A DNA stretch of 64,000 bases from Selaginella tamariscina (taxonomy: Eukaryota > Streptophyta > Lycopodiopsida > Selaginellales > Selaginellaceae): positions 597,932 through 661,931 of the forward strand of contig PUQB01000084.1 in NCBI GenBank assembly GCA_003024785.1. The letters are read 5' to 3'. Within the stretch, counting starts at the first letter, position 1, and every line of letters begins with the position of its first letter. A program made the position numbers and the translations under genes. This document shows positions 1 to 64,000 of this stretch, in pieces. The notes beneath the pieces were generated by a model. That model was given only the letters and a program-made list of their open reading frames with translations, had not been told where the DNA came from and made no database searches.

Positions 1-2
1 TG

Positions 3-54
<52 letters not shown>

Positions 55-62
55 TGTATGTA
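1..62. repeat. (TA)n / (TATG)n microsatellite
   Basis: Alternating TA followed by about eight TATG units. It is the first of many simple tracts in the window and sits at the window edge, so its full length is unknown. Confidence 0.95.
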
Positions 63-848
63 TATGTCCATGTATATACAAGAGTGTGCATGTGTGTGCG
101 AGAGATAGATAAATAAATTTTATTATATAAACACACATATAAATGTAAATACAAATAAATAAATAAATTATCGCATGCAGATATATATGTATATGTATAC
201 ACAGGAGTGTGCGTGTGAAAGAGACATTTCACATGTGTGAATGCGCCTTCAAACCCTACTGCACCACCATGCATCTTTGGACTACCATGCCTTTTGAGAG
301 TGGATCTATTGATCTATTGTATCATATTCCACCTTCTTTCTCCTACGCCACCTTGAAACCCTAAGAATATACCTAAACCCTAAAAAGAATAAAATATATA
401 TTAACCTTAAATAAATATTCTTTCATTATATTATCATAATCGTACATTTGTGTGTGTATGGGTGTATCACATACATATCATGTAGGGGTTTAACATATGT
501 GTGTTTATGAGAGTGTTAAATTTTCACGTGCAACAATATATACATACACATATATAATATACACATAGACGATGTCATACATACATAGTACATAATATTG
601 TCACGTCAAAACAGATTATGGATCATGCATGGTGTATTTATGAGAGAGAGAGTGTTAAAAAATTAATTTTGCACACATTGCATACAAAACGCATATATAC
701 ATACACACATGTATACACACAATCATACATACATATTACATGTGTGCATGTGTTACATATTACTTGTGTAAATTCAATGACATTGTGTTACATACACACA
801 GACTGTCTACATGCGCACACACAATACACCCCTTAAAAACATCTCACA
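63..848. other. AT-rich intergenic DNA, no gene seen
   Basis: Short CA/TG and TA runs and telobox-like AAACCCTAA motifs near 353-385. The small open frames here have simple-sequence composition (H, T, Y, I, C) and no recognisable domain. Confidence 0.7.
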
Positions 849-1641
849 ATATGTATTAAAAGCACCTATAAAAACACATATGCACACCGATGAGTGAATT
901 ACAATACAAATAATTAAATGTTTAAGGGTCTAGCTTTAGGGTTTAAACCCTAAACACAAAACATCCATATATCTATGTTTAGTGTTTAAAGTAAATTTAT
1001 ATTAATAATTAAAAAAATGTGCATGGATTTAATTTATATTAGTATAAAGATTTATACTAACATATATATTATGTGTTATGATTGCTTTTAAATGTGTTTT
1101 AATATCACTATATCATTTTAATTTAAAATAGTGTAAAATCAAATATATACATACAATTTTAAAGTATTAGTAAATTAAAATTTGCATTTTTGAAAATAAA
1201 GTTTTTAAAATAATTTACAAATCACTAGAATGATTTATGTTTAACCACTTGACTATCAATAATTATTTATGCATGTTTTCTTGTGTATTTTTATACAAAT
1301 AGTAGACTTTTTATACAGATATTAAAATTTAATAATAAAATACTTACATTAGGTTTAAATCCTAAACCAAACTAGGGAGATATGTTACTTCTTTATTGAA
1401 AACATCATGTTAAATGCATGTATGATTCATATGTACTAATTTATAAATATTTTATGTATGTATATGTAAGTCCCAATGTAGAGTGTGTGTAACTATAAAC
1501 GTTTGGTTTGGGATTTAAACCCTAAACTGTAAATACAAAAGTTAGATGCTAGACCCTTGAACATTTATTTATATCATGATCCACTCATTTGCGTGTGTAT
1601 GTGTGTGCATATGTGTTTCTATAAGTGCTTTAATGCATGTG
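849..1641. repeat. Long inverted repeat (foldback or MITE-like)
   Basis: The stretch at about 850-990 reappears reverse-complemented at about 1500-1640. Shared blocks include ACACATATGCACAC, a TTAAAGCAC-like block, AAGGGTCTAG and TTTAGGGTTTAAA. The arms are about 110-140 bp and diverged, around a 500-bp AT-rich core. The inner ends carry a near-palindrome, GGGTTTAAACCC, at about 940-955. No coding sequence is visible. It could be an old non-autonomous inverted-repeat transposon. I could not identify a target-site duplication. Confidence 0.6.
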
Positions 1642-1783
1642 CACATTTATATGTAAATTTTTATTTGTGTTATATATGTGTGCTAGAGAAACATTGAATT
1701 AAAAGTGAAAATAATATTAATATACACACTATGACATAATAATATATCATTTTATCTAATATATAGTCATATATAGTTTTAAT

Positions 1784-2033
1784 AATATATATTAATTTAA
1801 TATTGATAAAAAAGATTAACATTGGAATATTCTTGAAATAATAAGAAAATAATTGAAAAAATCCCATTAATATAAACAAAATGTAAAATAATTGCTCAAA
1901 TAATTAAGAATATATATTAATTTAATTTTGATAATAAGGTTTAATATTGGAATATTCTTGGAATAATAACAAAATAATTAAGAATATCCCATTAATATAA
2001 ACATATGTAGAATAATTACTCAAATAATTAAGA
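1784..2033. repeat. Two tandem copies of a 125-bp AT-rich unit
   Basis: 1784-1908 and 1909-2033 align end to end with roughly 85-90% identity by eye. Shared blocks are ATATATATTAATTTAAT, TTGGAATATTCTTG and CCCATTAATATAAACA. Similar flanking sequence (ACACTATGA with AATATATCATTTTAT) lies on both sides at about 1725 and 2050-2095, so the original duplication may be larger. Confidence 0.75.
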
Positions 2034-2610
2034 AAATAATAATATACACACTATGAATATATTTTAAATGATACATAATAATATATCATTTTATTTATTG
2101 TATAAGTATATATATTTAAAATATATACTTCCTGAATAATAAGAATGTAGAATAATTATTAAAATTTTGTAAAAATTAAACAGCTTGAATCATTTGGTAA
2201 TGTTAAATACATTAAATAATTTATAAAAATAATTGGAATTATAGAGTATATATGTTAGAGAGTCGGTTATTTGTGTCAACTCATTTTAAATTTTATTTTC
2301 TTTTCAAAAATTTAAAATTCTGATATAATATTGTCAGTCTGACATATAAATTTAAAAAATGCTTTTAATTTCCTACTTAAATTTAAATCTAGTTCTTTCT
2401 CTCGCAAGGGTTTCTTTATTTATGTAATTTTTTATCTTCATATTTTCTTTTTCCATGATAGTGATCATCTCAGGAGCGACATTAAATTGGGTGTTATCGT
2501 TTATAAAAAAACACGGCGTCCTCAGTGCTATTTACAAGTATTATAAACAAAAAAATTTTTAATACTTATAAAGATTCACTTTTTTATATTTTCTCTAAAA
2601 ATTAAAATTT
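2034..2610. other. AT-rich intergenic DNA, nothing recognised
   Basis: No open frame of interest, no RNA gene and no long repeat could be seen between the tandem duplication and the foldback-like element. Confidence 0.6.
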
Positions 2611-3140
2611 AAGACTTTAGGAATCCATTAGGATTGCGTTATAATTCGTTAGGAATTTATCTTGTTTACATATCTCTTTTACTTAAAATTCTCGGTTAGC
2701 CAAGATCTTAAAGAATTATCGATGGAGTGGTGGGATTAATTTGGCCATTCCTTTCCTGCCTCTTAGAAGAGGTGGCGGGATTTATCCCACCCACAACTCT
2801 TTAAAACGAAGAAGGGTGGCGGGATTAATCTCGTCCAAAACTTTCTAAAATAATGAAGAGCTAGCAAAATTAATTTAAGAAGTTGTGGGCAAGATTAATC
2901 TAGTTCACTATTCTACAAGGCATGGAAGGGCCCTTCTTTGTTTTAAAGAATTGTGGGCGAGATTTATCCTGCCAACCAGTTTATAAGGCAAGGAAGCATT
3001 AGCAGGATTAATCCTGCAACCCATCGAGATCTCTCTGAAATCTTGGCTAGTTAAAAATTCTAATTAGCGAGGATATGTAAACGGTATAAATTCTTAACAG
3101 ATTCTAGTGCAATCCTAATGGATCCTAAACCCTAAAGTAG
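2611..3140. mobile_element. Foldback-like element with about 100-bp inverted arms and minisatellite core
   Basis: The left arm (about 2613-2713) and right arm (about 3035-3138) are reverse complements with scattered mismatches. Blocks shared in inverse are CCATTAGGATTGC, GTTTACATATC and TAGCCAAGAT. Between them lie diverged units of the GGGATTAATCC minisatellite, a motif that is palindromic at its core (GGATTAATCC), so pairing can continue inward. This layout, long inverted arms around tandem repeats, is that of foldback-type DNA transposons. No transposase is inside, so it would be non-autonomous. The outer boundaries and a target duplication were not resolved. Confidence 0.6.
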
Positions 3141-3235
3141 TTTCACCAAATGGCACATTTCAACAAGCCAATATGTAATCACACCCACCATTTTAGGAGG
3201 TGAATTAACCCTACTAATGCTTCTCTGTTTCCTAA

Positions 3236-3590
3236 ATGGTGGGCGAGATTAATCCTGCCTCTAATTCTAGGAAGCAAGGAAGCATTGACGAGATTAATTT
3301 TGCCACCTCTTCCCTGTCAGAGAGAGTTGTGGGCGGGATTAATTTTGCCACCTCTTCCATGTCAAAGAGAGTTGTTGGCGGGATTAATCCTGCTGATCTC
3401 TTCCCCGTTAGAGAGAGTTGTGGCGAGATTAATCTCACCAACTCTTTCCCGTCCAAGATAGTCGTGGGCAGGATTAATCTCGTCGACTCTTCCCCGTCCA
3501 AGATAGTTGTGGGTGGGATTAATTCTGCTGACCATTCTATTAAATGGGGAAGGAGTGGCGGGATTAATCCCCACCACTTATATAAATTCT
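3236..3590. repeat. 45-bp minisatellite, about eight units
   Basis: Units of 45 bp run GGATTAAT(C/T)(C/T)TGCC... with a CTCTTCCC.GTC.GAGAGAGTTGTGGGCG tail, several mismatches each. The units match those in the foldback-like element just upstream. Because 45 is a multiple of three, frames stay open on both strands and give 15-residue periodic peptides such as VVGGIN.A.SS.SKR. I read these as chance translations, because both strands are open at once. Confidence 0.85.
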
Positions 3591-3739
3591 CAAGCATGAG
3601 AATCTATACTTATACATAATTATATATTATTGCACACGCATATATATTAAGCACCCTTGATTCAGTTTTTTTTACATATTGCATAAACAAATATTATAAA
3701 TGACACAATTATTCATGTGCAAGATAATATGTTTAATAT

Positions 3740-6700
3740 TGTAGATAAAGTATATCTTCTTCGGAACAACGAGATAATTGGCACTGGAACTGTGAAAGTT
3801 CGAGATAATAATGCGTCATGTCATAATATTGCCCAAGGATCTTGTGTGTACATATGAGTGAACACCATTTGCAAGCATGTTGAGGTTCCTAGAATGGAAT
3901 TTGAAGAGGGTTCTCCTGTATTGTGGAATGTGAATGAAGTAAAGGATGACACAAAAAATGCAATGTCATAAACAAATATTAATATGAGTTCACCATATAT
4001 GACTTACCTGCTGTAATGGATAAGGTGATTCTCTTTCTTCATAAGATCAAGGTTGGGAGGGTCATCATCACATATGTAAATCTAATGGAAAGCCGTATCA
4101 GAAGAGAAACTAAGGGTCTACTTCATGGGTGTAGTTGTGACTGAGGTTTCATCTAATGGCACATTGCATCCTGGATCCCTCGTGAGGTGGCGAACATTTG
4201 AATTAAGACGGCGAGATGGTTCAACATATCCAAAGTTGGATTTCAATAAAAACAACCCAGAAAGACAACTCATATTTGAAAAGGTTCCTTGCATTGGTCC
4301 TATAGTAAGAAAAAGGCTACAAATCTACCCTGCAAGTTCCGGCAAGAGGGTTAAGAATTTCACATCTTCGGCAAGTGTTTCTAGCATTTCCACTGACTGC
4401 TGCAAGAAGAAGTGTTATCAAATGGCAAACCAAAATGAAATTACCCAATGTAGACATGCCTTTTGTATGTTAACCCAAAAGCAAAGCATGACTTTGTATA
4501 TGCTGCACTAACTGGGTGTATTAATGGAATGGCCTTGGACATAGGTTATTAGAGTACATCCATGGTATTTAATAAGTGTATACGGGATTCCAAAGACCAT
4601 GTTCTACCATCGGAGGGATGAGTGGCTAGATGGAGCGTGCACCTCAATACATGAAACACTCGCTTGGTCAAAACCCACTCTCACATTATGGCAACCATAA
4701 GATACTTAAGGCTTTTATGGAAGCAAATGCAAACAGGATGCCTCACAAATGCCATCCACAAATGCAGGGTCAGGAAAATCTCAAGGTTTGCCTTCAATCT
4801 ACACTCAATTGAATCTGTGTAACATGTGAACAAGTGCCTCAATTTGATGGGGCTCCAACAATCTGCACTGGTACCTTCAACAACATATGGAATACTCATT
4901 TTAAGGATGTGAATTGCAAAACACTCTAGCTTTTCCAAGTGTGACACTTGTACATCATTGAAGGTGCAGAGGCTTTGTAAAAACCTTGGTGGAATCATAC
5001 CATTCAAAAGAAGATGGAGGCCCACATGATTGCACAACAAACTTATCATTATGCACACCACATGCTTTCTATGTCACGCCCATCAGAATACCTGTGTTGA
5101 TCCATACAGATGGATCATTCAAAGACCAGCATTCCAAAGCTCTTGTAACACCAAAGTGCCTTGGAAATGTCATGAAAGTTCCGATTTCATTACAGTGTGT
5201 GCTAACACATGACACGGTTGTGAATCATATGGACACTTTTCACTTCCACATTGGTCTAGCGACTCCAATTTCACTATTGGTCGTTGCCATGTGTTTCAGA
5301 AACCTTGAAGCCCACTCACAGACAAGTCCTATGTGATCTCAAAGTGAAGAAACAACACCTTCAACCTTTACATAATGCTCTTATGAACACATCTGCACTT
5401 GAGGTATTGGGAATATGAGAGGCATTGTCAGCAGCCTACACAAAAAACATGGCCCTGTTGAGAGTTCTGGTTTAGTGAGGGATCTAGCTCACATAGTGTA
5501 CATGTGTCCTCAAATCAAATAAGCTTCCTCGTGATTTGCTTTTACAGATGGATAATTGTGCAGGCGAGAACAAAAATAGTAAATCATTTTATTAAGGGTT
5601 TCTTAAGTCATACTTACTTTTATTTTCTAGATATGTCTAGCATACTTCAATGCTTGTTGCCAAAGGTGTTTAAACAATCACGCTTCAGTTTCCTTATGGT
5701 TGTCACACTCATGAAGATATTGATGCATTCTTCAGCAAGGTCTCCAACTCTACAAAAAGGGCAAGTGCACTTACCTTAGCACATATGATGAATCTTTTTT
5801 GAAAATTGCATCTCCAAAAAAAGTTGTGCTTTGCTTGTGACTGAGGTGCCAGACTTCAAAAATTTCTCAAGGAGTATATAAAAGAGGGAGTGATTCTTTA
5901 GTTGGTCACCTTGTGCCGCTACAATTTTTTTTCTCCATATAGATGGTATACCTATTATGCAGTACAAGTTACGGCCATCAAGCAGGAGTGGTTACCGAAA
6001 ACTTAATGCTCTTCAAAAGTGGAAGGATGGAAAGCCACTTCTCCAGAAGGACAACCAGACCCTATTCCATTGAGTGCCCAGCTCAAGGAACAAGATTATT
6101 GTTATATGTGGCATGGGTTCAAAAATCGATGCCAAAGAATTCTGATAAGGCAACTGGTTACTAGAACTATATAAGCATGTGGTAAACTATTGGGAGACTG
6201 TTTTTAAGGAAGGGGTACTGTCACAAGTACAGAATTGCAACACCCTTTTTGGCCTAAAACAAGGTGGCGAGAGGAGATTGAAATGACATCACTGAGCAGA
6301 CGACATAAAGACAGTAGTGATGTGGAAGTAAACCCCACACTTTGTTAACAAAGGAACCAAAAACCTAAAGCATACTTTGATTGTTGCAAGGATCTTCAAA
6401 AACTAATTATTCTCATTACTCCAAATGTGCCATATAATCAGCCTATTTGGATGGTCAAATTATTAACACACCTGAAGTAATCAAAAAAAATAATATGTTA
6501 AGGTTGCATGGTTCAAACCCAAAAAAGGCATACGAAAGGAATGAAAGATATAATGGATGCCTAAGAAAACATGGTCTCCAATCAAAAAGACCCAGCATGT
6601 TTTATAAATGTTAAATCCATTCGATATGGGTGGATGTCAAGAAGCGTTGATAAAGTCACGATTAACAAAACTGCAAGAGAATGTATTTTTTGAAGCTTAA

Positions 6701-6826
6701 AGCAATTACAAAATTAAAATATCATATATTTAATATTCATAATTATAATAAACTCTTTAATAATAGTACCAAATTTATTTAACTATATAAATTTATAAAA
6801 AGATATGGAAGATTGACTATATAGGA

Positions 6827-6871
<45 letters not shown>

Positions 6872-6960
6872 ACTAGTACAAATTTTTAATTAATGTTATA
6901 TTTAAATATTAATATGTTAATCACAACATAAATATTTATAATGTGTTATAATAAAATTAT
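3740..6960 (+). pseudogene. Decayed DUF7869-type (DDE-like) transposon, copy A
   Basis: Coding pieces in varying frames run left to right: an N-terminal piece with GVVVTEVSSNGTLHPGS (about 4125), a Cys pair CDTC (about 4940), DNCAGENKN (from about 5551) and HTHEDIDAFFSK (about 5708). The last two, together with an HDKMDHSKT motif in copy B, are hallmarks I associate with plant and animal proteins carrying the uncharacterised DUF7869 domain. Their spaced Asp/Asp/Glu would fit an RNase-H-fold transposase; that is inference. The copy has many stops and frame changes and is certainly dead. It matches copy B at 41.2-44.05 kb in inverse orientation, and the match runs past the coding part into AT-rich DNA up to about 6960. 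It keeps about 230 bp (about 6428-6650) that copy B lacks. The left end is not sharply defined. Confidence 0.6.
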
Positions 6961-7697
6961 GACATTTATAACTAATATTATCCACTTATTATTTTAATGG
7001 GTGCTATCTAATTATTATTTTCAGTGGGAAAATAATGTGATTTACTAGCATCAATTAACTTCATTGAATCTAATCAGTTATCATTATTGCACTTAATTAA
7101 ATATAAAATGCTACGATGAGGACTAACAATTACCTTATCTAATTATCAATAGGTAAATATTGTTGTGGATACTATTTAAGAAGAAAATGAAGAATGATTG
7201 ACATTTAAATTTGTGTGTAAGCATAAATTTTTAAGAAAAGATTTCAGATATATATTATAAGAATATCATGTTTACACGTGGGTGTGACATGTGTATTTAC
7301 ATATATGTGTTTGTATAGATATATGTGCTTTGATGTGTTTGTTTGTTTTCATGGATGTTGCATATGCTAAATGTATTGTGCATGTGTGTATATGTCTGTA
7401 TAAATGTTTCATTACGTGTACGTGTGTTTGATTATAAATAATAAGTATAAGTATTCATTCTTTATATATATTATTTATATTTAATTTTTTCCTACACAAA
7501 CTGGGGTTCGAGTTAACTTCATTTTATTAATTTAATAATAATTTAACTAGTAATTTATTTTAATTTTTTTCTTTCTTGGTGATTTACATAGAGATCAAGT
7601 ATTTTTAAATATTTAATCTTTTTAAGCATAAACATAAAATTATTATGTATTGCTAAAAAAAAAAATTCAAAAATAAAAATTAAGAAATAAAACAAAA
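6961..7697. other. AT-rich intergenic DNA, no gene seen
   Basis: A/T runs and short TG-rich stretches only. It separates transposon copy A from the 3' end of the CRINKLY-like gene. Confidence 0.6.
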
Positions 7698-8904
7698 CTA
7701 AGACTCATCCATACTAAGAACAAAGTTATCGTCAGAATATGTCCATCCATATTCAAGGTCCCAACATTGTATATCTCTATTTATCTTGACTCCACAATTC
7801 CCTACACGGTTAACTACAAATGAAAATGTAAGTATGATATTTAAATAGGCTATAAATATCAATTGTTAACTATTGTAAATAATAAAAATTAAATAAATAA
7901 TAACAATATAAATTTATTACCTGCTAAAGATGAGAATTGAATGCCCTTTGGTGCACTTGGACCACACCAACAAATAGCTTCGTGATTGTCTACTCTTATA
8001 CCACAGGCTCGGGCTGTAAAATAACCAGATCCTACAAGAGACAATGTGGATAGTTTTACTCCTTTGGGGGCCAGAGACAAGCAAAGATTATTATGATTAG
8101 AACCCCAACACACTGCTTCATTGGAGCTTTCTAAAATTCCACAAATCACATCATTAGCCCCTGAAATGATACTAAACTTTTCATTTGAATTGTAGGTATT
8201 AGCTTTCTGAATTTCATCCTTTGTTGCCTCCAGTGGCTCGGAAGGAATTGTGTAATTCAATGTTGTAATCCACTCTTCCTCTAACATTTCATTATTCTCT
8301 TCTTCAAATCCATTAATTGTGCACATGCCTTCGTCAGTGGTGTCTATTTGTGAAATTAGGCACATGGTGGAATATACACTATTGGATTGTGTTGTGCTTC
8401 AAGTCTGCATCTAACTGCAGGCCAACAAATAACTGTTTGATTATTCATTAGGATACCACAAGTCATGTAGCTATCTTTTATTGCCGTGACATATTTCATT
8501 GGTAGTGTAGGTGACTTTAAGACCTTGCAATATTCTACTAAGCTCCAGCAATCTGGCATACCATCTGATTTTCTAAGTCCACATACATGGTATAGGCCTT
8601 CCGTGAGTGTTGAGTAGCTCACATTAGGAAACTTCTCAAGACTCTCAAGCCACCGGTTTTCATAACTCCCCAGCAAACGGGACGATTGGATCCCTCCAAT
8701 AAGCCACAACTACGTGTCATATGCAAGAGGGGTGGTACTTCTAGGGGACAGGCCTATCCATTTCATCATAACAAAACGCCTTGTGAGTTCTTGGATGGAT
8801 GGCACATACCCTAAAACCATACATACCAGAACTTATAACAATAGTGCCCAAGCACACTGCAACAATAGCAGCGTTGACAATATCAAAACCAGGAGAACCT
8901 TCAT
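7698..8904 (-). CDS. CRINKLY4-like (RCC1-type) repeat protein without kinase; frame-slipped
   Basis: This reads as the extracellular repeat region of CRINKLY4/ACR4-type receptors (plant RCC1-like repeats, each with a CG(L/I)...CW core). The start at 8904 gives a clear signal peptide, MKVLLVLILSTLLLLQCAWA. Repeats follow: VCAIHPRTHKAFCYD, SCGLLEGSNRPVCW, HVCGLRKSDGMPDCW, TCGILMNNQTVICW, ICGILESSNEAVCW, ACGIRVDNHEAICW and, in the second exon, NCGVKINRDIQCW. The intron is 7814-7920 (phase 1); exon 2 is 7698-7813 and ends with a TAG at 7698. No TNFR-like, transmembrane or kinase part follows, so the product would be a secreted ectodomain of about seven repeats. As given, the frame slips about four times (after the signal peptide, between repeats 1 and 2, at the CWG of repeat 2, and after repeat 4). 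Each slip fits one missing base. Either these are consensus errors or this is a recent pseudogene. Ligand or partner unknown. Confidence 0.7.
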
Positions 8905-8944
8905 TCTCCAACCCTAACCTAAAACAGTCAACTGTATATTTATT

Positions 8945-9250
8945 TATTTAGTGTACCTTTGATACCTTTAATTAATATTGTTACTAAAGGACCTGAGAAA
9001 AAGTTCTCAATCCTTTCTACAGCTCCGCTACGAAGGCTAATCTATCTACGCCTTCACAACAATAGCAACGTCAAGATCAAACACTAATGTTTTCCAACTA
9101 GTTATACATACATATTTTAATATACATTGTCACTAAAGGAAAATAATTAACATATATAGTGTACCTTTAAATTAGTATTGTCACTAAAGGACTTGGAGAA
9201 AAAAATAACATATATATAGTGTACTTTAAATTAGTATTGTCACTAAGGAA
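8945..9250. repeat. Short tandem repeats of about 51-62 bp, diverged
   Basis: The blocks AGTGTAC(C)TTTAAATTAGTATTGT and CACTAAAGGA recur, with clear starts at 9131, 9182 and 9241 and a more diverged copy at about 8950-8985. This region lies immediately upstream of the CRINKLY-like gene start and so covers its likely promoter. Confidence 0.65.
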
Positions 9251-9948
9251 AAAATTTAAATTTTTTTAACTATGCCTAAGTATGTGTATGTGTATATATT
9301 GCCTTATAATATATATATATCTGTGTGTGTGTGTGTGTGTGTATTTAAATTATCATTATGTATATATATCATATGAAATAGACATATATAGGGCAAATGA
9401 TGAAACATATCTTAATACTTTCTGATGTGATCATGCAATTTATATAATATTATTAATATATGCTATTTCTATAATATTACTACTTATTGAACGATTCCCT
9501 TTGGTATTGAATCTTCTAGATACAAGTCAGCTTTTCATGGTACTTGCTATGTTTATGTTTATATATATACCCATTTATACAGACACTTAATATTTTATGC
9601 AATTCTCATACACACTTACGTGCATTTGTGTATGTATTATACACACAAAAAGTATTACATATAGAGAGAGGAGAGAGTAAAATAAAAAACAGTTAGGCTT
9701 CAGTGGTTGGCGTTCCACTCTCCTCCGAGATATTAAGTACTGTATAATATTCATCATAAGAATCAGTAATTAAATTAAATAAAATAATAAACAATTATTT
9801 ATGTATTTTAAATATTAAAATTTCAAACATTAAATAACAAGCCAATTGCAAACTCTTTTGGCTAAATTTCAATTATCAAAGTTAAAATGTTATTATATAA
9901 CTATGTAAATTCAAATGTTTTAGGGCTACATTAGGTTTCATCTTGGCT
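9251..9948. other. Intergenic between divergent CRINKLY-like and CLPP6 genes
   Basis: AT-rich with a (TG)n tract near 9322-9342 and GA runs near 9666. It should hold the CLPP6 promoter, but I see no convincing TATA box or other named element. Confidence 0.5.
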
Positions 9949-10143
9949 ATGGCGACAACAATCTCTGTAGCCGCCACGCCGGACGCGCCCTGTTCATCCA
10001 GCTCAATCTGCGACCGCCATGGCATGGGGCGGCTCAGAATGCCGCACACGCTCGTCACAAGAAGAAGAATCTCATGTGTGCAGCCGAGCAATGAATTGGC
10101 GGTGAATAGTGCAGTCTGTCAATTCAAGGTACGCAATATGTAT

Positions 10144-10178
<35 letters not shown>

Positions 10179-11289
10179 CGAAACCGGCGTGGTACTTAAA
10201 AACTTAGAGCGTGCATACAGACGAAATGATTTTGAATAATATACAGGTTATGGCCATCTATCAAGTTGTTTACTGTCCTAGATAGATTCTTTATAGCTAT
10301 ATATGATCAAATCTCTCTCTCTCTCTCTCTCTCTCACTCACACTCACACACACACACACACACACACACATTTCATGATCTAGAGAACTATCTTGTGTTA
10401 AACCTCTTAATTTTAATAAAGTTTTTGTACATACATATATAACACAAGCTATTTAACATTGTATATACCTGTTCGTGTTTTATAAAACTTGTAACTGGAT
10501 CATATAGATGTCGTGACCATGGATACATTGTATATAAGTGTGTGTGTGTGGTGCGATGTCAGAAAAATTGCTGCACAGGGCAGTGGGAGACTATGATGAT
10601 ACGAGGTGCAAAGAAATTAACTTCTACAAGCATGCCATCTTTAATATCTGCGGTAAGAGCACGAGTACATCCACATACACAACACACGTATATGCATATG
10701 TACATAAGAATATGATACACAGGCACGAGCGTTGTACATTTGTGTATACATACCTACGGCATGCCTGTGTATGTATATATTATCGATTTGTTGCACAGGG
10801 CAGTGAGGAGCTGATGATTCAAGCTGCAAAGAAGGGATCTCCTCCAATAATGCCGGCAGTGATAACTCCGGCCGGCATATCTGATCTCTCCACAGTTATG
10901 CTTCGTAGTCGGATTATATTTATTGGACAACCCATCAACTCACAGGTTTTTATACATTTATATACATAGATATACAACTTTATATACACATTAATTTAGT
11001 CCATTTATATGCAGGTTGCTCAACGTGTCATTTCACAACTCATGGCTCTCGCGGCTGTCGATGAGGAGAAAGATATAAAGGTGGGCATTTGGCAATGTGA
11101 ACATCAACACGCCTATATATTTCAGTCTTTAATTTATTTTAGAGCTGATCTTTTATGGTTTAGATGTATATTAATTGTCCTGGAGGCAGCACCTATTCAG
11201 TTCTTGCTATTTACGATTGCATGTCATGGGTAAGTCAACACACACATGTATAAACGCCCTATTGATAATGAGAAGATATTTGATAGTTC

Positions 11290-11328
<39 letters not shown>

Positions 11329-11842
11329 GTCTAACATAATGTAACGTATTGTATTTGCAGATAAAGCCAAGGGTGAGCACTGTGTGTTTTGGAATGGCGG
11401 CCAGCCAGGGAGCGTTGATATTAGCTGGTGGAGCAAAAGGCTTACGGTTTGCAATGCCAAATTCAAGGGTCATGATTCATCAACCACAAGGTGGCTGTGG
11501 GGTACGTGCGTGCGTTTGTGCTTGTACACATAGTAATATATAATTGACGGATGATTACACAGGGAACGATGGAGGATGTACGAAGACAAGTGAATGAAGT
11601 TGTATCTTCAAGAGATGTGAGTGTGTGTGTTGCGTGCGTGTGTGTATGCTATACGCATAGTAAACATTTAAGTATGCACTTTTAACTTATATCACTAATC
11701 TGAATGTGATACGGACCTAACGCCATGTTATGTTTTATATATTTTCAGAAAATTGATAAAATGTATGCTGCTTTCACTGAACAACCATTGGAAGTAGTGC
11801 AGACGTATACTGAACGTGACCATTTCTTCTCAGCAGCAGAAG

Positions 11843-11877
<35 letters not shown>

Positions 11878-11945
11878 GGGATTTTCGTTGTAAACAGGCC
11901 ATGGAATTCGGATTAATCGATGGGCTTCTGGAAACAGAATATTAA
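9949..11945 (+). CDS. CLPP6: Plastid ATP-dependent Clp protease proteolytic subunit, CLPP6 type
   Basis: Eight exons, all phase 0: 9949-10128, 10799-10945, 11015-11080, 11164-11229, 11361-11501, 11563-11616, 11749-11841 and 11898-11945, giving 264 residues with a GT-AG intron everywhere. The first 60 residues are Ser/Thr/Ala/Arg-rich, as in a chloroplast transit peptide. The body matches plant CLPP6 closely: [43 protein letters not shown], and the C-terminus [13 protein letters not shown]. The serine-protease triad is present: Ser168 (AAS), His193 (MIH) and Asp242 (TERD). ClpP subunits form the barrel of the stromal Clp protease that degrades proteins delivered by ClpC-type chaperones; CLPP6 belongs to the heteromeric plastid core. 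I chose ATG 9949 because the in-frame TTG before it is not a plant start. Introns carry CA, CT and TG tracts. A decayed copy of the exon 2 edge lies in intron 1. The frame is intact. Confidence 0.95.
10140..10370. repeat. (CA)n and (CT)n(CA)n tracts in CLPP6 intron 1
   Basis: A CA/TA tract at about 10143-10178 and a (CT)n to (CA)n compound tract at about 10313-10370 inside the first intron. Confidence 0.9.
10579..10652 (+). pseudogene. Decayed partial copy of CLPP6 exon 2 with splice-like ends
   Basis: The DNA from about 10569 repeats that at about 10789, the exon 2 acceptor and first codons. Shared blocks are TTG(C/T)TGCACAGGGCAGTG and TGCAAAGAA, about 220 bp apart. The copy keeps an AG acceptor (10577-10578) and is followed by a consensus-looking GTAAGA donor at 10653. 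Read in the CLPP6 frame it hits a stop after five codons, so it cannot contribute protein. If it were spliced in it would act as a poison exon; that is inference. It may simply be a fossil of a small tandem duplication. Confidence 0.6.
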
Positions 11946-12205
11946 CCAATATCTGAGAAAAAGTTAAGTCCTATATCAATAAATTACAGCACATCTATAA
12001 TTAACTATATAATTAACACTACTAGCTACATTACAGATAGATTTGATGCAAGTTGGAACGAATACTAAGTATTTTGTATTGAACAGTTAGTTCAAATCAA
12101 AACGTTCTTGTTTATTCGATGTTGAACTCATATACTAATAAACTTCTATATATATTATATATATATATTGTGTGCGAGAGAGAGAGAGAGAGAGAGAGAG
12201 TTATT

Positions 12206-13743
12206 TTACTTGAACTTGTAAGGCTTATACACGTAATGATAAAGATCCCAGTGGTAATTATCCGCTGCACTAATAGGCTGCTTTTCTTGAGCGGATACAG
12301 GACGGGCAGCTTCTACTGCAACTACAGGTGACTTTGACGGCTCCGGTGGTGCCGTGTTCGGCCTTGGTTCCCTGGGTTCGTTAAACATCTGCGGCCTCTC
12401 CGGTACCTTCATTATTGGGTTTGGTTCCCAGTTCAACACGTTGTACGCTCTGTTTCCAGACATCTTGCTTTGTATTCGTAGCCTTCTCTGCCCTTCTCTC
12501 CATCTGCGGTAAACTGCTTACACACATATATATACACACACAAACGTTCATGTGTGTGTGCGCATCCGAATATATACATACAATGCATACTCTCTCTCTC
12601 TCTCTCTCCCCTTATGTTTATATATATACTTACAGTGCCATGTCTTCAATATATTTGAGTCTCTGGCCATCAAGGCTGGCCTCGTATTCCCCTTTCATAA
12701 AATCGTATGGCTCACCAAGTTTGTTTGTATGATGGCCGTTAAACCTCAATGCATATTCGTGCTGCAGCTTCTTTTGCCATTGCTTCTCCCTCTGTTCAAA
12801 TATCTTTTGCTCTCTGTATGCTTGACGTGCCATCTTAACTGATCTCCATTCCTAAATTTAAAATATACGTACGCACACATATGTGCACCTGTGTGGTGTG
12901 TGTGTGTGTGTGAATAACCATGAATATACTTAAAACCAGATTCTAAGGATCTTATCGTTTTTATTTACCACATCCTAGACACATAGTATTTTTAATGTTT
13001 GTCATTTTATATTGTAATATTTAATTTAACAGTTTAAGTATTAAAATAATTCTGTATAAAAACTATTAATAGGAATATAAAATATTAATAGCATTTTATT
13101 AATGTGATTAAAAACATTAATAAATTAATATCAACTTGAATTTATTATAATCTAACATAAGTAATGTATTAATATACGCAAATTAATTAGTTTAATTAAT
13201 TAATATCTACCTCCTCTCTTTTTTTTCTAACATCTTCTGAAGCCTTGAGTGACGTGGCAAAGTCTTTGTCCAGTCTCTCTTCTTCTGGAGCATATTGGAT
13301 GGTGTCCTTGTTAGGCTCAATAAGGGCCTTTGTTCTGTATACATCGTATCGTATAAATCCAAATGTTCTGCTTGCAAGCCTCCTCTTTTCCAGAATATCC
13401 AAATCCTATTAAAAAAAATTCTAAAATAAATGAATAATTAAATATTTAGAATGTATAATTAGTAAGCTGTTTTTAACGATCATATAAACATTATGTGTGT
13501 GTGTGTGTGTGTTTTAAAAGAATGATGTATTCTTACTTATGTTTATGTTTATATAAGTTTTATTCTAAATGTATGAAAGTCAGCTGGTTTTCATGATATA
13601 ATGCCGCATATTGTTTAAAAAAATGGTGTGTTTACCTTGGGAACATGTGAGGTTCTGGAGTAATCTAGTGACGTGTAGCTGGCATAAGTATCCCGGGGTA
13701 ACCACGTAGGATGGTTGGCCCTTTCCACCTTTACTGACGCCAT
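12206..13743 (-). CDS. Unrecognised 272-residue charged protein, four exons
   Basis: Exons on the minus strand: 13636-13743, 13211-13405, 12634-12851 and 12206-12503; junction phases 0, 0, 2; GT-AG introns; 272 residues, frame intact. I do not recognise the family. What can be seen: an N-terminal WLPRDTYASYTSLDYSR stretch rich in Tyr/Ser; a central highly charged, probably helical stretch (residues about 80-150: KKREEEWRSVKMARQAYREQ, then FEQREKQWQKKLQHEYALRF); a Pro/Glu-rich linker (PERPQMFNEPREPRPNTAPP); and an aromatic, basic C-terminus, HWDLYHYVYKPYKFK. There is no signal peptide or membrane span. The mix of W/Y/P motifs with long charged helices resembles small axonemal microtubule-associated proteins, but this is a composition argument only. 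The gene converges on CLPP6, with about 260 bp between stop codons holding an (AG)n tract. Confidence 0.75.
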
Positions 13744-15450
13744 CGCTTTCAACCAAAACCCTAATAACAGATGAAACATGACGTGGGAAAACCGCTCTAC
13801 GTGGATGGCGCGGCAGGCGTGTGTTTTAGGGCTATGGTCCCACGTGGCTTTCACGTTTTCACACAAGGATGGTTCTGAACTTACAAAAAACAATTTATAA
13901 TTCATACCATATAATATTATGACATGCATTTATATATGCACATATGTATATATACCAAAGCAAATTATACACTTTAGTATACAAATTATATATGGTAATA
14001 TATACATGGTATATGCAATCTCCATACCCAGGTATTGTTTTGATCATTTGAAGAACTTTTAATTTAAATGGTAGTTATTATATATAAATGAACTGAAAAA
14101 GAAATTATGACATTAAAGGCTAAAGTTAAAACATTCTAGAAAATATTTACTTTTTGAAAATGTCAAAAATACCGAATATGAATAATAACATACTCGCTGA
14201 CATAACTTAAATTGTATATCTATAATATGTATATTATATTTATGTTTAAATTTATAAAAAATATTAATCTTATTTCATTCTCATTTACAGTAGTGTTACT
14301 TTTAGTTTGCAGATGTGTTTAAATTAATTGAAATGTTTGTGTATGTTTCTTAAATAGAAATGTTAAAACTTAATACAGTGAAGTATAATTAATTCCAATT
14401 TATCTTATATATATATATATATATAAACAATTATAATTGGGTGAGTGTGAGTGAGCCTAACACGGTTGTAAAACATTTGATTTTCACGTTTGGCAATGTG
14501 TTAAAAATTCAGTTTAAGGTTTTAGTCAAAATTATTAAAACGGCGGATGTACACAAAATATATATATATATATATATATCATCTTATTTTAATAATAAAT
14601 ATACAATTTTAATATGTTAAATAATATTTTATTTAAATCTTTAAACATAAAGATATATTTATTAGTTTAGTCTTTTAGGATTGTCATTGTTAAAGACTGA
14701 AACCATTTCAATTAGAACATATTCTTAATATATATTTTTAGAACATTAATATAAAATATGTTAATAGCATATCTTTAAATTATAGTTTAATATTATTGAG
14801 AAATTCTTAAATGAAACTTAAATGGTCGTCCAGTATATTTACATGTATTTTCATTCACATTTATAAATATATGTATCTAGAATTATTTAGTTATTAATAT
14901 TATTTGACCCTTCTTGAACATAATCACATACAAGAGATTTAAGACACACACGTATGTATATATATATATATCCATTTTAAAGCTTTAAATAGTTGAGTAT
15001 AACTTAATTCCATTTTATACATACTCATTACAAGTTTAAAAATATTATACGTATGTATAATAAAGTATATACATACATATTCATATCAGAAATTTAAATA
15101 AAAAAACATATCCTAAATATCGGTAAAATGTAGATAAGTGGTTTTTTCTCAATTTTATGTGAACACTTTCACAATATTGTTACACATGCACGCACACACA
15201 ATGGACCATGTATTATCGTATGTGTAGACACTTATGCAATTATATACGATCACCACATGTGTACATTTCTTTGGACTTTCTGAGTATATATCTATATCAT
15301 ATAATGTGTCATTCTAAATAAGGTGTATACTTCTTATCAACCCTGTTGTGTCTATCTATATGCACATACAATGCAGACTTGAAATGTAATAATTGTCTTA
15401 ACGAAACGATTGCAAAATAAGTTAAATCTATTGTGTAAGAAATTACATGC
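13744..15450. other. Intergenic, AT-rich, nothing recognised
   Basis: Includes the upstream region of the 272-aa gene (GC-richer, with ACGTGG-type motifs at about 13780-13850 that resemble ABRE/G-box cores) and then long AT-rich DNA with TA tracts near 14407 and 14560. No open frame of interest. Confidence 0.55.
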
Positions 15451-16602
15451 CTAAAACAAATTATTTTTACAAATCTTAGGAGCGTCTGGCCCATCCCACG
15501 TACTCCACTTCTGTTGAAACTGAGAAAGCTTAGAAACACACTCCTCGTTAGTCATGTTCATGATTTCTCTTCTCTCATCTGCCGCTTGCTGCCCTGCTAT
15601 GTCATCAAATATAGCTGGCCAAGACTTGTCCCAATCCATACCAGATGCATCGCAAATCTCCAGATCTAAGCCTTGTGTAGGAATCCAACCGCCAACCATT
15701 CTGTTTACCATTCTCCTTGCCTCTTTCCCACTTATCACTGGTTCACATGGACGACAGTAAGCCCCGTTTAATGGTCCCTTACTGCCGATCGAGGTCACCA
15801 AGGCACCCTCCTTTCCCGGTGGGAAATTGAAACTCCGGTTACTCAGAATACAGAAAGGAAACGGTTCTTCTATAACATTCACGTGTTGCAACTGAATCTG
15901 TGCTTTATATGCTTCTTCTGAATTTTCTCTTTCATACCCTGCGATATGTATCATCTCTAGTGCATTCAACCTTGAAAACGCATACCTGCTCAAATCTCTT
16001 TCTCCCACACCCAACCGATCGTTGTATCCTCCATATCTTGTTCCGAATGGTACAGTATAAGCGCCCTTGATGTATAATGTTCGTATGGGATCTGACCAGA
16101 AAGTATCAAGCCTGGTTCTGATGATCCAGTCGAAGCCATAGCCTTGAAGCTGCTCTTGCTTGCGAATCATCCGTTCGCAGCCTTCAACCAAGTCAAAATA
16201 TTGCAGTAAACCTTGGATGCCTCTCGGTGATGTTTTCGCTGAAAGCGTTTGCGTGTAGATTCGGTCTTCCCTTATATGTCGAGGGTAGGAGAGCGTTGCA
16301 TAAGTGAAGTTGTAATCGCCTTCCAATGCCACTATTTTGTACGAGTCTCTGTCAATATGCATGTTGATGAAGATACTGGCGCTCTTGAGCGGATTCAGAA
16401 GGTGCTTGCGGATTGTTGGCCCTGTGAGTTCTAAGTGCCTTGCCTCTCCAACCAAACATATTGCAACCCTGCAATTATTTATGTTTTCGAGGATCGGAAT
16501 TTCCTTGCGTGGAACGTATGCCGACTGTTGAACGTAAACGAATGTTATAAGTACTAGACTCAGAATAATCCATTTAGGAATCCTTAATAGATACGATTTC
16601 AT
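15451..16602 (-). CDS. DUF7796-type type II membrane protein, glycosyltransferase-like
   Basis: A single intron-less frame of 383 residues with an ATG start at 16602. Residues about 10-27 (KWIILSLVLITFVYV) form one N-terminal signal anchor, so the bulk should lie in the Golgi/ER lumen. The luminal part starts with CRVAICLVGEARHLELTGPT and contains GYGFDWIIRTRLDTFW, LYIKGAYTVPFGTRYGGYND and a C-terminal Cys-containing tail. I match this layout to plant proteins annotated DUF7796 (often described as glycosyltransferase-like); the RxRxDxFW segment looks like an acidic metal- or nucleotide-sugar-binding site. That assignment rests on memory of the family and is moderate. The substrate is unknown. 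The frame is uninterrupted. Telobox-like AAACCCTAA motifs lie 150-230 bp upstream. Confidence 0.65.
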   Translation of the reverse strand: MKSYLLRIPKWIILSLVLITFVYVQQSAYVPRKEIPILENINNCRVAICLVGEARHLELTGPTIRKHLLNPLKSASIFINMHIDRDSYKIVALEGDYNFTYATLSYPRHIREDRIYTQTLSAKTSPRGIQGLLQYFDLVEGCERMIRKQEQLQGYGFDWIIRTRLDTFWSDPIRTLYIKGAYTVPFGTRYGGYNDRLGVGERDLSRYAFSRLNALEMIHIAGYERENSEEAYKAQIQLQHVNVIEEPFPFCILSNRSFNFPPGKEGALVTSIGSKGPLNGAYCRPCEPVISGKEARRMVNRMVGGWIPTQGLDLEICDASGMDWDKSWPAIFDDIAGQQAADERREIMNMTNEECVSKLSQFQQKWSTWDGPDAPKICKNNLF

Positions 16603-16733
16603 TGTTGTTCAATCACAAACAATAAATTGATATCGAAATCACCAAAATACACTTTTCGAGTAAGGTGGCGAACGTGTTTGGAGTGGCGACCATGACCCCT
16701 TTTAAACTCAATTATGCATGTTAAGCCAGCTAC

Positions 16734-16825
16734 TATACAAGTTGCTAATGTATACACGTTCTCTTCGGTTTAAACAAGACTTTTAAACCCTAAGTATTTA
16801 TACAAGTTGCTAATGTATACACGTT
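16734..16825. repeat. 27-bp direct repeat, 65 bp apart
   Basis: TATACAAGTTGCTAATGTAT plus ACACGTT occurs at 16734-16760 and again at 16799-16825, each followed within 35 bp by an AAACCCTAA motif. It lies upstream of the DUF7796-like gene and may be part of its promoter or a small tandem duplication. Confidence 0.8.
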
Positions 16826-16829
16826 TAGA

Positions 16830-18399
16830 AACCCTAAAAAATACTTATATAGAGAATGAAACCAGGGTTGTTTTGTGTTTATATGAATAGGCGTGCTTTG
16901 ACTTGCGTTAATTACCAAAGCTCTTTTTTAATTGAGTGTTATAAGAATATTTTTTAATATATCAAAAATATGTCGATGAAAATTATGGGAAAAATACAAG
17001 TATTTACATATATATCTTTTAAATTTTAAATATTATATTTCCTCTGGAAAAATTAATATGCTTCAATGTTAAAAAGTACATAAAAATTAGAATAAGTTTG
17101 TAAATCATGGTATTTAACTCCAAATAAAACCAATTATACACACACATACACACATAATTATTTCATTCCTTTTAATTAAATTTATGTGTTTTAATTGATT
17201 TTATTATTTTATATTATTTTATAAAATAAAGATAAAGAAATAATAATAAGAATACTTCCTTAATTTTGAAGTAAAATGATTAACATATGGATTTGTCTAA
17301 ATAATTTTTATATTGAACACTGTTAAAATATTATACAAAGTATTAACAAGCGTATTTATTTAAGTTGAAAGCTTCATGTTTTGAATTACATTTATAATAT
17401 ATGTATCTATATATTTAAATTAAACTATTATTAATATTCTAATTTCATATAATAATTATTTCTTAATTATAATTTATGCATATATAACATATTTAAAACC
17501 GTTGAGCTTCACATGTTCGACTTTCATACATACACATATATTATGTAGTAAGGTGTGTGTGTGTGCGTGTGTATAAAATACGCATGAAATGTTGGATTGG
17601 TGTAAGTTTGTTTTTAACTATGTTATATAAGACATTATCTTTGTAAGATATAAATATGTGCGTTATGTATGTATGTGTATCAGTATTGCATTATACACGT
17701 AATACGTTGCATTGTATATGTGTATGTTATCTGTGTATTATACAACACTCGTGTATACATAGAAATACATGTGAGCTTCTTTTGTGAAAAAAAAAAAAAA
17801 AAAAAACGAGTCCCCGTTACTTTGAGATGAATATGAATATCTATGAATACTCCAATGACTTATCTTCATTTACTAAGTCTCCCTATAATTTAATAACATT
17901 AAAATAATGTATTCTTGGAAATCAAACGCCCCACATAAGAAAGAATAATTTTGTGGATAAAATCTTAAATAACATCATTGTTTCAGTTGGCATAATATTA
18001 TTCACAAAACAAAAAAGCTTCAAAAATGAGGATAGATTTGTATTAAAGAAGGACTTATTATGTATATTATTTGATTTGAAAAAAATAAATTATGAATCAA
18101 ATATTAATTAAAAATGTCTAGCTTATGTAAATAAGTAATATATATAAAAATTTATAAAATTACTTTGACTTTCCATTTTCATTTTACAAATTCATTTTTA
18201 AAATCACTTAGTATTAGAAGGGTGCAATGAAATTTTTACAAGAGCAAAAATATTAATATATTGGACATTTGAATTGTTATTAAATATGTGTTTTCCTTTA
18301 TAAAGAATTTTTTTATCATATTATGAAGCATAAATTTTATTTATAATAAGTTTGATGTAATAAATAATTATTTTTATTATATATTATTATTAAAAATAA
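16830..18399. other. AT-rich intergenic DNA, no gene seen
   Basis: Only A/T-rich DNA, TG tracts (about 17555-17573) and a 20-bp A run (about 17787-17806). Confidence 0.55.
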
Positions 18400-19632
18400 A
18401 ATTAATTAAACATGTGGCATTTTCCACATTGACGATGACACAATGACAAGGCACGGTTAATGCTTACATCAGCATGGATATTATATATTCTATTTAGAAA
18501 CGCATTGTTTCCCCTCCGAAAATGATCTCCAATCAAATTTTAAATTGATTAATAAAACTATAAACTTATATTGTACAAATACTCTGAAGTGAGGATGATG
18601 TGCTATAGTAAAATCACATATATAAAACTGTTTAACTAAGTATGATATATGAAAGATGTTATATTGGTGCAGCGGAACTAGTTTGTAGTACACCACCAAG
18701 ACATGTACACACACACACATATATGTGTGCGTGTGTATGTATATATTTATATGCGTGTATGTCCATACACACACAGTTATATGTAGACATAGTAACACGC
18801 ACATGCGTATATACAAATTCAATCATAAATATAGCTTTCAAGTTGTGGTAGTTTTAACTATCTTAATTACGTAAGATAACAGTTATGTGAACAAATATAT
18901 ATATATATATATATATGTTAGTATGTGTGTGTGTGTACTTCTTTTCCTTCTGACTATTAATAACATTCTAGAACTACTTGTATAGTTACCTAAACTATAC
19001 AAGTATATAAATGGTTACTTACACGTATGCATACAGATGTGTGTATATCCGATCATATTTATAATGTTAATGTATATAAAATTGTACCCGAATATATACA
19101 TCTATTATTATAAAATAAATTTATATACTCTTCACATCTATTAAATGCAAGTTTATCTATTTTGATAATTTTATCAGTTTGTGTTCTATTCTCTAAAATA
19201 TAAAAGAATTAACAAGAAAATGAATTTTATTTTGAGTTAAAATAATAATCATAATAACATAGCAACAGATAATAATTATTTAATATTTCACGGGCATAAT
19301 CTAACAGTTATGTTATGTAAGAGAAATAAAAGTTCAATTGTACTCATTTAAAATTTATGAAATGCTGTAGAGGGAAACCGTTACTTGAATTTATTATTCT
19401 TTATGCATCGACTCTAAAAAAAAATGTTTTTCTTATTAATTTTTTTTATTAGTGTTTAAACGTGTGTAAATTTGACGTGTCTGCTTTGTAACCAGTGATT
19501 AAATCCGTAGTCGAAAAATTCTACGGAAATGTTTAATTACTAATTTATTAATTACTAATTTAATTTAATTACTAATCCGTAGCATTTTTTTACTACGGCA
19601 TATATCACTGTTTGTAACTTCTTGTGTGGTAT
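18400..19632. repeat. Diverged duplicate I of the sulfotransferase 3' flank and last-exon edge
   Basis: This stretch aligns with 25440-26090 (duplicate II) and 26565-27130 (duplicate III, next to the gene). Shared blocks are GCTATAGTAAAATCACATAT, GGAACTAGTTTGT, ACTCTTCACATCTATTAAAT and TATAAACTT. At its right end it keeps a piece of the sulfotransferase terminal exon: GACGTGTCTGCTTTGTAAC, then CTTCTTGTGTGGTAT, against ACGTGTCTGCTTCGTAGC...CTTCTTGTGTGGTAC in the real exon (27242-27275). The exon piece is split by a MITE and then by the LTR element. Confidence 0.7.
19493..19610. mobile_element. hAT-like MITE, 118 bp, with 8-bp target duplication
   Basis: The terminal inverted repeats are about 34 bp: left CAGTGAT.....CCGTAGT... 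with CTACGG, and the right end is the same in reverse complement with a few mismatches. It is flanked on both sides by an identical 8-bp TTTGTAAC (19485-19492 and 19611-19618). An 8-bp duplication with CAGTG ends is the hallmark of hAT-superfamily insertions. The interior is AT-rich and non-coding. Removing one duplication copy and the MITE restores homology to the sulfotransferase last exon, which confirms the insertion site. Confidence 0.85.
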
Positions 19633-19838
19633 TGAAAGAGCAGATATATTAAATGAAAATCTGATATATTAGTTTACAAAAAACCCTGCTTATATACAGG
19701 AGGTCTCCTGCCACGTGGCACACATGCGACACGTGGCGCTGACACATGGGGGCCAGATCACCACCCATGTGTCACTACGCATGTGCGTATATACACATGC
19801 GTATATACGGTACGTTACCTAATATACAGTATCTTACA
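19633..19838 (-). repeat. LTR (3' LTR of the minus-strand element)
   Basis: 206 bp, TG...CA. It carries paired CATGTGTC/GACACATG-like and CATGCGTATATAC motifs and differs from its partner by a 2-bp indel in a TA run. Confidence 0.93.
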
Positions 19839-19854
19839 CTATCCTCCCCTCTGC

Positions 19855-22800
19855 GGCTGTGTAGATGGTGATGGATCTGATGGTCCTGGATCCGTGTGAG
19901 CTGGGCCATCTAAGGTATGACCAAATGTACTCAACGAGTCTCGAACGACAAACCGTTTCATTCGAACCACGTGAACTATCTCAACCTCATGAGATCCCAC
20001 CAACTTTACTTGATATACCTGAGGACCAACCTTTCGGAGTACTCGGTAGGGACCAAGCCACTTGTGTAATAAACCAGTTGCAAGCCCAGGTGCAGTCAGC
20101 TTGGGAAAACGTACCAGGACTAAGTCACCGTCAGCAAAATCTGGTGGAATTTGATGTCGTGCATTGTAAGAAGATTGCTGCCGCATTTGAGCTCGACCAA
20201 GATGTTCAGCAGACTCTGCACGCAGAAGAGGCAAAACAGCATCCAAATGTCGAGCCCACATCTTTGCATCCTCGGCACGTGGCAGATTCGATGATAACCC
20301 CAATTCACTAGGCAACTTAGGATCATATCCATACAATGCCTTGAATGGAGAGATACCAATCGAACTCTGAATGCCTGTTACATAAGCAAATCTCAAACAT
20401 CGCAAATACCAATCCCAGTCCGTGTGATTGAAGTTCACATACTTCGAGATCATACCCTTGAAGGTCCGATTCAATCGCTCCACCAAACCATCAGTTTGTG
20501 GATGATACGGAGAGGCAAATGAATGTTTTACCCCTAACCTCTCACACAACACTCGGAATACCTCTGCAATGAAAGCGGGGCCATTGTCTGATAACATCCG
20601 CTCTGGACAAGAATGCTGCAAAACCACATTATCGAACAGAAACAAAGCTGTTGACATGGCAGTTGCATCCGGAAGAGCACCAACCTCTACCCATCGAGTT
20701 AAATAATCGGATACAACAATGATGTACTGGTTACCTTGAGAAGAACGTGGAAAAGGTCCCATTAAATCCACTGCAATTAACTCAAAAGGGCGAGAGACAT
20801 TGATGGATTCCAACCCCATGGCCCGAGTCGTAGAGGAATTCCGAGTTTGACAAGTGGGACAACTTTGAATATACCTGATCACATCACCACGCATGCTTGG
20901 CCAATAAAATGATCGGCGCAGCTTCTCCAACACTCGTTGATGACCAAGATGACCTCCAACAATAGGTGAATCATGATATGCTCGAAGAAGGTGTGGAACA
21001 TATGTAGAGGGTACAGCCAAACGCCATTGTCCTCTGGATTTGTCCCAATAAAATACAATAAACCATCCTGAAGTCGAAACTGAGCATGATATTGTCGAAA
21101 CCGAGGTTCGGAAGACGGAATTGCAAACGCATCGCGTAATTGCCTCGTCCATGGTTCATGTTTTTGAGCATCCTGCCACTGTTCCAAGGATGGTAAGTCG
21201 GCATCGAATACCTGAGGGGCTTGTATCAAACCGAATGCTGCAGCTACTGCATGAGCAGGCAAAGTGGAATCGGAGAGGGGTGCTCGAGAAAGTGCATCCG
21301 CATCCACCATTGTTCGCCCAGGCCTGTGCACCACCTTAAAGTTATATACCTGGAGACGTAATGCCCATCTGGCTACGCGACCCACTAAATTCTTCCGTTT
21401 TAATAAGGAAGTGACAGCAGCATGATCACACTCCAAAAGCGTTTCACTCCCATGTAAGTAGGCATGAAGTCGTTCAAAACCCCAAACAGCAGCAAGGCAT
21501 TCTTTTTCAGTAGTGGAATAATTCCGCTCAGCCGGCGTGAGTACTCGACTAATGTAAGCCACCGGGTGTCGAATTGAAGAATCCACAGCATCAGTTTGCA
21601 TCAATACACCACCAATACCAACATCTGAGGCATCTACTCGTAAAATGAACGGACGAGTAAAATCTGGGTATTGAAGCAATGGTGGAGTTGTCAGGAACTC
21701 TTTTAACTGGTCAAATGCCTGCTGACACCTGCGAGTCCACCTGAAAGATACCTGTGGCCGAACTAACTCCCGAAGAGGGGCAGTTCGATCAGTGAGATGA
21801 TCGATAAATCGACCCAAGTACTGCACCGTGCCCAAGAAACGTTGGACTTCCTGTACTGTACGGGGACGAGGAACTCTCGAACAGCTCGCAACTTCATTGG
21901 ATCCACCTGTAAACCCTCTCGAGATATACGGTAACCCAAGTAAGTGGTGTCGGTCGAACCAAACACACACTTTTCAAGTTTCAACTTCAGGCCAACTTCT
22001 CGAAATCGATCAAGAACGCGCCGTACATCACGAATGTGATCCTCCCAAGAACCAGACCCATGAATGAGCACATCGTCGATAAAATCGGCAGTGATATCAG
22101 GCATATCGGAAAGAAGCTCATCCATCATGCGTTGAAAGGTGGCAGGAGCTGAAGTCAATCCAAAAGGCATAACCAAAAACTCGTAAAGACCAAATGGTGT
22201 CCGGAAGGCCGTTTTTGGAATATCCTCCTCAGCCATAGGAACCTGCCAATATCCTGATGCCAAATCCAACTTAGTAAACCATCGACTCTGACCCAAACGA
22301 TCTAATAGATCGGCAGAGTTCGGAAGTGGATAGACATCTTTGATGGTAACATCGTTAAGAGGTCGGTAATCCACACAAAATCGGAGAGATCCATCAGGCT
22401 TGGGAACCAAATGAGGTTCACATGCCCATGGACTCCGTGACGGACGACACACTCGTTTACCAATCATATCAGTAACAGCTGTTCGCATGGCTGATAACTC
22501 CTTTGGTGACCTGCGTCGAACCGGGACTTTGAAAGGCTTTGCATTGCCGGTGGGTATACAGTGTCGAGTCTTCACACGTGCACCTTGGGACAGATCAAAT
22601 TTGAACAAACTTGCATACTGTTTCTTAAGTTGTTCGATGCAGTGTGCTCGACACTCAGGTGACGGATCCGGCATTTGAACCTGTTGAGATGAACACCATC
22701 CCAAGACCGGAATCAAAGGAGCTGTATGCGTGATACAAACAGCAACAAACTTCTCTGGACGTAAAGGAACAGACTGCAAAGACACAGACTCCAAGCGTAA

Positions 22801-23260
22801 TACAGGAGGAGAGAGTGAAAAATCACATGTACCTTTCGACTGCTTTAACCAATCACATCCCAGAATGATGTCAAAGACCTGGGAAGGGACAACCCTAAGA
22901 GACCCAGAGGGAAACTTACAGTTGGCACCCATAACAGTGTAGTCGAAGTGGTGTACTGTGATACTGCACGAGACTGCCCATTACCATATAAAATGTGCAA
23001 GACCTTATCTGCTCGTCTCAAGGGTAATGAGCACCGATGCGCCAGAGAAGTAGTTATGGAAGACATGCTAGATCCTGTATCCACAAGTACTGTGACTGAA
23101 ACATCATTCACTCGTGCAGAAAATGTGAAAACTGGATGATTTGGTGGAACTTGCAACCCTTGATATGCATAGCGAAAAAACATGGAGGTGGAGTTTCCAT
23201 CGCACGGGATCCCTCCGTCGCCCGTACGATTACTGGTTTTCCGCAACAGATCCACCCGCA
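19855..23260 (-). mobile_element. pol region of the Ty3/Gypsy element (PR-RT-RH-IN)
   Basis: Protease near 23.1 kb, reverse transcriptase about 22.6-22.0 kb, RNase H about 21.8-21.3 kb, integrase about 21.1-19.9 kb, in that order on the minus strand. Motifs are listed under the whole element. Confidence 0.88.
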
Positions 23261-24312
23261 AGAGAGAGCGTCATCATCTGGAAGCTCATCATCAGACATA
23301 ATGGCCGCCACAGGTACACCATCCGGAACATATGGTCGCCAGCCTGGATGTGGTGGACGCCAATCAGGATACACATCGCATGCCCGCCAAGTATGTCCAG
23401 GTGCCCAACAGGCCCAGCAGTGAACTTGATTGGGTTGACCTGCATTGTTCCGATTCCTCCTGTCACGAATCCGTGGATTTTGACCACCACGGGCAGGAAC
23501 TGGAGCAGGTGCAGGACGATTTCGTGGAGGTGGTCTACGGGGTGGGCCCCGAGGTCGACCACGAAAGGCTTGTCGTGCGGGCACATATGCAGCAGCATCA
23601 ACCTCCATTGGATCAGCACGCTGAACAAGAGGAGCAGGTAACCCAAGGGGAACACGGCCCTCACCAGGCACCAACTCAAAACGTTGAGCTAGTGCAAAAG
23701 CTTCCTCCAATGTGGTAGGACGAAGAGCCCGAACGAATCGAACAAGTTCGGGTCGCATAGTTGGCCATAACATACCGAGCTTAATAGGCTCAGGCATGTT
23801 AGGATACGCACGCCGAACTAAATCCCCGAACCTAATACTAAACCGCATAACAGACTCACCAGGATGTTGTCGTATCGCATGCAGTTGTTGGAAAGCATCA
23901 TCTGAATCCTCAACTTTGCCAAACGTACGTTTGAGACATTCCGTTAACCGATTACTATTGGCTTGAATCTCCGCAGCCAATCCATTATACCACTTGAGCG
24001 CAGGGCCTTCCAAACATGTAGGGAATTCTCTGAGAGCACGGGCCTCATCCCAACCATGTAACGAACAATGACTTGGAAATGATCAAACCAGTGGTATACA
24101 TCATCTCCCGGATCACCACAAAAAGATCGGGGTCGAACCCTCGGATTTGTGGCCTGTGAAGAAGATGAAGGAGTACTAGAAGCAGATCCCCCGGCATGAG
24201 GCTCAGACGGGGAAGAGGAGGACGGACCCTCAACGAAGCGCTCCAACAACTTAGTTTGTGCATCAATAGCAGTAGCAATAATGCTAAAAGCCGTCTCCAT
24301 GTTCATTGTCAT
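23110..24312 (-). mobile_element. gag region of the Ty3/Gypsy element
   Basis: Contains a retrotransposon gag-type helical domain (EGPALKWYNGL, FQQLHAIRQHPGESV), a Pro/Arg-rich linker and a CX2CX4HX4C zinc knuckle. Part of the broken element described above. Confidence 0.85.
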
Positions 24313-24365
24313 GGAAACAAGAAAAAGAAAATGCGGAAGAAAGGAATACCCAACTTCTCCACCAA

Positions 24366-24569
24366 TGAAAGAGCAGATATATTAAATGAAAATCTGATAT
24401 TAGTTTACAAAAAACCCTGCTTATATACAGGAGGTCTCCTGCCACGTGGCACACATGCGACACGTGGCGCTGACACATGGGGGCCAGATCACCACCCATG
24501 TGTCACTACGCATGTGCGTATATACACATGCGTATATACGGTACGTTACCTAATATACAGTATCTTACA
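24366..24569 (-). repeat. LTR (5' LTR of the minus-strand element)
   Basis: 204 bp, TG...CA. The primer-binding region should lie just inside it (24349-24365, reading TTGGTGGAGAAGTTGGG on the minus strand). I could not assign a tRNA primer. Confidence 0.93.
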
Positions 24570-24660
24570 GTATCACTTTCTTATGTAATAACAATTAAAT
24601 TAATTTAAATAATAAGTTAAAACGTTAGTTAAGCTTCATTAAGTTTGATTAAGTGTCTTT
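24570..24660. pseudogene. Right half of the split sulfotransferase exon fossil
   Basis: ACTTTCTTATGTAATAACA just right of the LTR element matches ACTTTCTTCTGTAATAACC at the acceptor of the true last exon (27299-27317), followed by similar AAATTAA-rich intron sequence. About 25 bp of exon are missing between the two halves. Confidence 0.65.
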
Positions 24661-25399
24661 AAGATTTAGATGGGTTTATAAAGTACGTGTGCATACACCG
24701 TAAATTCAACACAGCTGTGTGTGCGTGTGTGCGTGTGTGCGTTTGAAGTTCAACTAAATTAGAAATGTTCATAATGCTATACTGACCTTCTATATATTAT
24801 ACTTTGTTTTTTCTGTTATACTGACCTTCTAAAAAGTTCATAATTGTTTTTTTTTTTGTTAATTACCATCAATTATGAACATTATTTGATATAGAATTTA
24901 TTTAATGTATTTTAAAAAAGGAAACAGCAAATCTATATATACGTATGTGTGTGTGTGTGTACAAAGTTAACTAATGTTTTACTCGACAATATATTACTGA
25001 TTTATTATACAATATGATTTTCTTTTACATTACACAACTATCTGACTAAACCCCAAGTATCATTATGAAATATTAAATATTAGTTATTGATAGTAATTAT
25101 TGTTATTAATATTTTTCTTTTCTTTTCATTTCTTTATATTTTCGAAAATAAAACATTATGATTGTCAAAATTATCAAAATTTTCAAAACAGATAAACTTA
25201 CTTTTAGTATGTCCATATACTGTTTTTCTATGTAAACACATATATATAAGTTCCGTACTATTAGTTAAAAATCGTACTATATTTAATCTACAAATTTATA
25301 TATAGTGTGTAACTTTGCACGTTTATGTAGCATAGAGATAGCTTAAGCACGTTTTATCGATTACATCGTCAAAGCCAGCAAAAATAAACTGATATTCAT

Positions 25400-25430
<31 letters not shown>

Positions 25431-25439
25431 ACATACCCG
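24661..25439. other. AT-rich intergenic DNA, no gene seen
   Basis: TG tracts near 24717-24741, 24948-24961 and 25403-25431. No coding signal. Confidence 0.5.
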
Positions 25440-26090
25440 GCCCTCCACGTAGACCAGTATAAATTTAATGTGGCATTTACATTTTGACCATGTAGGAAAA
25501 GGGTTTGGAAAAGAAAATCACATTTTTAAATCAAATTAATTAAACTATAAACTTTAAAGTATAAATAATTTAAAGTGACCTGTTGCTATAGTAAAATCAC
25601 ATATAAAAAGGTATTTAACTAGGTAAAATATTTACGGTTTTATGCAACATGCTATGTTGGCACACACTGGAACTAGTTTGTCATTATATGTGTGCATCAT
25701 CACACGCACAAGCACAACTACATATACATATAAATATAAATATATGTACATACATATATAAAATGGTATCCAAATGTATACAACTATTATTATAAAATAT
25801 ATCTCTATACTCTTCACATCTATTAAATGCATATTTTGATAATTTTAACATTTTTTGTTCTATTCTGTAGAATATAAAAGAAATGGAAAGATAATCAATT
25901 TAATTTAGAGTTAGCAAGAGATACTATTTAATATCCTATCTGGGTTTACTCCAATAGTTATGTAATGTAAGAGAAATTAAAAAATTGACTGTTAAGGAAA
26001 AGCATTATTTAAATTGATTTTTTCTTAATTTTCTGTATTCTTTGAATCTGAAATAAATTGAATACAAAAAATATGCTCTTTAAATATATA
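25440..26090. repeat. Diverged duplicate II of the sulfotransferase 3' flank
   Basis: Starts CCACGTAGACCAGTATAAATTTAA, closely similar to ACGTAGACCAGTATAACTTTAA at about 26565. It shares the CTATAGTAAAATCACATAT, GGAACTAGTTTGT and ACTCTTCACATCTATTAAATGCA blocks with duplicate I. No exon piece is visible here. Confidence 0.65.
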
Positions 26091-26564
26091 TAAATTTTTT
26101 AGTTTTGCTATATATATAATGCCAATATATTATTGTGTATATCTAATAATATATACACTCTAGTTTTCAATCTTATATAACTTACATTAATTAATTGGGT
26201 ATTAACATCAGAGTTTAATATAATTAAATTATACATTGTGCTACATTTAATTAGATACTATTATTAATAGGTAATTATTATAAAAGTTACTTTGCTTTAT
26301 TCATAGGCTACTTTAACTACCGTATAAACATCATGTAATGTTTCTCTTTTTCTTGCTCTTTTTAATATTTTATCTTAGTACAATCGTATAAATCTAGATG
26401 TATACACATATAATAATATTTGAATATACTTTAAAACTAACAATGTTTAATAAAGATATTTTGCTAAAATTTCAAGTCCTACGAATCATATAATCGATTA
26501 TCACGTAATCAAGTTCTAAATTATTGTTCTAACTTCATAAATAATACATCCATTTAAGATTACG

Positions 26565-27129
26565 ACGTAGACCAGTATAACTTTAACGCCACATTTATAA
26601 TTTTAACGGCTTACAAAAGATAAAAATAAAATATAGAAACTTATGTATTATAAAAGGATGGTTCTGAACTTCATATCTGTCATTTATATTGATTGATAAG
26701 ATGTAATTGTTTTAATTTTGGAAACGCAATTGGGAAATTAAATGGAAATGATTATGTAGGAGATGGAGGCATTTATTTAATCAAAGATTAATTTGAGTAA
26801 TAAAGCTATAAACTTATGATGTACGATTAATTTAAAAATTGTATAAAGCAGAATAAGGGTTTATAATTATAAATAAAACAAAATATATTCACTTCACATA
26901 TGAATGCAAGTCGATAGTTTTAGCAATTTTAAATTAGAGTTCAAAAATATTAATAATAATTATATTTGGGGTTTAATTATGAAAGAGAAATTGTATAAAT
27001 GAATTTTATTTTACAATTTATGAATTTTTATTTGCTGTTTCCTTAAATTAAATTGAATATAAAAAAAATCAATTAACATTTTTATATTAGTGTTTAAAAA
27101 CACAAAAATACACTGTACACAGAAAAAGC
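26565..27129. repeat. Duplicate III: 3' flank directly downstream of the sulfotransferase stop
   Basis: Aligns with duplicates I and II and runs straight into the sulfotransferase stop codon at 27130, so this is probably the parent copy. Confidence 0.6.
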
Positions 27130-27809
27130 TTACAAATAATCACGGTCATTAAGAAAACTCTCAAACTCCGTCCCGTTTAGTGACCTATACACATCGTCCC
27201 AATTTGTTATTAAGTCACTTACTGGCCGCGTGTGTATTTTTACGTGTCTGCTTCGTAGCTTCTTGTGTGGTACCCCCAGAAAACCTTGTATTATATCTAC
27301 TTTCTTCTGTAATAACCATTTAAATTAAATTAAATAACAAATAAAATTTTAATTTAGTAAATTAATGTATGTATAATATGCATATACGTGTACAATCAAG
27401 TTATAAAACCACTGGTATGTATGTTGTATACGTATAAAGACAACCACAGTATGTTAGTTTGTTTAACAACAATATGCTTTTCTAACACAAGTAATTATGC
27501 TCATTAAGTTTTAAACCATATTAGTTAAGTGAAACAGCGTTCATGAAGTTAATTTATTAAAGATTTATAAATAATTATTATAAAACTTACTTTGGGGTTT
27601 TTTACTAGATCCTCATAGTAAACAACCGTGGAGCGTGTGTTATTAACACAGTGAGCGTTTCGTTGCATATCTCCTGGACACGCCGTAAGTTTTCTATAAG
27701 TTTTTCCACATCAATTGTCGGTTTATACGACGCTAACATCTCAGCCTGTAAATAAACAAACAATTAATTAATAGTTAATCGAAATTTAATATGTATGTGC
27801 GTGCGTGCC

Positions 27810-27866
<57 letters not shown>

Positions 27867-29405
27867 CGCTTCTTTGGAGTGAACGTGGGCTTTATGAGTG
27901 CCATTCAGGGTTTTACACGGTCGTACGAGTTTCCAAGTAGTGAAATAAGACGTTTTAGCGAATTACGTCTTAATAATGTTATTACGGAAACTCCCCTTGA
28001 TTTAAAGTATTCAGCAACCTCGTGCTTGTATTCCAAAGCCCCCTGTAAATAAATAAATTACAACTAAATACCATAAAAAGTATAATGTTTTAAATTACCT
28101 AAATACTTATATAGAAAAACCACACACACTGACTTATAAGCTTGTGTACTTAACTAAACTTATGATATATGTGTATATACATGTACGTATATATGTATGT
28201 ATCAAATACACACACACACACACACACACATACATACACATCTTATAAGTTAATTGGACTGTATACGGTATGTGTATATACACGTATGTATACATATACA
28301 CATGTACATACAAGTCTTATAAGCTAACACAGTTAACTGATACAGAAAAGCATATTACATAGACGTACATACACACACGTATGTATGTACACACACACAC
28401 ACACACACCTGGTTAACCATCCATTTAAATCCAACGGCAGCAGTACACTCGTTTTTAGAAGCACTTGTAAACCAGTCAAGATTATAGACGGCGTCAAGTG
28501 ATTGTTTAATAGTAGTGAAGTTTTGACGGCGTTCCTTGACGGATAATATCTCTCCGTGAGAGCTGACGTTAGGGTGACTGTTTAGCAATGTCTCAAACCA
28601 TCCACTGCCTGATCGTTGCATAGTAATATAACGAAGTGTGCACAGGTGTACATGCACATTCATTCCTGTAAGATATATATATAAATCATTAGTATATGTG
28701 TACTCTATGTGTGTGCGCGCGTGTATGTCTGATGTAATATATATATGTACATACGTACAGAAGTACATGTATATAGATACATACATACAACACACAGACA
28801 CACACGTACCTTTTGTATGTGCGTGGCTGTGGATAGTGTTGTATAAAACCAGCACGTTTAAGCCTGGGGCACACACTCTCTTTTGGTCCACACTTGTTGA
28901 ATTGGATCGAGGCTTAAGCGCTCATATGTTAACTTCTGATCAACTCCTATTAAACACATATAAACTCCACATGCCCCGATTAAGACCACCATTAACAGTT
29001 TCCATACTAAACTCGCCTTTTTTAACACTCTTCCGGAGTTTTCCTACATGAAAAATATATAATTAATATAGTCAAGCTATATGATTACTATATATAGATG
29101 ATATTTGATTCACATGATTTCTGAACATATGTTAATATCATATATATATATATATATATTGAGGATCTAATATGATACATATATACATACACAGTATATA
29201 CCTGCGTAGGTACAACAACGTAGATATAAGTTACGAGTATAGTTACGAGAAAAGAAGTTCGTTCTTATACAAAAACAGATATATAAACCGTATATACTAA
29301 AATGTACATAAGTATACTGAAACGGATGCTTATATATAGACGTGTATATTGAAGTACTAAGACGTACATAAGTATATATTTGTATGTTTTCTTATGTCAC
29401 ACGTG

Positions 29406-29451
<46 letters not shown>

Positions 29452-30482
29452 TATGTATATATAGAGAGAGGGGAGATGGCTGAACATACACTATGCTAGT
29501 ACTATAGTAGAAAATGTTTTAAATCTATATATTGCATTCTCTCTCTATAGATATGTGTGTGTGTGTGTCCACGTACATATGATCTGTAGATATATAATAT
29601 GTCTAGACATTATATACATATCTATGTCATATATATATACACTAAGGAACACAACCGTAGATAGACAATATTTCTCTATACGAAGTTGTAAAATACGTGT
29701 ACACATTACGTCAATGAGTAGATATATGTCAAGAACAGCAAGGAATACGACCATATATGGAGTTGCAAAGTAAGTTCAAATCTTCTGTGAAACATCATTA
29801 AATATAAAACTATATATATATGAAAGATTCAATATTTACCTTGCCATTGTCCACACACACCGCATCTAGTATCTCCTGCTGTTTGTTCAGCTTGTTAACT
29901 GCCATCTAAAACATAAAACCAATACACACACATATACACAAGCATGTATATGTGTATGTATAAGTATATACCTTAAGTGCATCCTTTCTGAGATCTGCCG
30001 TGCTTGGAAAACACCATAATCAATACACAGTCGTATGTGTATGCGTGCGTGTAACCCAAGTGAAGAACTACAGCCGAGTCGATCTAAAACATGTAAATCT
30101 ATATTTAGTTCAGAAATCTAAATCAGCAAATGCCCAGTAAGGCGATGACAATAGCATTGAAATCTTCATCTGGGTCGATCTAAAACACTGTGAATTTCTA
30201 AGAAATCTTCACTTGGGTCTATCCAAAACATGTAAATCTATACATCTCACTAGCTTGCAATGCATTCCCATGAAATCTCCATCTGGGCGGTGATGAAATA
30301 CTGAAATTTTTAGCTCAGTACTAATCTGTATTCATTGGAGTGAAATCTTCACCAGCGACTTCGTCATAAACAGCCAATGCCCAGTGTGTGGGATCGGAGT
30401 GTGATAAAAAGCCGTACGCATTGTCTCCTTGTACGGGGAACAAAGGTTTTGCCATAGCCGGCGCATACGCTGTTATCATCAT
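27130..30482 (-). CDS. Plant NodH-like sulfotransferase family protein, eight exons
   Basis: Exons: 30353-30482, 29972-29994, 29840-29905, 28810-29043, 28409-28665, 27867-28042, 27591-27745 and 27130-27306. Exon 4 gives a transmembrane anchor (VWKLLMVVLIGACGVYMCLI) and FIQHYPQPRTYKR; exon 5 carries NECACTPV and the PAPS-binding P-loop region TMQRSGSGWFETLLNSH, then LDWFTSASKNECTAAVGFKW; exon 6 carries the 3'-phosphate-binding stretch RRNSLKRLISLLGNSYDR; exon 7 AEMLASYKPTID; exon 8 RSRHVKIHTRPVSDLITNWD, stop at 27130. This is the plant family resembling rhizobial NodH, type II membrane proteins expected in the Golgi; the substrate is unknown. Exons 1-2 are inferred from matching phases and are less sure. 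Single-base slips appear in exons 4, 5, 6 and 7; the reading resumes correctly each time, so assembly error or a young pseudogene are both possible. Confidence 0.82.
27809..27863. repeat. (TG)n(AG)n microsatellite at sulfotransferase exon 6 donor
   Basis: A compound TG then AG tract immediately downstream of the exon 6 splice donor on the minus strand. Confidence 0.92.
28390..28408 (-). repeat. (GT)n tract forming the exon 5 splice donor
   Basis: On the minus strand exon 5 ends ...AACCAG and the intron begins directly with GTGTGTGTGTGTGTGTGT. The donor site is the first unit of the microsatellite. Confidence 0.85.
29408..29447. repeat. (AG)n microsatellite
   Basis: About 20 AG units inside sulfotransferase intron 3. 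Confidence 0.95.
30070..30352. repeat. Degenerate repeats of the exon 1 donor region in sulfotransferase intron 1
   Basis: The block GAAATCTTCA(C/T).(A/T)GGG recurs near 30158, 30203 and 30275 and as GAAATCTTCACCAGCG at the exon 1 end itself (30343). CGATCTAAAACATGTAAATC recurs near 30078, 30173 and 30220, and the exon sequence AATGCCCAGT at 30378 has a copy at 30128. So the intron holds about three to four decayed copies of the exon 1/donor edge. Confidence 0.65.
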
Positions 30483-31854
30483 TTCCAACTAGCATCTAGC
30501 CAGCTACACTTGGAGGAGCCCCCAATATAGAGAAAACTATATATTATATATTGTTATCCAGAGTTTACAGTTAAATCTCATTAATCACTCCACTATCTTA
30601 CTCGTAAATATTAAAACTATTAAATTTTAACTTAATTATATTCATTTAAAATATTTTTTAGTAAAATATTCTCATATATGATACTAAAATATATGATTAG
30701 AAATTAGCACTTATTATATATATTTATAATACTGTAAATTGTGTGTAACTAAATTTAGCGAGCTCCCTCTAAATTGTAAAGCAGCCTGTCAATAAAAAAG
30801 AATAGCAGCTGCATTGGATATATATTGGGTAACTGATGGTAGGTCAACTTTTAATGTATAAATAATAATAATAATAATAATTTAATATATATATATAAAT
30901 ATAATTAACTTTAAATTATGGACAAATTTGCTTAAGTATCAAGTAACAAAGCACTTTAGCGGACAGACATTTTCAATATATACTTTAACATATGAAACAC
31001 GCCGGCACACGTACGCACACACGTTAAACATATGTGTATGTGTGTATGAGGTCATCGTTTGGATTAGTAAAACATACGTGTACATATGCAATTCAAACCA
31101 AAACTTTTTAGTACACACATATCAATATATATGTCGGTATCAATTTGACATGTTGCCTTGCATATATATATAGTTTAATTAAAAAGTTAATATTTAATTA
31201 ACTATATATATATTTTAATATATTATTAATATATAGTTTAAAATAGACGTAACTTATAAGAAATTGTGATACCTGTGTTTGAAAACTGGCCTGCATACCA
31301 CGAGAGTCCCACAGTCAGGAAACATATGATGATAACTTTTGTCTTTCTTTGCCTGTGCGTGTGCGTGTGCGTGTGCGTGTGTGTAAATTGACACGTGTCT
31401 CCATCGCATACGTAAATCATACACAGTATGAGCATGTATATCTACGCACACACACACAAACGCACACACACATACATATATTAGTTCTGACTTACATACA
31501 TATAAATTTATTACTTTTAGCTGTATTAAACTTTGAACAAATAAATAAATCTATTTATAATTAACTGATATTTCTGACTTATTGTTGATGTCACATAATT
31601 TTTTAATTATAAATTAAAAAAATTAAATATAAGATTTTTAAATTTGAATCTACTTGCATTTATTCTTTTTACAATAAAGTCTAGATAATAATTTTAATAT
31701 GTCTTTTTACTCTGTCATTTGGTAGCTTTTCAAATAATACACGTCATCCTTATATCCACGTCATGAGCAGCCAAGTAATGCAATCTGACGGTTTAATACT
31801 TTATACGTAGCGACATTAGGACCGTTGATAGAAACTAGGGTTCTTGGGAAGGAA
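30483..31854. other. Divergent intergenic between sulfotransferase and TON2
   Basis: AT-rich, with (TAA)n near 30857, GTGTGC runs at about 31350-31382 and CACACA at about 31446. It must hold both promoters. I see no clear TATA or other named element. Confidence 0.5.
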
Positions 31855-31904
31855 ATGCAGAGCGAGGGGGCGATGGCCGGCGGGTCCCTGCGGGCATATC
31901 ATCG

Positions 31905-32866
31905 ATGCCCTGGGTTCAATCGCTCAAGAAATATGTCGGATCTGGCGCCGGTCTCGGATCGGAAGCACTCATGGGTATGGATCTCATATGTAGAAATTAC
32001 ATGATGCGTATATATAACAAGCAGTGTTCTTGATTATTTAAAACCAAGGAAATGTCCAAATGTATGAAACAATTAATTAATGATTAAGGAAGGGCCTAAA
32101 TATACATATATGCACAATGTGTATGCTTGTATAATCATTAACGTCCATCTATACATGCACGATACATATATACACATATACCGCACGGGCACGGGAGACG
32201 ATGGAGCAGTGTTGCATTATAAGGCATGCATCAATGCATTCATACATGACAGGCAGTCACATGTGTGTATATGTAACTTCACTTTCAACATATCTGTGTG
32301 TGCATGTAACACTGGCAAGTGAGAAATTCTCCGTCAATATACATAAAGATACATACTTCTATATATGCATATTACACAATGTAGTATGCTATATACGCAT
32401 AACATGTAGAAACATGATTCTTTATATGCATCTTTATCTGGAGCTTCTGTATTTACCCATTAAATTGAGTGCTATATACACATATGCATTATATAATACA
32501 TGTATATTATGTAGTTTTTACATATGAGATACCCAGGAGTGCTTCTGATATGGGTGTGCTCTATGGGTATCCATCATGCAATAGAGAAACATGATTCATT
32601 ATAAAGGGTATGCATTGCATATTACATATATCCAAAATATATATATATATGACAGAGTGCTATGTATATGTTAACTTATGTCATTGTGTACTTTGAAGGA
32701 TTTAGCAAATTTCCTTTTAATACATGCATTTCCTTTTTATGTATTCAACAGGTGCAGAAACTTGCTGTCAATAAAGATACACATATCACACAATATATGT
32801 TTGCATGCATATATAACAATTTGGTGTATTAGTGGTTACGAATGTATACACACACATGTATGCAGA

Positions 32867-32920
<54 letters not shown>

Positions 32921-35490
32921 AATTGGCCTTTTTTAATCCAGAACTGGAAACAAAAGAATTCTCCTTGAGGGTTATCGAGAGCAGCAGCAGAAAACCCTTC
33001 AGAAAGGAGTTATACCCAGCTTTTACAAGAAGGTAATTCGTTACTACTGTTCATAAAAATTATTATGTATTCTTACTAATAAATACATTAATTTTACTGT
33101 TCTTATTAATATTACTAATGACATTATTGATTACTTACTATATTTTAACTATTATTATTACTACTGACTACTTATTATTTCAGAAACCTGCAGAAGGATC
33201 CATTGGTGGCAAAGTTCAACACCTAGCGAGATTCAGGTTTTTGAAGGTGTCTTAATTATTTTCAATTAGACACGTGTACATACACGGATATATACGTCTG
33301 TGGATGTATTATAATACAAAATTAGCATAAAAGTGTCATGTGTATATCATACATATATATAATTCCCCTTTTGTTTTCAGAAACAATCAGAGCTCCTGCT
33401 AAATGCAGATGATCTCGATGCTATGTGGGTGTGCTTGCGAGAAAATTGTGTTATTGACGATGCTACAGGGGCAGAAAAGGTATCGTTAAATTACTTGAAG
33501 TTTCATTGTTTAGTTAAGTTCATGTACACAAAATATAAAACTATGTCATACAAGGAATATCTGTTTAAGTCCATGCATCCTGAAGGGGGCATGTAGTATA
33601 ATATATGTAGGATACACATGTTATGACACCGTTAAGCATCTTATTTAAAATTCTACTATATGTTTACATATACTACATTACTAATATATAAGCGTGTGTA
33701 TCTAATGATGTTTATGTAGATGAACTATGAAGACTTTTGTCACATTGCATCTTTGTGCAATGACCAAATGGGACCCAAATGTCGCCGTTTCTTTTCTCCG
33801 TCAAACTTCATGAAGTTTGAGAAAGACGAATATGGTCGTATCGCTATTCTTCCATTTTATTTGTACGTTATGCGAACTGTAAGTGTAATAAACATGTTTA
33901 TGTGCATTATATACCTATACATATGCATATACACTTGGATGCATATAACATACTCCGCTTCTATATATTAATGCATATGCACACTACCAATTGGAAATGT
34001 ATTTATACATCTTGTATTTGAAATATATTTTCACATGAATATAATCGTGTTCACAGGTTTCACTAACACAAGCACGGATTGATATGAGCGAGCTTGATGA
34101 AGATGGTGATGGACTCTTACAACCGCAGGTATTAAGGAAATTATAATATATGTTTACATGTTGACATACATACGCACGGTACATGTGCACACACACACAC
34201 ACATATATTCTTATATGTTCTTAGGAGATGGAAGCGTATATTCGAGGACTTATTCCAAATTTAGCGCAATTACGGGATATTCCAGTTCCATTTTTGTCAA
34301 TGTACTGCCGAATAGCTGCTCGAAAATTTTCTTTCTTTTGTGATCCCCATCGCAAAGGTTTGATGATTATACAAATAGATAGCGTAATGTATAATATGTA
34401 ATATACTTGTGAATACATACTAATCAAGTCTATGTATACATGTAAATATAACACATTTATTTCATACTATGTATACATGTAAATATAACACATTTATAGT
34501 AGGATATGCAAACACTATATATTCGTGTACTTGTGTTTATTCTGAGTATTCGGAGACCTTTGTTGCACGTGTTGTATATTACTGCAAACTGCAATATATG
34601 CTTTATATGCTACAGATACATGTTAGTAACTGTATATTATTTATGTACGCAGTATTGTATAAATATGTATATCGCTTTTGCAGGAAAGCTTTGTATTAAG
34701 AAGATTCTTTTAAGTAACTGTCTAGCTGAGCTTATGGAATTACATCGGGTATGATATGGTTGGTTTTACTAAAGTTTAATCGATAAATATGTATAATTTC
34801 TTAGGATAGTGAAGAGGAAGCCCCTGAGGGAGAGCACACGGATAACTGGTTTTCTCTGAACAGTGCCCAAAGAATATGCGGTGAGTATATACATATAAAT
34901 ATTTATATGTAGTATAACTGGTCTATAGTCTATTTAGTTTAATCTCGGTTTATTTTTTATCGTCTAAAAGAGAGAGAGGGGAGTTAATGACCTTAATAAT
35001 TATATTTTGTGATTGAACTATATTATATTTGCAGACGTTTTCCTTGCACTGGACAAAGATATGAATGGTACACTAAGCAAGCAGGAGCTTCAGGAATATG
35101 CCGATGGAACTTACACAGAAATTTTCATTGAACGAGGTATAATAGTCATAGTATATTAATGTTTCACTGTTAGTTTAAAAAGACCAGTTATGTAGTATTA
35201 AACTTGTACACTGTCATTCTTATGATCATACTGATATATATCTACTTTTGTATTTTTTACTGTAGTTTTTGATGAGCATGTTAGAAGGGGAGAGGAGGCG
35301 GTGGAAAAGCACGTGAAATGGATTTCGATAGCTTTTTGGACTTTGTATTAGCGCTTGAAAATCGTGACACTCCTGAGGGCCTAACATATCTGTTTAAGTG
35401 CTTGGATCTTCAGAACCGGGGATTCCTCTCTACGGGAGATATGCATACACTCTTCAGGTTCGTTACATACAAACATGTGTGTGTGTGTGC

Positions 35491-35534
<44 letters not shown>

Positions 35535-35648
35535 GCATGACTGTCTTATACGCATAGAAAGATTTATTTATTTTTACACACGTATAAATAAGCACGGACA
35601 CTTACATAATACTCAAGACAAGTTTACATCTCTTACATTTATGTAGTC

Positions 35649-35710
<62 letters not shown>

Positions 35711-36423
35711 TCCATATCTATGTATCTATAATAGATACACACGGGACACATGTATATGTGTACTCATGTATGTAATCTATTTTCACAGATATATATGTAT
35801 AATTATATATGCTCTTTATTTATTGGAAGAGAAAGAAGGGGGATCGTCTATTATTGGCTCTCACTCGATACAAACTTCCAATATTTAATGGGATATTTCC
35901 TGCGTAAGCACATGAGTTAAAGTGCTTTAAAAAGCCTCAAATTCCCATATATTTACTTATTATTTCACTAATCAACTATTATATGTTAAAGTGAATCAGA
36001 TCCATTTATTTTGGCTTCTTCTTAGTTTACTCTTTAATGCACCTCCATATCATTGTTTAGACACACTCGATATTTAGACTCGCTAGGCAACTGTCTATCT
36101 CTTTCTCTCTCTGCATAATAACTATCTTGTTTGTTTCTTATTATAGTATATCAACTTATCAAATAGTTTTTATTTATATACAGGGATGTGCATAGGAAAT
36201 GGATAGAAGGGGAAACTACGAACTGTGTATTGACGATGTGAAGGACGAGATATGGGACATGGTTAAGCCCAAGGACCCTCTAAAAGTGACACTTCAGGAC
36301 CTGTTAACGTGTAGACAAGGTGGCACTGTAGCGAGTATGCTTGTGGATGTGAGAGGCTTCTGGGCTCATGACAATAGAGAGAACCTACTACAAGACGAAG
36401 AAGACGTCGAAGAAGAAGAATAG
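31905..36423 (+). CDS. TON2: TONNEAU2/FASS, PP2A B''-type regulatory subunit with EF hands
   Basis: Twelve coding exons: 31905-31974, 32942-33032, 33184-33246, 33381-33479, 33720-33878, 34057-34128, 34225-34357, 34684-34748, 34805-34880, 35035-35136, 35266-35457, 36184-36423. The protein follows Arabidopsis TON2 along its length (about 455 against 480 residues): WVQSLKKYVGSGAGLGSEAL, AMWVCLRENCVIDDATGAEK, NYEDFCHIAS, RRFFSPSNFMKFEKDE, GTVASMLVDVRGFWAHDNRE. Two canonical EF-hand loops are visible: DEDGDGLLQPQE and DKDMNGTLSKQE. TON2 targets PP2A to cortical microtubule arrays with TON1/TRM proteins and is needed for the preprophase band and division-plane choice. The frame slips once in each of exons 2, 11 and 12, every time as one base too few in or near a homopolymer (A, G, G). 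The start is taken at ATG 31905; an ATG at 31855 in another frame could be the true start if one more base is missing. Introns carry large TA and AG tracts. Confidence 0.93.
32872..32918. repeat. (TG)n(TA)n microsatellite in TON2 intron 1
   Basis: A compound tract ending 23 bp before the exon 2 acceptor. Confidence 0.93.
34430..34497. repeat. 31-bp tandem duplication in TON2 intron 7
   Basis: CTATGTATACATGTAAATAT plus AACACATTTAT occurs at 34430-34460 and 34467-34497, identical, period 37 bp. Confidence 0.9.
35487..35711. repeat. (TG)n, (AG)n, (TA)n and (TATG)n tracts in TON2 intron 11
   Basis: A TG/AG tract at about 35478-35531 and a TA then TATG tract at about 35651-35711. This is the longest intron after intron 1. 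Confidence 0.93.
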
Positions 36424-36688
36424 GTGAGTTGTGCGTGTGTGTGTGTTTGTCTGCGTGTGTTGGTGTGTTTTTCTGTTATGTGTATCCCAGCATAATAAGA
36501 AAAATAATTGTGTGAGTGTGAGAGAGAGAAGATAAAGGGACCACACACGCACTACATGTTGAACACATTACTAATTGAACGCATAACACACCCTAGGAAA
36601 TAGAATGTCACATATACCCAGGTATATATATTTAATACATCGATCTATAACTTGACATTGCACCAAGTATGATTGGTATGTGTGTGTG

Positions 36689-36748
<60 letters not shown>

Positions 36749-36772
36749 GTCTGATGATTTTTTCTTTTGCAG
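36424..36772 (+). other. Probable 3'UTR intron of TON2
   Basis: The stop codon TAG (36421-36423) is followed at once by a consensus donor GTGAGT. A good acceptor TTTTCTTTTGCAG ends at 36772. The enclosed DNA has TG and AG tracts, as in the other introns of this gene. Splicing here would leave a junction directly at the stop, too close to trigger nonsense-mediated decay. Confidence 0.6.
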
Positions 36773-38123
36773 GTAGCTTTGAAGAAAGAAGAATAGTCTG
36801 ACGCATGTTAACAGAAAGTGTAAGTTTATATACTGATCTCTATATTTTAAACTTTGTTGTATTTATGTACGTGTGTTTATATTATTCTCTAAATGTTTTG
36901 TATGTATTTTCTATAAAGGACGTGGTTTTATAAAGTATTTTAATTTTATTAACTTTTGTGAACGTACATTAGCTGATTCATGGACAAACTATATAAAGAT
37001 AACAGTCTTTCTTAATCGCCTTTCACCTCTTAGTGAGTTTCATTCATAGGTTGCAGCCCCACGAGACTGCTTATAACATTGGCATATATATATGTATAGA
37101 CACACACACACACACGTTTACTTTTTTAGATATATGTATCCATATGTGTATTATCCTATTGATAACTGCAGTGAATTTGTGAAAAATAAACGCCATAATG
37201 GTCTGCGTTCTACACTTCCGAGTATCATATATATTATTATTATATATTTAATTATATTATATATTCAGTTAGATAATTCAATATGAAAAAATGATATTTA
37301 AATTATATTATTCTTAAGTATTATACATGTGTATGTATGTATTGTATATGATTATACAAGATCAAAGGAGTTTCAGTTGTTCAACATACACATAGGCGGA
37401 GAGAGAGGTGCACACGCAGATTTTAAGAACAGGTTTTACATAATAGAAATACATGTATGTGCATTTATTAATATCTGTAGATATTATGTAGATTAATGTC
37501 ATTATTAGTTTTATTATTATAGAACTACATTTTTATTTTATTTTTACTATGATAAATATTAATCAATAAATTAAATAAATGCATAAATTTAAGTATGGAA
37601 CAAACCTATGTATGCATTTCCGTGCATTTGAACTATATTGGTTCTTTAAATTCATCACCTTCATTTTGTACATATACACACACATTCATAAGAGTCTCCC
37701 TCACACACACGCACGTGCACACACACACACAATCATACTTGGTGTGATGTCCAGTTATAGGTCAGGAACTGCACATGTATGGAAATAAAAAATCACGACT
37801 GTATATATACACGTACATAAATACACACAAATTTATATATACTATACACTAGTGTCTGTGTGTGTGTTGTATGTGTGTATATATATAAAGTCTTTTATGA
37901 GAGAGAGAGCACATTATAATATGAGAGAGAGTCTAACACATACATGTGTGTAATGTATTATAAAATAAAGTAACACAGATCTAATATATATACCTAGTAT
38001 ATGTGACGTCGTAGATATAGATATATGCCAATGCATGTCTTTGCGTGAGAGAGAGAGAGAGCACACACGCACACAGAGACTACATACTGAACACACTAAT
38101 TGAAACACTAGGAAATATATATA

Positions 38124-38155
<32 letters not shown>

Positions 38156-39104
38156 CAAGCAAGCACCCATACATAATTTAATCTACTTCTTGTCTTTGTG
38201 TGTTATGCACATACAATTTTCTGTATATAAATAGACTTTAATGCTTTCTAGGAGATAAAACATGTGCTACAGTCTTTAGATTGTTAATGTGCACAATAGG
38301 TCTATTTCAAATTTCTTTTAATTTTTTAACTATTAAATTAAATTTGAATATGAAACTTTCCGATAATAAGATTTTTATTATATTCTCATAACTCAATTAA
38401 ATAAATAGGTAATTACATGTGTTTTATATACTATCTATCACTATATAGACATGTCTTTTATATGCGTATAATTGACATATATATCATGGTCCATATATGA
38501 TATATATATGCCTCCGCTTGTTAACTTGAGATACACACGTATATAACTTGTTTTTCTTTATCATCCACCTGTTAGCATATAGACCGTATACCGGATTGTG
38601 TGATTAAGGCGGTTTAAATAGGTTTTTAAGGAGAAAGGCACACGTCTACACGTATATGCACAGGATTGGTGTTAATTATTGAGTTAAGGGAGGTTTAACA
38701 AGGGATTAAGTTGTGGAAGAATTAGTATGTTGTTATTAACACGTAAGTGGAGTTTGAAGATTCCGGTCACAATTAATTAACTTCGTCTCTTTGGGTTTTA
38801 ACTAATCAAGTTTTAAAAATAATTATGATTAATATCAAGGTGGATTACACATTGTATTTTATATACACCATTATATGAAGCCTCTTCCCTGGTATATATT
38901 ACTGTAAAATTTATAATAGAGAATATAATAAGAAAATCAGATGTATATATAATACCAACATACACCAATATAAGTTTTCACACGACTGATCTTGTGTAGT
39001 ACCCTATGAACAATTCACATACACACGTATAAATTCTTTTTGAAACTTTAGGTATTTTCAAATTTAGAAATATATAGTATAGTTACATTTATATTTTTAA
39101 AATT
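36773..39104. other. TON2 3' flank and AT-rich intergenic DNA
   Basis: TATA- and CA-rich DNA with AG tracts near 38047-38061 and 38133-38155. Small open frames are simple-sequence translations. Nothing else recognised. Confidence 0.55.
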
Positions 39105-39338
39105 CTCTATTCTTAAACTGCCCTGAAAATAGAAGTTAATTTGCTACAGGTACTTTTATGTAATATTAATTAAAATTGCTCTAAGATGGTCGAATGGAGT
39201 GATTTATTATATGCAATTAATTTATAATTATTTGCAGTGATATAATATAGGTATATCTCAAGATTTATTTATTTGCATTTCAAATTCAATGATATAAAAA
39301 ATTACACCTGTCTTAGAACAATATGAAATACAAAAATA

Positions 39339-39392
39339 CATCAACAGCAGGCTTAGAGGCAAGCCCAATAGATTTCAAGTCTATTTCGCCGT
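39339..39392 (-). pseudogene. tRNA-Ser(UGA) relic in unit 0
   Basis: The minus strand reads ATAGACTTGAAATCTATTGG (anticodon stem-loop, anticodon TGA), GGCTTGCCTCTAAGCC and then TGCTGTTGATG, the 3' acceptor side. The 5' half is eroded and the T arm is gone. Confidence 0.6.
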
Positions 39393-39718
39393 GTATGATA
39401 TATAACCTAATGAGACAGACCTTAAATCTTAAACCCTAAACCCTCGTAAGTTACATTTTACAATATTTAGATTCTGCGTGTCTTTGATGTATAAGAATGG
39501 ACTTTATTACTTGAAATTCATATATATATCCTTGAAAATTTAACATACACTCTTAGTTTGTATATATGATATGGTTGAGTCTCCATATTTGCATTAATGC
39601 ATATTTAATACCCAATGCTCACTATGGAGTTTTTCTTAAATAAATTCAAAGGAAACACTTAATATCTCTGTTTAATACAAACACTTATAAAAATTTCAAA
39701 CCAAAAAAGTATATACAT

Positions 39719-39723
<5 letters not shown>

Positions 39724-39790
<67 letters not shown>
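39724..39790. repeat. (CT)n(TA)n tract of unit 0
   Basis: About 23 CT then about 10 TA units. The same compound tract sits at the equivalent place in every later unit with different lengths. Confidence 0.95.
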
Positions 39791-41199
39791 AAATAGGTTT
39801 ATAATACAGTAAATCCATATGTATGTATATATCTATATGAGTTAAAGGTGTGTAGATTTGATGGATGTGTATTAAAATTGCAATTTGAAATTAAAAAGAA
39901 ATTATATCTTTTTGTTTATAAACCATATATTATTTGATATTCATATATATATTTTAAAATTTATATATAATATTATATTCATTAATAAAGTATATATCAA
40001 TTTGTATTAAAAAGCACATTATTAATTTTAAAATCAAAATAGAAAGTCTTGCAGTGGTATTTTCCATTTTCATATAAAAATTATTAACTTACAGAAATTA
40101 TTATGAATTTTTTTCTAATGAATTTATTACTGTTCATATGTTATGTAATGTGTATCTATACAATTTATTAATATTCTTTTGCCTTAATCCATGTCTTTTA
40201 TTTATTTGTGTATTTCATCCTCTCTCTCTCTTTAATATATATTTATATAGAGAAAGAGAGAGAGAGACACACACACACAATAAGTTAATATATTAAAATA
40301 ATGTAGATATTTTTCTTTTAAACCTTATTAAAACATTAACTTATTTTCATAAGAAAGAGATCTTAAAGCTAAAATTCTGAATTAGTATACCCAATCTTGC
40401 TAAGTTCATAACAAGATGTTACCTACAATCAAAACTTTACGTAAACCTATATTTATGAATTTGCATGTTAACCAACAATATCTAAATAGAATTGGTAATA
40501 ATTTATAATCATTAATTTTCAGTAAACTAAATAAGTTTCACATACAATTATATATGTATAAATAACTTTTAATTCTAAGTAATTAGTAAAACCTGTATTC
40601 ATATTTTAAAACCACCCACCATATTACGTGCATGCAAGTTACTGTCTCCCATGCGTTGTTGTGGCGTAGTACAAAATGCAAGTGACTCTATTTCGTATAT
40701 ACCCTTGCGAATATAAGAGGACATTCTTCTTTAAGCCGTAGTGTATTTTGCTTTTGAAAATTAATAAACTTAATTCTACAACTTTGCAATTTGATTTTGT
40801 TGCCTAGTGCATTAGCAAACAAAACTGGGTTGGACATAAACGGCCATAAGATTCTCCTCCCTCCATTGATATGCATACTTAAGTGTTATATTCAATGTGT
40901 AAATGTGTTTAAGGGTTAGAGCAATTAAAATCACATATTAGACAAATATGTATATAATTAAAATGGGCATGTCTATAGTCCCATTTTTTAATATTAACAA
41001 TTTTAATTATTTAATTAGCATTTTTTAATATTAAAGAAATATTCTTTAAAATATATGTTTGAAGATAGAAAATTCTTTAAAATATTCTATTTTGTAACCC
41101 TTTAATAAATTATAGTTAAAAATTAATAACATTATAAAATTAAAAGGTATTAAATTATATAATATATTATATTTAAGATTGTATAGGCTTAATATAAAA

Positions 41200-44055
41200 T
41201 TAAGGAAGAACATAAGAGGTACATTATATAAATATTGATGTTGTTATTAAAATATTAATATTTAAATATAACATTAATTAAAAATTTGTATTAGTAATAT
41301 ACACACACACACACACACACACACATTTATATATATATATAATATACAAAATCCTATAATAATATAGTCAATCTTCCATATCTTTTTATAAATTTATATA
41401 GTTAAGTAAACAATTTGGTACTATTATTAAAGAGTTTATTATAAATATGAATATTAAATAAATGATATTTTATAATTTTGTAATTGCTTTAAGCTTTAGA
41501 AAATATACATTTTCTTGCAGTTTTGTTAATCATGAGTAATGAGAACCATCATTAATTTTTGAAAATCTTTACAGTAATTAAAGTATGCTTTAGGTTTTTG
41601 GTTCCTTTGTTAACAAAGTGTGGGGTTTGCACTTCCACATCACTACTGGTTTATGTCGTTTGCTCAGTGATGTCATTTCAATCTCCTTCGCCACCTTGTT
41701 TTAGGCCAAAAAGGGTGTTGCAATTCTGTACTTGTGACAGTAGGCCTTCCAACTCTCGAACCAGTCTCCCAATAGTCGACCACATGCTTATATAGTTCTG
41801 AGTAACTAGTTGCCTTATCAGAATTCTTTGGCATCGATTTTTGAACCCATGCCACATATTTTTTGATGCCATCAATAATAACCTCTTGTTCCTTGAGCTG
41901 GGCACTCAATGGAATAGGTCTGGTTGTCCTTCTGGGAGAAGTGGCTTTCCATTCTCTCCACTTTTGAAGAGCATTAAGCCCTCTTTCAACCACTCCTGCT
42001 CTGATGGCCGTAACTTGTACTGCATAATAGGTATACCATCTCTATGGAGAAAAAGAATTGTAGCGGCACAAGGTGACCAACTAAAGAATCACTCCCTCTT
42101 TTTATATACTCCTTGAGAAATTTTTTGAAGTCTGGCACCTCAGTCACAAGCAAAGCACAACTTTTTTTGGAGATGCAATTTTCAAAAAGATTCATCATAT
42201 GCGGTAAGGTAAGTGCACTTGTCCTTTTTGTAGAGTTGGAGACCTTGCTGAAGAACGCATCAATATCTTCATGAGTGTGACCAACCATAAGGAAACTGAG
42301 CGTGATTGTTTAAACACACCTTTGGCAACAAGCATTGACAAGTATGCTAGCACATATCTAGAAAATAAAAGTAAGTATGAGCTTGAGAAACCCTTAAGTA
42401 AAATGATTTACCTATTTTTGTTCTCGCCTGCACAATTATCCATCTGTAAAAAAAATGACGAGGAAGCTTATTTGATGTTGAGGACACATGTACACTATTT
42501 GAGCTAGATCCCTCCACTGAACCAGAACTCTCAACAGGGCCATCTGTTTTTTGTGCAGGCTCTGACAATGCCTCTCATATTCCCAAGTAGCCTCAAGTGC
42601 AGATGTGTTCATGAGAGCATTATGTAAAGGTTGAAGGTGTTGTTTCTTCACTTTGAGATCACTGATAGGACTTGTCTGTGAGTGGGCTTCAAGGTTTTGA
42701 AACACATGGCCAACGACCCAATAGTGAAATTGGAGTCGCTAGACCAATGTGGAAGTGAAAAGTGTCCATATGACTCACAACCGTGTCCATGTGTTAGCAC
42801 ACATGTCAATGAAATCGGAAGTTTCATGACATTTCCAAGGCACTTTGGTGTTGCAAGAGCTTTGGAATGCTGGTCTTTGAATGATCCATCTTGTCATGGA
42901 TCAAGCACAGGTACTCTGATGGGCGTGACACAGAAAGCATGCGGTGTGCATAGTACTGAGACCAAGTTTGTTGTGCAATCATGTGGGCCTCCATCTTCTT
43001 TTGAATGGCAGTGATCTCCACCAAGGTTTTTGCACAAGCCTCTGCAGCCTTCAATGATGTACAAGTGTCACACTTGGAAAAGCTAGAGTGTTTTGCAATC
43101 TCCACATCCTTAAAATGAGTATTCCATATGTTGTTGAAGGTACCAGTGCAGATTGCTTGAGCCCCATCAAACTGAGGCACTTGTTCACATGTTCACACAG
43201 CTTCAATTGAGTGTAGATTGAAGGCAAAACCTTGAGATTTTCCCTGACCCCATTTGGTTCGGCATTTGTGAGGCATCCTGTCTGCATTTGCTTCCACAAA
43301 AGCCTTGAGTATCTCTATGGCTACCATAATGTGAGAGCGGGTTTTGACCAAGGCGAGTGTTCCCATGTATGAGGTTCGCGCTCCATCTAGCCGACGATAG
43401 AACAAGTCTTTGGGATCCTATATAATGTATCAAGCTTTGAAGCAGATGGCCACCTTATTAAATACTATGATGTAGTTTGATAACCTGTGTCCAAGGCCAT
43501 TCCATCAATAGACTCAGTTAGTGCAGCATATACAAACTCATGCCTTTGCTTTTGGGTGAGCGTACAAAAGACATGTCTACATTGGGTAATTTCATTTCGG
43601 TTGCCATCTGACAACACTTCTTCTTGTAGCAGTCAATCGTGGAAATGCTTAATAACACTTGGAAAGATGTAATCCATCTTGACCCTCTTGCCAAACTTGC
43701 AGGGGAAGATCTACAACCATGAATCGCCTTTTTCTTACTATAGAGGAACCTCATCAAATATGGGTTGTCTTTCCAAGTTATTATTAAAATCTAACCTAGA
43801 ATATATTGAATTATCTTGCCGTCTTAATTCAGATATTTGCCACCTCACGAGGGATTCATGATGCAATGTGCCATTAAGTGAAACCTTTGTCACAACTACA
43901 CCCACAAAGTTGGCCCCTAGTTTCTCTTTTGATACTGCTTCCATTAGATTTGTATTATGATGATGCCTCTCCAATCTCGATCTCATAAAGAAAGAGAATC
44001 ACCTCATCCATCACAACAGACAAGCCATCATCTGGTGAACTCGTACTAATATTTA
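41200..44055 (-). pseudogene. Decayed DUF7869-type (DDE-like) transposon, copy B
   Basis: Inverse to copy A (3.7-6.96 kb) and clearly homologous throughout. On the minus strand: GVVVTKVSLNGTL (about 43.9 kb), CDTCTSLK (about 43.07 kb), IHDKMDHSKTSIPKL (about 42.88 kb), DNCAGENKN (about 42.44 kb), VGHTHEDIDAFFSKVS (about 42.28 kb), and a C-terminal basic stretch near 41.9 kb. I associate this motif set with DUF7869 proteins; a transposase role is inferred from the spaced acidic residues and the dispersed copies. It is broken in many places but less decayed than copy A. Its 5' side is cut where array DNA begins (about 44055), and it lacks about 230 bp near the 3' side present in copy A. It lies between unit 0 and unit 1 of the macrosatellite. 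Confidence 0.62.
41301..41342. repeat. (AC)n(TA)n tract at the copy B tail
   Basis: The tract lies at the place where copy A has a pure (TA)n tract (6834-6868), so the microsatellite was part of the element and diverged after duplication. Confidence 0.85.
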
Positions 44056-44952
44056 TAGACACACACAAAATAAGTTAATATATAAAAATAATGTAGATAT
44101 TTTTCTTTTAAACCTCATTAAAACATTAACTTATTTTCATAAGAAAGAGCTTAAAGCTAAAATTCTGAATTAGTATACCCAATCTTGCTAAGTTCATAAC
44201 AAGATCAAAACTTTACATAAACCTATATTTATGAATTTGCATGTTAGCCAACAATATCTAAATAGAATTGGTAATAATTTATAATCATTAAAACCAATTT
44301 ATAATCATTAAAACTTTCTCTCTTAACTTCACCATCACTCTTAACAAACACGCGCTCCACTTGCTTTATAACATTGGAATTGGTCAATAAAGAGTCCAGA
44401 GAAATTAACGAGTGCACATTTTAGGTGGTCGGACTCAGGTTTATTCATCCATGTGATATAAAGGCCGTAGCTCTATCATGTAATCATTTGTGCACATTAA
44501 GCATGTTACACACACACATTAGAAACAATGACCCACCCACCATATTACGTGCATGCAAGTTACTCGTCTCCCATGCGTTGTTGTTGCGTAGGGTGTACGT
44601 ACAAAATGCAAGTGACTCTATTTCGTATATACCCTCGCGAATATAAGAGGACATTCTTCTTTAAGCCGCGGTGTATTTTGCTTTTGAAAATTAATAAGCT
44701 TAATTCTACAGCTTTGCAATTTGATTTTGTTGCCTAGTGCATTAGCAAACAAAACTGGGTTGGACATAAACGGCCATAAGATTCTCCTCCTCCATTGATA
44801 TGCATGCTTAGGTGTTATATTCAACGTGTGAATGTGTTTCAAGGGCTAGAGCAATTAAATCGCATATTAGACCAATTAAGATCGCAATTAGAACGCCTTA
44901 AATGAATGAAACACGCTCTCACGCGTGCTTGTGTCACGCGCATCAAACACGC

Positions 44953-44959
44953 TATAAAA
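44953..44959 (+). promoter_or_regulatory. TATA box of unit 1 coding segment
   Basis: TATAAAA 102 bp before the MASVEL-type ATG, same layout as in unit 2. Confidence 0.5.
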
Positions 44960-45054
44960 AGAGATGCCATTGGATGCGAGTCCATACCGTGTTTTCCCTT
45001 GCTCAAGCCTAGGTATATAAGGAGGAGGACCCCGCAAGGAACTTTAGGTTTAGC

Positions 45055-45708
45055 ATGGCGTCCGTGGAGTTGGAGCAGACGGAGGAGTTGGAGAGGCAGA
45101 GGCTGCGCATGAACGTAGTAATGGAGGCAGGAAGAAGGGTAACGAGATCGATGGGAATCGGCCTATTGACAGTCTAGAGAGAATAGTGAGCGCGTACTTT
45201 AGGTGGCTGGACATGGACAACACAACGATCCGAGTTGTGCGTGGCATCCCAAACACTAAGAAGGTCATTCTCAAGTGTACAAGGACAGAACAGGGAAGCC
45301 CTGTTGAGTAGCACGATGAAGAACATTGCGAGGCGGAAGGATGTGCCGGTATATTCTCGGCCCACCTAACAAAGCAACAGCACGAAGAGCGAACCAGGCA
45401 ACATCGAACGCGAGGAGAGGCGTAGGGAGCGACGGGAGCGCATGCTCTATTTGAGAGGAGCCCGAGGGGAGGATGCCGCTATTGGCCACGTCGAACACTT
45501 TCTAAACCGAGTTCTCAAGCTCAGTGACAACGCCGAGGTAAGCGAGGCTAAGTGGTTCGACCGACCATTGCCTGGGTTTTCAAGGCCCATTGAAATTGTG
45601 TTCAAGGACCAAGAAACAAAACAAAGGGTGCTTGACGCTTGGAACATGGGAAAGGATGATAGATTCAGTAGGGTTTGCTACAGGTTGATAGAACCCTGCC
45701 CATTGTGA
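45055..45708 (+). pseudogene. ORF1-like coding segment, unit 1 (most decayed copy)
   Basis: Same segment as in unit 2 (see there), but with extra single- and two-base losses in the first half, so only the second-half frame (45442-45708, 88 residues ending LIEPCPL) is open. Confidence 0.75.
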
Positions 45709-46792
45709 TTTTGTGCAATTAAAGAATTCGTTTGTCAACGAGCTAGAGTCGTATATTCATTAAGGGAAAAAATAATTAGGATGATTCCCAAGAGTCTATA
45801 ACCAGATTTGATCAGCATACACGCCGGGTAAAAAGCCCCAGTGTTGATCTTCACACAGATTTAAGATAATTATTTGATAAGCTTTATAAATAGATATCTG
45901 CATATTGTTAAAGAATTTCTACAATATCCCGAAAGATGTTAGTAAAAGGCAACCAATCGTGTGCCCTATAAAGCGTTACTGACGAGTCACTACCATCAAT
46001 TGCTTATAGTGTTAGTGAAGACACTCATGTTTCTCCTCTTTGTTTCCTACTTAATAGGTTACAGCCTTGACATCATCACTTTGTGCGTCTCTACACACAC
46101 CGCGCGCATTATATGTCTTGTATAGTGACAATTCGTTTCCAAGTGTTTTGAATTAGCATGCCCTATCTTGTGCTACAAGGAATTACTACTTACATTACAT
46201 ATTAACAGTATTAGTGTTACTCCTGAGTCCTATATTTATTTATCACATGTTTTTATGAATTTGCGTGTTAGCCAGCAATGTCGAAATAGAATTAGTAATA
46301 ACTTATTTCTAATAAACCAGCTGTCTAGACTTCACAAACGAACTTCTTTAATGCTTTTAATTCTAAATAACAGGTAAATCTTGTATTTATATTTAAAATT
46401 GCAGTTTCTTTCTTAGCTTCACTATCACTCTATATAAACATGCTCCACTTGCTTTATAAGATTGGAATTGGTCTGCAAAGAGTCTAGAGAGATTACTCAT
46501 CGTAACATAAAGGCCGCAGCTCGCTCTATCACGTAATCATTTATGCATATTGTAAAGACCCTATATACAAGAGTATCTATTCTTAAACTGCCTTGTAAAG
46601 AGAATTTAATTTGCTACAGGTTTTATGTAATATTAATTAGCTCTAAGATGGTCGTTTAGAGTGATTTATTATATGCAATCGATTTATTATCCTTTGCAGT
46701 GATTTAATACATTTGCATTTCAAATTCAATGATATAAGAAATGACATGCGTGTACATACATGTGCCTTAGAACGATAGGAAATACGAAAATA

Positions 46793-46852
46793 CGTCAGCA
46801 GCAAGCCCAATAGATTTCAAGTCTATCTCTTTAACCACTCGGACATGTTGAC
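46793..46852 (-). pseudogene. tRNA-Ser(UGA) relic lacking T arm, unit 1
   Basis: The 60-nt minus-strand sequence begins GTCAACATGTCCGAGTGGTT (acceptor side, D arm with A box), continues with an anticodon stem-loop, loop CTTGAAA (anticodon TGA), and ends TGCTGACG, which still pairs with the 5' GTCAACA at six of seven positions. About 22 nt covering most of the variable arm and T arm (B box) are gone, so it should not be transcribed by Pol III or fold as a working tRNA. Confidence 0.8.
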
Positions 46853-47205
46853 CAATTTGACTTGCCATGTACGATATATGAAATATTTTATAGCATATAA
46901 CAGCTATATATTCTTAAGTTGCATTTTACAATATTTAACTTTTAGATTCTGCCATGTGCATGGTGTGTGTTACATGTATAAGAACGGACATATATTATAT
47001 GGATATATCCTTAAAAATTTATACACTCTTAGTTTGTATATATGATATGTGTGAGTCTCCATATTTGCATTAATGCATATTTAATAGCCAAGGGATAAGG
47101 ATGCTCACGTATGGAGTTTTTCTTAAATAAATTCAAAGGAAACACTTAATATCTCTGTTTAATACAAACACTCATAAAATTTTCAAACCAAAAAAAGTAT
47201 ACTTT

Positions 47206-47259
<54 letters not shown>

Positions 47260-47260
47260 A
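47206..47260. repeat. (CT)n(TA)n tract, unit 1
   Basis: First of two compound tracts per unit; its length varies between units and accounts for part of the unit-length differences. Confidence 0.93.
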
Positions 47261-47807
47261 AATAGGTTTATAAATACAGTAAATGTATGTATGTATATGT
47301 GTTAAAGGATCCATGTATAACTATTTAAATAGACACGATCCATACCCATAGTTTAGATTTTCTTTTATTACGTCAAGATGGATTATGGGTTTATAATGAG
47401 TGTTTGAAGAGCTTTTTGATGTTCTAAATATGTCATACGCTAGTAAATATACTAATATATTTCAATGCTACAATTGAAATTAGAAAGAGGTTATATCTTT
47501 TTATTTATAAACCATATATTCATTTATATATTTTAAGATTTATATATAATATATTATATTCATTAATAAAGTATATATCAATTTGTATTAAAAAGCACAT
47601 TATTAATTTTAAAATCAAAATAGAAAGTCTTGCAGTGGTATTTTCCATTTTCATATAAAAATTATTAACTTACATTTAAAACTTGAAGTTATTATGAATT
47701 TTTTTCTAATGAATTTATTAAGTGTATCTATACAATTTATTAATATTCTTTTGCCTTAATCCATGTCTTTTATTTATTTGTGTATTTCATCCTCTCTCTC
47801 TCGATCT

Positions 47808-47848
<41 letters not shown>

Positions 47849-48818
47849 CACACACAAAATAAGTTAATATATTAAAATAATGTAGATATTTTTCTTTTAA
47901 ACCTCATTAAAACATTAACTTATTTTCATAAGAAAGAGCTTAAAGCTAAAATTCTGAATTAGTATACCCAATCTTGCTAAGTTCATAACAAGATCAAAAC
48001 TTTACATAAACCTATATTTATGAATTTGCATGTTAGCCAACAATATCTAAATAGAATTGGTAATAATTTATAATCATTAATTTCCAGTAAACTAAATAAG
48101 TTTCACATACAATTATATATGTATAAACAGCTTTTAATTCTGTAAGTAAAACCTGTATTCATATTTTAAAACCAAAACTTTCTCTCTTAACTTCACCATC
48201 ACTCTTAACAAACACGCGCTCCACTTGCTTTATAACATTGGAATTGGTCAATAAAGAGTCCAGAGAAATTAACGAGTGCACATTTTAGGTGGTCGGACTC
48301 AGGTTTATTCATCCATGTGATATAAAGGCCGTAGCTCTATCATGTAATCATTTGTGCACATTAAGCATGTTACACACACACATTAGAAACAATGACCCAC
48401 CCACCATATTACGTGCATGCAAGTTACTCGTCTCCCATGCGTTGTTGTTGCGTAGGGTGTACGTACAAAATGCAAGTGACTCTATTTCGTATATACCCTC
48501 GCGAATATAAGAGGACATTCTTCTTTAAGCCGCGGTGTATTTTGCTTTTGAAAATTAATAAGCTTAATTCTACAGCTTTGCAATTTGATTTTGTTGCCTA
48601 GTGCATTAGCAAACAAAACTGGGTTGGACATAAACGGCCATAAGATTCTCCTCCCTCCATTGATATGCATGCTTAGGTGTTATATTCAACGTGTGAATGT
48701 GTTTCAAGGGCTAGAGCAATTAAAATCGCATATTAGACCAATTAAGATCGCAATTAGAACGCCTTAAATGAATGAAACACGCTCTCACGCGTGCTTGTGT
48801 CACGCGCATCAAACACGC

Positions 48819-48825
48819 TATAAAA
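48819..48825 (+). promoter_or_regulatory. TATA box before the array coding segment (unit 2)
   Basis: CGCTATAAAAAG, 102 bp before the ATG at 48921. A second TATATAAGG lies about 41 bp before that ATG. The longer ATG at 48768 lies upstream of the first TATA box, which argues for 48921 as the start if this promoter is used. Equivalent boxes occur at 44953, 52694, 56571 and 60451. Confidence 0.5.
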
Positions 48826-48920
48826 AGAGATGCCATTGGATGCGAGTCCATACCGTGTTTTCCCTTGCTCAAGCCCAGGTATATAAGGAGGAGGACCCCG
48901 CAAGGAACTTTAGGTTTAGC

Positions 48921-49578
48921 ATGGCGTCCGTGGAGTTGGAGCAGACGGAGGAGTTGGAGAGGCAGAGGCTGCGCATGAACGTAGTAATGGAGGGCAGGAA
49001 GAAGGGTAACGAGATCGATGGGAATCGGCCTATTGACAGTCTAGAGAGAATAGTGAGCGCGTACTTTAGGTGGCTGGACATGGACAACACAACGATCCGA
49101 GTTGTGCGTGGCATCCCAAACACTAAGAAGGTCATTCTCAAGTGTACAAGGACAGAAGACAGGGAAGCCCTGTTGAGTAGCACGATGAAGAACATTGCGA
49201 GGCGGAAGGATGTGCCGGTATATTTCTCGGCCCACCTAACAAAGCAACAGCACGAAGAGCGAACCAGGCAACATCGAACGCGAGGAGAGGCGTAGGGAGC
49301 GACGGGAGCGCATGCTCTATTTGAGAGGAGCCCGAGGGGAGGATGCCGCTATTGGCCACGTCGAACACTTTCTAAACCGAGTTCTCAAGCTCAGTGACAA
49401 CGCCGAGGTAAGCGAGGCTAAGTGGTTCGACCGACCATTGCCTGGGTTTTCAAGGCCCATTGAAATTGTGTTCAAGGACCAAGAAACAAAACAAAGGGTG
49501 CTTGACGCTTGGAACATGGGAAAGGATGATAGATTCAGTAGGGTTTGCTACAGGTTGATAGAACCCTGCCCATTGTGA
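48921..49578 (+). CDS. ORF1-like protein segment in two frames, unit 2
   Basis: The first frame (MASVELEQTEELERQRLRMN..., closed at 49295) contains RPIDSLERIVSAYFRWLDMD, KKVILKCTRTEDREALLSS and VPVYFSAHLTKQQHEERTRQ. The second frame (49312-49578) contains HVEHFLNRVLKLSDNAEVSE, RPIEIVFKDQETKQRVLDAW and ends LIEPCPL. The pattern 'RPI(x)V-F---E-K--VL-A' followed by 'V-F---LT--Q-EER' resembles the C-terminal RNA-binding region of LINE ORF1 proteins (Transposase_22/L1 ORF1 type), present here in two diverged halves. This is family-pattern inference from memory. No reverse transcriptase or endonuclease is in the unit. The frame switch lies at an A run (CGAACGCG here, CGAAACGCG in units 4-5), and both frames stay open across all copies. 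GC content is clearly above the surroundings. Confidence 0.6.
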
Positions 49579-50662
49579 TTTTGTGCAATTAAAGAATTCG
49601 TTTGTCAACGAGCTAGAGTCGTATATTCATTAAGGGAAAAAATAATTAGGATGATTCCCAAGAGTCTATAACCAGATTTGATCAGCATACACGCCGGGTA
49701 AAAAGCCCCAGTGTTGATCTTCACACAGATTTAAGATAATTATTTGATAAGCTTTATAAATAGATATCTGCATATTGTTAAAGAATTTCTACAATATCCC
49801 GAAAGATGTTAGTAAAAGGCAACCAATCGTGTGCCCTATAAAGCGTTACTGACGAGTCACTACCATCAATTGCTTATAGTGTTAGTGAAGACACTCATGT
49901 TTCTCCTCTTTGTTTCCTACTTAATAGGTTACAGCCTTGACATCATCACTTTGTGCGTCTCTACACACACCGCGCGCATTATATGTCTTGTATAGTGACA
50001 ATTCGTTTCCAAGTGTTTTGAATTAGCATGCCCTATCTTGTGCTACAAGGAATTACTACTTACATTACATATTAACAGTATTAGTGTTACTCCTGAGTCC
50101 TATATTTATTTATCACATGTTTTTATGAATTTGCGTGTTAGCCAGCAATGTCGAAATAGAATTAGTAATAACTTATTTCTAATAAACCAGCTGTCTAGAC
50201 TTCACAAACGAACTTCTTTAATGCTTTTAATTCTAAATAACAGGTAAATCTTGTATTTATATTTAAAATTGCAGTTTCTTTCTTAGCTTCACTATCACTC
50301 TATATAAACATGCTCCACTTGCTTTATAAGATTGGAATTGGTCTGCAAAGAGTCTAGAGAGATTACTCATCGTAACATAAAGGCCGCAGCTCGCTCTATC
50401 ACGTAATCATTTATGCATATTGTAAAGACCCTATATACAAGAGTATCTATTCTTAAACTGCCTTGTAAAGAGAATTTAATTTGCTACAGGTTTTATGTAA
50501 TATTAATTAGCTCTAAGATGGTCGTTTAGAGTGATTTATTATATGCAATCGATTTATTATCCTTTGCAGTGATTTAATACATTTGCATTTCAAATTCAAT
50601 GATATAAGAAATGACATGCGTGTACATACATGTGCCTTAGAACGATAGGAAATACGAAAATA

Positions 50663-50722
50663 CGTCAGCAGCAAGCCCAATAGATTTCAAGTCTATCTCT
50701 TTAACCACTCGGACATGTTGAC
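50663..50722 (-). pseudogene. tRNA-Ser(UGA) relic lacking T arm, unit 2
   Basis: Identical in layout to the unit 1 relic. Confidence 0.8.
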
Positions 50723-51075
50723 CAATTTGACTTGCCATGTACGATATATGAAATATTTTATAGCATATAACAGCTATATATTCTTAAGTTGCATTTTACA
50801 ATATTTAACTTTTAGATTCTGCCATGTGCATGGTGTGTGTTACATGTATAAGAACGGACATATATTATATGGATATATCCTTAAAAATTTATACACTCTT
50901 AGTTTGTATATATGATATGTGTGAGTCTCCATATTTGCATTAATGCATATTTAATAGCCAAGGGATAAGGATGCTCACGTATGGAGTTTTTCTTAAATAA
51001 ATTCAAAGGAAACACTTAATATCTCTGTTTAATACAAACACTCATAAAATTTTCAAACCAAAAAAAGTATACTTT

Positions 51076-51125
<50 letters not shown>

Positions 51126-51680
51126 ATATATATAGGTTTATAAATACAGTAAATGTATGTATGTATATGTGTTAAAGGATCCATGTATAACTATTTAAAT
51201 AGACACGATCCATACCCATAGTTTAGATTTTCTTTTATTACGTCAAGATGGATTATGGGTTTATAATGAGTGTTTGAAGAGCTTTTTGATGTTCTAAATA
51301 TGTCATACGCTAGTAAATATACTAATATATTTCAATGCTACAATTGAAATTAGAAAGAGGTTATATCTTTTTATTTATAAACCATATATTCATTTATATA
51401 TTTTAAGATTTATATATAATATATTATATTCATTAATAAAGTATATATCAATTTGTATTAAAAAGCACATTATTAATTTTAAAATCAAAATAGAAAGTCT
51501 TGCAGTGGTATTTTCCATTTTCATATAAAAATTATTAACTTACATTTAAAACTTGAAGTTATTATGAATTTTTTTCTAATGAATTTATTAAGTGTATCTA
51601 TACAATTTATTAATATTCTTTTGCCTTAATCCATGTCTTTTATTTATTTGTGTATTTCATCCTCTCTCTCTCGATCTCTT

Positions 51681-51716
<36 letters not shown>

Positions 51717-52693
51717 CACACACACAAAATAAGTTAATATATTAAAATAATGTAGATATTTTTCTTTTAAACCTCATTAAAACATTAACTTATTTTCATA
51801 AGAAAGAGCTTAAAGCTAAAATTCTGAATTAGTATACCCAATCTTGCTAAGTTCATAACAAGATCAAAACTTTACATAAACCTATATTTATGAATTTGCA
51901 TGTTAGCCAACAATATCTAAATAGAATTGGTAATAATTTATAATCATTAATTTCCAGTAAACTAAATAAGTTTCACATACAATTATATATGTATAAACAG
52001 CTTTTAATTCTAAGTAATTGGTAAAACCTGTATTCATATTTTAAAACCAAAACTTTCTCTCTTAACTTCACCATCACTCTTAACAAACACGCGCTCCACT
52101 TGCTTTATAACATTGGAATTGGTCAATAAAGAGTCCAGAGAAATTAACGAGTGCACATTTTAGGTGGTCGGACTCAGGTTTATTCATCCATGTGATATAA
52201 AGGCCGTAGCTCTATCATGTAATCATTTGTGCACATTAAGCATGTTACACACACACATTAGAAACAATGACCCACCCACCATATTACGTGCATGCAAGTT
52301 ACTCGTCTCCCATGCGTTGTTGTTGCGTAGGGTGTACGTACAAAATGCAAGTGACTCTATTTCGTATATACCCTCGCGAATATAAGAGGACATTCTTCTT
52401 TAAGCCGCGGTGTATTTTGCTTTTGAAAATTAATAAGCTTAATTCTACAGCTTTGCAATTTGATTTTGTTGCCTAGTGCATTAGCAAACAAAACTGGGTT
52501 GGACATAAACGGCCATAAGATTCTCCTCCCTCCATTGATATGCATGCTTAGGTGTTATATTCAACGTGTGAATGTGTTTCAAGGGCTAGAGCAATTAAAA
52601 TCGCATATTAGACCAATTAAGATCGCAATTAGAACGCCTTAAATGAATGAAACACGCTCTCACGCGTGCTTGTGTCACGCGCATCAAACACGC

Positions 52694-52700
52694 TATAAAA
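52694..52700 (+). promoter_or_regulatory. TATA box, unit 3
   Basis: Same TATAAAA and spacing as in unit 2. Confidence 0.5.
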
Positions 52701-52795
52701 AGAGATGCCATTGGATGCGAGTCCATACCGTGTTTTCCCTTGCTCAAGCCCAGGTATATAAGGAGGAGGACCCCGCAAGGAACTTTAGGTTTAGC

Positions 52796-53453
52796 ATGGC
52801 GTCCGTGGAGTTGGAGCAGACGGAGGAGTTGGAGAGGCAGAGGCTGCGCATGAACGTAGTAATGGAGGGCAGGAAGAAGGGTAACGAGATCGATGGGAAT
52901 CGGCCTATTGACAGTCTAGAGAGAATAGTGAGCGCGTACTTTAGGTGGCTGGACATGGACAACACAACGATCCGAGTTGTGCGTGGCATCCCAAACACTA
53001 AGAAGGTCATTCTCAAGTGTACAAGGACAGAAGACAGGGAAGCCCTGTTGAGTAGCACGATGAAGAACATTGCGAGGCGGAAGGATGTGCCGGTATATTT
53101 CTCGGCCCACCTAACAAAGCAACAGCACGAAGAGCGAACCAGGCAACATCGAACGCGAGGAGAGGCGTAGGGAGCGACGGGAGCGCATGCTCTATTTGAG
53201 AGGAGCCCGAGGGGAGGATGCCGCTATTGGCCACGTCGAACACTTTCTAAACCGAGTTCTCAAGCTCAGTGACAACGCCGAGGTAAGCGAGGCTAAGTGG
53301 TTCGACCGACCATTGCCTGGGTTTTCAAGGCCCATTGAAATTGTGTTCAAGGACCAAGAAACAAAACAAAGGGTGCTTGACGCTTGGAACATGGGAAAGG
53401 ATGATAGATTCAGTAGGGTTTGCTACAGGTTGATAGAACCCTGCCCATTGTGA
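52796..53453 (+). CDS. ORF1-like protein segment in two frames, unit 3
   Basis: Reads the same as the unit 2 segment, including the short A run at the frame switch. First frame closes at 53170; second frame is 53187-53453. Confidence 0.6.
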
Positions 53454-54537
53454 TTTTGTGCAATTAAAGAATTCGTTTGTCAACGAGCTAGAGTCGTATA
53501 TTCATTAAGGGAAAAAATAATTAGGATGATTCCCAAGAGTCTATAACCAGATTTGATCAGCATACACGCCGGGTAAAAAGCCCCAGTGTTGATCTTCACA
53601 CAGATTTAAGATAATTATTTGATAAGCTTTATAAATAGATATCTGCATATTGTTAAAGAATTTCTACAATATCCCGAAAGATGTTAGTAAAAGGCAACCA
53701 ATCGTGTGCCCTATAAAGCGTTACTGACGAGTCACTACCATCAATTGCTTATAGTGTTAGTGAAGACACTCATGTTTCTCCTCTTTGTTTCCTACTTAAT
53801 AGGTTACAGCCTTGACATCATCACTTTGTGCGTCTCTACACACACCGCGCGCATTATATGTCTTGTATAGTGACAATTCGTTTCCAAGTGTTTTGAATTA
53901 GCATGCCCTATCTTGTGCTACAAGGAATTACTACTTACATTACATATTAACAGTATTAGTGTTACTCCTGAGTCCTATATTTATTTATCACATGTTTTTA
54001 TGAATTTGCGTGTTAGCCAGCAATGTCGAAATAGAATTAGTAATAACTTATTTCTAATAAACCAGCTGTCTAGACTTCACAAACGAACTTCTTTAATGCT
54101 TTTAATTCTAAATAACAGGTAAATCTTGTATTTATATTTAAAATTGCAGTTTCTTTCTTAGCTTCACTATCACTCTATATAAACATGCTCCACTTGCTTT
54201 ATAAGATTGGAATTGGTCTGCAAAGAGTCTAGAGAGATTACTCATCGTAACATAAAGGCCGCAGCTCGCTCTATCACGTAATCATTTATGCATATTGTAA
54301 AGACCCTATATACAAGAGTATCTATTCTTAAACTGCCTTGTAAAGAGAATTTAATTTGCTACAGGTTTTATGTAATATTAATTAGCTCTAAGATGGTCGT
54401 TTAGAGTGATTTATTATATGCAATCGATTTATTATCCTTTGCAGTGATTTAATACATTTGCATTTCAAATTCAATGATATAAGAAATGACATGCGTGTAC
54501 ATACATGTGCCTTAGAACGATAGGAAATACGAAAATA

Positions 54538-54597
54538 CGTCAGCAGCAAGCCCAATAGATTTCAAGTCTATCTCTTTAACCACTCGGACATGTTGAC
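54538..54597 (-). pseudogene. tRNA-Ser(UGA) relic lacking T arm, unit 3
   Basis: Identical in layout to the unit 1 relic. Confidence 0.8.
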
Positions 54598-54952
54598 CAA
54601 TTTGACTTGCCATGTACGATATATGAAATATTTTATAGCATATAACAGCTATATATTCTTAAGTTGCATTTTACAATATTTAACTTTTAGATTCTGCCAT
54701 GTGCATGGTGTGTGTTACATGTATAAGAACGGACATATATTATATGGATATATCCTTAAAAATTTATACACTCTTAGTTTGTATATATGATATGTGTGAG
54801 TCTCCATATTTGCATTAATGCATATTTAATAGCCAAGGGATAAGGATGCTCACGTATGGAGTTTTTCTTAAATAAATTCAAAGGAAACACTTAATATCTC
54901 TGTTTAATACAAACACTCATAAAATTTTCAAACCAAAAAAAGTATACTTTGT

Positions 54953-55011
<59 letters not shown>

Positions 55012-55556
55012 GTTTATAAATACAGTAAATGTATGTATGTATATGTGTTAAAGGATCCATGTATAACTATTTAAATAGACACGATCCATACCCATAGTTT
55101 AGATTTTCTTTTATTACGTCAAGATGGATTATGGGTTTATAATGAGTGTTTGAAGAGCTTTTTGATGTTCTAAATATGTCATACGCTAGTAAATATACTA
55201 ATATATTTCAATGCTACAATTGAAATTAGAAAGAGGTTATATCTTTTTATTTATAAACCATATATTCATTTATATATTTTAAGATTTATATATAATATAT
55301 TATATTCATTAATAAAGTATATATCAATTTGTATTAAAAAGCACATTATTAATTTTAAAATCAAAATAGAAAGTCTTGCAGTGGTATTTTCCATTTTCAT
55401 ATAAAAATTATTAACTTACATTTAAAACTTGAAGTTATTATGAATTTTTTTCTAATGAATTTATTAAGTGTATCTATACAATTTATTAATATTCTTTTGC
55501 CTTAATCCATGTCTTTTATTTATTTGTGTATTTCATCCTCTCTCTCTCGATCTCTT

Positions 55557-55592
<36 letters not shown>

Positions 55593-56570
55593 CACCACAC
55601 ACAAAATAAGTTAATATATTAAAATAATGTAGATATTTTTCTTTTAAACCTCATTAAAACATTAACTTATTTTCATAAGAAAGAGCTTAAAGCTAAAATT
55701 CTGAATTAGTATACCCAATCTTGCTAAGTTCATAACAAGATCAAAACTTTACATAAACCTATATTTATGAATTTGCATGTTAGCCAACAATATCTAAATA
55801 GAATTGGTAATAATTTATAATCATTAATTTCCAGTAAACTAAATAAGTTTCACATACAATTATATATGTATAAACAGCTTTTAATTCTAAGTAATTGGTA
55901 AAACCTGTATTCATATTTTAAAACCAAAACTTTCTCTCTTAACTTCACCATCACTCTTAACAAACACGCGCTCCACTTGCTTTATAACATTGGAATTGGT
56001 CAATAAAGAGTCCAGAGAAATTAACGAGTGCACATTTTAGGTGGTCGGACTCAGGTTTATTCATCCATGTGATATAAAGGCCGTAGCTCTATCATGTAAT
56101 CATTTGTGCACATTAAGCATGTTACACACACACATTAGAAACAATGACCCACCCACCATATTACGTGCATGCAAGTTACTCGTCTCCCATGCGTTGTTGT
56201 TGCGTAGGGTGTACGTACAAAATGCAAGTGACTCTATTTCGTATATACCCTCGCGAATATAAGAGGACATTCTTCTTTAAGCCGCGGTGTATTTTGCTTT
56301 TGAAAATTAATAAGCTTAATTCTACAGCTTTGCAATTTGATTTTGTTGCCTAGTGCATTAGCAAACAAAACTGGGTTGGACATAAACGGCCATAAGATTC
56401 TCCTCCCTCCATTGATATGCATGCTTAGGTGTTATATTCAACGTGTGAATGTGTTTCAAGGGCTAGAGCAATTAAAATCGCATATTAGACCAATTAAGAT
56501 CGCAATTAGAACGCCTTAAATGAATGAAACACGCTCTCACGCGTGCTTGTGTCACGCGCATCAAACACGC

Positions 56571-56577
56571 TATAAAA
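56571..56577 (+). promoter_or_regulatory. TATA box, unit 4
   Basis: Same TATAAAA and spacing as in unit 2. Confidence 0.5.
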
Positions 56578-56672
56578 AGAGATGCCATTGGATGCGAGTC
56601 CATACCGTGTTTTCCCTTGCTCAAGCCCAGGTATATAAGGAGGAGGACCCCGCAAGGAACTTTAGGTTTAGC

Positions 56673-57331
56673 ATGGCGTCCGTGGAGTTGGAGCAGACGG
56701 AGGAGTTGGAGAGGCAGAGGCTGCGCATGAACGTAGTAATGGAGGGCAGGAAGAAGGGTAACGAGATCGATGGGAATCGGCCTATTGACAGTCTAGAGAG
56801 AATAGTGAGCGCGTACTTTAGGTGGCTGGACATGGACAACACAACGATCCGAGTTGTGCGTGGCATCCCAAACACTAAGAAGGTCATTCTCAAGTGTACA
56901 AGGACAGAAGACAGGGAAGCCCTGTTGAGTAGCACGATGAAGAACATTGCGAGGCGGAAGGATGTGCCGGTATATTTCTCGGCCCACCTAACAAAGCAAC
57001 AGCACGAAGAGCGAACCAGGCAACATCGAAACGCGAGGAGAGGCGTAGGGAGCGACGGGAGCGCATGCTCTATTTGAGAGGAGCCCGAGGGGAGGATGCC
57101 GCTATTGGCCACGTCGAACACTTTCTAAACCGAGTTCTCAAGCTCAGTGACAACGCCGAGGTAAGCGAGGCTAAGTGGTTCGACCGACCATTGCCTGGGT
57201 TTTCAAGGCCCATTGAAATTGTGTTCAAGGACCAAGAAACAAAACAAAGGGTGCTTGACGCTTGGAACATGGGAAAGGATGATAGATTCAGTAGGGTTTG
57301 CTACAGGTTGATAGAACCCTGCCCATTGTGA
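56673..57331 (+). CDS. ORF1-like protein segment, two overlapping frames, unit 4
   Basis: With the extra A the first frame runs on to 57077 and ends HRNARRGVGSDGSACSI. The second frame opens with ATG at 57065, so the two overlap by 13 nt. Otherwise as in unit 2. Confidence 0.6.
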
Positions 57332-58415
57332 TTTTGTGCAATTAAAGAATTCGTTTGTCAACGAGCTAGAGTCGTATATTCATTAAGGGAAAAAATAATT
57401 AGGATGATTCCCAAGAGTCTATAACCAGATTTGATCAGCATACACGCCGGGTAAAAAGCCCCAGTGTTGATCTTCACACAGATTTAAGATAATTATTTGA
57501 TAAGCTTTATAAATAGATATCTGCATATTGTTAAAGAATTTCTACAATATCCCGAAAGATGTTAGTAAAAGGCAACCAATCGTGTGCCCTATAAAGCGTT
57601 ACTGACGAGTCACTACCATCAATTGCTTATAGTGTTAGTGAAGACACTCATGTTTCTCCTCTTTGTTTCCTACTTAATAGGTTACAGCCTTGACATCATC
57701 ACTTTGTGCGTCTCTACACACACCGCGCGCATTATATGTCTTGTATAGTGACAATTCGTTTCCAAGTGTTTTGAATTAGCATGCCCTATCTTGTGCTACA
57801 AGGAATTACTACTTACATTACATATTAACAGTATTAGTGTTACTCCTGAGTCCTATATTTATTTATCACATGTTTTTATGAATTTGCGTGTTAGCCAGCA
57901 ATGTCGAAATAGAATTAGTAATAACTTATTTCTAATAAACCAGCTGTCTAGACTTCACAAACGAACTTCTTTAATGCTTTTAATTCTAAATAACAGGTAA
58001 ATCTTGTATTTATATTTAAAATTGCAGTTTCTTTCTTAGCTTCACTATCACTCTATATAAACATGCTCCACTTGCTTTATAAGATTGGAATTGGTCTGCA
58101 AAGAGTCTAGAGAGATTACTCATCGTAACATAAAGGCCGCAGCTCGCTCTATCACGTAATCATTTATGCATATTGTAAAGACCCTATATACAAGAGTATC
58201 TATTCTTAAACTGCCTTGTAAAGAGAATTTAATTTGCTACAGGTTTTATGTAATATTAATTAGCTCTAAGATGGTCGTTTAGAGTGATTTATTATATGCA
58301 ATCGATTTATTATCCTTTGCAGTGATTTAATACATTTGCATTTCAAATTCAATGATATAAGAAATGACATGCGTGTACATACATGTGCCTTAGAACGATA
58401 GGAAATACGAAAATA

Positions 58416-58475
58416 CGTCAGCAGCAAGCCCAATAGATTTCAAGTCTATCTCTTTAACCACTCGGACATGTTGAC
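58416..58475 (-). pseudogene. tRNA-Ser(UGA) relic lacking T arm, unit 4
   Basis: Identical in layout to the unit 1 relic. Confidence 0.8.
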
Positions 58476-58828
58476 CAATTTGACTTGCCATGTACGATAT
58501 ATGAAATATTTTATAGCATATAACAGCTATATATTCTTAAGTTGCATTTTACAATATTTAACTTTTAGATTCTGCCATGTGCATGGTGTGTGTTACATGT
58601 ATAAGAACGGACATATATTATATGGATATATCCTTAAAAATTTATACACTCTTAGTTTGTATATATGATATGTGTGAGTCTCCATATTTGCATTAATGCA
58701 TATTTAATAGCCAAGGGATAAGGATGCTCACGTATGGAGTTTTTCTTAAATAAATTCAAAGGAAACACTTAATATCTCTGTTTAATACAAACACTCATAA
58801 AATTTTCAAACCAAAAAAAGTATACTTT

Positions 58829-58893
<65 letters not shown>

Positions 58894-59435
58894 GTTTATA
58901 AATACAGTAAATGTATGTATGTATATGTGTTAAAGGATCCATGTATAACTATTTAAATAGACACGATCCATACCCATAGTTTAGATTTTCTTTTATTACG
59001 TCAAGATGGATTATGGGTTTATAATGAGTGTTTGAAGAGCTTTTTGATGTTCTAAATATGTCATACGCTAGTAAATATACTAATATATTTCAATGCTACA
59101 ATTGAAATTAGAAAGAGGTTATATCTTTTTATTTATAAACCATATATTCATTTATATATTTTAAGATTTATATATAATATATTATATTCATTAATAAAGT
59201 ATATATCAATTTGTATTAAAAAGCACATTATTAATTTTAAAATCAAAATAGAAAGTCTTGCAGTGGTATTTTCCATTTTCATATAAAAATTATTAACTTA
59301 CATTTAAAACTTGAAGTTATTATGAATTTTTTTCTAATGAATTTATTAAGTGTATCTATACAATTTATTAATATTCTTTTGCCTTAATCCATGTCTTTTA
59401 TTTATTTGTGTATTTCATCCTCTCTCTCTCGATCT

Positions 59436-59476
<41 letters not shown>

Positions 59477-60450
59477 CACACACAAATAAGTTAATATATT
59501 AAAATAATGTAGATATTTTTCTTTTAAACCTCATTAAAACATTAACTTATTTTCATAAGAAAGAGCTTAAAGCTAAAATTCTGAATTAGTATACCCAATC
59601 TTGCTAAGTTCATAACAAGATCAAAACTTTACATAAACCTATATTTATGAATTTGCATGTTAGCCAACAATATCTAAATAGAATTGGTAATAATTTATAA
59701 TCATTAATTTCCAGTAAACTAAATAAGTTTCACATACAATTATATATGTATAAACAGCTTTTAATTCTAAGTAATTGGTAAAACCTGTATTCATATTTTA
59801 AAACCAAAACTTTCTCTCTTAACTTCACCATCACTCTTAACAAACACGCGCTCCACTTGCTTTATAACATTGGAATTGGTCAATAAAGAGTCCAGAGAAA
59901 TTAACGAGTGCACATTTTAGGTGGTCGGACTCAGGTTTATTCATCCATGTGATATAAAGGCCGTAGCTCTATCATGTAATCATTTGTGCACATTAAGCAT
60001 GTTACACACACACATTAGAAACAATGACCCACCCACCATATTACGTGCATGCAAGTTACTCGTCTCCCATGCGTTGTTGTTGCGTAGGGTGTACGTACAA
60101 AATGCAAGTGACTCTATTTCGTATATACCCTCGCGAATATAAGAGGACATTCTTCTTTAAGCCGCGGTGTATTTTGCTTTTGAAAATTAATAAGCTTAAT
60201 TCTACAGCTTTGCAATTTGATTTTGTTGCCTAGTGCATTAGCAAACAAAACTGGGTTGGACATAAACGGCCATAAGATTCTCCTCCCTCCATTGATATGC
60301 ATGCTTAGGTGTTATATTCAACGTGTGAATGTGTTTCAAGGGCTAGAGCAATTAAAATCGCATATTAGACCAATTAAGATCGCAATTAGAACGCCTTAAA
60401 TGAATGAAACACGCTCTCACGCGTGCTTGTGTCACGCGCATCAAACACGC

Positions 60451-60457
60451 TATAAAA
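60451..60457 (+). promoter_or_regulatory. TATA box, unit 5
   Basis: Same TATAAAA and spacing as in unit 2. Confidence 0.5.
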
Positions 60458-60552
60458 AGAGATGCCATTGGATGCGAGTCCATACCGTGTTTTCCCTTGC
60501 TCAAGCCCAGGTATATAAGGAGGAGGACCCCGCAAGGAACTTTAGGTTTAGC

Positions 60553-61211
60553 ATGGCGTCCGTGGAGTTGGAGCAGACGGAGGAGTTGGAGAGGCAGAGG
60601 CTGCGCATGAACGTAGTAATGGAGGGCAGGAAGAAGGGTAACGAGATCGATGGGAATCGGCCTATTGACAGTCTAGAGAGAATAGTGAGCGCGTACTTTA
60701 GGTGGCTGGACATGGACAACACAACGATCCGAGTTGTGCGTGGCATCCCAAACACTAAGAAGGTCATTCTCAAGTGTACAAGGACAGAAGACAGGGAAGC
60801 CCTGTTGAGTAGCACGATGAAGAACATTGCGAGGCGGAAGGATGTGCCGGTATATTTCTCGGCCCACCTAACAAAGCAACAGCACGAAGAGCGAACCAGG
60901 CAACATCGAAACGCGAGGAGAGGCGTAGGGAGCGACGGGAGCGCATGCTCTATTTGAGAGGAGCCCGAGGGGAGGATGCCGCTATTGGCCACGTCGAACA
61001 CTTTCTAAACCGAGTTCTCAAGCTCAGTGACAACGCCGAGGTAAGCGAGGCTAAGTGGTTCGACCGACCATTGCCTGGGTTTTCAAGGCCCATTGAAATT
61101 GTGTTCAAGGACCAAGAAACAAAACAAAGGGTGCTTGACGCTTGGAACATGGGAAAGGATGATAGATTCAGTAGGGTTTGCTACAGGTTGATAGAACCCT
61201 GCCCATTGTGA
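60553..61211 (+). CDS. ORF1-like protein segment, two overlapping frames, unit 5
   Basis: Reads as in unit 4: first frame to 60957, second frame from ATG 60945 to 61211. Confidence 0.6.
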
Positions 61212-62298
61212 TTTTGTGCAATTAAAGAATTCGTTTGTCAACGAGCTAGAGTCGTATATTCATTAAGGGAAAAAATAATTAGGATGATTCCCAAGAGTCT
61301 ATAACCAGATTTGATCAGCATACACGCCGGGTAAAAAGCCCCAGTGTTGATCTTCACACAGATTTAAGATAATTATTTGATAAGCTTTATAAATAGATAT
61401 CTGCATATTGTTAAAGAATTTCTACAATATCCCGAAAGATGTTAGTAAAAGGCAACCAATCGTGTGCCCTATAAAGCGTTACTGACGACGAGTCACTACC
61501 ATCAATTGCTTATAGTGTTAGTGAAGACACTCATGTTTCTCCTCTTTGTTTCCTACTTAATAGGTTACAGCCTTGACATCATCACTTTGTGCGTCTCTAC
61601 ACACACCGCGCGCATTATATGTCTTGTATAGTGACAATTCGTTTCCAAGTGTTTTGAATTAGCATGCCCTATCTTGTGCTACAAGGAATTACTACTTACA
61701 TTACATATTAACAGTATTAGTGTTACTCCTGAGTCCTATATTTATTTATCACATGTTTTTATGAATTTGCGTGTTAGCCAGCAATGTCGAAATAGAATTA
61801 GTAATAACTTATTTCTAATAAACCAGCTGTCTAGACTTCACAAACGAACTTCTTTAATGCTTTTAATTCTAAATAACAGGTAAATCTTGTATTTATATTT
61901 AAAATTGCAGTTTCTTTCTTAGCTTCACTATCACTCTATATAAACATGCTCCACTTGCTTTATAAGATTGGAATTGGTCTGCAAAGAGTCTAGAGAGATT
62001 ACTCATCGTAACATAAAGGCCGCAGCTCGCTCTATCACGTAATCATTTATGCATATTGTAAAGACCCTATATACAAGAGTATCTATTCTTAAACTGCCTT
62101 GTAAAGAGAATTTAATTTGCTACAGGTTTTATGTAATATTAATTAGCTCTAAGATGGTCGTTTAGAGTGATTTATTATATGCAATCGATTTATTATCCTT
62201 TGCAGTGATTTAATACATTTGCATTTCAAATTCAATGATATAAGAAATGACATGCGTGTACATACATGTGCCTTAGAACGATAGGAAATACGAAAATA

Positions 62299-62358
62299 CG
62301 TCAGCAGCAAGCCCAATAGATTTCAAGTCTATCTCTTTAACCACTCGGACATGTTGAC
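62299..62358 (-). pseudogene. tRNA-Ser(UGA) relic lacking T arm, unit 5
   Basis: Identical in layout to the unit 1 relic. Confidence 0.8.
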
Positions 62359-62711
62359 CAATTTGACTTGCCATGTACGATATATGAAATATTTTATAGC
62401 ATATAACAGCTATATATTCTTAAGTTGCATTTTACAATATTTAACTTTTAGATTCTGCCATGTGCATGGTGTGTGTTACATGTATAAGAACGGACATATA
62501 TTATATGGATATATCCTTAAAAATTTATACACTCTTAGTTTGTATATATGATATGTGTGAGTCTCCATATTTGCATTAATGCATATTTAATAGCCAAGGG
62601 ATAAGGATGCTCACGTATGGAGTTTTTCTTAAATAAATTCAAAGGAAACACTTAATATCTCTGTTTAATACAAACACTCATAAAATTTTCAAACCAAAAA
62701 AAGTATACTTT

Positions 62712-62772
<61 letters not shown>

Positions 62773-63313
62773 GGTTTATAAATACAGTAAATGTATGTAT
62801 GTATATGTGTTAAAGGATCCATGTATAACTATTTAAATAGACACGATCCATACCCATAGTTTAGATTTTCTTTTATTACGTCAAGATGGATTATGGGTTT
62901 ATAATGAGTGTTTGAAGAGCTTTTTGATGTTCTAAATATGTCATACGCTAGTAAATATACTAATATATTTCAATGCTACAATTGAAATTAGAAAGAGGTT
63001 ATATCTTTTTATTTATAAACCATATATTCATTTATATATTTTAAGATTATATATATATTATATATTCATTAATAAAGTATATATCAATTTGTATTAAAAA
63101 GCACATTATTAATTTTAAAATCAAAATAGAAAGTCTTGCAGTGGTATTTTCCATTTTCATATAAAAATTATTAACTTACATTTAAAACTTGAAGTTATTA
63201 TGAATTTTTTTCTAATGAATTTATTAAGTGTATCTATACAATTTATTAATATTCTTTTGCCTTAATCCATGTCTTTTATTTATTTGTGTATTTCATCCTC
63301 TCTCTCTCGATCT

Positions 63314-63356
<43 letters not shown>

Positions 63357-63367
63357 CACACAACAAA

Positions 63368-64000
63368 AATAAGTTAATATATTAAAATAATGTAGATATT
63401 TTTCTTTTAAACCTCATTAAAACATTAACTTATTTTCATAAGAAAGAGCTTAAAGCTAAAATTCTGAATTAGTATACCCAATCTTGCTAAGTTCATAACA
63501 AGATCAAAACTTTACATAAACCTATATTTATGAATTTGCATGTTAGCCAACAATATCTAAATAGAATTGGTAATAATTTATAATCATTAATTTCCAGTAA
63601 ACTAAATAAGTTTCACATACAATTATATATGTATAAACAGCTTTTAATTCTAAGTAATTGGTAAAACCTGTATTCATATTTTAAAACCAAAACTTTCTCT
63701 CTTAACTTCACCATCACTCTTAACAAACACGCGCTCCACTTGCTTTATAACATTGGAATTGGTCAATAAAGAGTCCAGAGAAATTAACGAGTGCACATTT
63801 TAGGTGGTCGGACTCAGGTTTATTCATCCATGTGATATAAAGGCCGTAGCTCTATCATGTAATCATTTGTGCACATTAAGCATGTTACACACACACATTA
63901 GAAACACATGACCCACCCACCATATTACGTGCATGCAAGTTACTCGTCTCCCATGCGTTGTTGTTGCGTAGGGTGTACGTACAAAATGCAAGTGACTCTA
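63368..64000 (+). repeat. Macrosatellite unit 6, cut by the window end
   Basis: The first 633 bp of another unit, again nearly identical, so the array continues beyond the window. Confidence 0.95.

Follow-up and report, generated by a model that had tools for sequence, protein, structure and literature searches.

From position 44056 to its end at 64000, the window (the whole stretch of 64,000 nucleotides of Selaginella tamariscina DNA analysed here) consists of five near-identical head-to-tail units, each with a gene-like segment, and the start of a sixth. We consider it probable that these units form a tandem segmental array, or macrosatellite, which was amplified recently, probably in the nuclear genome, carries a frame-broken and possibly ORF1-derived gene relic and was copied passively as DNA. 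It adds a recent case to a known class of repeats and is no new kind of element.

The gene-like segment most likely descends from a non-LTR retrotransposon gene of the ORF1 type (RRM, RNA-binding) or from a relative of such a gene; with its own TATA-like motif and no longer one intact reading frame, it is presumably without function. As to how the array grew, we infer that copying was most likely passive: units would have exchanged unequally or been copied from one another by a replication-based route, perhaps beginning at a (TA)n-(CA)n tract, the microsatellite with which the left edge of the array coincides. The encoded protein would not be the agent of copying.

Table 1. Positions in the window of the array units, of the features of unit 2 and of the neighbouring sequences.
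Feature	Position	Strand	Remarks
Older diverged partial unit copy	39106..40947	+	without ORF segment; identity 74% at left rising to 93% at right
DUF7869-bearing element relic	41227..44054	-	borders the array on the left
Unit 1	44056..47873	+	left-edge unit; replaced block at 44291-44309; 44788-45353 has one substitution and five small deletions
Unit 2	47874..51743	+	3870 bp
Internal repeat S1, unit 2	48010..48362	+	
TATA-like motif, unit 2	48880..48888	+	TATATAAGG; ATG 41 bases downstream
Half 1 frame, unit 2	48921..49295	+	124 codons; RRM-compatible layout
Half 2 frame, unit 2	49240..49578	+	open from 49240; first ATG 49312; 88 codons from ATG
Internal repeat S2, unit 2	50115..50421	+	70% identical to S1 over main part; on other side of ORF segment
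tRNA-like relic, unit 2	50663..50722	-	without T arm
Unit 3	51744..55620	+	3877 bp
Unit 4	55621..59500	+	3880 bp
Unit 5	59501..63383	+	3883 bp
Unit 6	63384..64000	+	cut by window end

Array layout and likeness between units

The unit anchor lies at 44085, 47874, 51744, 55621, 59501 and 63384, giving spacings of 3789, 3870, 3877, 3880 and 3883 bases; the last four are exactly those listed in the earlier note, from which the first was absent. Self-BLAST matched long stretches of the array to itself at 99.3-99.7% identity. When dinucleotide microsatellites and their edges were masked (213 of 3,891 columns), pairwise comparison of units 3, 4 and 5 gave no substitution over 3,671-3,674 sites, with one to three indel events. 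Unit 2 differs from these three by three substitutions, which fall together in a block at 48142-48145, and by one to four indel events, while unit 1 differs from the other units by eight substitutions and seven to ten indel events. That the units differ almost only in microsatellite length, as the earlier note had it, is therefore true of units 2-5 but applies to unit 1 in a lesser degree. The array does have the head-to-tail, near-identical units of several kilobases of a macrosatellite, in agreement with the class proposed for it, and the absence of substitutions among units 3-5 outside the microsatellites supports the recent amplification or homogenisation that had been suggested.

A GC-rich segment with a broken frame

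The segment is indeed led by a TATA-like motif, as had been noticed: the same nine bases are found in all five units (at 45014, 48880, 52755, 56632 and 60512), each time 41 bases before an ATG. Its richness in GC was also confirmed, with 46-61% GC per 100 bases at 48746-49445 against 12-42% in the remainder of the unit, and GC counted by codon position (51/39/68 and 55/39/56) has a coding-like pattern. The stop-free length is not beyond chance, 159 codons being reached by 201 of 2000 Markov-simulated sequences.

Half 1 spans 124 codons in unit 3 (at 52796) as in unit 2, and 134 codons in units 4 (at 56673) and 5 (at 60553); in unit 1 (at 45055) it meets a stop after 40 codons. Its first 119 residues are identical in four of the five units. 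Half 2 does not vary among the five and stays open from its ATG in each (at 45442, 53187, 57065 and 60945 in units 1, 3, 4 and 5). Not one of the five units has a frame that spans both halves. In units 2-5 the two halves lie in different frames: the half 1 frame stops 16 bases short of the half 2 ORF in units 2 and 3, and in units 4 and 5 it extends 13 bases into that ORF.

That no unit has a continuous frame across the halves is a point missing from the earlier note, and the frame break may be a sequence error. Programmed frameshifting was set aside because the shift required in units 2-3 is not the one required in units 4-5. The TATA region was also scanned for bacterial-type promoters, a model not applicable to a eukaryote.

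Affinity of the two halves

With a Pfam limit of E 10 (HMMER filters drop most matches above about 0.1), neither Transposase_22 (PF02994) nor another ORF1 model was reported for half 1 or half 2, and Transposase_22 was likewise unmatched in the six frames of one unit. This is the profile search by which the ORF1 proposal was to be checked, and its outcome goes against that proposal. On the other side stand the AlphaFold single-sequence models, which are of low confidence (mean pLDDT 56.0 and 58.4) and compatible with an RRM fold, half 1 being modelled as beta-alpha-beta-beta-alpha-beta. In a Foldseek search of the PDB, human LINE-1 ORF1p ranked first for half 2, but at E 0.32 (LINE-1 ORF1p structures in the list: 2w7a, 2yko and 2ykq). 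For half 1 the best structure match was a chain of the eIF2-eIF2B complex (E 0.0096), and LINE ORF1p was absent from the best 50 PDB matches listed. No match of these low-confidence models reached E 0.001 for either half. Semi-global alignment with the LINE-1 RRM gave a similarity that is weak and in order for half 1 (z 2.6, 92 of 5000 shuffles as high), and none of significance for half 2 (z 1.0, 812 of 5000). The ORF1-like RNA-binding protein of the earlier note is supported only in part: it has the models, the first rank of ORF1p for half 2 and the alignment of half 1 in its favour, and the profiles and the sequence of half 2 against it. The idea that the two halves are diverged copies of each other, by internal duplication, was rejected (z -0.03; local score reached by 726 of 2000 shuffles).

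The top Pfam score of half 1 was to the FERM F1 lobe (E 0.0011, 19.3 bits against a cut-off of 26.7; E 0.0051 and 0.0093 in frame scans). We set this identity aside, not as disproved, because it is under the family cut-off and conflicts with the modelled layout.

Other libraries gave no match above cut-off (NCBIfam, weak ones at E 0.02 and 0.086), a best of only E 0.35 (PHROGs), nothing at E up to 10 (PDB sequence searches with the halves) and an unconvincing best of E 0.21 (viral structure library, half 2). No relatives were confirmed for half 1 in viral contigs or in bacterial and archaeal genomes, nor for half 2 in viral contigs, and one unit had no match in plasmid DNA. These searches for relatives carry little weight, since they were made in collections other than plant ones.

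The open frames might be unrelated to ORF1 and represent either a gene specific to the lineage or a GC-rich stretch that is open by chance; such an origin concerns descent only and is compatible with passive amplification. The lack of matches above cut-off in Pfam and NCBIfam, the poor PHROGs score, the empty PDB sequence searches and the unremarkable stop-free length all agree with it. However, the codon-position GC, the RRM-compatible models and the first rank of LINE-1 ORF1p for half 2 speak against it, and we judge an unrelated origin to be somewhat unlikely.

We find it unlikely that the array is a working one, with every unit the source of an RRM-type protein (a domesticated ORF1) in the manner of D4Z4/DUX4 or RS447 and its deubiquitinating enzyme, the two frames being either one gene misread through sequencing errors or two adjoining cistrons. 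The evenly placed TATA-like motif, the codon-position GC and the preservation of half 2 in all units and of most of half 1 in four would suit such an array, and the short overlap or gap between the frames makes reinitiation conceivable. Yet every unit lacks a frame that spans the halves and half 1 is itself broken in unit 1, no coding homologue came out of the profile and PDB sequence searches, and the identity between units is no sign of selection because it follows from recent copying.

No retrotransposon machinery recognised by Pfam in the unit

The earlier note had reported no reverse transcriptase, and Pfam agrees: none was found in six-frame pieces of at least 20 residues from one unit, nor was an endonuclease or a zinc knuckle. 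In these six frames the unit thus has neither the endonuclease and reverse transcriptase of an autonomous LINE nor the CCHC zinc knuckle that, placed downstream of the RRM, is a trait of type I LINE ORF1. No CCHC, coiled-coil or CTD model matched either half or the six frames. One frame of the unit gave weak Pfam matches, far under the cut-offs, to Terpene_synth (E 0.15) and EMC4 (E 0.66).

A unit with hints of ORF1, no reverse transcriptase and a promoter-like TATA motif could be a non-autonomous LINE-like element, with ORF1 only and a LINE elsewhere helping in trans, inserted repeatedly in tandem. But the units are joined by AT-rich DNA that is also present in the older ORF-less copy, there is no poly(A) tail at the joint of unit 2, since its longest A run and longest T run are both of 7 bases, and near-identity across the whole 3.87 kb fits block copying. 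We regard such insertion as improbable.

An assembler might also have expanded one or a few true units, as the very high identity and the cluster of small deletions in unit 1, which to us look like consensus errors from noisy reads, might suggest. We give this little credence: the units differ in microsatellite length and in the 48142-48145 block of unit 2, a one-base difference at 49276 sets units 1-3 apart from units 4-5, and unit 5 has an insertion and a deletion of its own, each of 3 bases. The array also has an older diverged copy as its neighbour. Very improbable, finally, is a LINE ORF1 protein co-opted as a tandem gene, with two RRM proteins from overlapping or adjoining cistrons binding the array's own transcripts.

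Comparison with known systems

The earlier note found a protein-bearing satellite unusual. Human macrosatellites do not bear this out: every unit of D4Z4 (3.3 kb, DUX4), of RS447 (4.7 kb, a deubiquitinating enzyme) and of the TAF11-Like array contains an ORF (PMC3018141). Like the present array, they are made of multi-kilobase, near-identical tandem units with one gene-like segment each; unlike theirs, the present gene resembles an RRM/ORF1 protein and has no intact single frame in any of the five units, and the host is a plant.

In the legume Lathyrus sativus, nine of eleven satellites come from short tandem arrays inside LTR-retrotransposons (PMC7004042). There, as may be the case here, retroelement-associated tandem repeats have grown into satellite-like arrays in a plant, whereas the present unit measures 3.87 kb and has a LINE ORF1 as its possible source. 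The EKA gene family of Blumeria is described in PMC4641428 as derived from a LINE ORF1 with a cysteine-rich domain, and full-length LINE relatives were found. If our segment is ORF1-derived, both are truncated LINE ORF1s present in many copies apart from ORF2; unlike EKA, the present copies are in tandem, and neither a LINE nor a zinc knuckle was found in their unit. Type I LINE ORF1s can contain consecutive RRMs, several to a protein, and the RRM layout of types I and II (PMC4120745) is compatible with the low-confidence models of the two halves. The halves differ from these types in matching no CCHC, coiled-coil or CTD model, and their sequence similarity is weak (half 1) or absent (half 2). 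We found no literature joining tandem repeat, LINE ORF1 and macrosatellite, and none on DUF7796 or DUF7869, which we do not claim to be absent from print.

As it stands, the locus is a well-preserved recent tandem amplification, useful for dating unit turnover. If ORF1 descent were confirmed, it would clearly exemplify the incorporation of a retroelement gene fragment into a tandem satellite, and a single locus would show an older copy next to fossil stages.

Neighbouring sequences and internal repeats

The array is not the first duplication at this locus, because an older partial copy (74-93% identity) lies alongside it, to its left and in the same orientation as the units. Within the unit, the internal repeats S1 and S2 flank the ORF segment. 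Part of S1 (48237-48298) resembles the half 1 coding stretch at 49018-49079 (71%), the S1 fragment scoring 26 against the ORF segment when the maximum among 500 simulated sequences was 18. The tRNA-like relic is also found in the other units, at 46793, 54538, 58416 and 62299.

Organisation of the array

Five units arranged head to tail, followed by the start of a sixth, occupy the interval 44056-64000; the four unit spacings reported in the earlier note are the last four of the five that we measured between anchors. After masking of microsatellites, which removed 213 of the 3,891 alignment columns, pairwise comparison of units 3, 4 and 5 revealed no substitution over 3,671-3,674 sites and 1-3 indel events. 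Unit 2 differs from these three by 3 substitutions, every one within 48142-48145, and by 1-4 indel events. If plants mutate at about 7e-9 per site and year, the absence of substitutions in about 3,670 sites places the common origin of units 3-5 no further back than roughly 60 thousand years, or else the units are being actively homogenised.

Unit 1 carries 8 substitutions and 7-10 indel events relative to the other units (microsatellites masked). In the masked alignment with units 2 and 3, its differences are confined to a replaced block (44291-44309) and a 566-base cluster of five small deletions and one substitution (44788-45353), past which no unmasked difference is found across the next 2.5 kb. 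One additional base difference lies at 44084, upstream of the unit 1 anchor. Either the consensus is poor at this edge of the array, or the deletions arose in a local burst.

Features of the array and of the rest of the window
Feature	Position	Strand	Remarks
Minisatellite	3292-3523		45-bp unit, 5.2 copies
Gypsy-like LTR retrotransposon	19633-24574	-	integrase and reverse transcriptase domains
Frame with weak Sulfotransfer_3 match	28355-28921	-	E 0.0009, below cut-off
Older partial unit copy	39106-40947		left of array
DUF7869-domain element relic	41227-44054		between older copy and array
Unit anchors	44085, 47874, 51744, 55621, 59501, 63384		spacings 3789, 3870, 3877, 3880, 3883
tRNA-like relics, one per unit	46793-46852, 50663-50722, 54538-54597, 58416-58475, 62299-62358	all -	29.2 bits, gathering score 29, 5/5 units

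Reading frames of the gene segment

In all five units a TATA-like motif is found 41 bases upstream of an ATG and is followed by two coding-like stretches, half 1 and half 2 (48921-49295 and 49240-49578 in unit 2). Half 2 measures 88 codons from its ATG in 5/5 units. The length of half 1 varies: 124 codons for units 2 and 3, 134 for units 4 and 5, and 40 before a stop in unit 1. In units 2-5 the halves occupy different frames. The half-1 frame of units 2 and 3 terminates 16 bases short of the half-2 ATG, and that of units 4 and 5 runs on into the half-2 ORF, with an overlap of 13 bases. Unit 1 has both ATGs in one frame, with stops between them. Consequently, none of the five units has a single frame across both halves. 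GC content by codon position is coding-like (51/39/68 for half 1, 55/39/56 for half 2). The longest stop-free stretch, 159 codons, was matched in 201 of 2000 Markov-simulated sequences, so that stop-free length alone is no proof of coding.

Possible relationship to LINE ORF1

The segment had been described as an ORF1-like protein in a unit devoid of reverse transcriptase. The second point is borne out: a six-frame Pfam scan of one unit, covering every open piece of at least 20 residues (about 4,640 residues), detected no reverse transcriptase, endonuclease or zinc knuckle. Three families appeared, all below cut-off (FERM F1, E 0.0093; Terpene_synth, 0.15; EMC4, 0.66).

The first point is partly supported. 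Pfam returned no ORF1 model for either half at a limit of E 10, a setting at which the program's filters still discard most matches above about E 0.1; the sole match was of half 1 to the FERM F1 lobe, below cut-off. Sequence searches of the PDB with each half gave no match up to E 10. Against the RRM of LINE-1, half 1 scored z 2.6 in semi-global alignment (reached by 92/5000 shuffles) and 1.3 in local alignment (237/2000), and half 2 scored 1.0 (812/5000) and 0.25 (768/2000).

The AlphaFold models, built from single-sequence input and of low confidence, are compatible with RRM folds: half 1 is modelled as beta-alpha-beta-beta-alpha-beta with an additional helix, half 2 as alpha-beta-beta-alpha, the outer strands being missing from the model. 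In Foldseek searches of the PDB, the first match of half 2 was human LINE-1 ORF1p (2w7a; E 0.32, probability 0.77, TM 0.53); 2yko and 2ykq also appear, ranked 44 and 49. No match of either half (217 for half 2, 1144 for half 1) reached E 0.001. Half 1 ranked a chain of the eIF2-eIF2B complex first (E 0.0096); its best 50 of 1144 matches include several ferredoxin-like, S6 or RRM proteins (SART3 RRM2 at rank 47) and no LINE ORF1p. We favour descent of the segment from ORF1, as yet unproven, and do not class it as an ORF1 member.

Local history and mode of copying

The older copy, a diverged partial unit, becomes more similar to the unit from left to right: 74% (39106-39830), 84% (39885-40275) and 92.5-93.4% (40267-40947). 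It lacks two stretches of the unit, 48175-48396 and the ORF-holding 48743-50445. The main part of the neighbouring DUF7869 relic has an inverted counterpart at 3974-6421, with 88% identity. Within unit 2, 48010-48271 and 50115-50365 are 70% alike, about 2.1 kb apart; 62 bases of the former show 71% similarity to the half-1 coding stretch (score 26 versus a maximum of 18 in 500 Markov-simulated sequences), and the latter scores 19 versus a simulated maximum of 14. Local duplication and decay have therefore occurred at this locus more than once.

The array's left edge falls at the unit's (TA)n-(CA)n microsatellite. The anchor-to-anchor distance from the older copy to unit 1 (40295-44085) is 3790 versus 3789 for unit 1, despite the interval being mostly unrelated DUF7869 element relic; the agreement is perhaps a coincidence. 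Taken whole, 3974-6940 and 41227-44054 form an inverted pair of such relics with 85-88% identity.

The block would most likely have been copied as DNA, through unequal exchange or replication-based copying between units; nothing was found in the unit that could copy it by other means. The gene, broken as assembled, would be a passenger of this copying. The tRNA-like relics are read as tRNA-Ser(UGA) without a T arm; ARAGORN detected none, and Rfam detected none in the older copy (39000-39700).

Published work describes human macrosatellites with a gene in every unit (PMC3018141), retrotransposon-derived satellites in a legume (PMC7004042) and a powdery mildew gene family originating from LINE ORF1 (PMC4641428). 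This kind of repeat is already known; the combination seen here may be new.

Other features of the window

Three features point to a land plant as the probable host: an ORF (15451-16608) matching DUF7796, a plant family; frames at 7889-8709 that appear to resemble CRINKLY4-type repeats, two tested stretches of which had no Pfam match; and AACCCTAAACCCT at 39432, resembling plant telomere repeats. The Gypsy-like element is bounded by 211-bp terminal direct repeats that are 98.6% identical.
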